Source of the DNA: Nitrosomonas communis | GTDB lineage: Bacteria; Pseudomonadota; Gammaproteobacteria; Burkholderiales; Nitrosomonadaceae | NCBI RefSeq assembly: GCF_001007935.1 | Contig: NZ_CP011451.1 | Location: forward strand, 3,100,001 to 3,164,000 | Direction: 5' to 3' | DNA: 64,000 nt | Shown: piece by piece, positions 1-64,000 of the stretch | How the letters are laid out: each line of letters opens with the position of its first letter | Position numbering within the stretch: the first letter of the stretch is position 1 | Program-made: the position numbers and the translations under genes | Notes under the pieces: generated by a model | The model's database searches: none | Seen by the model: the letters and a program-made list of their open reading frames with translations, nothing else | What the model was told of the DNA's origin: nothing

Positions 1-46
1 AAAGCATAAAATTGATGCGGTCTAATAACTTTCATAGGTAAATCTG

Positions 47-439
47 ATGGAATCAAATCGCTACACACGCGGTCAGGAAGCCCTTGCCAGAATTCATGGA
101 CATATCGGTGAGGGTGTCATGGATACCCTCAAGGATATCGCACCTGACTTTGCCCGCTTCATTATCGAATTTCCATACGGTGATATTTATTCGCGTGGCG
201 TTTTGTCCCCGAAAGAACGGCAAATCGCCACCATTGCCTCCCTCACCACCCTCGGCAATGCGCCTACCGAATTGAAGGCCCATATCCAAGGGAGCTTAAA
301 CGTTGGCTGCACCCGACAGGAAATTGTGGAGGTGATCATTCAAATGGCCGTATATGCCGGCTTTCCGGCCGCGGTGAATGCGCTACTGGTAGCAAAAGAA
401 GTTTTTGCAGAGCTTGATAAAAATAAAGGTTCTATGTGA
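47..439 (+). CDS. Carboxymuconolactone decarboxylase (CMD) family protein
   Basis: This 130-residue protein has the all-helical CMD/AhpD-like pattern. The middle segment reads LSPKERQIATIASLTTLG, followed by ELKAHIQGSLNVGCTRQEI and a hydrophobic helix ending in VYAGFPAAVNAL, which is the usual family ending. The catalytic CxxC of AhpD-type peroxidases is absent: only one Cys is seen, in NVGCTRQE. It is therefore closer to the 4-carboxymuconolactone decarboxylase branch than to AhpD. No other pcaC-pathway gene lies nearby, so the substrate cannot be named. The ATG at 47 gives the family's usual length. The gene stands alone, followed by about 300 bases without a gene. Confidence 0.8.
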   Translation: MESNRYTRGQEALARIHGHIGEGVMDTLKDIAPDFARFIIEFPYGDIYSRGVLSPKERQIATIASLTTLGNAPTELKAHIQGSLNVGCTRQEIVEVIIQMAVYAGFPAAVNALLVAKEVFAELDKNKGSM

Positions 440-737
440 AATACTGTGGGTAAGTAAACCGAAGTTTTCCACATAAGATAGAAAGTGTAAGCACCTGCAT
501 TATTGCTTTGTTATTTATTACTGCTTTATATTGTCAAATAACAAAGTGTGTTTACCTTGATTGTGTCTATTCATTGCTTCAAGGATTTATATGCTTTGTC
601 ATATTTCTGGTTTTTAAATCATTTCTTTCTTTGTATTAATTTCTTGCTTATTAGTCAGCTCAAAAAGAATTAACTAATGCAGTTTTCATGCATTAAGCTT
701 ATTTCTATGAATGAGCTATAAATTAAGGAGACAAGTT

Positions 738-1106
738 ATGTATAAATTAACTTTAACATTGACAGGGACAATCATACTGGCTAGTACATTCATGTTTACC
801 AGCATCGTATCTGCTCAGAATATTACAAATGATCAGAGCCCTGCTGGAAGTACTAGCACGCCTGGAACCCCTTATAGTTCTGGTACACCTGTTAGTCCGG
901 GTACTCCTGGTACGCCAAGTACGCCTGATCGCTCTGTTAGTCCAGATACCCCTTCTAGTCCTGGTACCCCTGGTAGCTCTGTTATTCCAGGCGCCTCTTC
1001 TAGTCCTCGCCCTACTGACACTCCGCGTAGTCCTGGTACTCCTATTAATCCTTCTATTCCTAGTGCTCCTGGTAGTCCTACTACACCTGATGCCTCGCGT
1101 TATTAA
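738..1106 (+). CDS. Secreted Ser/Pro/Thr/Gly-rich low-complexity protein
   Basis: I chose the ATG at 738 because an AAGGAG ribosome site lies just upstream and a signal peptide follows at once (MYKLTLTLTGTIILASTFMF ... VSAQ). The mature part, about 95 residues, is almost entirely degenerate PGTP, SPGTP and SSP units, with no recognisable domain. It ends in DASRY. A similar protein at 40495-40890 is also low-complexity, has PGTPGTPGTPG runs and ends in GGSRY, so the two look like distant paralogues or products of the same kind of repeat expansion. An envelope or extracellular role is inferred from the signal peptide only. The function is unknown. Confidence 0.7.
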   Translation: MYKLTLTLTGTIILASTFMFTSIVSAQNITNDQSPAGSTSTPGTPYSSGTPVSPGTPGTPSTPDRSVSPDTPSSPGTPGSSVIPGASSSPRPTDTPRSPGTPINPSIPSAPGSPTTPDASRY

Positions 1107-1269
1107 TAATCAGCTCGATTATTAACTACTTACTCGTTACCAGAGTAATATTTTTCGGATGAGCAATTCAATCTCAACCTACTGATTCTACAAAGAAGAG
1201 TAACGTCACAATGTTATAGATCAGATTCAGAAGCAAAATCCGAAAAAATAGTGCACAACGGGACCACAC

Positions 1270-1412
1270 AGGAACTGTAAATTATCTAGTCTCACCTTCT
1301 AATACTACCACTTAGTAAGATGATAGAGCTGAGCACCGTAAACTACTAGTGAACTTCACCATTTTTCCTTAGTAAGAAGGTATTAGAACGTAGCTTGAAT
1401 AATTTACAGTCT
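1270..1412. ncRNA. Candidate structured RNA element
   Basis: A gene-free stretch shows nested inverted repeats. The outer 12-base arm ACTGTAAATTAT (1274-1285) pairs perfectly with ATAATTTACAGT (1399-1410). Inside it TTCTAATAC (1297-1305) pairs with GTATTAGAA (1380-1388). CTTAGTAAG occurs as a direct repeat at 1311 and 1366. A strong palindromic terminator follows at 1428-1453. No ORF with a ribosome site is present. It could be a small RNA, a long 3' UTR of the secreted-protein gene upstream, or a decayed mobile palindrome. The strand is undecided. Confidence 0.4.
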
Positions 1413-1427
1413 TCGAGATAGATATAG

Positions 1428-1453
1428 AAAAAGGCCGCATATGCGGCCTTTTT
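1428..1453. terminator. Perfect palindromic intrinsic terminator
   Basis: A 26-base perfect palindrome centred on GGCCGCATATGCGGCC has A5 on the left and T5 on the right, so it can terminate transcription in both directions. It lies 320 bases after the secreted-protein gene and just after the candidate structured RNA. Confidence 0.8.
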
Positions 1454-1722
1454 CCAGGTATTGTGTTTGCAAGTATTAAATTACATCAGGTTCTGTCTTG
1501 ACTCGCTCCTATCCTGATTTTGATGCGCTCTAACATATTTGTTACCAAAAGGGTATATTAGCACGGACAAACCTGGCCGCCATAAACAAGATAAGCAACA
1601 TGGGCTTGTCGGAAAATTCGACCAAAACGAATAGAAACAAAAATCCAGCAATGTCAGGCCAAGAAAATCGCAAAATTAACGGAAACTTTGGCCTGGGAAT
1701 CTTTTCCCTCTCAATTTGCCTA

Positions 1723-1826
1723 ATTTCATTTCCAAATCAAAAATGACACGAAGGCGACCCGCAGACAGTATAAATAATATGGCAAGGTGGAGCCGACAAA
1801 GTCTGTTTTGATTTAGAAATGGAATA
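1723..1826. repeat. MITE-like palindromic repeat, family 1, copy 1
   Basis: This is an element of about 103 bp whose ends are inverted copies of ATTCCATTTCYAAATCAAAA. The interior carries GCGAAGGCG, GCAGACAG, TAATA and GGCAAGGTGGAGCCGACAAAG. Eight other copies occur in this window (10022, 17713, 22269, 22574, 24951, 33317, 40017 and 43457). No coding capacity. Confidence 0.85.
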
Positions 1827-2176
1827 AGCTGGCATATTGAGAGCGAATTTGCCCTATGTATGACATAACGTTATTAGATCAAATTCAATGTCATAAGCGC
1901 TTGAGGTTAAAAACCAGCGTGTGGACGCCTACCTGAAACTGCAATTTCACTAGCCCGCTCTATTTCGCCTGGAACCCAAATAAGCAACTTGATTATAAGA
2001 CTAAATGATCACCCTCAACTTAAAACTTTTGATACCAGCGAATTGTCACCGTGCCATTCCGTAAAAGCGGAGGTGGTTATCCAGTATTCTCACCAGAAAA
2101 TGATATGCTTCTTTCACGAAAATTTAATTCATATTTTCAAAATATCATTTTTAAAGATAATTAATAGGAATGTACT
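1827..2176. other. Gene-free stretch after repeat copy 1
   Basis: A 76-codon open frame at 1989-2219 has no ribosome site and no recognisable content. The AT-rich end of the gap supplies the upstream region of the small membrane-protein gene. I see nothing else here. Confidence 0.4.
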
Positions 2177-2431
2177 ATGTGGGGGCTCAAACTCGCCGTA
2201 TGCATACTCTTTGACTTAATTGATTTCACACTGGGGCGCACGCTTTTCATCATTCCCTTTGGAGGAGAACTGATCGGCTGTGCCCTTTGCGCAGCCATGT
2301 TTGGTCCAAGCGGATTGCTCTATGGGCTAGAAGCGCTCGATGTGACTGAACAGATTGATGGGTTTATTCCCACTGCAACGATTATTGCGCTGATGAACAG
2401 GCCTAAATCTGATAGTAACGCTAACGCGTAA
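2177..2431 (+). CDS. Small hypothetical membrane protein
   Basis: An 84-residue protein, mostly hydrophobic up to residue 55. An N-terminal segment (LKLAVCILFDLIDFTLG) and a Gly-rich segment (FGGELIGCALCAAMFGPSGLLYGLEALD) could span the membrane, and a short polar tail ends in PKSDSNANA. The AATAGGAATGTACT before the ATG offers a weak ribosome site. The pattern recalls small inner-membrane proteins of unknown function, but I do not recognise a named family. It stands alone between a repeat and the convergent nuclease gene. Confidence 0.55.
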   Translation: MWGLKLAVCILFDLIDFTLGRTLFIIPFGGELIGCALCAAMFGPSGLLYGLEALDVTEQIDGFIPTATIIALMNRPKSDSNANA

Positions 2432-2515
2432 CACAGGATAAGAAGGATTTTTAGTATGCAGAAAATGAAGAAAAACAACTGATGCTCACAAGAAAGAGGA
2501 TCTTACTTTACTACT

Positions 2516-3388
2516 TCAGTTAATAACTCGGATTCCTCGGCATTTGGGAAATTCAGCACACCCCCAAAATGGGATGCCTGCCTTCTCCCCTTGCTTGGCT
2601 ATCCGTTTTACCATTGAGCCGCCACATTTGGGGCAGTTGGGCGCATCGATTGGTATGCTAGACGTTGGTGAAGGTACCTGAGAAACCTTCCTTCCAGTAG
2701 CAGAACAAATTGACACATTCGCACGCGCTTTCTCGATCATGATCGAAAGCGCAGAGCCGTCAATCAATTCAATATTTCGACCCTTAGCAAATGACGTTGC
2801 TTCCGTTGTAAAAACTCCAGAGGTTACCACGAATCCACCCGCTGCTCCTTTTGCTACCATCACGCCAAGCAGCTCGCGTACCACATTGACTGAAACTTTA
2901 TAAGCTCGCCACTGCTTGCATTGAACGAGAAAAACTTCTCCTTCTTTTTTAAGGACCAGATCAATGCCACCATCAGCTCCTCCCCTGCCTGTCTCAACAA
3001 CTGAAAATCCATGCATGCGGAAAGCTTCTCCTACCAGCAATTCAAAATCTCTCCAGCTAATATCGCGCAGACTATTACTGGGTTTTCCCTTGCCAACAGT
3101 TTGGATAAGATGCTTACGCTTGCGCCGTTTGATAAAAGCTCCCAATGCACCGAATAAAAATAGCAGTGGCAGAATATATTGCCCATAGTAAGCGAAAGTT
3201 CGCCCCATTTGCTCAATAATCACATGACTCATCTTCCCCGGAATAAGATTAGTTGGCAGTTCAAGTACAGCATAATGCTGCAAAACACTGTAGGCTAGAA
3301 CAGCAAGAATAACTCCCATCCACCACGGCAGTGCGGCTGTTATATCCATCAAATCTTCTGCAAGGCTGGTTTTTCTTCTTCCCATCAT
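2516..3388 (-). CDS. Mrr-like restriction endonuclease with membrane anchor and zinc finger
   Basis: A 290-residue protein in three parts. Residues 20-85 contain two hydrophobic segments (WWMGVILAVLAYSVLQ and YILPLLFLFGALGAF). Residues 105-225 form an Mrr-type PD-(D/E)xK nuclease domain: WRDFELLVGEAF, then GRGGADGGIDLVL with the catalytic Asp, then VFLVQCKQW with the Gln-x-Lys centre. The C-terminus has a topoisomerase-type zinc ribbon (CPKCGGSMVKR ... FWGCAEFPKCRG). This membrane-anchored layout is common among DUF2034/Mrr-like proteins. It probably cleaves DNA, perhaps modified or foreign DNA. A role in defence is inferred from the domain and from the nearby HNH/methyltransferase pair. No partner methylase is adjacent. 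Confidence 0.85.
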   Translation of the reverse strand: MMGRRKTSLAEDLMDITAALPWWMGVILAVLAYSVLQHYAVLELPTNLIPGKMSHVIIEQMGRTFAYYGQYILPLLFLFGALGAFIKRRKRKHLIQTVGKGKPSNSLRDISWRDFELLVGEAFRMHGFSVVETGRGGADGGIDLVLKKEGEVFLVQCKQWRAYKVSVNVVRELLGVMVAKGAAGGFVVTSGVFTTEATSFAKGRNIELIDGSALSIMIEKARANVSICSATGRKVSQVPSPTSSIPIDAPNCPKCGGSMVKRIAKQGEKAGIPFWGCAEFPKCRGIRVIN

Positions 3389-3870
3389 TTTCTCCAGTAG
3401 CTTGAAATTAACTTATACAAATTACATTACTTTATATTGTGATGTTTTACTGCCATGAGACACTTGACGGCTATCTCGCAAACTCATGTATGCCTTTAAA
3501 CAACAGCAACAACCAAACCAAATTTAATTCGAATTTTATGGTTATTTTTCAGCCACTTCAAAGATAACAAGCGATGTAAGGTAACCGAATAGTATCCGTA
3601 CCCATCAGAATATTTATGGTTTTTGTGTTAATGCCATTAGAATATAAGACTGGAAGAAAAATGAAGTTCAAAAAAGAATAAAAATAAATGGTCATATCAA
3701 ATTTTTCAGTATTGAGCCAGCACGATGAGCAATTGCTGCGTCTTGGTATGCTTGCTGAAAAGTATTTCGCAGATAATAAATAATGCATGTTTATTCAAGC
3801 AATTACACCGTATTTTTTACCGAAATAGAACTCTCCTGATACTAAGAAATTTTGCAAACTAAATCGAATA
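3389..3870. other. AT-rich intergenic stretch
   Basis: This holds the divergent upstream regions of the Mrr-like and HNH genes. A 76-codon reverse frame at 3558-3788 has no ribosome site and no family resemblance, so I do not call it. No repeat of either named family is present. Confidence 0.4.
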
Positions 3871-4902
3871 ATGTCACGTTTTTATGAAATAGAACCTATT
3901 GCTGAAAATTATTGGCGTGCCATTATTCTTTTTGGACGCAACTCGGCTTCATACAAATTTGCTCTTGCAAAAACCCTTTTTGATTTTCATTCACTGGGAA
4001 AAACATTAATTACCCTTGAAGAACTCGCAGTGCCCTACGCTTCCCATCTCTGCGAACACCTAAAAATACATCCAAAACAAGGTACGAGTGAGCAGAGTAC
4101 ATTTCTGGATAAGCTACGTGCGTTTAATAGCGGTGAAATAGAAAAAAATGAGATGATCTCTCACACTTTACGCTATGGTTTCGTAGATGTGCTGGATGCT
4201 TTCCATAACGTACATGGTAAAGAAATTGGTGTTCGTTTTTTTATCAAAGAACGTAACAAGAAAAATGCAATTCAATTAACTGATGATTTTATGCTTCTCG
4301 GAGAACGGCAACAATTTGCGAACCTTGCAGAAGAAACCGAGTCACGCTGGCGCTTGGTTGAGTCTGCATGGGAAAACAGTTTATCCCGCAATCTCATGCT
4401 TGTCGAATATGAAGAAAAAGATAATTTGCTGATAGGTATCAATACCATACAATGCAGCACAGTCACATCGGCACGACCAGCATTGAATGGTTATCAGAAA
4501 GGTCGCTGCTTTTATTGTTTTCGTGAAATATCTATAATGTTAGGAAGCGAAGAAATAGCCGAAGTTGATCATTTTTTCCCCCATATACTCAAGCAGTGCG
4601 ATAGCCGTAAACCAATTGATAGTATAGCAAATTTGGTTTTAGCTTGCCGAGAATGCAATCGCGGAGTAAATGGCAAGTTTGATAGACTTCCATCGATTGA
4701 ATTGCTGGAGCGCCTTTTTAATCGAAATGAATATTTGATCACTTCACATCATCCGCTTAGAGAGACCCTTATTTCTCAAACCGGAAGTACCATTGAGAAA
4801 CGCCAAACCTACTTGCAAAAAGCGTACAACTGTTCAACTCTCCATGTTGGAGCAGGCGGGCGTAAATGGCAACCTAAACAGCAAGGAGTGGCAACTTTTT
4901 AA
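3871..4902 (+). CDS. HNH endonuclease family protein
   Basis: A 343-residue protein with an unassigned helical N-terminal two-thirds and an HNH domain at roughly residues 210-275. The domain shows GRCFYCF (first zinc Cys pair), EVDHFFP (catalytic Asp-His), IANLVLACRECNRG (conserved Asn and second Cys pair) and a following N-x-K. It is expected to be a metal-dependent nicking or cleaving enzyme. Its 3' end overlaps the 3' end of a reverse-strand SAM methyltransferase by 29 bases. The pairing of nuclease and methylase suggests a modification-guarded or defence module, but the target is unknown and the methylase lacks an obvious DNA-methylase motif. Confidence 0.75.
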   Translation: MSRFYEIEPIAENYWRAIILFGRNSASYKFALAKTLFDFHSLGKTLITLEELAVPYASHLCEHLKIHPKQGTSEQSTFLDKLRAFNSGEIEKNEMISHTLRYGFVDVLDAFHNVHGKEIGVRFFIKERNKKNAIQLTDDFMLLGERQQFANLAEETESRWRLVESAWENSLSRNLMLVEYEEKDNLLIGINTIQCSTVTSARPALNGYQKGRCFYCFREISIMLGSEEIAEVDHFFPHILKQCDSRKPIDSIANLVLACRECNRGVNGKFDRLPSIELLERLFNRNEYLITSHHPLRETLISQTGSTIEKRQTYLQKAYNCSTLHVGAGGRKWQPKQQGVATF

Positions 4903-5479
4903 GAACAATATTAGTCCATTCCACGTCCCTATCTTCTTGGTAATCAATTTCGCTGTGCAATAATGTAGTCCCAGCTTGAGTAAACAAAGCAACCAACTTA
5001 TCCACCTCGATAACACTGTAGAGCTTACCGTTTTCGCGGTGATCTTTACTTTTTGTCCCACGAAAAGAAATAATTAACACACCGTCCTCAGCAGCAATAC
5101 GTACTAGATTTGTTACTGCATAAGCTATCTGATTATCTGTCAAGTGCATGATAACCGCGGAGCATAACACGTTGGTGAAGGAGAAATCAGCCTGTTTCTT
5201 CAATAATGGCAGGCTATCTTGGATAAAATAAGCATTTGGGTTAAGCTGCCTTGCTTGTTGCAACATACCCTCGGAAGCATCAATACTTATAACCGGATAC
5301 CCTTGTTTGGACAACCATGCACTATCACGCCCTATACCGCAACCAACATCAGCGCAAACCCCTCCTTTAATAAAAAATTTATTAACAAGTTGATAAATAC
5401 GAGCCGGTACTAGCATTTTGTGTTGCGCAGCAATTTGCTCAGCAGATCTGTCATAAACTGAAATGGTTTGTAAGTCCAT
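4874..5479 (-). CDS. Class I SAM-dependent methyltransferase
   Basis: A 201-residue protein. Motif I is CADVGCGIGRDSAWLS (SAM-binding Gly loop), followed by the acidic strand end PVISIDASEGML and a post-II segment DFSFTNVLCSAVIMHL. This is the small-molecule/protein methyltransferase fold (Methyltransf_25/11 type). There is no DPPY or PC motif of DNA methylases, so DNA modification is not supported by sequence. It is convergent with the HNH gene and overlaps its 3' end by 29 bases. Its substrate is unknown. Confidence 0.75.
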   Translation of the reverse strand: MDLQTISVYDRSAEQIAAQHKMLVPARIYQLVNKFFIKGGVCADVGCGIGRDSAWLSKQGYPVISIDASEGMLQQARQLNPNAYFIQDSLPLLKKQADFSFTNVLCSAVIMHLTDNQIAYAVTNLVRIAAEDGVLIISFRGTKSKDHRENGKLYSVIEVDKLVALFTQAGTTLLHSEIDYQEDRDVEWTNIVLKKLPLLAV

Positions 5480-5531
5480 AATCTATAATATGCAGTAACT
5501 CAAAATCGGCTCCAACTAATAACCTTACACT

Positions 5532-5615
5532 GTAAGGCATCACAGCTACCGTACATTGCGCTGTATGTGCTATCTCACCATCTGGTGCAATGCGTTACAC
5601 TTATTGCACCCTACA
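5532..5615. repeat. Nested palindrome, family 2, copy 1 (diverged)
   Basis: An element of about 84 bp matching the copies at 7435 and 9000, with shared blocks TGTATGTGC, CCATCTGGTGCAATGCG and CTTATTGCACCCTAC. Its left end is more diverged than in the other two. It sits between the methyltransferase and the RNase H-like remnant. Confidence 0.75.
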
Positions 5616-5644
5616 AGCTTTTTTCGAAGCGTGCTAATTCCCAG

Positions 5645-5884
5645 AATATTATTGGTCTACTCAGGAGGCGCACCCGTCTTGAATAAAATCATTATTTCTC
5701 AAGCAAAAACAAACGGCTGAATCATTACGAACTTTACCAGGAATTTTACCGCTGGAATACTATGCTCAATTGTCGCTTTGTTAAGGTAGCAGGCCACTAG
5801 GCATCCAGCCAGAAAGATGAGATCAACCAACTGTTTGCTCTGGTTGACCAGGCGACCAGGCATGCATTGCGAGAAAATTCTTAG
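5645..5884 (+). pseudogene. Remnant of an RNase H-like gene (C-terminal part)
   Basis: Over about 235 bases this stretch is closely similar to the 3' part of the intact RNase H-like gene at 17134-17631. Shared blocks include GCCCGTCTTGAA versus CACCCGTCTTGAA, CTCTACCAGGAGTTTTACCG versus CTTTACCAGGAATTTTACCG, and the end TTGCGAGAAAATC. In-frame stops and a missing 5' half make it non-functional: the histidine motif VAGHSAS of the intact gene reads as VAGH followed by TAG here. It is the relic of an ancient duplication or of a lost neighbour. Confidence 0.75.
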
Positions 5885-5925
5885 CGCATGGAGTAAGAAG
5901 CTAATGAAAGCCTGGATTTACTCCC

Positions 5926-7347
5926 CTACAGGGCGCGTACTTTTACCGTCTTGCCTTTGACCTTGCCCGCGGACAATCTGCGCACAGCTTCACGGGCGAT
6001 ATTGCGTGCGACAGCGACGTAGGTTGATTGATCAGTCACAGTGATTTTGCCGACTTGCTCACACGTAAAACCTGCTTCACCAGTGAGCGCACCCAGAACA
6101 TCGCCGGGGCGGATCTTTTCCTTACGGCCGCCGAGTATTTGCAATGTCACCATGGGTGATGCCAGTGGGGTAGTGCTATCACTTGGCAGCGTAGCCAGGT
6201 CGTGCCATTCTGGTTCGAAGCCCATCATTCTTGCTATCACCTCTACCCGGGGCATTTCGGACGGGCTGCACAAGCTTAATGCCCAGCCGTTTTCATCGGC
6301 ACGGCCCGTGCGGCCAATGCGATGGATATGGATTTCCGGTTCGGGCGTAACCTCGACATTAATGACTGCTTCGAGTCGTGAGATATCCAGGCCACGTGCG
6401 GCCACATCAGTTGCAACCAATACTGAGCAACTGCGATTGGCAAACTGGATCAGCACCTGATCACGCTCACGTTGTTCCAGATCGCCATTCAAGGTCAGCG
6501 CATGAATGCTCTGCGCCTGCAACACTTCCAACAGATCACGGCATTGCTGCCTGGTATTGCAAAACGCCAGCGTACTGGCTGGCCGATAATGCCTGAGCAA
6601 CTGACCCACAGCCTGCAAACGCGTCTCATGGCTTACCTCGTAAAAACGCTGGCGTATCTTGTTTTCCTCATGCTGCTCCAGCAGTTTTACTTCCTGTGGA
6701 TTACGTAAGAATTGTCGCGCTAATCCCGCGATACCTGCGGGATAGGTGGCCGAGAACAGGAGGGTTTGGCGCTTGGGCGGGCAGCGTTTTACGACGAAAG
6801 CCATGTCATCGTAAAAGCCCATATCCAGCATGCGATCAGCTTCGTCAAGCACCAGGGTATTGAGTTGTGTCAGATCCAGACTGCCACGCGCCAGATGATC
6901 CATGATGCGGCCGGGAGTACCGACGACAATGTGGGCACCATGCTCCAGGCTGGCCATCTGTGGACGCATGGTACTGCCGCCGCACAAGGTAATAATTTTG
7001 ATATTGTCTACTGATCGTGCCAGCCGGCGAAGCTCCTGCGTGACCTGATCTGCCAGCTCGCGCGTTGGACACAGCACCATGGCTTGTACTGCAAAGCAGC
7101 GTGAATTTAGCCTGGTAAGCAGCGACAACGCATACGCTGCCGTCTTACCACTCCCCGTCTTTGCCTGCGCGATCAGGTCGTGTCCCGCGAGCGTAATTGG
7201 TAAACTGGCCGCTTGAATCGGCGTCATCGTCAGGTATTCAAGCTGCTGTAATGTTGCCAGTAAGCCGGGCGATAGCGGCAATTCGTTAAAAAGGCGCCCG
7301 ACAGAGTTCACTGCGGACGAAGAGGTTGTCTGGATAGTATTATTCAT
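5926..7347 (-). CDS. dbpA: ATP-dependent RNA helicase DbpA
   Basis: A DEAD-box helicase of 473 residues from the ATG at 7347; the frame's first codon upstream is a TTG. It shows a Q-motif region (LTMTPIQAASLP), Walker A AQAKTGSGKT, PTRELA, DEAD (LVLDEADRMLDMGF), SAT (LLFSATYP), and the helicase C motifs VATDVAARGLDI and HRIGRTGR. The last 75 residues (VTLQILGGRKEKIRPGDVLG to the end) are the DbpA RNA-binding domain that docks on hairpin 92 of 23S rRNA. This tail separates DbpA from RhlE and SrmB. Role: ATP-driven remodelling in 50S subunit assembly. It is monocistronic and flanked by family 2 palindromes. Confidence 0.93.
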   Translation of the reverse strand: MNNTIQTTSSSAVNSVGRLFNELPLSPGLLATLQQLEYLTMTPIQAASLPITLAGHDLIAQAKTGSGKTAAYALSLLTRLNSRCFAVQAMVLCPTRELADQVTQELRRLARSVDNIKIITLCGGSTMRPQMASLEHGAHIVVGTPGRIMDHLARGSLDLTQLNTLVLDEADRMLDMGFYDDMAFVVKRCPPKRQTLLFSATYPAGIAGLARQFLRNPQEVKLLEQHEENKIRQRFYEVSHETRLQAVGQLLRHYRPASTLAFCNTRQQCRDLLEVLQAQSIHALTLNGDLEQRERDQVLIQFANRSCSVLVATDVAARGLDISRLEAVINVEVTPEPEIHIHRIGRTGRADENGWALSLCSPSEMPRVEVIARMMGFEPEWHDLATLPSDSTTPLASPMVTLQILGGRKEKIRPGDVLGALTGEAGFTCEQVGKITVTDQSTYVAVARNIAREAVRRLSAGKVKGKTVKVRAL

Positions 7348-7434
7348 CCGCAATTATCCCAGATATCAGCGGAATACGCATAGAATTGTATGGTCGGCAG
7401 AAATAGTGATGCAAAACACGTTGCCTTAGTCCGC

Positions 7435-7521
7435 GTAAGGCGCAATAACCATCGGGCATTGCACCGTATGTGCTACCTTACCATCTGGTGCAATGCGCTG
7501 CGCTTATTGCACCTTACAAGC
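7435..7521. repeat. Nested palindrome, family 2, copy 2
   Basis: The ends GTAAGGCGCAATAA and TTATTGCACCTTAC are inverted repeats. An inner pair CATTGCACC and GGTGCAATG gives a second stem. It is nearly identical to 9000-9087 and related to 5532-5615. It lies upstream of dbpA and runs straight into the HsdS-like remnant. Confidence 0.85.
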
Positions 7522-7523
7522 TG

Positions 7524-7700
7524 GTGTCGCGAGACACCAACAACGAACCCGTCAGCGTGTTGTTGGAACGTATCCGATTGAGCCATGCAGAAAATGCAGC
7601 AAAATCGCAACGTCCCCGCCGCAAGGCGCATGCCAAGGATGCCGTATTTGCGCCAGACCTGCCATCAGGGCAAGTTAGTGTGCTAGAGGAATCCTTATAG
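7524..7700 (+). pseudogene. Probable remnant of a type I restriction specificity subunit (HsdS) C-terminus
   Basis: The forward frame reads DTNNEPVSVLLERIRLSHAE, then a basic stretch (KSQRPRRKAHAK) and ends in SVLEESL. The pattern D-x-N-x-EP-[AV]-x-x-LLERIR followed by a Lys/Arg-rich tail is typical of HsdS C-termini. No target-recognition domain, hsdM or hsdR is present, and the frame joins a family 2 palindrome at its 5' side. I read it as the tail of a lost type I system. This is from memory of the family and not from an alignment. Confidence 0.45.
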
Positions 7701-7749
7701 AATCGAGGTTGCATGCCAGCGGCTGCAGGCTACCGCAAGGATGCGTTGC

Positions 7750-8208
7750 TCATGGTCTGAAGCGGGAGTCAAACTTGAATGGGCGTACGATGTTCATCGT
7801 GACGCTGGTAAAGTCCGGGTGGTGAGGATTGATCATGATATTGCTTGCTTCCGGTATGACTACTGACGGAATGATGAGGCCTAACTGCTTCCCCTTCATG
7901 AGAAAGCCGCTGCCCAGGCTGGCGGCAGCAACTGAGCTAGGTAATTCATTCCATCCAGCCGGTAAGGCCGCGAGGGCGGGTGTCTCGTATAGCGTGGCAT
8001 CATCTGGCAATTCAATCAGCACCAACACCAGATCAGCCGGAAGAATATCGCCAGTATGGATCAGTTTTTCCAGCGCGGCGATCTCGGGCGTCAGGCCAGC
8101 ATAGATGGCATGCATGCCAGCATTATTCCAGCGCCCGCCATGCCGATATGCGCCTGTTCCGCTTCGATCTAGAGCAAATTTGTGCTTGGCGATGCGCCAA
8201 GCCCGCAT
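7750..8208 (-). CDS. RES-domain toxin
   Basis: A 152-residue RES-family protein. It starts MRAWRIAKHKFA and has the conserved Arg near the N-terminus, GTGAYRHGGRWNNAGMHAIYAG with the Arg/Tyr of the active cleft, a central Glu in EIAALEKLIH, and the C-terminal NPHHPDF segment with its Ser/Asn partner. RES toxins of the Xre-RES type II systems degrade NAD+. The start codon overlaps the stop of the upstream antitoxin gene (ATGA), so translation is coupled. Length and order (antitoxin first) are typical. Confidence 0.88.
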   Translation of the reverse strand: MRAWRIAKHKFALDRSGTGAYRHGGRWNNAGMHAIYAGLTPEIAALEKLIHTGDILPADLVLVLIELPDDATLYETPALAALPAGWNELPSSVAAASLGSGFLMKGKQLGLIIPSVVIPEASNIMINPHHPDFTSVTMNIVRPFKFDSRFRP

Positions 8209-8693
8209 CAGACTGCGCCGCCATGGGCAATGGCTGACAGAATCCGCCGGACTTCAGCGGAACCGGCATCGGTATCCAGCAAGGACAAGGGAGATTCGCC
8301 CAGTACCAGATTGTTGCTTAGCATCCATTGTTTGGCCAGCTCCGCCGAGCCAAACACCTGTTCTGCTTCTGCCTCGATCAGCGCAATGCGCGTGAGCCGC
8401 TCTGATTCTGCTGATCCCAGCTTGTCGCCTGCTTTAATTTTGCGGTCTGCCGTGGCGCTCGATAAACCGATAATCCTGGCCAGTTTGGCGCGCGGCATTT
8501 CATAATATTCGCTGGCTTTGACCAATAGCATTGCATCGACGCCTGCCCGAATCAGACGTATTCTTTCGCCAGCATTGCTTTTGAGAATTTTCTTGCTCCA
8601 GCGTGAAAATTCCTGGCTGGGGCTTGTACGTTCACTAGTTTCTGCGGCGACAGGAGTAACCAGTTTTTCTTTTGCTGCGCGTGTTGTTTCCAT
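8208..8693 (-). CDS. Xre/MbcA/ParS-type antitoxin (DUF2384) of the RES toxin
   Basis: The N-terminal region is helix-rich (EYYEMPRAKLARIIGLSSAT, an HTH-like segment), followed by the ParS/DUF2384 toxin-binding part (LTRIALIEAEAEQVFG ... AKQWMLSNNLVLGESPLSLLDTDAGSAEVRRILSAI, cited in pieces). The ATG at 8693 is preferred over upstream ATGs at 8711 and 8726 because AAAGGTG lies 5-6 bases before it. That choice also leaves two palindromes just upstream as operator candidates. The 4-base overlap with the toxin gene fits a co-transcribed, autoregulated toxin-antitoxin operon. The protein is expected to bind DNA and neutralise the NAD-degrading toxin. Confidence 0.85.
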   Translation of the reverse strand: METTRAAKEKLVTPVAAETSERTSPSQEFSRWSKKILKSNAGERIRLIRAGVDAMLLVKASEYYEMPRAKLARIIGLSSATADRKIKAGDKLGSAESERLTRIALIEAEAEQVFGSAELAKQWMLSNNLVLGESPLSLLDTDAGSAEVRRILSAIAHGGAV

Positions 8694-8705
8694 GAAGTCA
8701 CCTTT

Positions 8706-8739
8706 ACTCATTTGAGTAATGATCATAACTCAATTGAGA
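8706..8739. promoter_or_regulatory. Candidate operator: two related palindromes
   Basis: ACTCATTTGAGT (8706-8717) and CTCAATTGAG (8729-8738) are near-identical palindromes 22 bases apart centre to centre, about two helical turns. They sit immediately upstream of the chosen antitoxin start. This is the expected position for antitoxin-mediated autoregulation; binding itself is inferred. Confidence 0.6.
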
Positions 8740-8757
8740 GATTCTATCTTGATAAGT

Positions 8758-8961
8758 TCACGCGAACGCCGCAAGCGCTGCTTTTAGCCACTCGAAGCCT
8801 ATGCATTCCTGTTCAAGCCGCAGATTCTTGTGCAAACGGTACTCGCGCAAATCATCGTACAACGCTTGCTCTGCCGGCGTCAGGCGCGGCAGGTCGCGCT
8901 GGGTTAGTTTGGTTTCCGTGCCCCAGTGTGCTGCGAACGCCAGCAAGGTCCCGTGATCCAT
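8758..8961 (-). CDS. Small hypothetical protein or gene fragment
   Basis: A 67-codon frame, MDHGTLLAFAAHW ... LKAALAAFA, predicted to be mostly helical and rich in Leu, Glu and Arg. No ribosome site is obvious and I recognise no family. It lies between the toxin-antitoxin promoter and a family 2 palindrome, in a patch that also holds gene remnants. It may be the tail of a lost gene. Confidence 0.3.
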   Translation of the reverse strand: MDHGTLLAFAAHWGTETKLTQRDLPRLTPAEQALYDDLREYRLHKNLRLEQECIGFEWLKAALAAFA

Positions 8962-8999
8962 CAGGAATGGCGCGCATGCGGAAACTTAACACAACCCGC

Positions 9000-9087
9000 G
9001 TAAGGCGCAATAACCATCGGGCATTGCGCCGTATGTGCCTCACTTCACCATCTGGTGCAATGCGTTACACTTATTGCACCCTACCAG
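9000..9087. repeat. Nested palindrome, family 2, copy 3
   Basis: GTAAGGCGCAATAACCATCG at the left and CTTATTGCACCCTAC at the right, with the same inner CATTGCGCC/GGTGCAATG pair as copy 2 at 7435. Copies 2 and 3 bracket the HsdS-like remnant and the xre-res operon. Confidence 0.85.
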
Positions 9088-9092
9088 TTATA

Positions 9093-9881
9093 TTATGAGT
9101 CTGACTGCTCGCCAGCCATTTCTCTTTCAGAAGCGACCGGCTTCCCGCCAACAATTTCTATTTCCGAGACATATGCCATAGAACTCAGGCCACTCTGGCC
9201 AAAAGGATTACTCATCAATAACCGTTCACTATAATGAATTTTTGCCATTACCCCTGCTTGCAGACTTATGACTGCAAAATTATATAAATCATGATCATCG
9301 ATAAAAAAATGACGAAAGCTATTGCCGCTACTTCCCATCTGCACTGTCATGAAATAATTTCTATGTCCATTTTTATTCTCAATGACATTGACTATTCTGC
9401 CAAACTCAACACCACGGGAAATTTCCTGATCATTCGTATTGATGTCTCCAATAAAATGCATTTGATCCAATCCTTGATTTTCCCCAACCGAATGGATGGC
9501 GACTAATTCTTTAGTGGCAGAACAAGAAAGCAGTTCATTACTTTTGGGTGTTTTGAATTCAAGCACAACGTAATGACCGATGAGATTTTCAACTTCTTCA
9601 TAACGGTCTTTTTTAAAACAAAACTCCCATGGATTAGAAACTAAATTAGGAGGTTGATTGCCAACACTGGTGAAAGTGGTACTGTCATGGCCCAGTAAGA
9701 TGTCGCCTACGTAGGCGCTGCCAGAAGTTCTTTCCAGATTCACCGTACTCAATCTGCCATAAATATAGCCTTTATTATCAATAAATAGAGTTTCTGCAAA
9801 AACCAGTTGAGGAAGTAGGGCCAAAATCAAAATCCATAACCAGAGAAAAGTAACTGAATGGGGACTGCAATATTTTTTCAT
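9093..9881 (-). CDS. Hypothetical exported protein
   Basis: 262 residues from the ATG at 9881. A clear signal peptide (MKKYCSPHSVTFLWLWILIL ... LVFAE) is followed by a beta-rich domain starting TLFIDNKGYIYGRLSTVN. Internal segments such as LIGHYVVLEFKTPKSN and GRIVNVIENKNGHRNYFMTV suggest an OB-like or beta-sandwich fold. I do not recognise the family. The C-terminus is polar (EREMAGEQSDS). It probably acts in the periplasm or outside the cell. It is monocistronic and borders a family 2 palindrome. Confidence 0.65.
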   Translation of the reverse strand: MKKYCSPHSVTFLWLWILILALLPQLVFAETLFIDNKGYIYGRLSTVNLERTSGSAYVGDILLGHDSTTFTSVGNQPPNLVSNPWEFCFKKDRYEEVENLIGHYVVLEFKTPKSNELLSCSATKELVAIHSVGENQGLDQMHFIGDINTNDQEISRGVEFGRIVNVIENKNGHRNYFMTVQMGSSGNSFRHFFIDDHDLYNFAVISLQAGVMAKIHYSERLLMSNPFGQSGLSSMAYVSEIEIVGGKPVASEREMAGEQSDS

Positions 9882-10021
9882 TATGCCCTTTCGCAAAAAT
9901 GCTTAAAGTATATTTTGGATATTAAAATTAGTGAGTCATAACTTTATACTGAGAATCTTGAACACAAGCTGAACAATCTAAAGTGAGAGAACATGCTTAC
10001 TTTGCTAGATGACTTATTTTT

Positions 10022-10112
10022 CTTCCAAATCAAATCTGACTTGGTCGGCTTCACCTTGCCGTATGATTGATACCGTCTGTGGCTCGCATTCACATCAAGA
10101 TTGGTTGGAAAA
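10022..10112. repeat. MITE-like repeat, family 1, copy 2
   Basis: A 90-bp copy in the opposite orientation to copy 1: CTTCCAAATCAAATCTGACT, then TTGGTCGGCTTCACCTTGCC and TGTGGCTCGC, ending near TTGGTTGGAA. It lies in the region upstream of the ferritin-like/LodA-like operon, about 260 bases before its first gene. Confidence 0.75.
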
Positions 10113-10371
10113 TGACATAACACGCGAAATACTCAAGCAACCAATAGCTTAAGAACTTTGTCATGAAACTATTTGTCATGAAAAGAAATGTTACAGCAAG
10201 GAACCAAGCGGACCTTGCGTTCTTCCATTAAACTGGTTAGCATGCACAATCTTTTTAGTTTATAGACAAGAAACCAGGCTCATGGCGATGCCTGCGCCGC
10301 GTTTCTAACTGTCTTCTTCCTTAACCTAACTGCATACCCGATATGGATATGCTTTACTCGAAGGAGAAGTA

Positions 10372-11904
10372 ATGCGTGCTGCACAGATTCTTCGCCATTT
10401 TGCCACGGATGGTAAACTCCTGCCCCATGCGGCACTCAGGCTTGCCAAGGCAGAAACCCTGCCTTCCTCTGCTTTACTCAACCTTGAATTTTCTCCGCGT
10501 GATTACATCGCGTTTCTGCTCTCAATCGATGCTGAAATCGAACATTGTTTGATGGTGCAGTACTTGTATGCTGCTTATTCCCTCGGTGGGCCGCAGGTGC
10601 CGCCGGAATTTCGTGACGCAGTGCGTAGTTGGCAGGAGGTCATTCTCGGCATCGCCAAGGAAGAAATGGGGCATTTGATTTCAGTGCAGAATATCCTGCG
10701 TTTGATTGGTGCGCCGCTGCATATGGAGCGCGAGGATTATCCGTGGGATGTACCGTTTTATCCTTTCCCGTTCATGTTGGAGCCTCTTACGCTCGATTCG
10801 CTGGCTAAATATGTCTATGCTGAATCACCGGTGGATTGGGATGGGGGTGAACTGGGCGATGAAATCCGGCGACGGGTCGACTCGCAAACTTCAAGCCCTC
10901 ACCAGGTATCGGAATTATTCAATACGCTGATTCCACTGGTCAAGGATCCGAATTATCTGCCGGATGAAGCATTTCAGGCCGATACCTACCCCTGCCAGGC
11001 CAATTGGGCTGAATGGGGACGTGGTTACCAGGGGGGTAACCGGGGCAATAGCATGGGAGCTCAGCCAGCCAGTACCCCTGATGTCCTGGTGGCACCGGTC
11101 ACCTGCCGGGATGATGTCGTTAACGCGCTCACCGCCATTGCGCAGCAAGGCGAAGCGACTTCGGGTTCAGACCCTTCACATTTTGTGCGCTTTCTGCGTA
11201 TCTATGTCGATATGCGGGAAAAAATGACGCAGCAAGCCTGCGACACCTGCCTATGGGATCAAGCGCGCCCGGCTGATTTTTCCGAAGAAAAATGGAATCA
11301 ACTGTATCCCGCCGCACACCTCGGCTATCATGCCAGCGCTGCACCCTGGTCAGCTTCGCGTAAAGTGGCCATCAACCCTTTTGTCTCGCTTGATCCGAAT
11401 AATGACCCTGCGTTGAGCAACAGCCCGACCACTCCCATTACCCATCCCGAATCAGCGCTGTGGGCGACCCTGCACAACCTGCGTTACCGTATGCTGTTGA
11501 ACTATTTAATCCATAGCTTCACGTTATATGGCGGCTTGAATGTGGCCGGTTTGATCACGCCGCGCGGTACTATTGTCAATGCAACATTTGGCGAAATGTA
11601 TAACCTGCGTGCGATTTCAGAAATCCTGATGCAGTTGCCGGTTTCAGCCACTGATCCGAAAGCGGGCTTCGCTGGTCCACCGTTCCAGATGCCGTATACG
11701 CTGAATAGCCCATTCGGAGAAGCCAATCGCTGGAGAGCTCACCTGGATTTGTTGAGCGCCGCGGAAAATTTAATTGCAGCGCTATTTCGACTTGCCCCAC
11801 CTGAACGTCATCCGTTTTTATCGACCTTACGTGAAGCTGACAAAAATATGATGCAAATAGCGACCCGCATCCTGTCCGGCGATATCGATCGTGCACTGCT
11901 TTAG
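10372..11904 (+). CDS. Ferritin-like (iminophenyl-pyruvate dimer synthase/VioB-type) protein, first gene of the CTQ-like cluster
   Basis: A 510-residue protein with a ferritin-like di-metal helical core near the N-terminus: SIDAEIEHCLMVQYLYAAYS (residues 51-70, E55/E57/H58) and ILGIAKEEMGHLISVQN (E98, H101 of an ExxH motif). Further helices occur at NLRYRMLLNYLIHSFTLYGG and FGEMYNLRAISEILM. This is the domain found in VioB/RebD/StaD-type proteins of bisindole pathways, but no tryptophan oxidase or other indole-pathway gene is present. The start has a strong ribosome site (AAGGAGAAGTA). The next gene begins 6 bases after its stop, so it is co-transcribed with the LodA-like genes. Inference: an iron-dependent oxygenase or oxidase-like partner of the quinoenzyme, or a maturation factor. 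Confidence 0.75.
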   Translation: MRAAQILRHFATDGKLLPHAALRLAKAETLPSSALLNLEFSPRDYIAFLLSIDAEIEHCLMVQYLYAAYSLGGPQVPPEFRDAVRSWQEVILGIAKEEMGHLISVQNILRLIGAPLHMEREDYPWDVPFYPFPFMLEPLTLDSLAKYVYAESPVDWDGGELGDEIRRRVDSQTSSPHQVSELFNTLIPLVKDPNYLPDEAFQADTYPCQANWAEWGRGYQGGNRGNSMGAQPASTPDVLVAPVTCRDDVVNALTAIAQQGEATSGSDPSHFVRFLRIYVDMREKMTQQACDTCLWDQARPADFSEEKWNQLYPAAHLGYHASAAPWSASRKVAINPFVSLDPNNDPALSNSPTTPITHPESALWATLHNLRYRMLLNYLIHSFTLYGGLNVAGLITPRGTIVNATFGEMYNLRAISEILMQLPVSATDPKAGFAGPPFQMPYTLNSPFGEANRWRAHLDLLSAAENLIAALFRLAPPERHPFLSTLREADKNMMQIATRILSGDIDRALL

Positions 11905-11910
11905 GAGATA

Positions 11911-13329
11911 ATGATGCCCATTCTGGAATTACGTATTCTGCCGCCCTTTGCCATTGCCCGCTTAGGGGGTGCCGCCGAGCCGCTGGAAGCCTTCGAGCTG
12001 GAAACCAATCCGGGTAATCCCTTTGATTACCGTCGTATCGTACCGCGTCCCAGTTTCCAGGTTGACCCAGAAAGCGGTGAAATTACGTGTTGTTATGTGC
12101 CGGAGAGCATTCGTTTTAAAGATGATAACCAACTGGTACGGCCAGTCGCCCCGTTTCTCGAAGTGTATGCCCGCACCAGCCATCAGCCCGATCAATTAGT
12201 ACCGCTGACAGTCGATTTGCTGAAAGCTGAAAATTTGACGTTGCAAGCTGTGCATTGGAAAGTGGAACTCGGCAATATTAAAATTTACCGCCGTACCAAT
12301 GATCAGAATGACAAGATTTATGCCAAAATCAGCCAGTTAAATGATCATAAGCTCCATCCAATCAAGGGTGAATGCGCCAATTTCCTACCCAACAAAACGC
12401 TGCCCCTTGGCCATGTGCAATTCATCAAGCCCACTGAATGCTTTCCAGAAATACGCCTGCGTTTCACACCTGCCAAAGGATTAGTGTATGGTGCCAGCCT
12501 GAAGCGCCATATTTCAGACACTGAGGTGGAAGATGATCCGGTGTTCATTCACAATGAAGACCTGATTTTATACGATTGCAATAAAGGTTCCTGGCGCGGC
12601 TATAAGGAAAATCTCGGGCCGGAACTGACCATGCCCGCCCAGATCTATGCCGGCTACAACGATGATGCCGGCAATCATGTCAGTTGGGGTTATTTCGATG
12701 ATGAATGTGATGGGGTGGTCCGCGTCATATTGAAGCTGGCCGATGGCAACGAATTGCGGGCGCAGGGGCATATCGGTGCAGGGCCGCCCGCCTATGCACC
12801 GGATACTCTGCCCGTTCGTGTCATTTCGGATGAAATGGAGCAGATTCTATATGGACCAAGCGTAGCTGAGGAAGAAGTCTCGCTCGATGATGCAACAGAA
12901 CTGGTGTTGCGCGCGCTGGAATCGGTGCGCCTGATGAATACGGCCGTAATGAACGGCAACCCGGTAAATGGCCGCCTCAATACCGCAAGCACCATGGTGC
13001 GGCAAAATACCAATGATTTTGAGCGTTACTATGAACCCATCGCCGCGAGCTCGCTGGTGGATAATCTGGCATTGCGTGCGTTGCATGAACGTGTATTCAG
13101 CGCCCTGACGGCTGGAGGGGCGCCCTGGTTTCCCCAGTTGTTGCGCCAGCCGGAAGAAATCGGCGATTTGTCCGCCAAGGGTTTGCGCAAGATGCCTGCC
13201 TTGATGCGCGGCGCGGATGGGCGCAGCCTGACGCTGACACGGCGTCATATCGATATGGTGACCAAAGCCGCAAAAAATGCAATGTTTGCCGCTGCTAATC
13301 CAACCCATAAGGGAGCTAAAGATGAATGA
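11911..13329 (+). CDS. LodA/GoxA-like protein, N-terminal/central part (split)
   Basis: A 472-residue protein. It opens LELRILPPFAIARLGGAAEP, resembling the 'P-x-GIARVGN' opening of LodA-type L-amino-acid oxidases. At residues 250-315 it has SWGYFDDECDGVVRVILKL, then GAGPPAYAPDTLPVRVISDE, which resembles the LodA block 'GWYDDTSDGPV ... GPPNFAP ... TLYD'. No signal peptide is present. The next gene starts inside its last codons (ATGAATGA, 8-base overlap). Together the two products total 746 residues, close to the single-chain LodA length of about 726. I infer that the CTQ oxidase is split here into two subunits. The substrate is unknown. A divergent homologue without quinone cannot be excluded. 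Confidence 0.65.
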   Translation: MMPILELRILPPFAIARLGGAAEPLEAFELETNPGNPFDYRRIVPRPSFQVDPESGEITCCYVPESIRFKDDNQLVRPVAPFLEVYARTSHQPDQLVPLTVDLLKAENLTLQAVHWKVELGNIKIYRRTNDQNDKIYAKISQLNDHKLHPIKGECANFLPNKTLPLGHVQFIKPTECFPEIRLRFTPAKGLVYGASLKRHISDTEVEDDPVFIHNEDLILYDCNKGSWRGYKENLGPELTMPAQIYAGYNDDAGNHVSWGYFDDECDGVVRVILKLADGNELRAQGHIGAGPPAYAPDTLPVRVISDEMEQILYGPSVAEEEVSLDDATELVLRALESVRLMNTAVMNGNPVNGRLNTASTMVRQNTNDFERYYEPIAASSLVDNLALRALHERVFSALTAGGAPWFPQLLRQPEEIGDLSAKGLRKMPALMRGADGRSLTLTRRHIDMVTKAAKNAMFAAANPTHKGAKDE

Positions 13330-14146
13330 GAAGAAAATGACCCCTGCCCTCAGTGCCAGTAATCTGACGGCGCAAATCCATCATCGTGGCGCCGGTAACC
13401 CGGCCTCAGTGTTGCCGCGTAGCGCGATTTCAAATTGTTTCCCTGGTCTGGAATTTGATTATCGTAATGTCTGGCGACGTGCTTTTGAAGGCATTGTGCT
13501 GATCGAAAATAATAATTATGTGATTGCAGCTGAAGATCCCAAATACGATGATTTGGTGACACGGCGTTTATTGCGTTTTGCGGGGCTCGATGCGATGGTG
13601 CCGACCAGCGGCCCGGTGTTTCCAGACGGCGATTCCAGCACGCTCGCTACCGGCACTAACCCTAATGCGGTATCGTTCATGGAATGGTCGAATTCATTAG
13701 CACGCATTATGCATCTGCAAGGGCAAATGGTTGAGTGTGAATTCACCGCGCACAAGCATGCAGATACGGAAGTACTGGCTGAGGGCACAGAAACCATCAA
13801 AGTGCCACTCAAATTACGCGTATTTTTCACGCCCAATACTGCCGCGCTATCAGAAGATCTGCTGCAACCGGGTGAATTGACGCAGGGTTTGTGCTCGCCA
13901 TGGCAGAATGATTACCGCGAATGTGCCTGCTATTATTGGGCGGCCAGCCGACCGGATTATGTCAATGTAGAAGTGGGTTCCGATGGTTTGAGCCAGGGCG
14001 ATATGTGGTTTGCCAAAAAGCGTACTGGTAACTATATTCCTGACAATCGAACTGATACACGACTTTGGTCGTACGATGATTTATTCATGGCCTGGCAACA
14101 ACATTTGCAATTCATCATTCGGGGAAAGGATGCGGATAAGTCTTAA
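13322..14146 (+). CDS. LodA/GoxA-like C-terminal part, candidate CTQ-bearing subunit
   Basis: 274 residues from the ATG at 13322 (GGGAGC ribosome site), overlapping the previous gene by 8 bases. The segment at residues 184-215 (GELTQGLCSPWQND, YRECACYYWAASRPDYVN) resembles the LodA-family block 'GDLT ... PWQ-D-x-x-x-C ... FWPAR-P-x-x-V', which carries the Cys that cross-links to a Trp to make cysteine tryptophylquinone. C201 is the best candidate Cys. The partner Trp could be W206, W229, W250 or W258; I cannot decide without an alignment. Another notable block is ISNCFPGLEFDYRNVWRRAF (36-55). It sits directly before the radical SAM and flavin monooxygenase genes, both plausible cofactor-maturation enzymes. 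Confidence 0.6.
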   Translation: MNEKKMTPALSASNLTAQIHHRGAGNPASVLPRSAISNCFPGLEFDYRNVWRRAFEGIVLIENNNYVIAAEDPKYDDLVTRRLLRFAGLDAMVPTSGPVFPDGDSSTLATGTNPNAVSFMEWSNSLARIMHLQGQMVECEFTAHKHADTEVLAEGTETIKVPLKLRVFFTPNTAALSEDLLQPGELTQGLCSPWQNDYRECACYYWAASRPDYVNVEVGSDGLSQGDMWFAKKRTGNYIPDNRTDTRLWSYDDLFMAWQQHLQFIIRGKDADKS

Positions 14147-14189
14147 TAATCGATTGACACCGCACATCACCCTTTTGGTGGATTAGACC

Positions 14190-15599
14190 ATGACCACCCC
14201 ATCCATGGACGCCAGCTTTACGGCTGCATTCACGCAGCACATTGTGACCGCCTCGCGTCCGCATCATCCTGATGCGCATCTGGTTGAGGATGCGAACGGT
14301 GCGCACTTATTGCTGGTCAACGGCAGCCGCCTTTATCATTTGCCGCCAGAGCTGGCAACTGAATTCCGTGCCGCGTTGCACGATGCCGATGTCCGTGTAC
14401 TGCAAAGCTTGATCGCCTGGCATGGCTTGCAAGCTGCGTCGCTCATTGATGATACACCGCTTGCGCCCCCTCCTATCCACGCGCTCTCGCTGGCAATTGC
14501 ACAAAAATGCAATCTTGGCTGCACCTACTGCTATGCCCAGCAAGGCGAATTTGGCGGCAGGGCAAAAAACATGGAGTTAGCGACTGCACAGCAGGCAGTG
14601 GATCTGCTGCTGGCGAAAGCGGCACCCGGCTCAAAGGTCAATCTGGCCTTCATGGGTGGCGAACCGCTCGCCAATCGCAGAGTCCTTCGCACGGTCACCG
14701 AGTATGCACGAACCCAGGCGGCTCAACGTGACATCCGCTGCCATTTTTCAATCACGACTAATGGTAGTTTATTACAGCGGGAAGACGCTGATTTTTTTGA
14801 GCAGCATGGTTTTGCAGTGACGGTCAGTTTAGACGGACCGGCCGAGCAGCATGATCGCCTGCGCCCGTTCAAAGGCGGCAAGGGTTCATTTGATCAAATT
14901 GTGGCGCGCCTTGCGCCCTTGCTGGAAAAGCAGCGCCAGATGCAAGTATCAGCACGTGTCACTGTCACACCTTTTAATCTGAATTTGCCGCAGACACTGG
15001 ACCTGTTTATAGGTATGGGATTTCATAGTGTCGGTTTTTCACCGTTATTGCGTGCCCCCAATGGACAGGCAGAAATGGGGTCAGACGATATGACTAATAT
15101 GCTGGAAGGAATGATTGCCTGTGGTCTGGCGTTTGAACAACATGTGTTGCGTGGTGAGCGCTACCCTTTTATGAATATGCAGAATGCACTGCGTGAATTG
15201 CAGCGCGGTACCCATCGACCGTATCCGTGTGGCGCGGGGGCTGGGTATTTCGGCGTATCGGCTGAGGGGGAGCTGTCCGCTTGCCATCGCTTTGTCGGCG
15301 ATGCACAAGGGAAAATGGGCGATTTGACGCATGGAGTTGATCCGGCAAGACAAACCCAGTGGCTGGCGGAACGTCATGTACACCAGCAACATCCATGTCA
15401 TACCTGCTGGGCGCGCTATTTATGTGGAGGCGGCTGCCACCATGAAGTATTGGCGCGTGGACGCAGCGCTTGCGACTATATTCGAGGCTGGTTGCATTAC
15501 ACGATCGGCGCACACCAGCGCTTAAACCAATTGGCGCCTGCATGGTTTACTGGTCCTGGGGCCGGGCGCGTGACCGGCGCAGATGATCCCCTCGGTTGA
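14190..15599 (+). CDS. Radical SAM/SPASM maturase, QhpD-like
   Basis: A 469-residue protein. After about 100 residues of N-terminal domain it has the radical SAM cluster motif KCNLGCTYCYAQQG (CxxxCxxC), then FMGGEPLANR (GGE), ITTNGS and VSLDGP. The C-terminal SPASM/twitch region holds many Cys: YPCGAGAGYFGVS, LSACHRFVG, HPCHTCWARYLCGGGCHHE and SACDYIRG. These could bind two auxiliary Fe-S clusters. The sequence style matches the quinohaemoprotein amine dehydrogenase maturase QhpD, which makes Cys-to-Asp/Glu thioether bonds in the QhpC peptide. No small qhpC-like gene is visible, so the likely substrate is one of the two LodA-like proteins. It overlaps the flavoprotein gene by 17 bases. Confidence 0.85.
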   Translation: MTTPSMDASFTAAFTQHIVTASRPHHPDAHLVEDANGAHLLLVNGSRLYHLPPELATEFRAALHDADVRVLQSLIAWHGLQAASLIDDTPLAPPPIHALSLAIAQKCNLGCTYCYAQQGEFGGRAKNMELATAQQAVDLLLAKAAPGSKVNLAFMGGEPLANRRVLRTVTEYARTQAAQRDIRCHFSITTNGSLLQREDADFFEQHGFAVTVSLDGPAEQHDRLRPFKGGKGSFDQIVARLAPLLEKQRQMQVSARVTVTPFNLNLPQTLDLFIGMGFHSVGFSPLLRAPNGQAEMGSDDMTNMLEGMIACGLAFEQHVLRGERYPFMNMQNALRELQRGTHRPYPCGAGAGYFGVSAEGELSACHRFVGDAQGKMGDLTHGVDPARQTQWLAERHVHQQHPCHTCWARYLCGGGCHHEVLARGRSACDYIRGWLHYTIGAHQRLNQLAPAWFTGPGAGRVTGADDPLG

Positions 15600-17061
15600 C
15601 GTCTTTATCATGGGCGCTGGCCCGGCAGGATTGTGCGCCGCCCTGCGCTTACAGCAATTAAATTACCGCGTAGCGCTGGTTGAACGCAGCCCACGCTGGC
15701 CAAGACCTCAGATTGGCGAAGCGTTAACGCCAGGTGTAAAGAACATCATTGATTTCCTCGATGCCAACCAAGCCCTGGAAAAAGTGCCTCATCTCGCACG
15801 TTTACCGACCCGCTTGCGTTGGCAAAGCCACACGCCAGAGATCGTGGCCCATTCAAATTCGGCCGTGGTAAACCGGGCAGCATTTGATGCCGCGCTGTTG
15901 CAATTGGCGCGTGAGCGTGGTGTACAAGTTTATCAGCCTGCCTCCCTGACCAGGGTAAGCGGTCAGGCTGGTGCCTGGCAGTTGAACTTTGCGACTCCGG
16001 CCGGCCAGCAACAGATCCAGGCTTGCTTCATTCTGGATGCACGCGGCCGCAGTCCGCAACATATCGCGTGTGCGCCGCGTTTATCAGCTAGTTGGGTCGA
16101 GCTTGCCCATACTGATATACCCGTTGGACTAGCCCACCTGACGCAAGTAGAAGCCGTCGAACACGGCTGGCTTTGGGGTACACATCTACCCGACAAACGT
16201 TACCGTGTGATGCTGCTGTGCGACCCGGCCACGCAACATCAATTGATGCCAGGTCGCCCCGAAGTATGGCTACGTGCAAATTGTGCCTCCAGCCAGTTAT
16301 TCACGGCTATCGCCGAGCTGCCGTTTGCGGGCCGCTTACAGGCTTGCTCCGCTACGCCCTATCTGGCGTATGACAGTTGGCAGGAAGGTCGCTTAAAGCT
16401 CGGCGATGCGGCCTTTGCATTAGATCCTATTTCATCGTCTGGAGTGGAAAAAGCAATGCGCTTTTCCCTGCAGGCGGTGATTGCAATTCACACTGTCCAT
16501 CATACTCAACAAGCCTCGCGCCATGAACTGGCACGTGAGTTTTTCCAGCGGCGTTTAATTGAAACCTGTGCACGACATAGCTTATGGACGCAACGGTATT
16601 ACGCGCAAGTCTGGTGTAGCCACCACGCATTCTGGCGTGAGAGGGCCGTGCCTTATCCCGATACGCTCAAGTTAACTGCGGATGCCAGCACCCATGCACT
16701 ATTCGATGCGTTGCAGCAGGAATTTGAGCATCTGCAAAACTATCGCCAGCCGGAACTGAAGCGGCAGCCTTTTTTACGCGAGCATCAAGCGATCCGGTTT
16801 AGTCGCGATGTGAAAGTCATCAAAGCACCATGTGTGATGAATGATCAAGTGCAACTATGGCCCGCATTGCAGCATCCGCATTTGGAATCTCCCCTTGCAT
16901 TTTTGGAAAATGAGGCCTTGCTGCCACGTCTAGCTATCTTATCGCACCAGCCGACGCTGGCCGCAGTGCTGGGTATACTCAGTCAATCGATGAGTATTCA
17001 CAAAGCACGGCGCTTGCTGGAGTGGCTGTGGCAGCGTGGCTTGCTGGAAGCCACCCACTAA
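15583..17061 (+). CDS. FAD-dependent monooxygenase, LodB/QhpG-like
   Basis: A 492-residue flavoprotein of the tryptophan-halogenase/PHBH-like fold. The N-terminus is VDVFIMGAGPAGLCAALRL (dinucleotide GxGxxG) followed by the acidic strand end ALVERS. The second FAD motif is LGDAAFALDPISSSGVEKAM. In the lod and qhp systems such monooxygenases (LodB, QhpG) hydroxylate the precursor Trp during tryptophylquinone formation; halogenases carry a WxWxIP motif, which I do not see here. Translation is probably coupled to the radical SAM gene (17-base overlap). It is the last gene of the operon, followed by about 70 bases of gap. Confidence 0.8.
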   Translation: MIPSVDVFIMGAGPAGLCAALRLQQLNYRVALVERSPRWPRPQIGEALTPGVKNIIDFLDANQALEKVPHLARLPTRLRWQSHTPEIVAHSNSAVVNRAAFDAALLQLARERGVQVYQPASLTRVSGQAGAWQLNFATPAGQQQIQACFILDARGRSPQHIACAPRLSASWVELAHTDIPVGLAHLTQVEAVEHGWLWGTHLPDKRYRVMLLCDPATQHQLMPGRPEVWLRANCASSQLFTAIAELPFAGRLQACSATPYLAYDSWQEGRLKLGDAAFALDPISSSGVEKAMRFSLQAVIAIHTVHHTQQASRHELAREFFQRRLIETCARHSLWTQRYYAQVWCSHHAFWRERAVPYPDTLKLTADASTHALFDALQQEFEHLQNYRQPELKRQPFLREHQAIRFSRDVKVIKAPCVMNDQVQLWPALQHPHLESPLAFLENEALLPRLAILSHQPTLAAVLGILSQSMSIHKARRLLEWLWQRGLLEATH

Positions 17062-17133
17062 ATCAGGCAGGTTCTGTTAGAATCTGTACTCACATCAGTA
17101 TTATTTTATTAACTCTGCTCAGATTATAACAAT

Positions 17134-17631
17134 TTGAATCATATCCATATTTTTACCGACGGCAGTGTCAATACCCAATCAAAAACAGGGTATGGTGCTT
17201 ACTTTGCGATAGCTGACTTGGTTACGCCGATAGAAACGCTAAAAGATGCAGTGAAAGTGAAGCGCTTTGAACAAACCAGCTCGACTAAATTGGAATTGCA
17301 AACGTTGTTATGGGCGCTAAATGAAACGTATGAAACCATTAACTTAACTGATGCTGGCGATATGCCTTTGGTGATTTATACCGACTCACAAAATATTATG
17401 AGTCTGCCAGAGAGGCGAGCCCGTCTTGAACACAATCATTTTTTCTCAAGTAAAAACAAGCCACTGAATAATTATGAGCTCTACCAGGAGTTTTACCGCT
17501 TGCATGCCAGGCTCAATTGCAGGTTTATAAAGGTGGCAGGTCACTCAGCCTCTCACCAGAAAGATGAGATTGACAAACTGTTCAGTTTGGTTGATCGCTC
17601 ATCCAGGCGTGCGTTGCGAGAAAATCGTTAA
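17134..17631 (+). CDS. RNase H-like protein
   Basis: A 165-residue RNase H fold. It shows HIFTDGSVNTQSKTGYGAYF (first catalytic Asp), KLELQTLLWAL (catalytic Glu), VIYTDSQNIM (third Asp) and KVAGHSASHQKDEIDKLFSLVD (the His loop and final Asp). All four carboxylates of an active RNase H are thus present. It is diverged from housekeeping RnhA, which suggests a mobile or accessory paralogue. The frame begins at a TTG (17134) and no strong ribosome site is visible, so the start is uncertain. A broken copy of its 3' half lies at 5645-5884. Confidence 0.8.
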   Translation: MNHIHIFTDGSVNTQSKTGYGAYFAIADLVTPIETLKDAVKVKRFEQTSSTKLELQTLLWALNETYETINLTDAGDMPLVIYTDSQNIMSLPERRARLEHNHFFSSKNKPLNNYELYQEFYRLHARLNCRFIKVAGHSASHQKDEIDKLFSLVDRSSRRALRENR

Positions 17632-17712
17632 TCCATGATGTAGAGAGTGGATAAAGTATGTGAAAAGAGCAGGCTCTCATTGGAACATAAGTTTCTACTC
17701 CCTGTCTTATTT

Positions 17713-17770
17713 CATTCCAGCTCAAAATTGACTTGGTTCGCTTCACCTTGCCTGATTCGGAAACGGAATG
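17713..17770. repeat. MITE-like repeat, family 1, copy 3 (internally deleted)
   Basis: Keeps CATTCCAGCTCAAAATTGAC, TTGGTTCGCTTCACCTTGCC and GGAAACGGAATG, but lacks about 45 bp of the interior seen in full copies. It lies between the RNase H-like gene and selO. Confidence 0.65.
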
Positions 17771-17839
17771 ATTCGCTTAGCGCTTAGCAATTTCCGTTTT
17801 GACAGATATTGTCGGATTAAATGAATACAATAAGATCAC

Positions 17840-19321
17840 ATGAACCCAGATAGAAAATATGCGAAGGACAGCGTCGGCTGGCAGTTTGATAACAGCTATG
17901 CCCGTTTGCCAGAATTTTTTTATGCACGTCTGAACCCAGTGCCAGTGCGCGCTCCACAGTTAGCGATGTTGAATCATACGCTCGCAGCATCGCTTGGACT
18001 GGATTTCCACATGCTATCCGAAAAAGAGGCTGCCTTGCTGTTTGCAGGTAATGTGCTGCCTGAGGGATCAGAGCCTATTGCGCAAGCCTATGCTGGCCAT
18101 CAATACGGCCATTTCACTATGCTCGGTGATGGGAGAGCAATATTGCTGGGTGAGCATCTTACGCCCACAGGGGACAGATTTGACATCCAGCTAAAAGGTT
18201 CTGGTCAAACCCGATTCTCACGGCGTGGCGATGGCCGCGCAGCACTGGCGCCGATGCTACGTGAGTATCTCGTCAGCGAAGCAATGCATGCATTAAATAT
18301 TCCCACTACGCGCAGTCTTGCCGTGGTCACCACTGGCGAGTCAGTCATACGCGAAACCCTGCTGCCCGGTGCGATACTCACGCGGGTGGCTGCCAGTCAC
18401 ATTCGGGTGGGTACGTTTGAATATGTTGCGCGGCTGGGCAATAGTGAAGCGATCAAAATTCTGGCCGATTATACTATCGACCGGCATTACCCCGATGTTG
18501 CCACGGCTGAGAATGCCTACCTTGCGCTGTTGCACAACGTCATACAACGTCAGGCCTCGCTGGTCGCACAATGGATGCTGGTGGGTTTCATTCACGGCGT
18601 GATGAATACGGATAATATGACCATCAGTGGTGAAACGATTGATTATGGTCCGTGTGCCTTTATGGATGCCTACGATCCGGACACCGTTTTCAGCTCGATT
18701 GATCAGCATGGCCGCTATCGCTATAGCAATCAGCCCCTGATAGCACAGTGGAATCTCGCACGTTTTGCTGAAACATTATTACCGCTGCTACACCCGGACC
18801 AGGAGAAAGCAGTCGCGTTGGCGGAAGAAGCGATCCATACTTTCTCCGCTATCTTCCAGCACCACTGGTTAACAGGGATGCGCAAAAAGCTGGGATTATT
18901 TACTGAAGAAGCAGAGGATATTGAATTGATCAAAACCGTGCTGGCATGGATGCAGCAGCATCAAGCTGATTACACTAATACCTTGCGCGCACTGGCCGCG
19001 GACACTATGCCGCAAGATGCCCTATTTCAGAATGCCGAGTTTATGGAGTGGCATGGGCGCTGGCAGGCGAGATTATTGAGCCAGGCCGAGCCCAAGCAGG
19101 CTTCCTTGAGTTTGATGCGGGCGCATAATCCTGCGATCCATCCGCGCAACCACCAGGTTGAAGCGGCACTGGCAGCAGCTACAGAACGGGGTGATTATTC
19201 TCTGCTGCAACGACTGCTGGCAGCAGTAACAGCGCCTTACACCGATGCACCGGAGTATCAGGATTACCGCACTCCTCCGCTACCGTCAGAACGCGTCTGT
19301 CAGACCTTCTGTGGCACTTAA
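17840..19321 (+). CDS. selO: Protein adenylyltransferase SelO (YdiU)
   Basis: A 493-residue pseudokinase-fold AMPylator that transfers AMP from ATP to Ser/Thr/Tyr of target proteins in redox homeostasis. Family blocks are clear: [50 protein letters not shown] (as [10 protein letters not shown]), and [20 protein letters not shown] with the metal-binding Asn/Asp, then [13 protein letters not shown]. The C-terminus reads VCQTFCGT, with Cys where eukaryotic SelO has selenocysteine. Together with the Cys in YGPCAF this fits the regulatory disulfide described for the E. coli protein. The length matches the family. Confidence 0.95.
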
Positions 19322-19341
19322 TTTTATTTGCCGCAAGTACA

Positions 19342-19653
19342 TTATTTCAGGAAGGAGCAGCAATAATCAGTGGGAATTTTTACTTTCATGGTAAATTCAC
19401 TATTCGCGGGTACGTTAAAAGCTTCCCCACCTTTAACGCTTTGCCAACCAGAGGCCGGCAGGCGAACTTCCAGTTCACCGGCCAGGATTTCCATCAATTC
19501 AGGATCAGCGGTATGGAAGGTGTATTCGCCCGGCTGCATGAAGCCCAAGGTTTTTTTGCTGCCGTCGGCAAAAATAAGGGTGCGGCTGTTGATTTTGCCA
19601 TCGAAATAAACGTTGGCTCGCTTGACGACAGTGACATGTGTGAAGTCTGACAT
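19342..19653 (-). CDS. ppnP: Pyrimidine/purine nucleoside phosphorylase
   Basis: A 103-residue protein of the YaiE/PpnP cupin-like family (DUF1255). It shows VYFDGKINSRTLIFADGSKK, TLGFMQPGEYTFHTADPELM, EILAGELEVRLP and GEAFNVPANSEFTMKV, the conserved core of the family. It catalyses phosphorolysis of nucleosides to free base and ribose-1-phosphate. It is convergent with selO, with 20 bases between the stops. Confidence 0.92.
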   Translation of the reverse strand: MSDFTHVTVVKRANVYFDGKINSRTLIFADGSKKTLGFMQPGEYTFHTADPELMEILAGELEVRLPASGWQSVKGGEAFNVPANSEFTMKVKIPTDYCCSFLK

Positions 19654-19693
19654 AACGATGCTTTACGGTTGAAAAATTGGGCATGATAACAGA

Positions 19694-20272
19694 TCAATTC
19701 ATTTTCCGGATCACAAAAAGTCGTGGCGCATGAGGTTTTAGGTAATAGCTCAGCACAGTATCGACCTGAAAATGACGCGGATCAAGTTGTTGACACCATC
19801 TGCTCAGGCGCAGGGTTTCTTCATCGCCGCCCACATGACCAGGATAAGCCAGCACGGTCACAATCCCTTGTGCGGTAAGCAACCGACAAGCTATCTCAAT
19901 AGCTGTCAAAGTCGAGTCGGCTCGGGTAATAAAGCTTTTATTTCCCCCTGGCAAATAGCCCAGATTAAACATAATCACCTGTATCTGGCCGTGGAATGCT
20001 TGCGGAATATGCTCATCCATCAAGGAATGACTGGCGTGAATCAGCGTGACTCTGTGCAGCAAATCCCGCTGCTGCAGTAGCTGTGCGGTAATGTGTATGG
20101 CCTGAAGCTGCACATCAAAACCAAAAACAGTCCCCCTGCCACCGACCAACTGGGCTAGAAAAGTCGTGTCATGTCCGTTTCCGACAGTGGCATCGACTGC
20201 ACTGCCTCCCTGCAGTAAATGCTGGCGAACGATGTGATGCGCTGTTTCAGGCAGAGGGAAAATGCGAGTCAT
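19694..20272 (-). CDS. mnmM: tRNA (mnm5s2U34) methyltransferase, MnmM/YtqB family
   Basis: About 192 residues from the ATG at 20272. The SAM motif is AVDATVGNGHDTTFLAQLVG, then FGFDVQ. The family-typical motif VIMFNLGYLPGGNK follows, as in YtqB-type rRNA_methylase proteins (PF06962), and YPGHVGGDEET lies near the end. In B. subtilis and S. aureus MnmM methylates nm5(s2)U to mnm5(s2)U at the tRNA wobble position. The gene overlaps the 3' end of an upstream FAD oxidoreductase gene, which could supply the nm5 intermediate, so the pair resembles a split MnmC. The gene name is by family resemblance. Confidence 0.8.
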   Translation of the reverse strand: MTRIFPLPETAHHIVRQHLLQGGSAVDATVGNGHDTTFLAQLVGGRGTVFGFDVQLQAIHITAQLLQQRDLLHRVTLIHASHSLMDEHIPQAFHGQIQVIMFNLGYLPGGNKSFITRADSTLTAIEIACRLLTAQGIVTVLAYPGHVGGDEETLRLSRWCQQLDPRHFQVDTVLSYYLKPHAPRLFVIRKMN

Positions 20273-21314
20273 AATAACGCCGCACATGCACGGTGTCGGG
20301 GATGGATGCAGCCTGATTCAAAGCTGCGGCAAATTGCTGCGCATACCAGGGAATGGCCAGGCTGCCTTTGGCACCAAAGCCGTTAAAAATATGCAAGTGG
20401 CGGTAGACTGGATGGGAACCGATAAAAGGCCGTTTATCCTGCGTGGCTGGGCGAATACCTGCCTGATGTTCAACAATCTCAACCGGGTGTAAACCGGGAT
20501 AGACTTCAGTCAAAGCCTGTATCAACTGGTGACGAGCACGCTCAGTAGGTTGCGTATCCAGATTGGTGTAATCAAAAGTCGCCCCTAGCCTGAATTGATG
20601 CGGCTCGGTAGGAATCATCCAATACCCAAAATTGAGAATTCGGATGGGAGAAACTGCCTGGGTTTTACAGTAAAGAATCTCTCCTTTCACCGGTTGGAAC
20701 GGTAATTTACCAAACCAGGGATTGACTGTCCCCTGATGACCTTCGCAAAACACGATGTGCCGTGGCTGCCAATCCTGCCATTGCAAATGCGGCTGGAACA
20801 TGATCTCACGGTAATCTAACCTGGCTTGCCGGTAGCAGCCGTTCGCCACAAAAAAATCCTGCAAGCACTTCAGTAGCTGGCGAATTTTTATATAGCCGGT
20901 CTGCAGCTGCTGCAGCACGCCAAAAGCAGAGTTAATACCAGGAGGGCAAGATGGCTCATCTGTTAAAAATGCTTGATACTCGGCTTGTACCAGCCTTTGC
21001 TGGGCAATATGCCGTTCGTGCTCGCTTTTTAATAAGCGTACCATGGGGATCGGCACAAAAAACTGCTGTTTGAATGCTAACGCCAGTTGTTGGTAGCAAT
21101 CCATGGCAGCCGGCAATAATTGCTCGATTTCAGCAGCTTTGACCAGCCGCTTACCGGTAACTGGATTGATCAGTCCGGCAGCGACCTGCGACGCATTGGT
21201 CTCACCGCTATCGATCACCATGACACGAGCCTGCTGGCGGATCAACTCCCAGGCCAGCAAGCTGCCAGCCAGGCCCTGACCAACAATCAGTACATCAACC
21301 GGCCTGCTTGGCAG
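20247..21314 (-). CDS. FAD-dependent oxidoreductase (DAO family), MnmC(o)-like
   Basis: A DAO-fold flavoprotein of about 355 residues. The nucleotide motif VDVLIVGQGLAGSLLAWEL can only be included if translation starts upstream of the TTG at 21260. After an in-frame stop at 21315-21317 the only start-like codon before the motif is CTG at 21314, so a non-AUG start is proposed. Other blocks are ETNASQVAAGLINPVTGKRL, PVKGEILYC, and GIRPATQDKRPFIGSHP followed by HIFNGFGAKGSLAIPWYA, the DAO C-terminal FAD signature. It overlaps mnmM by 26 bases. Inference: it oxidatively removes the carboxymethyl group of cmnm5U to give nm5U for MnmM. Glycine-oxidase-like activity is the alternative. Confidence 0.75.
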   Translation of the reverse strand: MPSRPVDVLIVGQGLAGSLLAWELIRQQARVMVIDSGETNASQVAAGLINPVTGKRLVKAAEIEQLLPAAMDCYQQLALAFKQQFFVPIPMVRLLKSEHERHIAQQRLVQAEYQAFLTDEPSCPPGINSAFGVLQQLQTGYIKIRQLLKCLQDFFVANGCYRQARLDYREIMFQPHLQWQDWQPRHIVFCEGHQGTVNPWFGKLPFQPVKGEILYCKTQAVSPIRILNFGYWMIPTEPHQFRLGATFDYTNLDTQPTERARHQLIQALTEVYPGLHPVEIVEHQAGIRPATQDKRPFIGSHPVYRHLHIFNGFGAKGSLAIPWYAQQFAAALNQAASIPDTVHVRRYYDSHFPSA

Positions 21315-21651
21315 TTAACACCTCGCCTTGAAGAACAATACCGGCCCAACCATCGCGCATAAAAATGCGGATATTCTGGTGATCATGACCAGCAGGATTT
21401 CCCAGCACATCTTTACGATAATAATCACCAAACAAAGCCAAGGTCTGGTTCTGATCTAATCCATGCAGTTTGGCAAAGGCAAAAATCTTGCACGAGCCTT
21501 CATTGTGCCCGGCTTCATTCATTAATGGCTGGTGAAGACCATTGCTGAATGTTGTCGGCTGGTAATCATACGCTTCTGCAATCACTGCCAGCGTTTCTTT
21601 AAAATCAACCGCCTGCCCGGCTTTAATTCGATCGATAAAATCATTCAACAT
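21295..21651 (-). CDS. HopJ-family protein
   Basis: A 118-residue protein matching the HopJ family (named for a Pseudomonas type III effector, but widespread in non-pathogens). Conserved blocks: LNDFIDRIKAGQAVDFKETL, YDYQPTTFSNG, NEAGHNEGSCKIFAFAKLHG and LFGDYYRKDVLGNPAGHDHQ. A virulence role is not implied; the function in environmental bacteria is unknown. Its 3' end overlaps the proposed CTG start of the FAD oxidoreductase by about 20 bases. It is probably the first gene of a hopJ-DAO-mnmM operon. Confidence 0.9.
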   Translation of the reverse strand: MLNDFIDRIKAGQAVDFKETLAVIAEAYDYQPTTFSNGLHQPLMNEAGHNEGSCKIFAFAKLHGLDQNQTLALFGDYYRKDVLGNPAGHDHQNIRIFMRDGWAGIVLQGEVLTAKQAG

Positions 21652-21722
21652 TAAACCATTACTCTAAAAGTGCGTTAATATTAAGGTATTCTGGATGATA
21701 GAAGCTGGCCTGCAAGCGGCAA

Positions 21723-22154
21723 TTATTGCCAGCCGGTCACCTCGTAACCTTTCTCTTGCAAACAGCGGTTCACGAAATTAGCATAAGCCCGATCAGGCTG
21801 CGAGGGTTTTGAATAAAGCAACCCTCTCATCAATCCCCACACAGCGCCGCTGACCGCTCCCACCATGGAGCCCGTGCCCGCTGCACCGGTCACAGCTCCG
21901 CCAGCAGCACCGCTCGCAGCCCCAACCCCTGCTCCCATCACAGTACTTGAAGCAACATCGCCACTCTTGCCATAGCTTTTTTCCTTAGCCCCAGCTGATT
22001 TGGCGAGTTGTTCACACGCATTGATATCTTGCTCCGCAATCTCCTTGCCCACCGATAAAAAATGCGTGTTGGGATATAAGATAGGTTGCATGCTGGAGCA
22101 AGCTGAAAGCAATAGCAAGATCAATCCACTACTCAACATCATTACTAACTTCAT
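21723..22154 (-). CDS. Glycine-zipper lipoprotein
   Basis: 143 residues. The lipobox LLSACSSM ends the signal peptide (Cys at about residue 19). A central glycine zipper of about 50 residues (VMGAGVGAASGAAGGAVTGA and following AAGTGSMVGAVSGAVWG) could insert in or pack against a membrane. The C-terminus reads ANFVNRCLQEKGYEVTGWQ, a motif common at the ends of such small outer-membrane lipoproteins. The specific function is unknown. The ATG at 22154 follows an AGGGGAAGC-type ribosome site. Confidence 0.75.
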   Translation of the reverse strand: MKLVMMLSSGLILLLLSACSSMQPILYPNTHFLSVGKEIAEQDINACEQLAKSAGAKEKSYGKSGDVASSTVMGAGVGAASGAAGGAVTGAAGTGSMVGAVSGAVWGLMRGLLYSKPSQPDRAYANFVNRCLQEKGYEVTGWQ

Positions 22155-22268
22155 TGCTTCCCCTTACTACAAATATATCTGATTGAACAAGTATAGCTTG
22201 AACTTTACAGGGTAATGGAGTTATTCCCAACTCACTATATTCTATTTTTCTATCCATAATCATCCATA

Positions 22269-22371
22269 ATTCCGTTTCTAAATCATGCCTGACTTTGTCG
22301 GCTTCACTTTGCCGTATTATTAATATTGTCTGCGGCTCGCCTTTGTGTCATGTTTGATCTGGAAACGGAAT
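22269..22371. repeat. MITE-like repeat, family 1, copy 4
   Basis: A 103-bp copy with ends ATTCCGTTTCTAAATCATG and GGAAACGGAAT, reverse orientation interior (GACTTTGTCGGCTTCACTTT, GTCTGCGGCTCGC). It lies upstream of the glycine-zipper lipoprotein gene. Confidence 0.85.
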
Positions 22372-22573
22372 AAAAGGTAAAGCAGAACTAGACGATCCTG
22401 CTGAATGCTGAATGACTTAATCGGCAAATCACTTTACAAGTTGTAACCGGAGGGAGAGAAGATATTTTAATGCAGCTATTTTTTCTGGCTGTTACTGATG
22501 CAATGATTTCAGAGTAATTTTTACCAATTATTGATATTGCTATCACTCCCTTGTGAACTGCTGTTTATAGATA

Positions 22574-22825
22574 ATTCTATTTCCAAATCAAACATGATGC
22601 GAAGGTAAGCCACAGACAGAATAAGGACATCTCTAAAAAATCATATTTGTGGGCATCCGCTTCGCGGTTCACAAAAAATGCTTTCTTACCTATCAGTGAT
22701 AAGCTGCGTCAACATTTTTTGTTCTCACCTGGTTTTATTCAGATCACTGAATTTTTAGAGGCATCCATAAATAATACGGCAAGGGAATAGCTACGATAAA
22801 ATCAGGCTTGATTTAGAAATGGAAT
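22574..22825. repeat. MITE-like repeat, family 1, copy 5, split by another MITE
   Basis: The left part (22574-22624) and right part (22767-22825) together make a full-length family 1 element. The 142 bp between them is a different element flanked by a duplicated ATAA. Confidence 0.85.
22625..22766. mobile_element. 142-bp IS5-type MITE inserted in a family 1 repeat
   Basis: The inverted ends GGACATCTCTAAAAAATC and, on the other strand, GGATGCCTCTAAAAATTCA closely match the ends of the IS5-family element at 41405-42744 (GGGCACCTCTAAAAAT and GGGCGCCTCTAAAAATTCA). The flanks ATAA (22621-22624 and 22767-22770) are a 4-base target duplication, the usual size for this IS group. There is no coding capacity, so it is probably mobilised in trans by such an IS. 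Confidence 0.8.
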
Positions 22826-22831
22826 TGCCTT

Positions 22832-23242
22832 CTATCCTTTTTTAGGGCGAAACAACAGCACAGAAGCATTAACTTTGGTAATGAGCCGTTCGGCAACTGA
22901 ACCAATGTAAAAACGCTCTAATCCTTGACGGTGACTCGTTCCTACTGCCAGCAAGTCTGCTCCCCATTCAGAAACAGCAGCGGCAATCGCATCAACAATA
23001 CCCGCTAAACCATACTCAGCTTCAGCCTTTAAAAGGCTGGTCTCTACGCTTAGAGCGTCAATATTTGATTTGGAGCGCTTCAATATCTCTAAACCTGCCC
23101 CTCTATCAACTTCAGTATCACCGCTTATGCAATGGACAATACGCAAGGTTGCATTATAAGTTTTGGCAATATTAACTGCCTCTTCCAGTGCCTGCTGAGC
23201 AGCATCACTGCCATCAACAGCGACCATTATTTTTTTGTACAT
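22832..23242 (-). CDS. Universal stress protein, UspA family
   Basis: 136 residues with the UspA fold. It begins MYKKIMVAVDGSDAAQQALE (the first strand and nucleotide-binding Asp) and ends in the ATP-binding style motif GTSHRQGLERFYIGSVAERL followed by VLLFRPKKG (G-2x-G-9x-G-S/T pattern). It probably binds ATP. It lies just downstream of a SulP permease gene on the same strand; a near-identical arrangement recurs at 26562-28483. Co-regulation with the permease is inferred from this repeated pairing. Confidence 0.9.
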   Translation of the reverse strand: MYKKIMVAVDGSDAAQQALEEAVNIAKTYNATLRIVHCISGDTEVDRGAGLEILKRSKSNIDALSVETSLLKAEAEYGLAGIVDAIAAAVSEWGADLLAVGTSHRQGLERFYIGSVAERLITKVNASVLLFRPKKG

Positions 23243-23354
23243 AACTCTACCCCTCTTATTAAAATTTATTTTGTTCGCGGACGACGTTTCGGCCTTTCCG
23301 TCCGCAAAGCAATGAATAATTTACTTATTCAATATTTAAATATTCTAGAGATAG

Positions 23355-24680
23355 TTACTGTAAATGACTGCTGCTGTCTTTTTTTAAATTTTCAAAGTAT
23401 CGTTTGATGACTTCTTTACCTGGGATATGGTCATGGTTGGTGTAAACTAGAAAATGTATGACACCGTGCACCGCCATAGCAATCAACAGACCTTCAAAAA
23501 TACCCACCTTGTAAACTAGGCCGCCGGTTAAAATGGCCAATATGAGTGCATAAGGACCATGGTGCGTAACGTGTACCAGCCCTGCAATCATCTTATAGCC
23601 AGTAAACATCATAATCGCCGCCAGCGCAAATTTCGGGAGGTAATTGAGATAATGCGGGTTGAAGGTAAAAAAGCCTACTACCCCACCAATAACCAGAACC
23701 GAAAACTTAGTCATAGCACCCGCCAGCTTATTAGTTGTACTCTTAGCCAGACCGTCCAGATTGGTCATTCCATGGAAGAAACTTGAGCCCAAATTCGCAA
23801 TCCAGATAGCAAGCAAGCTATTATTGCTGTTTGTCTTACGTTTTAATGGATCTATTTTCTCAATGGCCGCGTTACTCATGACCTGCTCGATGACATCAAC
23901 GATGGCCAGCATGGCACAGAAAAGCACCATATAACCAAACATGAGAAATGTTACATCAGCTTGAGGTAACGGCAGTTTAAAATGAAGATCAATATCTTCC
24001 ACGTTTATCATAGGCACATTAACAAATTGCGCCAGCAATGCTCCCCCAATAATCAGCACGAAATAAGGAATAGCGGGTTGAGTATCTTTGAATTTGGAAA
24101 ACAAGAATAAAAATAATCCGAGACCTACCGCGGAAATCGCAGCCATCTGGATACGCGTAGCATTCCAGAAAATTTCAGTAACCAGTTCTTCAGGTATTTC
24201 GTAAGTAAACTCTGAGAATTTCAGTAGTATCTTTAGCCCAACACCAGCCAACAAGCCTTCGACCAGATAAACCGGAACCGCGACGAGTAAAAATCGTTGC
24301 CAGTTAAACTTCCAGATGATCGCTTGCATTACGGCAGTCAAGAAAATACAGAATGCCATATTTTCCCACCCAAAAGTGGCTACGCCCATAGCCAGCACCG
24401 GAGCGAGCCCTGCCGCAATTCCAGGTGCTCCAATAAAATTGCCTGGTCTAAGCCAGGCATTAATCCAGCCGATTAGGCAGGCGAAAGCCACAGTTGCCAA
24501 GCCTACCTTAATCGGATAATCTGACATAATGGCAATCCCAATCGTCAGTGGAATTGCCATGGCGCCCGTTATCACACCCGCAGCAGTATCACGCAGAAAA
24601 TATTGAGACTGAAAAGCGGCAGAACCTGGCAAAGTAACAAATTCCCTATCTAGGGACTCGTTTTCCTTCAATTTGGACAT
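23355..24680 (-). CDS. SulP-family anion permease without STAS domain (copy 1)
   Basis: A 441-residue integral membrane protein with about ten to twelve hydrophobic segments. The opening YFLRDTAAGVITGAMAIPL resembles the SulP/SLC26 start 'DL-x-AG-x-T-x-x-x-x-x-P'. A central conserved block is IVDVIEQVMSNAAIEKIDPL with MTNLDGLAKSTTNKL, analogous to the SulP helix 8-10 region. The cytosolic STAS domain of classic SulP proteins is missing; the tail is a short charged stretch (VIKRYFENLKKDSSSHLQ). Anion transport is inferred; bicarbonate or sulfate is possible. The copy at 27098 is very similar. Confidence 0.75.
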   Translation of the reverse strand: MSKLKENESLDREFVTLPGSAAFQSQYFLRDTAAGVITGAMAIPLTIGIAIMSDYPIKVGLATVAFACLIGWINAWLRPGNFIGAPGIAAGLAPVLAMGVATFGWENMAFCIFLTAVMQAIIWKFNWQRFLLVAVPVYLVEGLLAGVGLKILLKFSEFTYEIPEELVTEIFWNATRIQMAAISAVGLGLFLFLFSKFKDTQPAIPYFVLIIGGALLAQFVNVPMINVEDIDLHFKLPLPQADVTFLMFGYMVLFCAMLAIVDVIEQVMSNAAIEKIDPLKRKTNSNNSLLAIWIANLGSSFFHGMTNLDGLAKSTTNKLAGAMTKFSVLVIGGVVGFFTFNPHYLNYLPKFALAAIMMFTGYKMIAGLVHVTHHGPYALILAILTGGLVYKVGIFEGLLIAMAVHGVIHFLVYTNHDHIPGKEVIKRYFENLKKDSSSHLQ

Positions 24681-24950
24681 AAACTCCTTTTCTCCTACAA
24701 AATTGTAAATAACTAACTACAAATCATCATTTTAGCCAGAGCTTGAATAAAAACTGGCTTATGATATCTATATATCTGACATCCGTCCTCACTAAAGATT
24801 CTTTATAGCTGACGGTTTTTCTTTGAGGTTTTTCTTTGAAAGAGGAAGCTCATCAACTCAGCTACTGCATGATGAACTTGGATTGTTCCATGGATAACGC
24901 TAACTTTTCGTTCATGACTCAATGTTAAATATTCCTTGTAATGCCACGTA
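24681..24950. other. AT-rich upstream region of SulP copy 1
   Basis: No ORF. The duplicated string TTTTTCTTTGAGGTTTTTCT (near 24815) is a small local direct repeat. I see no clear promoter consensus. Confidence 0.35.
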
Positions 24951-25063
24951 AATCCACTTCCAAATCAAAACTGATCAAAACTGATGCGAAGAAGAACAGC
25001 AGATAATATAAATTATACGACAAGGTGAAGACGACAAAGCCAATTTTGATGTGGAAATGGAAT
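24951..25063. repeat. MITE-like repeat, family 1, copy 6
   Basis: Ends AATCCACTTCCAAATCAAAA and GATGTGGAAATGGAAT. It contains a small internal direct duplication (ATCAAAACTG twice), making this copy about 10 bp longer than the others. It lies between divergent genes. Confidence 0.8.
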
Positions 25064-25281
25064 AACAATTGTTATGGCACTTGGATTGGAACAACTAGAT
25101 GTTTAAGGTTGGATATTAAAGAGCGTTATTGAGTCTTGCCCTTTTAATCATTTCCTCTCCAACATAAATAAATATCTAAGAGAGGCACTTTCTTAACATA
25201 AACTTCATAAAGCCTATGTTAATAATATTGCAACAAAGTAAATCTTTGTCGCGTAATTATTAACTTGGAGGTTACCTGATC

Positions 25282-26013
25282 ATGAAAATAATCGGTATTG
25301 TAGTTCTTATTATTGCCATGTTAGATAACATTATAGCGGTAAATGCACAGTACAGCCTCTTATTTGCGCTTGTCATTTCCTATGCTGGCGTAATGCTATT
25401 AAAATTTGGTACCAAAAATACTCCAGCCATACCTTACCAGAGCAAACTTACATTAAACAGCAGAAATCAATTTACCCAGATAAGTTCTTTTGGGTTAGAG
25501 CGAATTAAAATTAAAGTTGCTGAAGTACTACATAAGATAAGTTCAAGCGTAGATGAAAGAATTGAAATTAATATTTCGGTTGAGAACGCACTATCTATTT
25601 GCAAGAAAATCGTTGAAGAAAATGATTGGCGCATTTTAGATACAAGTCCAAATCGTATTCAATGTAAAGAGTTTTTCCAAATATTTTCCTTTTACTGGCC
25701 AATTAAAGTTGAAATTATTGTATCTAGTGATGATTTATCGCATACCACCATTTTTCTTCATGGCTCTGTTATTGGGGGTGGCTTGATACAAAATCGACAT
25801 CTTGAGAATCAGATAAGTAAGCTTAAGAGCAGAATAGAAATAATAGCAATGCGTGAAACACCTGTTTCTTTTTTTGTTGTCTCTTCAGATGATACTCAGA
25901 ATACAGTTAAAAAAGGGGTGGAAAAGCTGCTAGCACTTCGCCCAGAAAGAGGTACGCTTACTGATAAAGAATTTACCGAAGCAGTAAATGATAAATTATT
26001 GAAAGGAGATTAA
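25282..26013 (+). CDS. Hypothetical membrane-anchored protein
   Basis: 243 residues from an ATG with a good ribosome site (TTGGAGG). Two N-terminal hydrophobic helices (KIIGIVVLIIAMLDNIIAV and YSLLFALVISYAGVMLL) precede a soluble alpha/beta part of about 190 residues, probably cytoplasmic. The C-terminal end (GTLTDKEFTEAVNDKLLKGD) resembles the short SHOCT-type oligomerisation tail. It lies between the two SulP/Usp modules and on the opposite strand. The family is not recognised beyond these features. Confidence 0.7.
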   Translation: MKIIGIVVLIIAMLDNIIAVNAQYSLLFALVISYAGVMLLKFGTKNTPAIPYQSKLTLNSRNQFTQISSFGLERIKIKVAEVLHKISSSVDERIEINISVENALSICKKIVEENDWRILDTSPNRIQCKEFFQIFSFYWPIKVEIIVSSDDLSHTTIFLHGSVIGGGLIQNRHLENQISKLKSRIEIIAMRETPVSFFVVSSDDTQNTVKKGVEKLLALRPERGTLTDKEFTEAVNDKLLKGD

Positions 26014-26097
26014 AGCCAAAAACCTAAATAAATCAATCCTAATATCCTAATTTAATGCGAAGTACTAACGTTATGATTTTACATTATGATATTTTCA

Positions 26098-26134
26098 GTT
26101 GAATTACCTCTAGAAAGTTCGGAGGTAATTCAAC
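26098..26134. terminator. Bidirectional hairpin terminator
   Basis: GTTGAATTACCTC pairs perfectly with GAGGTAATTCAAC (13-bp stem, 11-base loop). It lies between the convergent hypothetical gene and the UspA gene. T-rich tracts flank it on both sides but are short. Confidence 0.65.
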
Positions 26135-26151
26135 CTATTATTAAGTAATTT

Positions 26152-26556
26152 TTAAACTACCATCTTATTTGTACTAAAAATTAAATTAGCCTTTTTGGGA
26201 CGAACCAATAGTATCAAAGAGCCAACTTTAGCGATCAGTTGTTCGGCAACTGATCCAACATAAAAATACTCAAATCCTCTACCATTAGCTGTTCCAACTA
26301 CTAGTGCGTCTGCTCCCCACTCAAAAGTAGCAGCAGCAATCGCATTAGAAATACCATTTATTCCTTCTTCTTTTTTAGCATCCAAAAGTCGCGTTTCGAC
26401 ATTTAATTCGTTAAGATAAATTTTTGCTTTTTCCAGTATTGTAATATTGGTCTTTTCATCGACTTCAATATCATTACCATCCTCTGAATGGACGATACAT
26501 AATGTTGCATTATGATTACTGGCAATATTTATAGCATCTAATAATGCGGAAATCAT
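26152..26556 (-). CDS. UspA-like protein lacking the first beta strand
   Basis: A 134-residue UspA homologue that begins MISALLDAINIASNHNATLC, so the usual start (KIMVAVDGS) with the nucleotide-contacting Asp is missing. The C-terminal glycine motif remains as GTANGRGFEYFYVGSVAEQL followed by ILLVRPKKA. It starts 5 bases after the stop of a complete UspA gene, and both derive from the same ancestor. It is probably a decaying tandem duplicate, or a half-functional dimer partner. Confidence 0.7.
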   Translation of the reverse strand: MISALLDAINIASNHNATLCIVHSEDGNDIEVDEKTNITILEKAKIYLNELNVETRLLDAKKEEGINGISNAIAAATFEWGADALVVGTANGRGFEYFYVGSVAEQLIAKVGSLILLVRPKKANLIFSTNKMVV

Positions 26557-26561
26557 ATTTT

Positions 26562-26972
26562 TTATCCTTTCTGTGGACGAATCAATAATACTGAAGCATC
26601 AACTTTAGAAATCAGTTGTTCGGCAACCGATCCGATATATAGACGCTCCAACCCCCGACGATTACTCGTACCTACTGCCAGCAAATCTGCTCCCCAATCA
26701 GAGGCAGCCGCCGCAATCGAATCAGCAATACCAGTCAAACCATACACGGCATCTGCCTGCAAAAGACTTGTTTCCAGGTTCGCTGCATCAACATATGATT
26801 TAGCTTGTTCCAGTATCTGAGAGCCTGTACTTTTATCGGTTTCGGTATCACCAGTTACGCAATGAACAATATGTAATGCTGCGTTGTAATTATTGGCAAT
26901 ATTTACTGCTTCCTCTAATGCCCGCTGAGCAGTATTGCTACCATCAATAGCGATCATTATCTTCTTATACAT
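26562..26972 (-). CDS. Universal stress protein, UspA family (copy 2)
   Basis: 136 residues, collinear with and highly similar to the UspA at 22832-23242: MYKKIMIAIDGSNTAQRALE at the start, GTSNRRGLERLYIGSVAEQL and VLLIRPQKG at the end. The complete nucleotide-binding pattern is kept. It lies downstream of SulP copy 2, as the first UspA lies downstream of SulP copy 1. Confidence 0.9.
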   Translation of the reverse strand: MYKKIMIAIDGSNTAQRALEEAVNIANNYNAALHIVHCVTGDTETDKSTGSQILEQAKSYVDAANLETSLLQADAVYGLTGIADSIAAAASDWGADLLAVGTSNRRGLERLYIGSVAEQLISKVDASVLLIRPQKG

Positions 26973-27097
26973 AAGGTTATTCCTCTATCAGCATTTATTC
27001 TATTTATTCTGTTTGAGGACGAAGTCATGTTTTCTTCGCCCTCAAGATCACCGAGTAGCTTATTTATCCAATACGTACCAAGTATATGTATAAATTG

Positions 27098-28483
27098 TTA
27101 CTGTAAATTACTGCTACTATCTCTTTTCAAATTATCAAAATATCGTTTTACAACTTCTTTTCCTGGCATATTATCGTGCTTGGTGTAGACCAGGAAATGG
27201 ATGATTCCGTGTACCGCCATTGCAATCAACATGCCCTCAAAAATACCCACTTTGTACACCAAACCGCCAGTGAAAAGCGCTAACATCAAAGCATATGGAC
27301 CATAATGTGTCACATGCACCAAGCCGGCAATCATCTTATAGCCGGTAAACATCATAATCGCTGCCAATGCAAATTTCGGTAAGTAATCTAAAAACTGGGT
27401 ATTGAGCATAAAAAAGCACACTACACAACCAACGATCAGAACAGAAAATTTGGTCATTGCACCTGCTAATTTATTGGTTGTGCTTTTAGCCAGACCATCC
27501 AAGTTGGTCATACCGCCAAAGAAACTTGAGCCTAAATTAGCAATCCAGATGGCAAACAAGCTATTATTGCTGTTTGTTTTGCGTTTAAGCGGATCTATTT
27601 TTTCAATGGCCGCGTTACTCATAACCTGCTCAATGACATCAACAATAGCGAGCATGGCACAGAAAAAGAACATATAAACCAGCATCATTATCGTTACGTC
27701 TGCGGTTGGCAATGGTAATCTCAGTTCAAGAGGAACATCTTCCACCGATATCATCGGCACAGAAACAAACTGCGCCAAAACTACGCCCCCAATGATCAGT
27801 GCGAAATAAGGAATAGCAGGTTGGGTATCTTTGAATTTGGAAAATAAGAATACAAATGCCGCAAAGCCAACTGCAGAAATCGCAGTCATTTGGATACGGG
27901 CAGCATTCCAGAAGGTTCCTTCAGTAACTAATTCTGCTGGTATTTCGTAGGTAAACTCTGAGAATTTCAAGAGTATTTTTAATCCTATACCTGCTAACAA
28001 ACCTTCTACCAGATAAACCGGGACAGCAACAAGTAGAAATCTTTGCCAATTGAACTTCCAGATGATCGCCTGCATAATCGCGGTCAAGCAAATACAAAAT
28101 GCCATATTTTGTATTCCAAAAGTAGCCACCCCCAGAGCCAACACCGGGGCCAATCCAGCCGCAATACCAGGTGTACCAATATAATTACCTGGTTTGAACC
28201 AGGAATTGATCCAACCAACTAAACAGGCAAAAACCACAGTTGCCAAACCTACCTTGATTGGATAATCAGACATGATCGCAATACCAATCGATAATGGAAT
28301 GGCCATAGCACCCGTTATCACACCTGCAGCGGTATCGCGCAAAAAATATTGTGATTGAAAAGCGGCAGAACCTGTTGTTACTGGAGCAGCGCTTTCCGCC
28401 CCGCTTGGTCCTACTGGAGCAGCGCTTTCCGCCACGCTTGGTTGTCCGTCTGTCAACGGTTTACTATCTATTTGTGTAGCCAT
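27098..28483 (-). CDS. SulP-family anion permease without STAS domain (copy 2)
   Basis: 461 residues. From SAAFQSQYFLRDTAAG onward it is a close paralogue of the permease at 23355-24680 and has the same membrane segments and short charged tail. It differs by an N-terminal extension of about 20 residues in which GAESAAPV-type units repeat (the DNA has a duplicated ACTGGAGCAGCGCTTTCCGC). As in copy 1, no STAS domain is present. Expression differences between the copies may explain why both are kept; this is inference. Confidence 0.75.
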   Translation of the reverse strand: MATQIDSKPLTDGQPSVAESAAPVGPSGAESAAPVTTGSAAFQSQYFLRDTAAGVITGAMAIPLSIGIAIMSDYPIKVGLATVVFACLVGWINSWFKPGNYIGTPGIAAGLAPVLALGVATFGIQNMAFCICLTAIMQAIIWKFNWQRFLLVAVPVYLVEGLLAGIGLKILLKFSEFTYEIPAELVTEGTFWNAARIQMTAISAVGFAAFVFLFSKFKDTQPAIPYFALIIGGVVLAQFVSVPMISVEDVPLELRLPLPTADVTIMMLVYMFFFCAMLAIVDVIEQVMSNAAIEKIDPLKRKTNSNNSLFAIWIANLGSSFFGGMTNLDGLAKSTTNKLAGAMTKFSVLIVGCVVCFFMLNTQFLDYLPKFALAAIMMFTGYKMIAGLVHVTHYGPYALMLALFTGGLVYKVGIFEGMLIAMAVHGIIHFLVYTKHDNMPGKEVVKRYFDNLKRDSSSNLQ

Positions 28484-28735
28484 AATATTACTTTTCTCCT
28501 ATGCTGTATAAGTAATAGATAGACTATAAAAAATACTTTTTGCCCGTAGATTACTGAGACTGCTGTTAGCTTTGTCCTTTGTGAGCAATCAGTTAGTCCG
28601 AATGTTGTTAGTCCGAATGTTTTATATAATATTTTTCTTTTTTATGATCTTTAAAGAAGATTCTTATTATTTTCTTACGCTTACTTTTACAAGCGCTGAT
28701 CAATCGTATCTCAATCAAAACCATGATGTATATTA

Positions 28736-28767
28736 GGGAAACCATTGTTTTATCATGATGGTTTCCC
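28736..28767. terminator. Hairpin, possible bidirectional terminator
   Basis: GGGAAACCAT pairs with ATGGTTTCCC (10-bp stem, 12-base loop) in the gene-poor region upstream of SulP copy 2. There is no long T-run, so the terminator call is moderate. Confidence 0.5.
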
Positions 28768-28781
28768 TGTATTAAAAATAA

Positions 28782-29075
28782 GCAAAACCCTTATGTTTAT
28801 AAGTTAATCTATTACTCATAAATAATAGAAACCATTAGATAACGTGAATTTGGAAGATTTAATTGAGATAAATCACTGATTACTTCGTCTATTGTCGTTT
28901 GATGAAGTCATAAAAACCGATCCAGTCTGGATGAAAATGAATCTCAGATGCATGCAAGTAAAACCCTTATAGTGGTAGGAAAATCTATTACTCATTAATA
29001 ATTGAATCCATTAGCTAACGCAGGCTGAGAAGATCTAACTGAGATATATATTAATGAATCACTGACCACTTGATC
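28782..29075. repeat. Two diverged direct repeats of about 110 bp
   Basis: The units at about 28782-28890 and 28957-29075 share AAAACCCTTAT, AATCTATTACTCAT, AATAAT, CCATTAG, TAACG, AAGAT, ACTGAGATA/ATTGAGATA and AATCACTGA in the same order. No ORF. This may be a duplicated regulatory region or an old non-coding element. Confidence 0.6.
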
Positions 29076-29214
29076 TGGCAGCATTTCATAATAATTACTA
29101 ATACTGGTCCATTTGAATAAGGGTGAATCTCAGAGCGAAACTCACCGACAAATAGTGAGGAATGTATATTGGAATTACATAGATCGATGATGTTACCTTC
29201 GGATTAGAGCAAAA

Positions 29215-30080
29215 AATGCAAACTTATTTTGCAGAGTTACTCCCTCCGAAAAAGAGCGCATAATATGAATACTCAAAGCTCGAGATCATGAATAGGCTAT
29301 CTGGAGGGCGGAATCAATAATGACCCATTGCTTTACCCAGCAGGCGTGAGCCTATCAGTTAGTGCGACTGTTGATGTCGCCAGGGAGACGGCTGATATGA
29401 TGCTTCTAGAATCGAACTTAAGTATCATATATACCGATGTAATACCGGCGTGCCAGGATGAAGGCGCACCTTCGGCAATATAATCACGTATATCATGATG
29501 GGCACCAACACCAATTGTGGCAATAGATTTAACATGGCCGGCTCAGCCCTATTCCTGCTTATGCCACCCACTCAAATATTACTCAATAGTATTTTATATG
29601 ATTTGCCGAAATGCCGAGCCCTTTGAATAAAGGAGATCCTGAAAAGCCCCGCAAACCGAGAGAATTAGATATAAACTTTATACAAAATTACATGCTGACG
29701 ATTGGTTCTGTCGGCTCAATGTATGATTCCGGACTCGCTGCGTCACGCTCGCAGCACCAAAATCATACGAAGCGTGGTTCCAGATTGGCTGGTTTATGGA
29801 ATCACTATACGTTCATGTACTGGTGACCTTCATTATAAATGGAATTAATCGTAATATTCTTTTTGCTTGTAGCGTTTACTGCCATCGTTCCATTTACTCT
29901 TTTAGGGTCATACCTTGGTTTCGTTTCACTGCTACTCAGTTCTATTCACTTTTAGCAGCGGTGGCCATGATTCACTTTGTAATAGTTGAAGTTATCAAGA
30001 GAACAAGAGAAATTTTATCGATGGGATTACCCATGCGTCGATTGGTGAAACATAAAAGGGACTCAATGGAAGAAACTTAA
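29215..30080 (+). pseudogene. Decayed Mg2+-type P-type ATPase (MgtA/MgtB-like), C-terminal third
   Basis: Reading across several frames gives YFAELLPPKKSA (resembling FA-x-L-x-P-x-QK), GINNDPLLYPAGVSLSV (from GDGINDAPAL ... GISV), VDVARETADMMLLE, GSALFLPMPPTQILLNSILY, then GDPEKPRKP ... LDINFIQNYMLTIGS, and finally SLYVHVLVTFIINGINRN and FYSLLAAVAMIHFVIVEVIK. This is the order of the hinge motif and last membrane segments of a magnesium P-type ATPase. Frameshifts, stops and a missing N-terminal two-thirds (no DKTGT) make it a pseudogene. Confidence 0.75.
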
Positions 30081-30267
30081 TTCCAAATTCGATAAGACGC
30101 TTAAATGCATAATAGTCGAGATAGTCGAGAACTTTCCTTGATATGATTTATGTCACTAGGGCAAAGCTGACTAAACCAAAATAGTGTGTTGACTAATGTC
30201 ATCCAGTAAATCAGAGTTGAGGAGTTTACTGAAATCACGCTCTCCTTGTTCATTAGGTCACCTAAAG

Positions 30268-30942
30268 CTATCTATGAACCTGATCAATAGGTTCTTCTGA
30301 AAACCAGCGAGTGGCGTAGCGTATCAAATCAGCGCCATTTTTCAAATTCAACTTAGTGCGGATATTGAAGCGATGTGTTTCGATCGTTTTAATGCTACGG
30401 TTAAGTAGCGTGGCAATTTCTTTACTACTATGTCCACATCCAATCAAATGCAACACCTCAAACTCACTCGGCGTTAGACTATTAATCAACTGCTCATGCT
30501 CTGGATGCCCTGCTACTATGCGATTCAGCAACTTTGCATTCATTTCTTTGCTCAGGTAAACATTCCCTTTCAAGACTTCACGGATAGCCGTAAGCAAAAC
30601 TTCACCCGGCTCCTGCTTCATGACATAACCTGAAGCACCTGCCCGCAAGGCACGCTCGGCATAAACCGTCTCATCATGCATCGACACAAACAATACTGGC
30701 AATGCGGGTTTCAACGCATGCATATATTTAATTACTTCAAAGCCTGAACTTGTTTTGAGCGTGACATCCAATAAAACAATATCAACCCTATCCGCTTTCT
30801 TGAGTAACGCCAAGGCCTCATTCCCATCGCCAACCTCAGCGCAAACCTCCAAATCCGGCTCCAAATTTATGAGCATCGCCATGCCATGGCGTAACATGGC
30901 ATGATCATCCACTAACATTACCTGTGCTTTTGAATTCGTCAT
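30268..30942 (-). CDS. NarL/FixJ-type response regulator
   Basis: A 224-residue protein with an N-terminal receiver domain (MLVDDHAMLRHGM acidic pocket, phospho-acceptor Asp59 in DIVLLDVTL, VSMHDE, and the Lys in YVMKQEPGEVL) and a C-terminal LuxR-type HTH (LTPSEFEVLHLIGCGHSSKE, LLNRSIKTIETHRFNIRTKL). It lies 11 bases downstream of the histidine kinase gene and is its obvious partner. Target genes are unknown. Confidence 0.92.
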   Translation of the reverse strand: MTNSKAQVMLVDDHAMLRHGMAMLINLEPDLEVCAEVGDGNEALALLKKADRVDIVLLDVTLKTSSGFEVIKYMHALKPALPVLFVSMHDETVYAERALRAGASGYVMKQEPGEVLLTAIREVLKGNVYLSKEMNAKLLNRIVAGHPEHEQLINSLTPSEFEVLHLIGCGHSSKEIATLLNRSIKTIETHRFNIRTKLNLKNGADLIRYATRWFSEEPIDQVHR

Positions 30943-30953
30943 ATTAAATCAGT

Positions 30954-33056
30954 TTAAATAAGTTGCATTTCCAAACGCACTTCCGTACCCCCTTCTGGAC
31001 GCATTAATATTTCTAACTTGGCACCTAGCTGCTTTGCACGATATTGCATAATTTTAATACCCATTCCCTGGGTCACTTCATGCTTTTTATCCACCTCGAC
31101 AATACCGCTTCCATCATCACATATGGAAAGGGTAAGCATTCCTTCTTCAAGGTTCAAAAATATTCTTAGAGATCGTGCTCCACCATGACGTATTGCATTA
31201 TTAGCAGCTTCCTGTGTAATTCGATAAAGATTGAGTGCAAGATTATTATCATTAGTAATAGCTTCATTTATAATAGCTTCATTTTCACACACAAATTCAC
31301 AATCAATCATATAAGTCGAAGCGATTCTCGACGCAAGAGCTTGTAATGCCGCTACCAAACCATTTGCTTCCAGTTCAAATGGTAGCAGTCCCTGAGCGAG
31401 TTGTTTGATTTGTACTACAGAAGCCTGGGCTTGCGATGCAATGGAAGCCGCAACGCCTGCCAGATCATCTTTTCCTAAAGCAAAGATTTTTTTCTCCAAT
31501 GCTCTGGCCTGATAGCCAATTGCAGCAACCCGTTGCCCCAGATTGTCATGCAATTCCTGCCCGATGGTATGCGCCTGCTCCTCGGCAACAAAAACCAACG
31601 CTTGTTCCAACCGTTTGCGCTCAAGCCAACCTGCCAGATCGCTTGCAATGGCATTGATAAGTTTTTGCTCCTCAATTACTGGGAATGTTTTGTCTTCTGA
31701 ATAGAATAAACGTAATTGGCCGCAGACCTCATCGTTGACGATAATTTCAGATAAATAGGTACAAAAAGAGTTTCGATCCTTATGCCAATGATAACCAGCA
31801 ATCTTATCGGTGATTTTAATCTTTGATCGCAAAGGGTATATAAAACCGTGATCATACTTGCCAGAAATGTATCGCCAGCCATAAAGCTCAATGATGGCAG
31901 TCGCTATTTTCGGGAATTGCATGGCTGGAATCAAATGCTCAAAAATATTCTGGCAAACATTATCAATTGATACATCTAATCCCATACCACGACGAATTTC
32001 ATAAAGACAGGTGATTTCTTTCAGACGTTTACGTAATTCTAATTCCTTATGACTCAATTCTATCGAAAATAGCTCAGCCTTTTCTTTAGCTTCTTGCGCT
32101 TCCCGCCTGGATTTAATCAGTTTACGCACAAACCAGTTTAATAGCAGTATTTCTGCAGCGATCAATCCCGCAAGATATAATATGACAAATTTTAATTGCT
32201 CAGCTGCTGGCCTAAGTAATTCTTCCTCATCCAACTTCAATACCATGCCTAAACCAATCTTCTCTAATGGAGCATATGCCGCAATTACTTGCATATGGCG
32301 ATAATCTTTTACAGCCATAACCCCACTTTTTCCTGTTAATGCATTATTTATCGGCAACAGCTCATCTCTCGTTGCCTGAAACAAATGTTTGAATTTGACA
32401 CCATCCATCTGACTCATCAGACAAGCCATTTCTTTCGCGCTATCCCCTGGAGCTGGAGGTGCGCATAACATAAACTCCCCAGTTTCACCAATTGATCTTA
32501 TTCCACTAAATCTACGAGTCAGGTACGGCAAAAAACTCTCTGTCGTAATTCTGCCAATGCGATGCCCATCCTGGTCTAACACATCTTCACTAGTGCGCAA
32601 AATAAATTGATCATCCCACAAGAGAAAAGTGTTATTTTGTATAGTCAGCGGTAACGAGTGAGTTTGTTTATCAGAAAAATGGCCTACCTGTGACAATACT
32701 CTCCCGTGCACATCATAAACGATAGCAGCCGAAAAACCGATTTGTGTTAATGAATTAACGTTGCGATCAAGGTCGTGCAGTGCATTGAAGTTGTCCGGTT
32801 GAACATTAAGCTGCTGGATTGGCTGAATCATGAAAGGCCGCATGGCTAGCGCACGTGTGTCCGCGAGACCTTTTTCAATTTGAATCTCGAATAAATACGT
32901 TTTGCCTTCTAATACTGCACCCAGTCCTCTACCGAGTGCGGATTCAATCTGGCGATGCATTACATCATAAACTGCAATGCCTGTTGTCAGAGTCAACCCT
33001 AGCAGCAATAGACCGCCAATAATACTGATGCTTCGGTGTTCACGAATCATAACCAA
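30954..33056 (-). CDS. Membrane sensor histidine kinase (HisKA_3 type)
   Basis: A 700-residue kinase. An N-terminal membrane helix (SIIGGLLLLGLTLTTGIAVY) is followed by a large periplasmic sensor region of about 260 residues, a second membrane helix near residue 295 (FVILYLAGLIAAEILLLNWF), a coiled coil, a GAF-like region containing CLYEIRRGMGLDVSIDNVCQ, then the HisKA_3 H-box EQAHTIGQELHDNLGQRVAA (near residue 500) and an HATPase with NNAIRHGGA (N-box) and CDDGSGI (G1). The kinase feeds the LuxR-type regulator encoded immediately downstream. The signal is unknown. Confidence 0.92.
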   Translation of the reverse strand: MVMIREHRSISIIGGLLLLGLTLTTGIAVYDVMHRQIESALGRGLGAVLEGKTYLFEIQIEKGLADTRALAMRPFMIQPIQQLNVQPDNFNALHDLDRNVNSLTQIGFSAAIVYDVHGRVLSQVGHFSDKQTHSLPLTIQNNTFLLWDDQFILRTSEDVLDQDGHRIGRITTESFLPYLTRRFSGIRSIGETGEFMLCAPPAPGDSAKEMACLMSQMDGVKFKHLFQATRDELLPINNALTGKSGVMAVKDYRHMQVIAAYAPLEKIGLGMVLKLDEEELLRPAAEQLKFVILYLAGLIAAEILLLNWFVRKLIKSRREAQEAKEKAELFSIELSHKELELRKRLKEITCLYEIRRGMGLDVSIDNVCQNIFEHLIPAMQFPKIATAIIELYGWRYISGKYDHGFIYPLRSKIKITDKIAGYHWHKDRNSFCTYLSEIIVNDEVCGQLRLFYSEDKTFPVIEEQKLINAIASDLAGWLERKRLEQALVFVAEEQAHTIGQELHDNLGQRVAAIGYQARALEKKIFALGKDDLAGVAASIASQAQASVVQIKQLAQGLLPFELEANGLVAALQALASRIASTYMIDCEFVCENEAIINEAITNDNNLALNLYRITQEAANNAIRHGGARSLRIFLNLEEGMLTLSICDDGSGIVEVDKKHEVTQGMGIKIMQYRAKQLGAKLEILMRPEGGTEVRLEMQLI

Positions 33057-33316
33057 GTCACCCGTTTTGTTTTTTTATGTTTATTTGGCTTAATATCATG
33101 TGCTTATATGCAAGGCCAGTAAATATAGGGTGTTAAGGCTATCACGGTTAGAATTGTAGGTACAATTACCATACAACTTCAGAGAGGAAAGTCAGCTTTA
33201 ATATTACAAATAATTAGAAATTGATGACTAAAGATTCTTCTTTGAAGCATTTGTTCCCATAAATATTTGGGTATAAGATTTATCGCAAAAATAAGGCAGC
33301 TAATATTCATTGCCTA

Positions 33317-33419
33317 ATTCCATTTCTAAATCAATCATGACGCGAAAACGAGCCGCAGACAGTATTAATCATACAGCAATGTGAAACCGACAAAGCCAGT
33401 TTTGATTTAGAAGTGGAAT
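33317..33419. repeat. MITE-like repeat, family 1, copy 7
   Basis: A near-canonical copy: ATTCCATTTCTAAATCAATC at the left, GTTTTGATTTAGAAGTGGAAT at the right in pieces, interior GCCGCAGACAGTATTAATCA. It sits 47 bases upstream of the lipoprotein gene and so may carry or disturb its promoter. Confidence 0.9.
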
Positions 33420-33465
33420 AGTGAGATTAAAAAATATACATAGTCTATAAAGAAAAATAATCAAT

Positions 33466-34092
33466 ATGAAAAAAGCTGTACTCGTTATTTTAATGACTAC
33501 TTTGGTACTATCTGGTTGCAGCACAACTTATTATCTTGAAGGCGCAGAATATAAAGGTAAGAAAAAATATATCGCAGCGAGAGCTGCGATGCATACCCGC
33601 TGTATCGAAAGCACCGAACCGCTTCCTACGCCGCTTATTGAGCGAAAGCTCATTGCTTTGATTCCTTCTCAGGAATTGATCAATACAACTATTTTAACGA
33701 ATCTTAAAGCGATTTCCCCGGATTATCCTATGACCAGGGAAGACCTACGTTATGATCCATTATATTCAGGCGTTAATGAAAATTTCAAAATGGTAGTTGA
33801 ACTGATAAAAAGGAAAAATTTGTATCAAACAGTTGAAATGATTGAGTACGAAAATTTATCAATCCCCGAAGCTAGCGTAGATACCGATATATTTCATGTT
33901 GTGCTGGCTACTGCTACCAACCGGAATGATCGATATTACCTCACCAGAGAAAAGAGAGGAAAGCTAAGAATCGATTATGGCGCGATAAATCCGCCCTGTG
34001 TGCATGAGCGCGTTAGCTTCATGTACGTGACTCAATGTGAAACATTCCGTGATAATTTGCTATCTTCTCTTCAGACGCTTGCCTTGCAATAA
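33466..34092 (+). CDS. Hypothetical lipoprotein
   Basis: 208 residues with a lipobox LVLSGCSTT (Cys at residue 18). The mature part is alpha/beta with segments PLIERKLIALIPSQELINTT and EDLRYDPLYSGVNENFKMVV. Two Cys occur near the C-terminus (INPPCVHERVSFMYVTQCET). I recognise no family. It is probably anchored in the outer membrane. It is monocistronic. Confidence 0.7.
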   Translation: MKKAVLVILMTTLVLSGCSTTYYLEGAEYKGKKKYIAARAAMHTRCIESTEPLPTPLIERKLIALIPSQELINTTILTNLKAISPDYPMTREDLRYDPLYSGVNENFKMVVELIKRKNLYQTVEMIEYENLSIPEASVDTDIFHVVLATATNRNDRYYLTREKRGKLRIDYGAINPPCVHERVSFMYVTQCETFRDNLLSSLQTLALQ

Positions 34093-34420
34093 CGCGTTAA
34101 TATATAACCGAACTTGATTGCTTTTAGGTTAATTAAAATAACATGGGTGCCACAGCTTTGGACGAAACAATCGACCAACAGATGAGTGACAAGCTATGCC
34201 ACCAGCCAAGCGGTTTCTGGGCAAGACAGACGAGGTAATTGAAGATTAACTTAGAGAGTCTCTGATTTTGAATTGCAAATAATTATCCAAATGGAAAAAA
34301 CTAGTCCAGAATACGACTTGCTTGCGCGGTATCTGTAATGTAATAGCTATAGCGATGCCGGGTTTTATCCTTCTTCATGCGCAAGATAGTGGTTATAGTG
34401 GTTAGTAGTGTTTTGTCACA
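34093..34420. other. Intergenic stretch with short coding-like scraps
   Basis: Short open frames such as MPPAKRFLGKTDEV near 34197 are seen, but none has a ribosome site or a length that supports a gene. It borders a decayed transposase and is probably debris of the same transposition events. Confidence 0.35.
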
Positions 34421-35020
34421 TGGCAGCGACCACCACAAAAGGGTCGATTAAGCTCAGCAATATTCTTCTGACTGATATAAAGCTCACTATCCAGCGGGAG
34501 AAACACTTCTTCAGTAGTATAACTTATCGTCAGAACCTGTTGACCCTTGACGGTACGCCCCGTCAATTGATCAAAATGACTGGAAATCCCTGTTATCTTT
34601 TACCACGCCTTGTTTTGACTGAATCATCCAGCACAAAAGCTTTCATCTCATGGCCTTCAAACTTATGTTCTATCACGACTTGTCGTGCAATCTGGTAGTG
34701 TAGGCGTCGCCTACTGACATCTTCCCACTTGAGATAATCATACATCACATCTTTTCGGGCATCGCTGAAACTTTGCATGGATTTGCGGGAAGTCATGTCA
34801 ATCGAATCAACCTTTAACCACACCCACATTAACAACCAATAAACAACTTGCGTAAATGTCACCCCCGAGCACTTATGCAAGCCAGCGCGATGCAGCAAAA
34901 TGACTACATACAATTGATTCCGCAATGATGCGAAAATATTATCAATCTGCAGTTCCGACTGGTCAAATAAATCACCAATTAAACTTGGCAAGCCTAATCG
35001 TTTTGTATCACGATTCATCA
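34421..35020 (-). pseudogene. Decayed IS4-type transposase
   Basis: The reverse strand encodes SLRNQLYVVILLHRAGLHKC, WLLMWVWLKVDSIDMTSRKS, FSDARKDVMYDYLKWEDVSR and FEGHEMKAFVLDDSVKTRRGK (the first catalytic Asp region). It then shifts frame and continues as SSHFDQLTGRTVKGQQVLTI down to about 34421, where it stops. The C-terminal half with the last catalytic residues is lost. No intact inverted ends were found. Confidence 0.65.
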
Positions 35021-35347
35021 AAGCCCTCTTGTGGTTAGTTAAGTTCGTCAAGCAAACTATATTTTACCACTTAGGAGGCTTTTATTTTATGTTAATCAAT
35101 TGGTTATAATGATCTCTTTACCAAAAATGAATTCCAATACTTAAGTAAGAGATAATGACGAAGCATAAACTCGTCATTATCTCTTATTTGACATTAAGCT
35201 AATATGCAATTATACTTTCGTTGCTTTTGCCAAGAATCATCAACACGTATAGTATTACAAATCAATGTGTTGGAATTATTTTTTAGTATTATAAAAAGTA
35301 GTTTTAAGGAGAAACACAAATTCACCTAGTCCAAAACATAATTCGTT

Positions 35348-35770
35348 ATGTTTATGTCAGAGGTATTAGTAGTGATATATTACAAATATATGCAAAAACA
35401 ATTATTCATTAATTCTGTCATCCTGATATTTTTCGTGAGCATGCTCACGAATACATTTGGGTGGTCTTTTAATGATAAGGTTTTTGCTCATGAGTTAGAT
35501 CATCACTACCGTGCTTCTTTGTTTTCCGCTGATCCACAAAAGCATATCGATTTGCATGTTGCTCTTGGCGACGATAATGGAGTGTTGGATGAAGCAACTC
35601 ATTTATGTCTTCATGCAGCTGGACAATTCATTCCCTTATTCTTTAATGCACCCTTAACTATAATATCTATTCCCGCTAGTAAAGAAGTTTTAGCTTCACT
35701 TACTTCCGTTACCGCTCCAGAATTTATTCTGGATTCCTTATTTCGCCCTCCAAAAAACTTCGCAAGCTAG
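35348..35770 (+). CDS. Hypothetical exported protein
   Basis: 140 residues as drawn. An ATG at 35390 (MQKQLFINSVILIFFVSMLT) would give a cleaner signal peptide and a 126-residue product. The mature region begins FAHELDHHYRASLFSADPQK and holds His-rich and acidic patches, and the C-terminus reads FRPPKNFAS. The HELDHH start and the FRPP end recall small periplasmic proteins found beside metal-efflux (CzcCBA-type) operons, but no efflux genes are present here. Function unknown. Confidence 0.6.
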   Translation: MFMSEVLVVIYYKYMQKQLFINSVILIFFVSMLTNTFGWSFNDKVFAHELDHHYRASLFSADPQKHIDLHVALGDDNGVLDEATHLCLHAAGQFIPLFFNAPLTIISIPASKEVLASLTSVTAPEFILDSLFRPPKNFAS

Positions 35771-36411
35771 ACGACTTCAAGCCAAGCCAAATGTAGTCTT
35801 TGATGTTGCCATAGCGACTATGGCCGCTCAAAATAACGCTGAGCACTGAATTAAGCTGACTTTTAGAGAGTATTTAACAATAATTTGATTTTTTGCCATA
35901 TAGTTGAAATCATAATTTCAACTATTGTATGAGTCTAATGTACCAAAGGTACTAAAGCGATTTATCAGGCAAAGAATGAGCGCTAGTCAGCCACTATTTA
36001 GTTCGCAAAGAACCTCGTGGGAAATAGCCGGTTCATAGCAAATGTGCTATCGTCCTTACGGTTCTCTATATCAGCAAAACTGGTGGAACTTAAATTAATA
36101 TTTTAGAAAGGTTGTGTTAATGAAGAAGTTTTCTATGAAGAAGCTAGCCCAGGTAATCTATATGTAGGCTCACGTTATCAGCTAGCTCAGTTAGCGCGAG
36201 GAATAATAACGCACGGTTGTTAACCTTTTTAAGCACTTATAATAATTGTATTCAGCCGATAGTAATGGCTATCGATTATTTCAGCGGCAATGTTTATCTC
36301 TTTAATTACGAGAATGATAAACTAATAATATAGGTGAATGACAGGATCATGCTTATCAAAACCAAAGCTCAACACAACAAAACTATGGTTAATTTTACAA
36401 AAAGATAAGCA
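35771..36411. other. Gene-free AT-rich region
   Basis: No supported gene in about 640 bases. A 15-codon frame at 36120 (MKKFSMKKLAQVIYM) follows a GAAAGG site but is too short to call. An inverted pair (ATAGTTGAAAT and ATTTCAACTAT near 35900-35925) forms a potential hairpin. Confidence 0.4.
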
Positions 36412-36441
36412 TGAACACCCTCCCTTGAGGGAAGGTGTTCA
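36412..36441 (-). terminator. Terminator hairpin after the peroxidase-like gene
   Basis: TGAACACCCTCCC and GGGAAGGTGTTCA form a 13-bp stem with one mismatch and a TTGA loop, 22 bases after the stop of the reverse-strand di-haem gene. A TCTTTTTG tract lies downstream on that strand. Confidence 0.7.
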
Positions 36442-36462
36442 TTGCTGATGAATGCAAGAGTT

Positions 36463-37962
36463 TTATAGCGCTGCTAAGAAAGCGACAAGATCTGCTCTCT
36501 CTTTTGCGGTAAGGCCGATATTAAAACGATTATTGTAAAACTCAACTACTGCAGGCAAATCAGCAGCTGAACCATCATGGAAATATGGTGGTCGTGATGC
36601 TACAGAGCGCAGAATAGGTCCTTTGAAACGATCAATATCTTTCCATTTACCTGTAACCAAAGCGCGTCCCGGGTCGGTTGTCTGGATCGTTTCACCGGTC
36701 TCTTTGTTTCTCAGGGTATAGAGCGGCATATCCGGTGTACGGCGTGAGGCATCAGAGATACCGATATCCAGCGGCACCGGTGTAGAATGATTGCCAGAAT
36801 TAGGGGTGTTATGGCATGTCGTGCACGTACCTGCAATTACGGGCTCGTCTAAATCATCATTAAGCCCCTTAACACCGGTGATATTGATAGGTTTTGTATT
36901 AAATAACGCTTGACCGCGCGCAATAGCAGCACGCGCCTGCGTAGTCCTTTTTGCTGATCGAGTGCGTTTATTAAAACGATTCCAACTATCATAAAGCGAC
37001 ATCGCATTGGGATTAAAAGCCGCACCAGTTTGATAATCACCTTCTATAGTATCATTTATACCAAAATAATAATCTTGTTCCAAAAGTGCTTGAGGACCAC
37101 CGCGTGCTTTCTCTGCGGTTAGAGAACCTGCCTCATTATCCTCTATCTGTGCGCTGAACAAACTTAATTCAAAATCCACGATCGCTTTTCGCTCCTCTGC
37201 GCTCAAATCATTCAACGCTTCAGCATGACCTAAGGTAGCATTGTTGGATTGAGTATTTAAATCTACAGATACAGGAGAAAAACAATGTACAGTTCCAACA
37301 ATACAATTCGTAGAAGTCAGATCCTCCGTAGTTTCCCGACTATCCCACATGACAGAGCTTAAAAATTTAAGATTGGTACTTGGCATGGGACGGCGGAACA
37401 AAGACAGTTCGGTTTCGCTTGCAAAACCGTAAGGATCATCAACATCTGTTAATTCAAATTCTGCGTTAGCAGGAATGCCGATCCCTACGCGTATATTTGC
37501 TTTATTCAGCAGCATGCTGTAAGCGTTGCGGCGTTCTTCAAGCGTTAATTGATCCGGATGAGGAGACTCAGGATTATTCGCGCCATCTACCGGCCTAAAG
37601 AGTGGATCTAACCCTTCTGTTTTTTCGAAGAGCTCTTGCACTCCTGTGGGTGTAATCGTCCATCCCTGCGAAGAAACATGACAGGAAGCACAGCTACGGC
37701 CATTAGATCCAAAACTTTTAAAAAATGGATTATCAAGATCTATAAAACCGGCAGTACTAAATGTTGCTTCGGTACCATGGCTATTCTTCACACGAAGCAT
37801 ATTTGGCTGGTGATTTGAGCTGCTATTGCTTTCCTCAGAGGCTGTTCTTTCCTCAGATGCTGTTCTTCCCGCAGATGCTGTTCTATCTGCAATTACTGGC
37901 GCTGCTAGCAACAAAAGTACAGCGGATAATGTTTTCAATTTAATTTTATATTTACTACTCAC
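36463..37962 (-). CDS. Di-haem cytochrome c peroxidase/MauG-superfamily protein
   Basis: 499 residues with a signal peptide (LSAVLLLLAAPVIA) and two haem c motifs, CASCH (residues 91-95) and CTTCH (380-384), as in bacterial cytochrome c peroxidases and MauG. The spacing between them is about 290 residues and the protein is about 150 residues longer than typical CcpA. The end block GPILRSVASRPPYFHDGSAA followed by VVEFYNN is typical of the superfamily. After the signal peptide a ser/glu-rich stretch repeats RTAS units. It is periplasmic. Peroxide reduction is the default assignment; MauG-like oxidative protein maturation is possible but there is no adjacent amine dehydrogenase. Confidence 0.85.
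   Translation of the reverse strand: MSSKYKIKLKTLSAVLLLLAAPVIADRTASAGRTASEERTASEESNSSSNHQPNMLRVKNSHGTEATFSTAGFIDLDNPFFKSFGSNGRSCASCHVSSQGWTITPTGVQELFEKTEGLDPLFRPVDGANNPESPHPDQLTLEERRNAYSMLLNKANIRVGIGIPANAEFELTDVDDPYGFASETELSLFRRPMPSTNLKFLSSVMWDSRETTEDLTSTNCIVGTVHCFSPVSVDLNTQSNNATLGHAEALNDLSAEERKAIVDFELSLFSAQIEDNEAGSLTAEKARGGPQALLEQDYYFGINDTIEGDYQTGAAFNPNAMSLYDSWNRFNKRTRSAKRTTQARAAIARGQALFNTKPINITGVKGLNDDLDEPVIAGTCTTCHNTPNSGNHSTPVPLDIGISDASRRTPDMPLYTLRNKETGETIQTTDPGRALVTGKWKDIDRFKGPILRSVASRPPYFHDGSAADLPAVVEFYNNRFNIGLTAKERADLVAFLAAL
37836..37893. repeat. Short tandem repeats inside the di-haem protein gene
   Basis: Units like CTCAGATGCTGTTCTTTC repeat about three to four times, encoding RTASEE/RTASAG units just after the signal peptide. 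Copy number could vary by slippage without a frameshift when whole 18-base units change. Confidence 0.7.
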
Positions 37963-38414
37963 TACATACTCCTATGATTAGAATCAAATTAATTTGCAAA
38001 AATCTTGATGAACCTAAATTTTCACCAAGCACCAAAATCAAGCCGAAAAACTGAAGAATAGCCTTACAACTTTACTGACGACTAAGATTTTGAGATTGTG
38101 ATTCTTTTTAGTATTAATTGATTAAATAAAAAAACAACAACTACTAATAAAAAGAATTAGTATTAGCGTTATGCAAAGCACTATTCATGCCATGATATAT
38201 TAATCGATATAAATCAATAAGTTATTTATAGTAAATAGAAAATATAAAGAAATAATTGTCACTGTCATACGACAATCAAAGTTGGTGTTTCATATAACCG
38301 TTTATTTTTAAACAATTTATTTTGTATAAAATTAGAGACATATTACTATAGCGTCGCATAACCAGTTAATTTTTAGAAATTTATTTTGTCTTTGTTAAAA
38401 ATTCTTGAATTCAA
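37963..38414. other. AT-rich intergenic stretch with small direct repeats
   Basis: Two related blocks (CATATAACCGTTTATTTTT near 38290 and GCATAACCAGTTAATTTTT near 38356, each followed by AATTTATTTTGT) form a tandem pair of about 65-bp period. No gene is seen. It borders the decayed IS30 element. Confidence 0.45.
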
Positions 38415-39240
38415 GTAATAAGTGCATAACCCATCAATTTTTCAGCATCTGTGCCTGATAATTCGCGTAACACTTCGTAAGGCGTCCTAAACCCCAAGCA
38501 CTTTCTTGGCATGCTGTTAAGTTTGTGGACAGCCTCCAACACCTGCTGGGTAATCACATCCAGCAGCCCACTGCTTTGGGAAAGTACTGTCGTAACAGCC
38601 CGTTGGCGTTCTCGTTCTGGCCACGCTCCCACGAGTGGCAGGATTTGGCAAAATAGGTTTCACATCAATAGCATCCGCCACCTGTTCATGCTTAGCAAAC
38701 TCCTTACCATTGTCACAGGTAAGGGTACGCACCCTGTCCTTGAATACACCCATCAGGGTGGATGATCCTGTATGTCACCGCCTCTGCAGTTTTATTTGCC
38801 ACTGGTTAGTGCGCTCTTGTGTCCCTTGCCAATCATGGTGTCTGCTTCCCAGTCACCTAACCGTTCTCGTCGGTTTGCTACCTCAGAGTGTCTATCAATA
38901 TCTATCCGATTGGGAATGCCCTTACGGCTGCGTGTGAGGCCACCATAGCGTTTGCGGTATTTCCTCGCATGGTGGCGTAAATTCAGGCACAGCTGACCAC
39001 CTGCCGCCCGTTTAACCTTTAAGGCATGTTGGTAGATGGTCTCATGGCAGATACTGGCCCAGCCTTCCTGTTCGCTTGCGCATGGCGGTAACGGCGCATC
39101 CCTGTGTTCCGCGCAAGTTCCCGACTAATGGTGGATTGAGAACGGTTCATATCCCGTGCTATCCGACTCTGCCAATCCCCATGTTTCAGGCGTATTTCGA
39201 TATAATTCCTTTCCGTAAGGGTAAGTTGTGTGCATAAGCC
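38415..39240 (-). pseudogene. Decayed IS30-family transposase
   Basis: On the reverse strand the N-terminal HTH reads TQLTLTERNYIEIRLKHGDW, then SRIARDMNRSQSTISRELAR and AGPVSAMRPSTNM. The catalytic core has VRTLTCDNGKEFAKHEQVAD. The end reads LNSMPRKCLGFRTPYEVLRE, a hallmark of IS30-type transposases. These pieces lie in at least three frames, with deletions between, so it is inactive. Intact ends were not identified. Confidence 0.8.
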
Positions 39241-40016
39241 ATAAGATCTCCCGTCAGTGGTATGTCGGAATGCCTTTTACCATACCTTGCTCTTGACTGC
39301 CTCGCCTGGCATGCATCTCAGCTTGATAAACAGGTTATGTATTTAGGATACGAATTCAGCACTTATAACGATTGGGAATATTTGCGAACCTTCAGCGATT
39401 TAGTGGAGAGGTTTCAAAATCGAATAAACAGGAGAATTTGAGCATGGCACAGCCGATATTTTGAAAAATTGCTTCAATATGCTGGCATTAGAAGCAGATA
39501 ATGCTCTAATTTACCTGCCAAATGCTTGAGGAGCAGGAGCAGACATCAAACATCTGAATTTCTATGTCTATGGCAATAGAAGAAGCAGACTTTGGTAGCA
39601 CAATAAACTCAAGGATCAGTTGGGCAATGAGAACAATTTTTCTATCCAATAATACTTTGAGCATATTGCGGAACAAAACAGCATCAATGCTTTCTTCACT
39701 TTTACCACAAAGAGAAAACGCACCAGCTTCAGGCAAGCCGTAAATAGGGGGGGCAATAGATTTATGATTTATCTAAGCCAGAATGAGCGGATTTATTTCT
39801 TAAAGGATAAATAACTCAACAAGAAAGACGACAAATTCATGACTAAATCGCGGCTTCAGATTAACCAAGTTTTTGCTGTCACGAACTAGCGTTCGAGATT
39901 TCTATCAAGTAAAAGAAGAGAGTTCTACGAATTATCGCGCTTACTGTACCAGCAACTGAAGCAATATTTTGTCGGTTATCGGGTAGACTAAGAAAAGATT
40001 AGAGATATAGTGCCTA
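39241..40016. other. Region with no supported gene
   Basis: Frames are broken throughout. A 76-codon reverse frame at 39506-39736 has no ribosome site. The base composition and scattered coding-like scraps suggest further transposon debris but I cannot name it. Confidence 0.35.
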
Positions 40017-40119
40017 ATTCCATTTCCAAATCAAACATGACGCGAGGGCGGGCCACAGACAACATAAATAATACGGCAAGTTGATGCCAACAAAGCCAGT
40101 TTTAATTTAAAAATGGAAG
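40017..40119. repeat. MITE-like repeat, family 1, copy 8
   Basis: Begins ATTCCATTTCCAAATCAAAC and ends AATTTAAAAATGGAAG; interior GGGCCACAGACAACATAAAT and GGCAAGTTGATGCCAACAAA. The same TGCCTAATTCC flank precedes copy 7 at 33317. Confidence 0.88.
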
Positions 40120-40494
40120 AAAACTTCTAAGAAAACTACTTCGGCTCATTCTAAAATAACTCCAAGGCATTAGAATGGTTGATGAAATTCGAACCCATGA
40201 CAATCGGAATCAGAAATTGGATAAACCAAAAGAACCAGCGCAGTCCATAATACATAAATGAATACTTATTCTGACTCACTTTAGTTTTTTGTCATTTTTT
40301 ACCCATCAGTGCCCCACTATTTATTTTTTTACCAATCATCTGACCGATAATGGCGATAATCACTATTATCCGTTCATTCGACCATATCCAGGGCCAGGCG
40401 CAATAATCGTTGGCAGATTAGTTGCCTCGTACGGGTTTATTTGGAAATCATCGGAAAGCCCTGAAGTAGGGCTTTTCCGCAAGACTAGAGTGGT

Positions 40495-40890
40495 TTAATA
40501 CCGGCTACCACCCCCGGTTCCCGAAGGAGCTCCCGTTCCTCCTGATCCCGGAGTACCTGATGGTGATCCATAGCCACCTCCGCTTGATCCACCACCTGAG
40601 GTGCCAGAAGAGCCCGTGCCCGGTGTAGTGGAGCCTGGCGTACCTGGCGTGCCCGGCGTGCCCGGCGATCCTTGTCGTTGAGTAGAGGTTGACGATGAAT
40701 CCCTTGATCCTGACGTGCCGCCGCTACCCCTCATGCTGCTGTCGCCCTGGCTAGCTCCTTGGTCGGACATTGAACCACCTGGCTGCCCAGATCCACTGGT
40801 TTGCGCTTGGGCAAAACCCACTAAGCCTACAATCAGGCCTGTCATTAGAACGGATGAAGCGAGATTTTTAACAATAGAAAAAGTTTTCAT
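40495..40890 (-). CDS. Secreted Gly/Ser/Pro-rich low-complexity protein
   Basis: 131 residues. A signal peptide (LMTGLIVGLVGFAQAQ) is followed by a low-complexity mature region of Gly, Ser, Pro and Thr with runs such as GSPGTPGTPGTPG and GGGSSGGGYG, ending in GGSRY. It resembles the protein at 738-1106 in signal peptide plus PGTP repeats plus SRY end. Likely envelope-associated or exported and disordered. The ATG at 40890 follows a GGAGGAAT-type ribosome site. Confidence 0.7.
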   Translation of the reverse strand: MKTFSIVKNLASSVLMTGLIVGLVGFAQAQTSGSGQPGGSMSDQGASQGDSSMRGSGGTSGSRDSSSTSTQRQGSPGTPGTPGTPGSTTPGTGSSGTSGGGSSGGGYGSPSGTPGSGGTGAPSGTGGGSRY

Positions 40891-41404
40891 GTTTTATTCC
40901 TCCATATCACATTACACATCACAGCAAACTTGCTGTCCTTATACTCTACTCCGGCGTTCAGCAAATTACTGTTCGCTAGCCCACAGAGCAAGAATATATT
41001 TCAGCACCCAATTGATTAATATAAGAATAAGAACAAAACATAACCATACTGAACGCATGATTATCATCGATAGTAAAAGAATTTGGCAGTTTGTTTGAGT
41101 GTGGATCAAATATATACCCAGAGTTTAATACGAAATTTGGCTTGAAGAGAGAGCACGGTATCTGCTTTAAAGGCATACAAAGAAAGACACAGACTTGTTT
41201 GTGTTATTTCAATTCGCATTAAAAAATGAAGAAATCAAATAAAATAGCCATGTATTATGAGGAAAAAATCATAGCAGGAAGAGTGACTCACCATATTGAA
41301 AAAAGACACCTGCAATGTGATAGCTATTATTAAAAAAATGGCTCAATTAAACATAATAGAGAGCGCCCTCTTAAGCTCCAAATTTTGCCAACACATCATT
41401 TCTA
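40891..41404. other. Intergenic region up to the IS5-family element
   Basis: No supported gene. The end carries TCTA (41401-41404), the left copy of the IS target duplication. Confidence 0.4.
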
Positions 41405-42744
41405 GGGCACCTCTAAAAATACCTAAAAAAAGCAAATCAATTCAACCAGGAGGGCAATTTCACTTGATTCTCAAAGTTTTTCTGTCCAATAATTAAATTT
41501 TTCTAAATTCAAGGTGATTCGGGTTGTTATCTTCTCGTTTTTGCTCCCTTTAAGCCATTTCGGGCGCACTAACCCTATCGAAACTGAAATACCCTTTTCG
41601 AATCAGCGTCGCTACACGCTTGATGTTATAGACGAGGTTGAGTAAGCCTATTTGTACTTTTGCTCTCCCATAACCTATGGTACGAATCGTGATTCCGCCC
41701 AGTTCATTCGTCATCGAACCAAACACATGCTCTACTCGTGCACGCACCCGTGATTTCTCTTTGTTACTGGATTTTTGTGCTTGCGTGAGGGGATGATTGC
41801 GAGCGCCTTTTTCATGAATCTGACTCGTGTATTTTGAGGTGACCAGACTTTCTTCCTGTGCATTGCTGCGGTATGCTGAGTCCGCATAAATATCTGCGCC
41901 TCCCACTTCAGGGGATTGCAGCACTTCTTCCAAAACCTGACTGTCATGAATTTGCGCTGAAGTAACTTCCCATGTGGTTATCAGCTTGGTATCGCGATCC
42001 ATATTGACGTGATCTTTGTAACCATAAAACGATTCGCTGTTCTTCTTCGTCCAACGCGCATCAATGTCTTTTTGCGCCAGTTTGTGGGGATTCTGTCCCC
42101 ATTCAATCGGAACGGCATCTTCTTTAATCATCTTGTTTTCTTCACGTGTATTGCGTTGTTTAGGCACACTCACAAAGGTCGCATCAATGATCTGACCTGA
42201 CTTCAGTTCTACCTCCAACTCTCGTAAACATTCATCGAATCTTGCAAACAGACGATCCATCAGATGGTTCTCTTTCAACTCTTCCCGGAACGACCACATG
42301 GTCTTTGCGTCAGGCACTACCCCTGCCAGACCAAGTCCCAAAAACCGCATGAAACTCAACCGGTCCCGGACTTGATACTCCAGCCGATCATCTGACAGAT
42401 TATTCATTCTTTGTAATACCAGCATTTTGAATAGCATCACCCGATCAAAGGGTTTGCGGCCTGCTTCACTTTTCCGGGGCTTCGTCGTTGTCTCTGCAAG
42501 AAGATCAGCGAATAGATTCCAATCGATTATGCGATTCAGCTCTTCAAGCGGATCATTTAACTTACTTAGCTGAGCATATCGATTGTCAAGGTCAAAAAAA
42601 CCGAGTTGCATGGTGAGGACTCATATCGGGGAGCATAATCTCATTATTATACATTTGAAACAACGTGTTATCCTGGACAAATCAAGAAAATACTACTTTC
42701 TCCTAACGCGCCTCATTTTATAGCTTGAATTTTTAGAGGCGCCC
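41405..42744 (-). mobile_element. Complete IS5-family insertion sequence (1340 bp)
   Basis: Inverted ends GGGCACCTCTAAAAAT (left) and GGGCGCCTCTAAAAATTCA (right, reverse strand), one intact transposase gene, and a perfect 4-base target duplication TCTA (41401-41404 and 42745-42748). Intact ends, gene and duplication indicate a fairly recent insertion. Confidence 0.9.
41550..42611 (-). CDS. IS5-family transposase
   Basis: A 353-residue DDE transposase. The N-terminal DUF772-like part reads WNLFADLLAETTTKPRKSEA, GRKPFDRVMLFKMLVLQRMN and LSDDRLEYQVRDRLSFMRFL. The catalytic core has GQIIDATFVSVPKQR (first Asp), ADIYADSAYRSNAQEE (second Asp) and RVRARVEHVFGSMTNELGG (Glu). It is full length and unbroken, so probably active. 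Its terminal repeats match those of the MITE at 22625. Confidence 0.93.
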   Translation of the reverse strand: MQLGFFDLDNRYAQLSKLNDPLEELNRIIDWNLFADLLAETTTKPRKSEAGRKPFDRVMLFKMLVLQRMNNLSDDRLEYQVRDRLSFMRFLGLGLAGVVPDAKTMWSFREELKENHLMDRLFARFDECLRELEVELKSGQIIDATFVSVPKQRNTREENKMIKEDAVPIEWGQNPHKLAQKDIDARWTKKNSESFYGYKDHVNMDRDTKLITTWEVTSAQIHDSQVLEEVLQSPEVGGADIYADSAYRSNAQEESLVTSKYTSQIHEKGARNHPLTQAQKSSNKEKSRVRARVEHVFGSMTNELGGITIRTIGYGRAKVQIGLLNLVYNIKRVATLIRKGYFSFDRVSAPEMA

Positions 42745-42770
42745 TCTATATTTCTATGCTTAGCACGAAG

Positions 42771-42798
42771 ACAACGAGCAGGCGAATCTGCTCGTTGT
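42771..42798. terminator. Hairpin after the KGG protein gene
   Basis: ACAACGAGCAG and CTGCTCGTTGT form a perfect 11-bp stem with a 6-base loop, touching the stop codon of the reverse-strand gene. Confidence 0.65.
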
Positions 42799-43178
42799 TA
42801 TTGCTGATTAGCGATTTTTATGGCTTTGCCTGCCTGCTTCCGCATGCTGCTCAGATGTGCCGCCACGAGTAGAGGAAGAGATGATTTACCTTTATCCTCG
42901 GAGTCGCCTTTACCACGCGAATATCTACCTTTGCGGCCCGCCTCACGCGCTTCTTCCGAGCTAAATTCATGGGCTGTAACTTTTTCATGGGTAGCATGAC
43001 CTCCTTTCCTGCCTGCTTCGCGTACTTCCTCCGAGGTAAACTCATGTGCAGCACCCTTCTCGTAAGCTGCATGGCCGCCCTTGCTCGCAATTTCACGCTG
43101 TTTTTCTTCGTTTATGGAAGCAAAACCACGCTGGCTGGTGCCCTTGTTGTCCTCATCCTTTCCTTTATTCGAAGACAT
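42798..43178 (-). CDS. KGG-repeat stress-induced protein
   Basis: 126 residues, highly charged. It has a first unit SINEEKQREIASKGGHAAYE and further EEVREAGRKGGHATHEK and EEAREAGRKGRYSRGK units, which are the KGG motifs of general stress/Con-10-like proteins. The tail is basic (SSMRKQAGKAIKIANQQ). Such proteins are induced in stress or stationary phase; the molecular role is unknown. The ATG at 43178 has GGAGGGTA just upstream. Confidence 0.88.
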   Translation of the reverse strand: MSSNKGKDEDNKGTSQRGFASINEEKQREIASKGGHAAYEKGAAHEFTSEEVREAGRKGGHATHEKVTAHEFSSEEAREAGRKGRYSRGKGDSEDKGKSSLPLLVAAHLSSMRKQAGKAIKIANQQ

Positions 43179-43513
43179 AATACCCTCCTATTCGATAAGT
43201 TCAAAAAACACTCATGATATGTTTGGGTTCTTTATCTCTGATTTGATAAAACAAAGATTAATTTAGAGCACTCTTCGAATCGGGCTTTATCTGTACGTAA
43301 AAGCACATAAGCCTAGAATTAAAGCTTGAATACAGGTTGGGATTTTATCTACAAAAAATTCAATGCCTTGTCATCATGTTACAAGTGGGGCAGGATCTTG
43401 AATGCGCTGAACATTGATCATGATTAGGAGTGGAAATTTATTGAGGACAGCTCCTAATCCCCTTCCCAAATCAAAAATGCGGCGAAGACGAGCCGAAGAC
43501 AGTATTAATAATA

Positions 43514-44514
43514 ACGTGAGTTCGACATAAGAAAAGCTGTAAAAGAAACCTGAATTCCTTATGATGAAATGGTTTTGCAAAAGAATTTCATCATGAGAGG
43601 AGTCAGATTTCCATGGATACTACAACGATTTTTTGTGAGAGTGACGAATTTTGTAAAGAGTTTGAGCCGCAATGGGAGCAGCACTTATTAGAGTCATCGC
43701 TGAAACAGCGTCGGCGGCAAGGAGCGCTGTGTCTAAGCGAAATCATGACCATCATGGTCGGGTTTCATCTATCCGGCTACCGGACGTTTAAACACTATTA
43801 CCTGAATTACGTGTTGAGGTATCAGCGCGATTATTTTCCAGGGTTGGTGAGTTACCACCGCTTTGTGGAGCTGTTGCAAGGTAGCCTGGTGCCTTTGTGC
43901 TGTTTTCTGACCAGTCGCTTTGGGCAATGTAGTGGGATCAGTTTCATTGATTCGACTAAGATTAGTGTGTGCCATAATCGCCGTATTGGGTCTCATCAAG
44001 TAATGGCAGGGTTTGCTGCCCGGGGAAAGACCAGCATGGGTTGGTTTTATGGATTCAAGCTGCACCTGGTCATTAATGACCAGGGAGAATTGCTAGGGGT
44101 AAAAATAACGGCGGGCAATGTGGATGACCGTGACCCGGTACCAGAGGTGACGCGCTCCTTGTTTGGCAAACTCTTCGGTGACCGGGGCTACATTTCGCAA
44201 TCACTCTTTGAGCAACTCCGCGAGCAAGGTGTGCAGCTCATCACCAAAGTACGCAAGAACATGAAAAACAAGCTGTTGCCGTTGTTTGACAAGCTGCTGC
44301 TACGTAAACGTTCGATCATTGAGAGCGTCAATGACCCATTGAAGAATATCTCGCAAATCGAGCACTCCCGCCATCGCAGCCCAGTTAACTTTTTTGTTAA
44401 TCTGATAGCCGGATTGGTGGCTTACACCTTTCGCGAGAAGAAACCCTCACTTAATATCAGGCTCCCTCAAGCTCTTCCAGTCGTGATTTGATGATTCTTA
44501 TGTCGAACTCACGT
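43514..44514 (+). mobile_element. Complete IS982-family insertion sequence (1001 bp)
   Basis: Perfect 20-bp inverted ends ACGTGAGTTCGACATAAGAA, one intact transposase gene and an 8-base direct flank TAATAATA (43506-43513 and 44515-44522). It lies inside a family 1 repeat. Confidence 0.92.
43613..44491 (+). CDS. IS982-family transposase
   Basis: A 292-residue DDE transposase. It shows ALCLSEIMTIMVGFHLSGYR and FKHYYLNYVL (typical N-terminal), SFIDSTKISVCHNRRI (first Asp), GKLFGDRGYISQSLFEQLRE (second Asp), and IIESVNDPLKNISQIEHSRH with SPVNFFVNLIAGLVAY (Glu and the family's C-terminal signature). The frame is complete and lies between intact ends, so the element is probably functional. Confidence 0.93.
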   Translation: MDTTTIFCESDEFCKEFEPQWEQHLLESSLKQRRRQGALCLSEIMTIMVGFHLSGYRTFKHYYLNYVLRYQRDYFPGLVSYHRFVELLQGSLVPLCCFLTSRFGQCSGISFIDSTKISVCHNRRIGSHQVMAGFAARGKTSMGWFYGFKLHLVINDQGELLGVKITAGNVDDRDPVPEVTRSLFGKLFGDRGYISQSLFEQLREQGVQLITKVRKNMKNKLLPLFDKLLLRKRSIIESVNDPLKNISQIEHSRHRSPVNFFVNLIAGLVAYTFREKKPSLNIRLPQALPVVI

Positions 44515-44629
44515 TAATAATACGGCAAGGTGAAGCCGACAAAGTCAGTTTTAATTGAGAAATGGAATAAGACACACCAGCATAATGAGGAAACACAGCA
44601 TATCAAGAAGCCGCAGGCCATCCGGTAAA

Positions 44630-45050
44630 AGCCATGCAAAAAATACCGCAAAGATTCTCTGGTGGTTGTAATTATGGTTTAACAGTTGAATTTGAAGTTA
44701 TTGATAGAAATGTGAGTGATCGTTCTGTAGCACCGAGGCTGATTGCCAAATTACCTGATGCGCAGGCAATGGTGGCGAACAAGGGGTAAACCAGTGGGTG
44801 CATATGGGAGCAAATCGTAAAAAAAGAGCTAGAGCGGTAAGAGCAAGAGAGGTAACTCGGCTAAAGGTAATACAGACATAGATTGGGGTTTATATAGAGT
44901 CGTCATTGAGTGAAAAACACTTTTGCCCGATTAAAGCAGTATCGAGTAGTGACAACACAAATGACAAGCTAAAGAGAATTTAGGAAAGCATAATGGCCAT
45001 GGCTTGCGGATATCTCTTGTTATCTATGAGAAATACCAACAAGCCCTAAT
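44630..45050 (+). pseudogene. Decayed IS5-type transposase (C-terminal part)
   Basis: Scattered frames give HMGANRKKRARAVRAREVTR, FCPIKAVSSSDNTNDKLKRI and ESIMAMACGYLLLSM, which matches the 'FRAIATRYDKLKRNFESMLAMACGYLWL' end of another IS5 subgroup. Stops and frameshifts are frequent. It is older than the adjacent IS982 insertion and unrelated to the intact IS5-family element at 41405. Confidence 0.55.
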
Positions 45051-45062
45051 GAAATATCGGAT

Positions 45063-45407
45063 TTAATAACCAAACATAAAGTTGGCATTACCAGTACTAA
45101 TACCCATGAATAAATGACCCGGTGCTACGCCATACGCAGGCGCAGGCGGATAATACACAGGTGCAGGGGGATAATAGACAGGCGCAGGGGGATAATAAGA
45201 CTGGTTGTAATAAATGTTCGGCGGGTTGTAATGATGATGGTGACGATGATGGCCATGGTGATGGTGATGGTGATGACCATGATGGTGGTGATGGTGATGG
45301 CGATGGCCTCTTCCAGCTTCAACTATCATGGGAGCAGCCAGAACAACACTCAACAACATTCCAGATAATAATTTTATCGGCATGTCTATTTTAATGCTCG
45401 TTTTCAT
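45063..45407 (-). CDS. His-rich exported protein
   Basis: 114 residues with a signal peptide (LLSGMLLSVVLAAPMIVEA), then a stretch of about 30 residues dominated by His (HHHHHHHGHHHHHHHGHH), then Tyr/Pro repeats (YYPPAPV three times) and a short hydrophobic end (HLFMGISTGNANFMFGY). The His tract could bind Ni, Zn or Cu in the periplasm; this is inferred from composition only. The ribosome site GGAGG precedes the ATG at 45407. Confidence 0.75.
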   Translation of the reverse strand: MKTSIKIDMPIKLLSGMLLSVVLAAPMIVEAGRGHRHHHHHHHGHHHHHHHGHHRHHHHYNPPNIYYNQSYYPPAPVYYPPAPVYYPPAPAYGVAPGHLFMGISTGNANFMFGY

Positions 45408-45773
45408 GTTAAACCTCCTCCATTGTTATTTTGTTTATCAGAATTTCTCATGATAGCAACAACTTTATACTGAAGAACATGAATACAAGCTGAATAATCT
45501 GAGAAGAATAAAAGCAGGATAGCAAGCACTTTGTTAGACAAAGATTGGGAGGCTTACTATTTAAAAAACAATATGCTTTTTGTGCCTGAGTGGTGGCACG
45601 GTTTGACTCTTGGTGAGATTAACGCCTTGGAAGCGTTAGCTTGTTGCGGTGCCAAAAAGTAAAATCTGTCTATTAAAAAATCAAATTGAGCAGTGTGATG
45701 AGAAAAGCGAAGCATTAATGTCCCGTAATTTACGGAACAGTTGGGTTAGAAAGATATCATTGCTTGACTTTAT
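45408..45773. other. Intergenic region before the tRNA cluster
   Basis: A 29-codon frame at 45571 (MLFVPEWWHGLTLGEINALE ...) looks coding-like but has no clear ribosome site. No other feature is seen. Confidence 0.35.
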
Positions 45774-45849
45774 TGGGGTGGCTGATGGGGATTGAACCCA
45801 CGACAACCGGAATCACAATCCGGGACTCTACCACTGAGCTACAGCCACC
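45774..45849 (-). tRNA. tRNA-His (GTG)
   Basis: The reverse strand reads GGTGGCTGTAGCTCAG at the 5' end, anticodon loop TTGTGAT (GTG), T-loop GGTTCAATCC and a 3' end with encoded CCA. The extra 5' G typical of tRNA-His is present. 76 nt. Confidence 0.97.
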
Positions 45850-45914
45850 ATCTACGCTAAATCGGTATGCTAATCACTTTAGCAATGACATTTTTTAATT
45901 TAAAGATGTAACCT

Positions 45915-45991
45915 TGGCGTGCCCGACAGGAATCGAACCTGTAACCCCCAGCTTAGAAGGCTGGTGCTCTATCCGGTTGAGCTACGGGCAC
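45915..45991 (-). tRNA. tRNA-Arg (TCT)
   Basis: Reverse strand 5' GTGCCCGTAGCTCAACCGG, anticodon loop CTTCTAA (TCT), T-arm GGTTCGATTCC, encoded CCA. 77 nt. Confidence 0.97.
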
Positions 45992-46029
45992 TACTCAAGC
46001 CGGGTTTAATCCAACACAGCAGAATATAC

Positions 46030-46106
46030 TGGTCGGGGTGGAGAGATTTGAACTCCCGACATCCTGGTCCCAAACCAGGCGCGCTACCAGGCTACGCTAC
46101 ACCCCG
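46030..46106 (-). tRNA. tRNA-Pro (TGG)
   Basis: Reverse strand 5' CGGGGTGTAGCGTAGCCTGG, anticodon loop TTTGGGA (TGG), T-arm AGTTCAAATCT, encoded CCA. 77 nt. The three tRNAs are spaced 65 and 38 bases apart and are probably one transcript. Confidence 0.97.
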
Positions 46107-46618
46107 GAAAGTCGGCTAATATACCTTCTTAGAAAGTATTCGTCAAATTCCAATTTATATTTACTCGCACAGCAAATTTTTATTTCTACAGGATGGCCGG
46201 CTAATAAGGCTAAAGCAAAGACTTTTCCAGCTCATTTGCAGAATTAGTATCAGGATAAATATGAATGATTCAATATTAATTGAAATAAACCATTTTGTCT
46301 CTATTCAACAACTTTTATTTATTACTATTGAGCAGCCACAAATTATTGATTATTGACCTGTCACAAATGGATAAAAAGCTAATAACAGATAACATCTACG
46401 CCCTCCTCCGTCCTTTATTTCTAATATTTCTTGATTAATACAACACCTTATCTATTCCTTTAGATTCTTCATTGTATGAGAAAATCCAGATACGTTGCCG
46501 CTTACTGAAAATAATATTTTGATAGCTTGATACCTGAAAAGAGAATGATTCATACAACCATCTTGTTTCACTAACTTAGCTAAGGTATAGTGGCGACCTG
46601 CCATTTAATATATCCAAG
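46107..46618. other. Divergent promoter region of the tRNA cluster and gcv operon
   Basis: About 510 AT-rich bases without a supported gene. It should hold the tRNA promoter (reverse) and the gcv leader promoter (forward). I could not fix consensus boxes with confidence. Confidence 0.4.
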
Positions 46619-46820
46619 CAGGAGAGCGCGCTTTATTTAAGCGCCGCCGAAGGCGTAACCCCCCCGGAATCGCTCAGGTATAGTTATGAAAACAGCATTG
46701 ACTAAAAAACTGCTTGCGACAGGCAATCTGGAGAGCGCCGAACTAACTGTGAGTTCAGCCACCGAAGGGGCACGCGGACAGAATTCTACCGTAAAACTCT
46801 CAGGTAAAAGGACAGAGGGG
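46619..46820 (+). promoter_or_regulatory. Tandem glycine riboswitch
   Basis: Aptamer 1 (about 46619-46690): GGAGAG, then CGCCGAAGGCGTAA and CGCTCAGGTATAG. Aptamer 2 (about 46729-46820): GGAGAG, ACCGAAGGGGCA, then AAACTCTCAGGTAAAAGGAC and AGAGGGG. This order of conserved blocks, twice with a short linker, is the tandem gcvT-type riboswitch. It lies just before the glycine cleavage genes, which it should switch on when glycine is abundant. Confidence 0.95.
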
Positions 46821-46848
46821 TGAAGCCCAAGAGAAGGCTTCATTTTTT
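46821..46848 (+). terminator. Intrinsic terminator of the glycine riboswitch
   Basis: TGAAGCC pairs with GGCTTCA, followed by T6. It directly follows the second aptamer and precedes gcvT by 18 bases, so it is the likely expression platform. Glycine binding would have to disrupt it for transcription to continue. Confidence 0.8.
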
Positions 46849-46866
46849 ATCTTAGGGAGAAAATCT

Positions 46867-47958
46867 GTGCTAAAAATAACCCCTCTTAATCAGACCCACC
46901 GAGAAATGAACGCAAAAATGGTTGATTTCGGTGGTTGGGATATGCCGCTTCATTATGGATCACAACTAGAAGAACACCATAAGGTCAGGCAGGATGCAGG
47001 CATGTTCGATGTGTCACATATGCTGGTTGTCGATATTCATGGTGAGAATGTTCGTCATTTTCTGCGGCAACTGGTTGCCAATAATGTAGATAAGCTTACT
47101 GTATCAGGTAAAGCACTTTATACCTGTATGCTTAATCCTGATGGCGGGATCATTGATGATCTTATTATCTATTTTTTATCAGAATCCTGGTTTCGATTAG
47201 TAGTCAACGCAGGTACTGCAGATAAAGATGTTACATGGATCACCTCACAGCGTGATAAAACCGCACCTCATCTCGAAATAAAACCACGCCGTGACTTGGG
47301 AATGATTGCCGTACAAGGCCCCAAAGCACGCGTTAAAGTCTGGCAAGTCATACCCGGTGCCCAGGCAACCACGGAAAATCTAAAGCAATTCCAAGCAGCC
47401 ACATTCGAGCAATATTTTATTGCACGCACGGGCTATACCGGGGAAGATGGCTTTGAGATCATTTTACCCGCCAATGACGCTGTGGATTTCTGGAAAAAAC
47501 TATACGCAGCGGGTGTAGCGCCGGCAGGGTTAGGTGCGCGCGATACGTTGCGTTTAGAAGCGGGAATGAATCTTTATGGTCAGGACATGGATGAAACCAC
47601 TAACCCACTCGAATCAGGATTAGCCTGGACAGTCGATCTGAAAAGCGAGCGGGATTTTATTGGTAAGCAAGCGCTCTTGCAAACTACTACCAAACGACAA
47701 TTATTCGGTCTATTATTATTGGATAAAGGTGTACTTCGTAGTCATCAGAAGGTGGTAACGCACCATGATCAAGCTGAGGATGAGGGAGAAATTACCAGTG
47801 GTGGTTTTTCACCCACGCTTAATCAATCAATCGCTTTGGCACGCCTGCCAGCAGAAGCCGCCATTGGTGAAGAAGTTCATGTACTGGTACGAGATAAAAA
47901 ACTTGCTGCCAAAGTCGTAAAATATCCATTTGTACGAAACGGTCAAATTTTGGTTTGA
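46867..47958 (+). CDS. gcvT: Glycine cleavage system T protein (aminomethyltransferase)
   Basis: 363 residues. The T protein transfers the aminomethyl carbon from lipoyl-H protein to tetrahydrofolate and releases ammonia. Blocks seen: [60 protein letters not shown] and [20 protein letters not shown]. The frame starts at GTG 46867, preceded by AGGGAGA at the right distance. First gene of the gcvT-H-PA-PB operon, directly under the glycine riboswitch. Confidence 0.97.
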
Positions 47959-47999
47959 CCCCGAGACCAATAAAATTTTCCTAATTTTGGAGTTAAAAA

Positions 48000-48389
48000 A
48001 TGAGTATCCCAACACAACTAAAATATACAAAATCACATGAATGGGTAAAATCCGAAAGTGATGGCACAATCACGGTAGGCATCACCCAGCACGCTCAAGA
48101 ATTACTCGGAGACATGGTATTTGTTGAATTACCAAAAATTGGCCGCACGCTTGCACAAAAAGAGGAATGCGTCGTGGTTGAATCTGTCAAAGCTGCCGCC
48201 GATGTTTATTCTCCTGTAGCAGGTGAAGTGGTTGCAGTGAACTCTGAATTGGAGTCTTCACCAGAGAAAATCAATCAAGATTCCTATCAAGCATGGTTAT
48301 TTAAATTGAAGCCAGCCAATGCTGCTGACCTAGCAGGTCTACTTGATGCGCAAGGGTATGAAAAAGCATTGGAAAGCGAAGGGCATTAG
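48000..48389 (+). CDS. gcvH: Glycine cleavage system H protein
   Basis: A 129-residue lipoyl carrier. It shows [38 protein letters not shown], and the lipoylation site [20 protein letters not shown] (Lys in ESVKA). It shuttles the aminomethyl group between the P, T and L proteins. The ATG at 48000 follows a GGAG site; the gap to gcvT is 41 bases. Confidence 0.97.
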
Positions 48390-48446
48390 TTTCCAGTTCT
48401 TTTCTTTTTGATTCATTGCAACAAACTATTTTAAAAACTATCAATC

Positions 48447-49808
48447 ATGCCGTTCATTCCTCATACTGAAGAAGATGTCAAAGAGATGCTTGCCAGTATC
48501 GGAGCAAGCTCTATTGAAGAATTATTTGATGAAATTCCGTCTGACCTAAAAACAGGCGCATTAACACGTGTACCTCCAGGCATGTCTGAGATGGAGATCT
48601 CAAGGCTCATGCTGGAGCGCGCGCAAGCTGATGGCTTTTATCTCAGCTTCATTGGCGCGGGGGCCTATGAGCACCATATTCCTGCAGCAGTCTGGCAAAT
48701 CACCACTCGCGGTGAATTCTATTCTTCCTACACGCCCTATCAAGCTGAAGCGAGCCAGGGTACGCTCCAATTATTGTATGAATACCAGACAATGATGGCC
48801 TCATTGACTGGCATGGACGTATCCAACGCCAGCCTATATGACGGTGCCACAGCACTTGCTGAGGCTGCTTTGATGGCTGTTCGCCAACATAAGACATCGC
48901 GCCGTATTCTGGTGCCGCGCACGGTTCATCCTGTTTACCGTAAGGTATTAAGCGCTATCGTCAGAAACCAGGATATTGAGGTGGTGGAAATTCCTTTCTG
49001 CCCTGAGTCAGGACAGGTTCTGCTTGAACATCTTGAACCATTTGGGCAGGAAGATTTTGCTGCACTCGTCATTCCTCAACCTAATTTCTTTGGTGTTCTT
49101 GAGCAAGTCGATGCGATGACAGACTGGGCGCACGCAAAACATTCATCAGTTATTGCTGCCGTTAACCCAATGTCATTGGCAATGCTGGTGCCCCCAGGTG
49201 AATGGGGTGCTCAAGGCGCAGATATTGCAGTGGGTGAAGGTCAACCTCTGGGTATTCCTCTTTCCAGCGGTGGACCTTATTTCGGGTTTATGACCTGCAA
49301 GCATGACTTGGTTCGCCAAATGCCAGGGCGCATCATCGGCCGGACGGTTGATTTAGATAATAAACCAGGTTTTGTGTTGACTTTACAAGCACGCGAACAA
49401 CATATCCGTCGTTCCAAAGCCACCTCGAATATCTGTACTAATCAAGGATTAATGGTAACAGCAGCCACCATTTATATGTCTTTATTAGGCCCTGAAGGAT
49501 TACGGCAGGTAGCGGCTCAATCACATGCCAATATGTTACAGCTGGCAGAGCAATTGGAGCAATTACCTGGGGTAAAACGAGTCTATAGCGGACCTTGTTT
49601 TCATGAGGTCGCACTGACACTGCCGGGACCGGTTAATGAAATTCTGCAAGCCCTTAAGGAACAAGGAATTCTTGGCGGATTAAACTTGCAAGAGCATTAC
49701 CCTGAATTGGAGAATGCTTTGCTGGTATGTACCACCGAAACGAAAACAGCTGATGATTTGAACAAGTACAGCGAAATGCTCGGGAAGATTCTTAAAAAAT
49801 ACGGTTGA
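48447..49808 (+). CDS. gcvPA: Glycine dehydrogenase (decarboxylating) subunit 1
   Basis: 453 residues, the N-terminal half of the P protein as a separate chain. Blocks: [60 protein letters not shown], and [20 protein letters not shown]. Together with GcvPB it decarboxylates glycine and loads the aminomethyl group onto GcvH. The split arrangement is found in many bacteria and archaea, while enteric bacteria have a single long GcvP. Confidence 0.97.
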
Positions 49809-49873
49809 ATCGAATTCCCATTATGATGCAGTTTTAGTTGCTTTGAATTAATCTCCCATTATGTAAAGATTAT

Positions 49874-51319
49874 ATGTTGATATTTGAACACTCACGACCT
49901 GGACGGCGTAATCGCTCGCAATTTTCAACCACCACAGCAGAAAAAAAGAATATTCCACAAAATCTGCTACGCAAGTCGCCCATGCTTCTGCCGGAGGCTT
50001 CAGAGATGGATGTAGTGCGTCATTACACCCGTCTTTCTCAAAAGAATTTTTCGATCGACACGGAATTCTACCCACTGGGTTCCTGTACTATGAAATATAA
50101 CCCGCGCGCTTGCAATGCGCTCGCGATGTTACCGCAGTTTCTGGCACGACATCCTTTGGCGCCCGAAGACACAGGACAAGGCTTTCTTGCCTGTATGTAT
50201 GAATTGCAGGAAATATTGAAGGATGTGACCGGGATGGCAGGGGTCAGTCTGACACCTATGGCAGGTGCACAAGGTGAGCTCATCGGAGTCATGATGATAC
50301 GCGCCTACCATGAAGCGCGCGGTGACAAAAAACGCACGGAAATCATCGTGCCTGATGCTGCGCATGGCACCAATCCGGCTACTGCTGTCATGTGCGGCTA
50401 CAAAGTTGTCGAAATAGCCACAGATAAAGAAGGCAATGTGGATATGGCTGCATTAAAAGCAGCGGTCGGGCCACAGACTGCAGGTTTGATGCTGACCAAT
50501 CCCTCAACTTTGGGAGTTTTTGAGAAAAATGTTTCCGAGATGAGCCGTATCGTTCATGATGCAGGTGGGTTATTGTATTATGACGGAGCCAACCTTAACG
50601 CTGTACTCGGTAAAGTCAAGCCAGGCGATATGGGGTTCGATGTTATTCATATCAATTTACACAAAACTTTTTCAACACCTCATGGCGGCGGTGGCCCTGG
50701 CGCGGCCCCAGTAGGTGTCGCCGAGCGTTTGCTGCCCTATTTACCTGTACCTATGGTTGCTCATGAAAAGGGAGTTTATCGCTGGTTGACTGAGAAGGAT
50801 GTACCACACACAATCGGTCGATTATCCGCACATATGGGGAATGCGGGGGTATTGCTGCGAGCTTATGTTTATGTACGTTTGCTGGGCGTAAAAGGAATGA
50901 ACCGTGTTTCTGAGTACGCTACGCTCAACGCCAATTATTTAATGGCAGAATTGAGCAAAGCCGGCTTTGAGATTGCCTTCCCGACACGACGCGCCAGCCA
51001 TGAGTTTATCGTCACACTGAAAGATATCAAAGAAAAAACAGGTGTCACTGCGATGAATTTAGCTAAACGACTCCTGGATAAAGGCTATCATGCGCCTACC
51101 ACCTATTTTCCAATATTAATTCCCGAGTGTTTGCTCATTGAACCTGCCGAAACAGAGTCCAAAGAGACGTTAGACGCATTTACTGCTGCCATGAAGGAAA
51201 TTCTGGTAGAAATTCAGGAGCAAACAGAAATGGTAAAAAGTGCTCCGCATGATATGCCTTTACGCAAACTGGATGACGTCAGAGCTGCCCGGGAATTAGA
51301 CTTAACCTGGAAGCCATAA
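49874..51319 (+). CDS. gcvPB: Glycine dehydrogenase (decarboxylating) subunit 2
   Basis: 481 residues, the PLP-binding half of the split P protein. Blocks: [68 protein letters not shown] and the PLP lysine in [20 protein letters not shown]. It forms the active P protein with GcvPA. It ends the operon; a weak stem-loop follows. Confidence 0.97.
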
Positions 51320-51351
51320 TCAATTGCGATTGTACTTCACATATTAGCTGA

Positions 51352-51392
51352 CTCCCCGACTGATCTGTTTGAATATTGATTTGTTCGGGGAG
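51352..51392 (+). terminator. Stem-loop after gcvPB
   Basis: CTCCCCGA pairs with TCGGGGAG across a 25-base loop, 33 bases after the gcvPB stop. There is no T-run, so it may protect the 3' end or act as a weak terminator. Confidence 0.4.
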
Positions 51393-51443
51393 AAGCTGTT
51401 CTAAGGTATCTTCAATACTCTCGAGCTCTCATACTTATAATCC

Positions 51444-52379
51444 ATGCATACACTTATATGCGGCTCTATTGCTTATGACACCATAATGGTGTTTCAAGAT
51501 CATTTTAAGCACCATATTCTACCCGACAAGCTTCATGTGCTAAATGTGGCTTTTCTGGTGCCCGACATGCGTCGTGAGTTCGGAGGATGTGCTGCCAATA
51601 TTGCTTATAATCTAAACATGCTGGGTGGAAATCCGATGATCATGGCCACCGCAGGCAATGATTTCCAACCTTATGCCTATCGGTTAGAGAAATTGAATTT
51701 GGCAAAAACCTATATTCGTCAGATAAATGAAGCATTTACTGCGCAGGCATTTATTACGACTGATTTAGATGATAACCAAATTACGGCCTTTCATCCTGGT
51801 GCTATGAATTTTTCGCATTATAATTCTGTAAAAGAGGCCAAGAATATCAGTCTGGGCATCATTGCACCTGATGGTCGCGAGGGGATGATTGCTCATGCAC
51901 GCGAATTCCAGGAATGCGGTATTCCTTTTATATTTGATCCTGGTCAAGGACTACCGATGTTCAATGGTGACGAATTGATTGATTTTGTCGCTAAAGCTGA
52001 TTATATCGCAGTCAATGATTATGAAGGCCAGTTGCTGCAAGAACGTACAAAATACACTTTGAGTGAGCTTGCCGATAACGTGAAAGCCCTGATCATTACT
52101 AAAGGCGCACAGGGATCGACAATTTATGCAGAAGGTCGCCAACTTGAAATTCCTTGCGTTAAGTCCGATACTATTATCGATCCCACGGGTTGTGGTGATG
52201 CTTATCGAGCTGGATTACTTTATGGCATCGCCCATGATATGGATTGGCAAACCACTGGCCAGCTTGCTTCGTTATTAGGTGCCATCAAAATTGCACACCG
52301 TGGCGGCCAGAATCATCGGTTTAGTCATGACGAAATCGATCAGCTTTATTTTGAAGCATTTGGGAATCGAATCTTCTAG
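51444..52379 (+). CDS. PfkB-family carbohydrate/nucleoside kinase
   Basis: 311 residues. PfkB signature 1 is EFGGCAANIAYNLNMLGGNP and signature 2 is DTIIDPTGCGDAYRAGLLYG with the catalytic Asp in GCGDAY. An adenosine-kinase-like reading (HTLICGSIAYDTIMVFQDHF) is likely, but substrate cannot be fixed from sequence. It lies 124 bases after gcvPB, and may be transcribed separately. Confidence 0.88.
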   Translation: MHTLICGSIAYDTIMVFQDHFKHHILPDKLHVLNVAFLVPDMRREFGGCAANIAYNLNMLGGNPMIMATAGNDFQPYAYRLEKLNLAKTYIRQINEAFTAQAFITTDLDDNQITAFHPGAMNFSHYNSVKEAKNISLGIIAPDGREGMIAHAREFQECGIPFIFDPGQGLPMFNGDELIDFVAKADYIAVNDYEGQLLQERTKYTLSELADNVKALIITKGAQGSTIYAEGRQLEIPCVKSDTIIDPTGCGDAYRAGLLYGIAHDMDWQTTGQLASLLGAIKIAHRGGQNHRFSHDEIDQLYFEAFGNRIF

Positions 52380-52457
52380 AAGAAACGGAATTTGGATCAG
52401 GACTGAGATAAATCTACTCTACTCTTCCTCAAGGTGCATTAACCGCCTTATGATCTC

Positions 52458-53255
52458 ATGAACAGCATCCAAACTTCTAAAATGATTCAGATCATCCGAC
52501 TTGTGAGGTTATTGCTGCATATCTTTTCTGGTTTGTTTCAGTCCATTGCCTATCCTTATTTTAGTCGACCCAGGCAAAGATATATGGTACGCAAATGGGC
52601 AACAAAACTGCTTAAAATTTTGAATATTAAATTAAGTTGTCATGGCTCCTTGCCTACTGAAGATAAGCAGCGTGTCATATTAATTGCCAATCATATCTCC
52701 TGGCTGGATATCATAATTATTTTGGCGCTCTATCCTGTCAGATTTGTAGCTAAAACTGAGATTCTCAGCTGGCCCTTACTTAATATCTTATGTGATAGAG
52801 CGGGGACCATTTTTATTGCACGCGGGAAACGCAATGATACGCGACGCGTTAACCAGGATATCGGCGAAGTACTGGTTGCCGGAGATAGTGTTGCCATCTT
52901 TCCAGAAGGCAGAACCAGTGATGGGACAGTCCTTCTGCACTTTCATGCCTCTTTGCTCCAATCTGCGGTAACCGTGCAAGCCATTCTATACCCGGTTGCC
53001 ATCAGATATCGTGATATGGCAGGAGCGTCTAATACTAACGTTGCCTATGTCGACTCGACTATCGTAGAGTCACTAAAACTTATACTGAAGCAACCTACCA
53101 TTAAGGCGGAATTATATTTTCTGGATCCGATCAACTGCACAGGCAAGAATCGACGAGAATTAACGCGCTTATCAGAGCATGCTATTGCTGAAACGCTGCA
53201 ATTACCTGTTTTGCGCAAGGTACCTGAAAAACTTTGCGGTCTTCCAGACGAATAG
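52458..53255 (+). CDS. plsC: 1-acyl-sn-glycerol-3-phosphate acyltransferase (PlsC family)
   Basis: 265 residues. A hydrophobic N-terminal segment is followed by the acyltransferase motifs NHISWLDIIIILALYP (NHxxxxD), then the FIARGK motif and FPEGRTSDGT (the EGT-like block that binds the glycerol phosphate). It makes phosphatidic acid at the inner membrane. Its 3' end overlaps the 3' end of apaH on the other strand by 74 bases. Paralogues exist, so PlsC versus an ornithine-lipid acyltransferase cannot be separated here. Confidence 0.85.
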   Translation: MNSIQTSKMIQIIRLVRLLLHIFSGLFQSIAYPYFSRPRQRYMVRKWATKLLKILNIKLSCHGSLPTEDKQRVILIANHISWLDIIIILALYPVRFVAKTEILSWPLLNILCDRAGTIFIARGKRNDTRRVNQDIGEVLVAGDSVAIFPEGRTSDGTVLLHFHASLLQSAVTVQAILYPVAIRYRDMAGASNTNVAYVDSTIVESLKLILKQPTIKAELYFLDPINCTGKNRRELTRLSEHAIAETLQLPVLRKVPEKLCGLPDE

Positions 53256-54009
53256 CAGTAAGCTTTCCTTTCCAAAAACAACCTGTATCCAACGCTATCA
53301 AGTTTTCCCTTATCTGTAGGCCAAGCGCAGACCAATGACCAAAAATAACGGTAGTTGATTTGCTGGCACGATCAGGTACCTCAAACCACGGTAGGTAACC
53401 TTGAGGAATAGACTGCAGCGGACCTTTATAGGTGAAATCCATTCTACCGTCCGCTGTACAAACACGTAGGCGAGTCATCGCATTAATAATGACGCGCAAG
53501 CGTTCATAGCCAGTCAAGCCGTCATGCCAGAAATTGGGTTCATTGCCATACATATGTAACAAAAATTCCTGATAATTTTCTTTACATAATGCAGTTTCTA
53601 CTTCATGTGCAAGCTCTGCTGCTTGAGGAATATCCCAGCATGGTAATATCCCAGCATGGACTAAAGCATATTCATCCTCAACATAAAACAATTTTTGATG
53701 GCGCAGCCAGTTGAGTAAATCATTACGATCAGGCGCATCCAGTATATCCTGCAACGTATCACCTGAATGCTGTTTGCTCAAGCCTTCTGCAACCAGAAGC
53801 AAATGTAAATCATGATTACCCAATACTGGAATAACTGCGTTGCCTAGTTCTATGATGGAACGCAACAAAATGAGTGAATCCGGCCCACGGTTGACGAGAT
53901 CACCCACTAACCACAATTTATCTCTTGTAGCGTTAAACCCAATTAATTCAACAAGCTGTTGGAATGATTGATAGCAACCTTGCACATCGCCAATAGCGTA
54001 AGTCGCCAT
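53182..54009 (-). CDS. apaH: Bis(5'-nucleosyl)-tetraphosphatase, symmetrical
   Basis: 275 residues, a metallophosphatase that hydrolyses Ap4A to two ADP and decaps Np4-RNA. Motifs: MATYAIGDVQGCYQSFQQLV (D-x-Q-G-C), LWLVGDLVNRGPDSLILL, VLGNHDLHLL, LVHAGILP and VIFGHWSALG. It lies 32 bases downstream of dapB on the same strand. The C-terminal 24 codons overlap plsC on the other strand. Confidence 0.95.
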   Translation of the reverse strand: MATYAIGDVQGCYQSFQQLVELIGFNATRDKLWLVGDLVNRGPDSLILLRSIIELGNAVIPVLGNHDLHLLLVAEGLSKQHSGDTLQDILDAPDRNDLLNWLRHQKLFYVEDEYALVHAGILPCWDIPQAAELAHEVETALCKENYQEFLLHMYGNEPNFWHDGLTGYERLRVIINAMTRLRVCTADGRMDFTYKGPLQSIPQGYLPWFEVPDRASKSTTVIFGHWSALGLQIRENLIALDTGCFWKGKLTAIRLEDRKVFQVPCAKQVIAAFQQ

Positions 54010-54041
54010 AATGAGACCGGATAATTAGGATTTGATTTTCT

Positions 54042-54869
<828 letters not shown>

Positions 54870-54982
54870 TTAGTTAATTCCATTCTACCCCATTCCGAGA
54901 TTGAACTGATTGGATATCTGTAGATCCAATAATAGGGTTAATTATTCCTCACCACTTGCTACAGCCTGTTTGTCAGGCTATT

Positions 54983-55408
54983 CTATTCATGGGAACCTTT
55001 ATCATTTTCACCCTGATCTTCTTTCAAGTATGGCAGACGCTCTTCTCCCAGACGAGGCGTCGCTGACAACAAACTATCTGAAGAAGGAGAAAGTGAAAAA
55101 TCGCCGTTAATATGAGAAAGCCGATCGCCATCAAAAATTACAGTAAGCGTTCGCTTCTCAGACAATGTTCCACGTGGTGCCAAATAATAAAAATAGTCCC
55201 AGCGATTGTTATGGAATACATCAGTAATAAGTGGTGTCCCTAAAACAAAACGCACTTGCGACCGGGTCATCCCCGGTTTTAATTTCTCTATCATTTCTTG
55301 AGTAACTACATTACCTTGCTGGATATCGATTTTATAAGGCAGTGCAGGGATATAAGTACAACCAAAAAATAAAAAAGCAACCAATAACAGTAGTATTTTT
55401 AGATGCAT
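54983..55408 (-). CDS. bamE: Outer membrane assembly lipoprotein BamE (SmpA/OmlA)
   Basis: About 141 residues from the ATG at 55408, giving a lipoprotein signal ([20 protein letters not shown]; Cys in the lipobox FFGC). The SmpA/OmlA domain follows: [48 protein letters not shown]. It is a small component of the BAM complex that inserts outer-membrane proteins. It is divergent from fur across a gap of about 95 bases, a common arrangement in Beta- and Gammaproteobacteria. Confidence 0.93.
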
Positions 55409-55504
55409 ACTAAGCACGAGTGTGATGTTCAAAAGAGTATTTTCAAAGTGAACTAAGCACTATACTATATGATACAGCAAATAATTTCTCGGATTGATTA
55501 AACC

Positions 55505-55948
55505 ATGAGCAAATATGAAGATCTCAAAGGCATTGACCTCAAAACAATTGGCTTAAAAACGACCCTGCCCCGCCTCAAGATACTCAACCTGTTTGAGAAT
55601 AGCTCGGTTCGTCACTTATCGGCAGAAGATGTCTATAAGGAATTACTCAATGAAGGAGAAGATATTGGTCTTGCGACAGTCTACCGTGTATTAACGCAGT
55701 TTGAGCAGGCTGGTTTACTTGAACGCCATCATTTTGAAAGTGGCAAAGCTGTGTTCGAACTGAGTAGTGACTCCCATCATGATCATTTAGTTTGTTTACA
55801 ATGCGGTCGTGTAGAAGAATTTTATGATGCAGAAATCGAGAAACGCCAAATCAGAATCGCCAAAGACCGTGGATTCAGTTTGCAGGCGCATTCACTGTCG
55901 CTCTATGCTGATTGTACTAAAACAGATTGCCCTTATCGAAAATTATGA
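55505..55948 (+). CDS. fur: Ferric uptake regulator Fur
   Basis: 147 residues. The winged helix reads [40 protein letters not shown] and [20 protein letters not shown]. The metal-site region has [19 protein letters not shown] and [10 protein letters not shown]. It is an iron-responsive repressor. Its stop overlaps the start of the next gene (ATGA), so the two are probably co-transcribed. Confidence 0.96.
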
Positions 55949-56499
55949 AATACCCGCTGCGAAATATTAGGAACAGGGTATTACGATTTATCGGAATCAG
56001 TTATGGATGGAGTACAACATCATTTGTTTTCCTTCCTCTTTGCTTGCTGCTGATTTCACTTTCTGCACAAGCACAATCTGTTATTGACGAGCAAATTCGT
56101 CAACTAGAAACTGACTTATTACAAATAAATCAGAATCAACAAAATATCTATCAGCAATTCCAGATGACGCAAGAGCTTCGTCGTAATGAATTACAACAGC
56201 AAGAAGAAATCACTTCTATTCCTCCCGTGGGAACATATCCTCAAACAGGAGCATCTCCCGAACTGGGGTCAGCCAGAATGAGCGATTTTTTACCAGAAGT
56301 AACGATCGGCGGTTCTCCACCAAGTTACGAAGAAATGGTCCGAAAAAAGCGAGAGCGCCAGAAACGGATACAGCAATACAACTCGGATCTGGATCGACTC
56401 CATGCCCAATACCAAGAGTTGGAAACTGAAAAAAGAGTTCTAATGGAACAAATAACTGACTTGAGGCGAAGCAAACAACAAGAAGAACTCACTCGATAA
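55945..56499 (+). CDS. Hypothetical exported coiled-coil protein
   Basis: About 184 residues from the ATG at 55945, which overlaps the fur stop codon. A signal peptide ([19 protein letters not shown]) precedes a Gln/Glu-rich helix ([20 protein letters not shown]), a Pro-rich linker and a second charged helix ([20 protein letters not shown] to the end) that should form a coiled coil. Periplasmic. The family is not recognised. A hairpin terminator follows at 56508. Confidence 0.7.
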
Positions 56500-56507
56500 A
56501 ATAAAAT

Positions 56508-56544
56508 GGCGTGACCTAGGTTAAATAAGCCTTCTAGTCACGCC
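56508..56544. terminator. Hairpin terminator after the fur operon
   Basis: GGCGTGAC pairs with GTCACGCC, with CTAG on both arms extending the stem. It lies between convergent genes. Confidence 0.65.
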
Positions 56545-56578
56545 TCAATTCACACTACACTTTATCATTTTATTATTA

Positions 56579-56998
56579 TCAATATATTTTCTTCTCAGTA
56601 TTACTTCGATCTTTAGCGATATTCCCTGTTTTTACCGTATTTCCACAGTGATAAGCATCACCAGAAGCATGTGGATAAGAATCAGATTCTGTTGAATTTT
56701 CTCGCCATACGAGATGGGTAGCTCTAAGCTCCGAAGCCATTCTTAAGGCTCTGTCTTCCGCCTTGTGCTTTCTCGCATTCATAGATAATTTACCCCAATC
56801 TGAGCTTCCCCAGACTTTCCCCAGATAATTACAACTTTTACTCTCTATCTCGGCTTTGGCAACTTCAACAATGTTATATGAATTTCCTGCTGCTACGGCA
56901 ACTGCTGTCACAAAGCTGATAGAGATAACCAAGGCTTGTATGCCGATCAGAATTATCCGCGGTAGTGCAATTATGAAATTAAATAATTTAATTTTCAT
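56579..56998 (-). CDS. Hypothetical exported protein (DUF4156-like)
   Basis: 139 residues. The N-terminus is strongly hydrophobic (LIGIQALVISISFVTAVAVA) as a signal peptide or anchor. The core CNYLGKVWGSSDWGKLSMNA followed by AEDRALRMASELRATHLVWR and a late Cys (DAYHCGN) resembles DUF4156/RcsF-like small periplasmic proteins with one disulfide. The resemblance is from memory. It is convergent with the fur operon. Confidence 0.6.
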   Translation of the reverse strand: MKIKLFNFIIALPRIILIGIQALVISISFVTAVAVAAGNSYNIVEVAKAEIESKSCNYLGKVWGSSDWGKLSMNARKHKAEDRALRMASELRATHLVWRENSTESDSYPHASGDAYHCGNTVKTGNIAKDRSNTEKKIY

Positions 56999-57343
56999 TT
57001 CACTTATACCTGTAAATTTTCAATTATTTTCTACTCAGTATAATTGCATTAGTATACGTGCTCATCCGTCAACAGTAATATGCTTGCTTTATACGAATAA
57101 TAATTTCACTTCCCGTCTCTATTAAAAATTATACTAATCAGGTGCTCTTGAATTTCACCTGTAAATTCCAATATAAACAAATGAAATTTTTTATGATCTA
57201 ACTTTTGAGCTTCTTCTTAAGGATGAATGATATTGATAAGAGAGTCAGAAAATAAGTAGGCTAGAATGAAATATATTGTTGTTTGTAAGGACACAATAAA
57301 ATAATTTATAATTTGATATTTGGTTATGATGAGAAATTAATTT
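56999..57343. other. AT-rich intergenic region upstream of the LysR gene
   Basis: It holds the divergent upstream regions of the hypothetical exported protein and the LysR regulator. I see no repeat, RNA or clear binding site. Confidence 0.4.
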
Positions 57344-58300
57344 ATGCAAGATCTTAATCTGATTGCCACCTTTGCACGTGTTGTAGAAGCAGGCAGCTTT
57401 GCTGAAGCAGCCCGCCGCATGGATACTTCTCGCTCTGCAGTAAGTAAAGCTGTAGCTAAACTTGAAGTTGATCTAGGCGCAAGATTGCTGAATCGCAGCA
57501 CGCGTCATCTTAGCTTGACCGAAGTAGGTAGTGCCTTTGCCGAACATTCGGTACGCATCCTGGAAGAAGCAGAGCATGCTGAGCAGGTGGTTACAAGCCT
57601 ACATGCCGAGCCGCGGGGTATGCTGAGAATTTGTGCCTCGGTGGCATTTGGTACCCTTCACGTTGCACCTGCCCTGGCTGATTTCCTTGCTCGATATCCC
57701 GAAATTCGAATTGATTTGACCATTACGGATCGTCCAGTAGATATCGTGGAAGAAGGATACGATGTCATCATTCGTGTCACTGGCGAACCAAACCTTAATT
57801 TGATTGCTCGTAAGCTGGCTCCCGTACGTCGAAAACTGGTTGCCACACCGGACTATTTTCTTAGACGCGGCGTGCCACTCACACCGAGTGACCTGGTCAA
57901 GCATAATTGCCTCGACTACACCCTTTCAGGTGAGCAGGGTTACTGGCGCTTTAAAGGGCCGGAAGGAGAAATTGCCGTACCTGTTTCAGGAACACTGCGT
58001 ATCAACGATGATGATGCGCTTTCTCAAGCTGTGCTCGGTGGTCTGGGGATTGCTCTGTTACCCACCTTTACCATTGGAAAAGAACTGCAAAATGGTCATT
58101 TACAGGCAGTATTGTCTGAATATATCCCGGTAGAACGCTATGTGTATGCGTGTTATCTTCCTAATCGTTATCTGCCAGCCAAGGTTCGCTCATTTATTGA
58201 TTTTCTTTTAGCACGGATTGGCAAAGAACCTTATTGGGATAGCCCATCTGCACAACCCGAACCTAAAAATCACTCATCAGACTCAATGAAACATGAATGA
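57344..58300 (+). CDS. LysR-family transcriptional regulator
   Basis: 318 residues. The N-terminal HTH reads DLNLIATFARVVEAGSFAEA, ARRMDTSRSAVSKAVAKLEV and LGARLLNRSTRHLSLTEVGS. The C-terminal periplasmic-binding-like effector domain includes LRICASVAFGTLHVAPALAD and VLGGLGIALLP. It is convergent with lpdA, with 5 bases between stops. Its target is unknown; there is no divergent neighbour close by. Confidence 0.93.
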   Translation: MQDLNLIATFARVVEAGSFAEAARRMDTSRSAVSKAVAKLEVDLGARLLNRSTRHLSLTEVGSAFAEHSVRILEEAEHAEQVVTSLHAEPRGMLRICASVAFGTLHVAPALADFLARYPEIRIDLTITDRPVDIVEEGYDVIIRVTGEPNLNLIARKLAPVRRKLVATPDYFLRRGVPLTPSDLVKHNCLDYTLSGEQGYWRFKGPEGEIAVPVSGTLRINDDDALSQAVLGGLGIALLPTFTIGKELQNGHLQAVLSEYIPVERYVYACYLPNRYLPAKVRSFIDFLLARIGKEPYWDSPSAQPEPKNHSSDSMKHE

Positions 58301-58305
58301 TAAAA

Positions 58306-60045
<1,740 letters not shown>

Positions 60046-60094
60046 ACTTCTTGTTTTTTAAATTGAGAAGATTTGAGGGTGATCAATTCATCGG

Positions 60095-61360
60095 TTACTG
60101 TCGTATCTGGCCATCACCGAGCACGATAAATTTCTGACTTGTCAGTCCTTCCAATCCTACCGGACCACGCGCATGAATTTTATCGGTGGAAATACCAATT
60201 TCTGCCCCCAGCCCATATTCAAAGCCATCAGCAAAACGTGTGGAGGTATTGACCATGACTGAACTTGAATCCACTTCGCGCAGGAAACGGCGAACGTGAC
60301 TATAGTTTTCTGTCACAATTGCATCGGTATGCTGAGACCCATAGGCGGTGATATGCTCGATCGCCTGATCCAGACCACTGACAACGCCGATATTCAGGAT
60401 AGGCGCCAGATATTCGGTGCCCCAGTCTTCTTCCGTGGCCAGTTTCATTTGCGGAATAATGGCACAAGCCGCCTTGTTACCTCGCAGCTCGACCCCTTTA
60501 TCCAGGTAGATCTTGCAAAGAGGAGGCAAAACTTGTTTGGCAATACCTTCATGCACGAGCAAAGTTTCCATGGTATTGCACGTGCCATAGCGCTGAGTCT
60601 TGGCATTGTCAGCAATACGAATAGCCTTTTCCAGATCGGCTTGATCATCAATATAAACATGACAGATCCCATCCAGATGCTTGATCACAGGGATGCATGC
60701 CTCATTGGAAATGCGCTCAATGAGTCCTTTGCCTCCACGTGGCACAATGATGTCGACAAATTTTTTCATGGTAATCAGCTCACCCACTGCCGCACGGTCG
60801 CTGGTTTCAATTACTTGCACGGCTGTTTCCGGCAGCCTGGCAGCCCGTAGCCCTTCTTTCACACAAGCAGCAATGGCTTGATTGCTGTGCATCGCTTCCG
60901 ATCCGCCGCGCAATATCGCTGCATTGCCTGCTTTCAGGCATAGACCCGCCGCATCCGCGGTTACATTCGGTCGCGCTTCATAAATGATGCCGATCACCCC
61001 CAATGGCACGCGCATTCTGCCTACTTGAATACCGGAAGGACGATAATTCAAATCGCTCATCTCGCCAATAGGATCAGACAAAGCCGCAATTTGCAGCAAG
61101 CCATCTGCCATGCTTGCGATACTCTTAGAAGAAAGCGCCAAACGATCAATCATCGCTGAGCCTAATCCTTTGGCTTTCGCATTCTCGAGATCACGTGTAT
61201 TGGCTTCTAACAAATTTTTCTCATCGTGCCTGATCGCTTCGGCCATCGCAATGAGCGCCTGGTTTTTGCTTGCCGTATCCGCTTTTGCCATTAAACGCGA
61301 AGCGGTTCGGGCATTTTGTCCAACCGCTTGCATGTAAACTTTAATATTTGTGATATCCAT
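60095..61360 (-). CDS. proA: Gamma-glutamyl phosphate reductase
   Basis: About 421 residues from the ATG at 61360 ([20 protein letters not shown]). Aldehyde-dehydrogenase fold: [53 protein letters not shown], and the catalytic Cys in [15 protein letters not shown], with [20 protein letters not shown] (as [10 protein letters not shown]) near the end. It reduces glutamyl-5-phosphate to the semialdehyde in proline synthesis. proB is not adjacent. Confidence 0.96.
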
Positions 61361-61618
61361 CAAGTAACTCCAAAGTGAGCAGTAGCCCGAAACGGACAGC
61401 ATCTTAAGAAATCAGATAATTTTTCTCACTCTAATTTTTAAAAATAATTGATTCTATCCAAAGCTAATAAGAAATATAGCGCATTATTTTACATGGCGTA
61501 TTGATATGTCACATGCTTTTTTGGATGCAGAGTAATCTACTCTAATCGATTAACCTGGGGAAAGTACCAACCAAATTTATGCAACTTAGAAAACTTGGCA
61601 TTTTAATAGACTTACGGC

Positions 61619-63034
61619 TTACAACCATTGTGCCCACAAACGCCCTGCTCTTTCCAAGATGCGCGTACTGATTGGGCGTTTTCTCCATTCTTCTAATGTA
61701 ACCAGCGTGGAAGATTTCAAATCATTCTCAAATAATGTTTGCATTTGCGTACCGAAATCCTGCCCCAGGATGACTGCGTTGACTTCCTCGTTGTTAAGGA
61801 AACTAAGCCAATCGAGGTTAGCTGAGCCTATAGTCGACCATACACCATCGATAAGCGTAGTTTTAGCATGTAATAATGCATCCTGCCGCACATAAATTTT
61901 CACGCCGGCGCTCAATAGCTCATCATAATATGAACGCGAAGCATAATACACCAGGGCCGAATCTGTTTTCCCGGGTAATAATATTCTCACGTCTACTTTG
62001 CGCTTAGCGACTGCCTTTAATGCACTAAGCAAGTTTGGATCCGGCACAAAATAGGCACTGGTCAGAAAGATCTGGGTTTCTGCACTATTAATGGCTGAAA
62101 GCAAAGTTATATAGATCGGGTTATAAGCTTTTTCTGGCGAGCTGCCGATTGCGCGCACTACCTCAGAACCTTTATTAGCGAGCTCAGGGAAATAATTTCG
62201 CTGGGCCAATAACTCACCTTTTTGCTCATTCCATATGGACATAAACAGCTTCTGAAATTCACTCACCACTGGGCCTACTATTCGCACATGGGTGTCTCGC
62301 CACGGATTATCACTTCTGGTTGATTTAGATCTGGCGGTTGGTTTAGATCTGACGAGTGACCCCCTCGAGTACTCGGTGCTGATATTGGCACTACCCACAA
62401 AAGCAATCTGTCCATCGACAATCAAAAGTTTTCGATGATCACGCCGGGTAACCTGCCAATTTTTTGGGGCAATGAGTGGGTTGACAGGATTGAATTCCAG
62501 GACATTAACACCACTTTCTTTCAGTGAATCGAAGAACTCACGGGGTGTATCAATAGATCCTACACTATCATAAATGAGGTTTACTTGTACCCCATTCTTT
62601 TGCTTTCTAATCAATAGCTCAGCAAAAAGATTACCAATTTCATCATCCTTTAGAATGTAAATCTCCATATTGATATGGTCCTTGGCATTCTCTATGGCTG
62701 CATACATGGATCGATAAGTGTCTGGACTATCTATCAACAGCTCTACTTTGTTGCCTATCATAAGATGGCTGTCAGTAATTTCTGATGCGAATGGCAGATG
62801 CCTATCGAAGATATGGGTCTCTACATCATTATTTTTCAGTCTGGAAAGAATCTCGTTGCTCTGCTTTTGAGATAAGGGTCCATGAGCGTCAAAAAGCTGT
62901 ACAGGATGCGATGACTGCATTGCCATGTCTGGCACTATGAGGGGTATTGTTGAGCTACACCCTATAAGAAGGGTCAGGCAAAGAACTGCTAGGAGCCTAA
63001 CAATATTGATATACCCGATTTTCTTTAAATACAT
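61619..63034 (-). CDS. Phospholipase D-family cardiolipin synthase-like lipoprotein
   Basis: About 471 residues from the ATG at 63034 (AGAGGG ribosome site). A lipobox LLIGCSST gives a lipoprotein. Two HKD motifs are present: HRKLLIVDGQIAFVGSANIS and HAKTTLIDGVWSTIGSANLD, with the DxxFxGSAN-like pattern of PLD enzymes. The closest relatives are ClsB/ClsC and YmdC-like proteins that make or remodel cardiolipin. It carries no membrane-spanning N-terminus as in ClsA, and would face the periplasm if lipid-anchored. Substrate inferred. Confidence 0.85.
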   Translation of the reverse strand: MYLKKIGYINIVRLLAVLCLTLLIGCSSTIPLIVPDMAMQSSHPVQLFDAHGPLSQKQSNEILSRLKNNDVETHIFDRHLPFASEITDSHLMIGNKVELLIDSPDTYRSMYAAIENAKDHINMEIYILKDDEIGNLFAELLIRKQKNGVQVNLIYDSVGSIDTPREFFDSLKESGVNVLEFNPVNPLIAPKNWQVTRRDHRKLLIVDGQIAFVGSANISTEYSRGSLVRSKPTARSKSTRSDNPWRDTHVRIVGPVVSEFQKLFMSIWNEQKGELLAQRNYFPELANKGSEVVRAIGSSPEKAYNPIYITLLSAINSAETQIFLTSAYFVPDPNLLSALKAVAKRKVDVRILLPGKTDSALVYYASRSYYDELLSAGVKIYVRQDALLHAKTTLIDGVWSTIGSANLDWLSFLNNEEVNAVILGQDFGTQMQTLFENDLKSSTLVTLEEWRKRPISTRILERAGRLWAQWL

Positions 63035-63734
63035 CAGTTTTCCCTCTAAGCAGTTTTTTCTCAATTTTATGAATTAAAAAAGTGAAATCAGCGAATATTT
63101 TCAGTGGATACCTTAACTTGTGCAAGGTAAGCCTAAGCATTGTTCTTAAGCCACATTATAGACATGTGTTATCTATTTCTAAGTTTCAAACATTTATAGA
63201 GATTAACAATGCCAGGCTGGCTTTGGTGGAAGCCTGTTCTTCATAAAAAGGGGACTTGGAATGGAAATTAGCAATAGTTTTGCTGCATCAATCAAGCGGT
63301 AAATACAATTCCCCTTATCCTTAACCATTGGGTGGATTTAGGGTATGGCATGTCGGGGATCAAACCAATCTTAAAGGCGAAGGCTGCTTGATTGATATAT
63401 TAGCTAACGAAATTCTAGAGAAGAAAGAGCACAAAGGTTGGCTGACTGCTAACGCCTATTTTCCCGTGATGTATTTGCTCACCTGAATGCCTCCTTCTGA
63501 TCAATGAAGAAAAAATAAATACTTCATTGACTAATGAAAGAATATCGATAAGCCCGGATTTTTCATTAGAAGCCTTGTTATTTGATCCCTAAGAGGAGAC
63601 TCAAAAAAGAATAGTAAGATAATTTATCGATTTCATTAAAAATGATTCTCATAGAAAATTTTAAATAAATTGAAGCCTTCTTAGTTTTTGACCTAAACAA
63701 TCACTGTGTCTTGAATAAGCTTAGGAAATAACAA
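63035..63734. other. Gene-poor region with a coding-like scrap
   Basis: A frame at about 63338-63486 reads GFRVWHVGDQTNLKGEGCLI and continues to VMYLLT before a stop. It has no start or ribosome site and I do not recognise it. The rest is AT-rich with no supported gene. Confidence 0.4.
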
Positions 63735-64000
63735 ATGAAAAATGATTATTGGCTGGATCGATGGAAACATGGAGAGATTGGTTTTCACCAGAACGAAATT
63801 AATCCTTATTTGTGTCAATATTGGCAAGAGTTACATCTTGCTCCTGGTAGTGAGGTATTTGTACCATTATGCGGAAAAAGTCGTGATATGCTGTGGCTGC
63901 GTGAACAAAAACATTCAGTGCTCGGGGTTGAATTGAGCGCTATCGCTGTGCAGGCGTTCTTCGAGGAAAACAGGCTCTCACCACATCACATGATTAGCGG
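63735..64000 (+). CDS. Thiopurine S-methyltransferase (TPMT) family protein, 5' part
   Basis: The ATG at 63735 opens MKNDYWLDRWKHGEIGFHQN, then INPYLCQYWQELHLAPGSEV, FVPLCGKSRDMLWLREQKHS and VLGVELSAIAVQAFFEE, the typical TPMT N-terminal half with the W-x-x-x-W-x-x-x-x-x-GFH opening and the SAM-binding PLCGKS block. It runs off the window edge after about 88 codons. Bacterial TPMTs methylate thiols, selenium or tellurium compounds; the real substrate is unknown. Confidence 0.9.
   Translation, partial: MKNDYWLDRWKHGEIGFHQNEINPYLCQYWQELHLAPGSEVFVPLCGKSRDMLWLREQKHSVLGVELSAIAVQAFFEENRLSPHHMIS

Follow-up and report, generated by a model that had tools for sequence, protein, structure and literature searches.

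Two routes to the quinone cofactor cysteine tryptophylquinone (CTQ) have been described, that of LodA with LodB and that of QHNDH with QhpD, QhpG and others. A locus of Nitrosomonas communis in which genes resembling parts of both routes lie side by side raises the question of which protein would bear the cofactor there, and with what help. The DNA in question, hereafter the window, is the whole stretch of 64,000 nucleotides that was analysed (GCF_001007935.1, NZ_CP011451.1, positions 3,100,001-3,164,000 of the forward strand). The locus comprises five open reading frames, all on the + strand and spanning 10372-17061 in the order FER-LNA-LCB-SAM-FMO, working names that stand for ferritin-like, LodA N-half, LodA C-half, radical SAM and flavin monooxygenase, respectively:

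FER: 10372..11904, + strand, 510 aa, PF12902 ferritin-like protein, relative of the C-terminal part of VioB
LNA: 11911..13329, + strand, 472 aa, assigned as the N-terminal half of LodA/GoxA
LCB: 13322..14146, + strand, 274 aa from the ATG at 13322, assigned as the LodA C-terminal half, predicted CTQ-bearing subunit
Cys39 codon of LCB: 13436..13438, + strand, possible first thioether donor, with Glu44 and Asp46 downstream of Cys39
LCB core motif CSPWQNDYRECACYYWAASRPD: 13892..13957, + strand, with Cys191, Asp197, Cys201, Cys203, Trp206 and Asp212
SAM: 14190..15599, + strand, 469 aa, radical SAM/SPASM protein, QhpD-like
FMO: 15583..17061, + strand, 492 aa, flavin monooxygenase of the LodB/QhpG group

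A preliminary description of this DNA had correctly given the five same-strand genes and their coordinates, with gaps of 6 bases between FER and LNA and 43 bases between LCB and SAM, and overlaps of 8 bases for LNA/LCB and 17 bases for SAM/FMO. The open reading frame listed for LCB starts at 13277 and encodes 289 aa. No RNA element of Rfam was matched within 8000-19000, and the terminator and promoter counts are near those of shuffles.

The five genes recur together in other bacteria. We fetched 92 loci, namely the best 80 of 200 relatives found by a pattern scan of genome contigs and 12 plasmid records, two of the latter being Nostoc loci. Of the 92, 81 have the complete set of five and 80 the exact order FER-LNA-LCB-SAM-FMO, so that the clustering is not due to chance and the survey of gene order in other genomes bears out the unit seen in the window; some of the exceptions are contig ends (e.g. 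L114, L115). In the records examined, 'hypothetical protein' is the annotation given to the central genes. Record titles of the best 80 relatives name Pseudomonadota, Bacteroidota, Myxococcota, Planctomycetota, Verrucomicrobiota, Acidobacteriota, Actinomycetota and Gemmatimonadetes; the five-gene cassette is thus spread across several bacterial phyla. In a few of the loci, genes for tyrosinase, multicopper oxidase, DyP peroxidase or cytochrome P460 are nearby, and some (L097, L061, L076, L026) have a canonical LodA-type gene next to the operon.

Within the host's own family the operon is present in 2 of 125 genomes, and another 20 yielded weak hits (E 4e-6 to 1e-3) whose readable loci are LodA-type. 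An unbiased survey of the host phylum with the N-half returned one genome of 398, that of the window itself, and the operon is too rare to be sampled in this way. The closest relative among the best 80 of 200 is Nitrosomonas sp. Nm34 (97%), which matches the window across 7436-23132 at 95%. Although the GC content of the operon is 0.534 against 0.442 for the window, the nearby flanks are also at 0.50-0.55; with the Nm34 match extending over both sides, an insertion edge is therefore not demonstrated.

The scan patterns contain the CTQ motif, and plasmids searched with the N-half alone served as a motif-independent control. Twenty records were obtained. The SAM gene is found in all 20, and an LCB with the motif C.PW..D...C.C..W together with a SAM gene and an FMO-type gene in 19, near copies from Mycetohabitans and Bradyrhizobium included; the twentieth, from Azospirillum, holds LNA and a shortened SAM gene followed by an IS3 transposase. 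FER or a FER domain is found in 17 of the 20, three of these being weak matches on the opposite strand. The FMO match is weak in some plasmid loci (3e-5 to 5e-8, weakest E 3e-5 in L033). A second class devoid of the flavoprotein, hinted at by tblastn, was rejected after the family HMM found the flavoprotein in all 19 LCB-bearing plasmid loci, many of which had fed that HMM or are near copies of one another.

The preliminary description had seen two LodA-like proteins in LNA and LCB. Their LodA-type nature is supported; their being separate proteins is not, as the two are a single open reading frame in 47 of the 92 loci, three of which (L060, L108, L115) contain the N-half only in part. LNA scores E 0.003 against LodA_N (17.9 bits, cut-off 26.3), E 4e-5 against the NCBIfam GoxA model (21.5 bits, cut-off 750) and E 2.5e-4 against GoxA of the PDB, while the LNA family HMM finds a canonical LodA/GoxA protein of a plasmid at E 7e-10 and the genome's own LodA at E 2e-4. 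For LCB, the LodA_C match (E 1.7e-5, 25.0 bits) is level with the cut-off of 25, the family HMM finds the genome's own LodA at E 3e-9, and the hhalign alignment with LodA is confined to the CTQ region (prob 95.5, E 1.6e-8). The LodA-family match of the central proteins is thus marginal by Pfam alone, and its basis lies in conservation, natural fusions, HMMs and the fold. Indeed, the model of a natural fusion from Dyadobacter (744 aa, pLDDT 79, pTM 0.85) matches 50 PDB chains at E<=0.001, every one of them GoxA or LodA, with a best E of 3e-12. The TM-scores of this model to GoxA/LodA are low (0.22-0.33) and the rmsd is high, so that the domain placement of GoxA/LodA is not reproduced, and confidence is low over part of the CTQ region. 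Judged from their sequences, LNA and LCB are the N- and C-halves of one LodA/GoxA-type protein. In a tree that comprises the window and 91 loci (92 rows; midpoint root, quick method), the split or fused state requires a minimum of four changes; well-supported branches force two of these, and LNA/LCB is split in the five deepest plasmid rows.

The fusions also bear on whether LCB might be a RiPP-like precursor that is cleaved to release a modified peptide, in which case the locus would make a small molecule and the VioB-like protein would tailor it. Natural-product pathways do include radical SAM/SPASM enzymes and proteins of the VioB type, and peptidases are found near some relatives. We nevertheless hold this explanation to be very improbable: LCB makes up half of a LodA-type protein, is joined to the other half in 47 of 92 loci and is conserved along its length, and any flanking gene, whether protease, transporter or other, recurs in at most 6 of 43 name groups. 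No conserved sixth gene was found, the best candidate being present in 10 of 80 loci (6 of the 43 name groups), and the single copy scanned matched no Pfam family; nor does a leader protease or transporter like QhpE/QhpF recur among the genes flanking the operon. Thus, of the product proposed earlier, an oxidase or a peptide, the 274-residue quinone-bearing half is retained as a prediction and the peptide natural product is not.

In LCB, as half of a LodA-type protein, the cofactor residues can be predicted by alignment. The CTQ of LodA is formed by C516 and W581, according to PMC4417212. When the LodA of the host genome is aligned to the PDB sequence, D512 falls in PWQAD, C516 on the next Cys and W581 on the second W of WWP, and these three residues align with Asp197, Cys201 and Trp206 of LCB. 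Cys201 and Trp206 are therefore the predicted CTQ pair, and the nearby Asp197 matches the LodA Asp. Cys191, Asp197, Cys201, Cys203, Trp206 and Asp212 are each present in 93 of 93 sequences, a conservation that is partly built in for the 80 loci found with motif-containing patterns. Cys39, numbered on the 274-aa protein (C38 in the conservation alignment, which counts one lower), is present in 89 of 93 sequences and absent or unaligned in four. A fifth Cys, Cys139, is present in 70 of 93. Among canonical LodA/GoxA-type proteins, a Cys two positions before the Pro occurs in 0/25, a Cys two after the CTQ Cys in 0/25, an Asp six after the Trp in 0/22 readable sequences and a Cys before FPG in 0/22. 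By this comparison, three conserved Cys and one Asp of LCB are extras over canonical LodA/GoxA.

Such extras recall QhpC, the QHNDH gamma subunit, whose thioethers link Cys7-Glu16, Cys27-Asp33 and Cys41-Asp49 around a Cys37-Trp43 CTQ (available text of PMC8172795; sequence 1jmx_G); QhpD is the enzyme that forms these thioethers. Both proteins have four conserved Cys, and three spacings are equal: Cys to Asp +6, Asp to CTQ-Cys +4 and CTQ-Trp to Asp +6. By analogy, Cys191-Asp197 and Cys203-Asp212 are possible thioether pairs, which makes them candidates for cross-linking in LCB. The two patterns differ in that Cys203 lies at +2 from the CTQ Cys whereas Cys41 of QhpC lies at +4, and in that the Cys203-Asp212 spacing is 9 where that of QhpC is 8. 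Statistical homology was looked for and not reached: hhalign gave prob 1.2 and E 0.043, the LCB family HMM matched one of four QhpC at E 0.022, and LCB scores 12.2 bits (cut-off 50) with the QHNDH gamma-subunit model. The likeness of LCB to QhpC is thus at the motif level and, since sequence statistics do not support homology, may reflect either shared origin or convergence.

The LCB residue pattern fits the set of helper enzymes encoded next to it. SAM matches Pfam Radical_SAM at E 1.6e-16, and C107, C111, C114 and seven Cys of the SPASM region are present in 91 of 91 sequences, an eleventh Cys in 88 of 91; such a Cys set is expected of SPASM proteins. The best NCBIfam model is QhpD (TIGR03906; 319 bits, cut-off 453), followed by PapB (265 bits, cut-off 340) and by several other RiPP maturase models, among them the nif11-type (248 bits) and SCIFF (232). 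Genuine QhpD proteins score 777 and 779 under the QhpD model, and SAM is therefore a sister type, related to QhpD and outside the QhpD family by score. A defence-system reading was discarded, its matches being only to generic radical SAM (pVip).

From these scores it might be argued that SAM makes another cross-link in LCB, either between sulfur and an alpha carbon or the cofactor's own Cys-Trp bond, and that FMO is a LodB; the enzyme would then be a LodA plus an added structural cross-link. The nif11-type and SCIFF scores lend themselves to this explanation. We regard it as unlikely: the two top models, QhpD and PapB, both represent enzymes described as joining Cys to a non-alpha carbon of Asp/Glu (PMC8172795, part available), and the Asp partners in LCB are invariant, with QhpC-like spacing.

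The flavoprotein bears on the same alternative. FMO matches the QhpG model (NF049967) at E 7e-94 and 315 bits, above the cut-off of 240, where a QhpG encoded near a qhpC gene scores 406; with the LodB model it reaches 117 bits (cut-off 400). In the reverse direction, the FMO family HMM ranks two LodB-type proteins (220 and 168 bits) over one QhpG (145 bits), as would be expected if FMO were a LodB, and a tree with one QhpG only gave no placement between the two. FMO thus appears to fall between QhpG and LodB and is not clearly QhpG over LodB; the LodB/QhpG-like monooxygenase of the preliminary description holds as a group assignment, not as a clear QhpG. More generally, the proposed hybrid of LodA-like, QhpD-like and LodB/QhpG-like parts holds at the level of models, HMMs and fold. 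In the accessible text of PMC7876137, QhpG is described as dihydroxylating the CTQ-precursor Trp and as requiring a substrate cross-linked by QhpD, and a mass difference of about +28 Da is given for CTQ in QhpC.

FER matches PF12902 (Pfam E 5e-26) and is homologous to residues 599-948 of VioB of the violacein pathway, i.e. its C-terminal part (hhalign prob 99.6, E 2e-24). It does not have the N-terminal part of VioB and scores 16.4 bits with the full-length VioB model (cut-off 1250). VioB shows no likeness to LNA-LCB, and the idea that its N-terminal part is a LodA homologue was dropped, no homology being detected. The AF2 model of FER (pTM 0.85) has 3hl1 as best PDB fold, at E 0.012. E57, E97, E98, H101, E151, E261, H270, H381 and E408 are invariant in 83 of 83 sequences, and these Glu and His residues could form a dimetal site. 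In Nostoc and Streptomyces loci FER and LCB form a single fused protein, and another Nostoc has FER joined to LNA. The preliminary description went too far in holding a VioB-type protein absent from both known systems: in fungal lodA loci, a PF12902 gene has been reported near a lodA-type gene and a LodB-type flavoprotein gene (Campillo-Brocal 2015, PMC4417212, part available).

One may ask whether FER is itself a maturation enzyme, a dimetal oxygenase adding oxygen to tryptophan. Its near-constant presence, its fusions with LCB or LNA and its invariant Glu/His are in keeping with such a role, as is the first Trp hydroxylation of LodA, which is independent of LodB according to PMC7876137 in the part available. 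Among the 20 plasmid loci, however, FER was detected in 17 and the flavoprotein in 19, and in QHNDH QhpG alone supplies both oxygens (same source, same part), so that we judge an oxygenase role quite improbable.

Taken as a whole, the locus probably encodes a two-chain LodA/GoxA-type CTQ oxidase with its own maturation enzymes. Starting from the computed fold, halves, gene order, invariant residues and protein families, we infer the chemical steps, bond partners, substrate and role of FER as follows. LNA and LCB would jointly form the catalytic protein, with LCB bearing Cys201-Trp206 and Asp197. SAM would act as a thioether-forming maturase of LCB, after which FMO would hydroxylate Trp206 and CTQ would close with Cys201. 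The mature enzyme would oxidise a primary amine or amino acid to an imine, with release of H2O2 if it is an oxidase, and FER could be a metal-binding partner acting on the imine or the peroxide. A more specific proposal, to be taken as tentative and rather doubtful, is a third CTQ architecture in which a LodA-type oxidase with three Cys-Asp/Glu thioethers about its quinone, as in the QHNDH gamma subunit, is complexed with a dimetal VioB-like subunit using the imine or peroxide; if true, it would provide an evolutionary link, the LodA and QHNDH CTQ cores being of one origin.

In the open-access literature, the scope of our search, with subscription papers and preprints mostly outside it, we found no report that brings a LodA-type protein together with a radical SAM gene; PMC7876137, in the part available, contains both terms and compares the known CTQ systems. 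The cassette is thus made of ordinary parts in a conserved combination for which no published description was found in that literature, and it joins two CTQ-making routes known so far from separate enzyme families. It allows one to ask whether thioethers are needed for quinone formation within a LodA-type protein, whether there is kinship between the CTQ cores of LodA and QHNDH, and which task falls to a VioB-like protein encoded next to a quinone oxidase. It is also a possible source of new amine or amino-acid oxidases.

Compared with QHNDH, the window operon has a SAM closest to QhpD and an FMO above the QhpG cut-off; it differs in a LodA-type catalytic part and in lacking the heme subunit, beta-propeller, leader protease and exporter. 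Indeed, no heme alpha subunit or beta-propeller subunit is encoded within the operon, and the QHNDH gamma subunit (NF037958) has no match anywhere in the host genome, which does contain, elsewhere (locus L142), a canonical LodA-type gene directly followed by one for a flavoprotein. The paper on the fungal lodA loci (PMC4417212) does not contain the term 'radical SAM', whereas the window operon has SAM. With LodA/GoxA, the window family shares fold matches, the PWQxD...C...W CTQ core, a flavoprotein partner gene and an operon without heme subunit. It differs in that its proteins in the window score at or below the Pfam cut-offs for LodA_C and LodA_N, that it usually consists of two chains in Proteobacteria, and that it adds a dedicated radical SAM gene, a ferritin-like protein and extra conserved Cys/Asp.

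The operon of the window is adjoined by what seems to be a toxin-antitoxin pair, encoded on the - strand at window 7750-8726 by genes of the RES-domain and Xre/ParS types.

Most 1-kb steps of window 6000-21000 have a GC content of 0.50-0.56, compared with 0.44 for the whole window; those at 9-11 kb and 17 kb fall to 0.39-0.48. The 6000-21000 segment is possibly an island common to Nitrosomonas sp. Nm34.

Further genes accompany the operons of relatives:

L031:3001-5745, divergent from the adjoining operon: protein of 915 aa that combines BNR-type repeats with a PF12902 domain
L080:4360-5892 and nine further loci: gene near the operon, 327-517 aa across the ten loci

The ten loci with this last gene near the operon come from a set of 80, and a Pfam scan of one copy gave no match. 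Loci L033-L037 and L136 form a deep group in which the gene for the LodA N-half (LNA) is followed by the radical SAM gene and then by that for the C-half (LCB), which runs on into a ferritin-like domain, as judged in most by annotation or Pfam match. On plasmid p5 of Azospirillum argentinense (L134), a locus that looks decayed, the order is LNA, a short radical SAM gene and an IS3 transposase, and LCB was not detected.

Oxalobacteraceae include genera known for violacein, and five of their genomes were chosen on this ground. Full-length VioB is also present in four of them (those of L039, L040, L043 and L044), on a different contig or elsewhere in the genome.

The N. communis genome itself holds, distant from the operon, a pair of genes that overlap at the end of the first:

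L142:2000-3634: canonical LodA-type gene
L142:3612-4739: LodB-type flavoprotein gene

This genome yielded no match to the QHNDH gamma subunit; the flavin monooxygenase of the operon nevertheless passes the cut-off of the NCBIfam QhpG model NF049967, and automatic annotation may thus label it QhpG.
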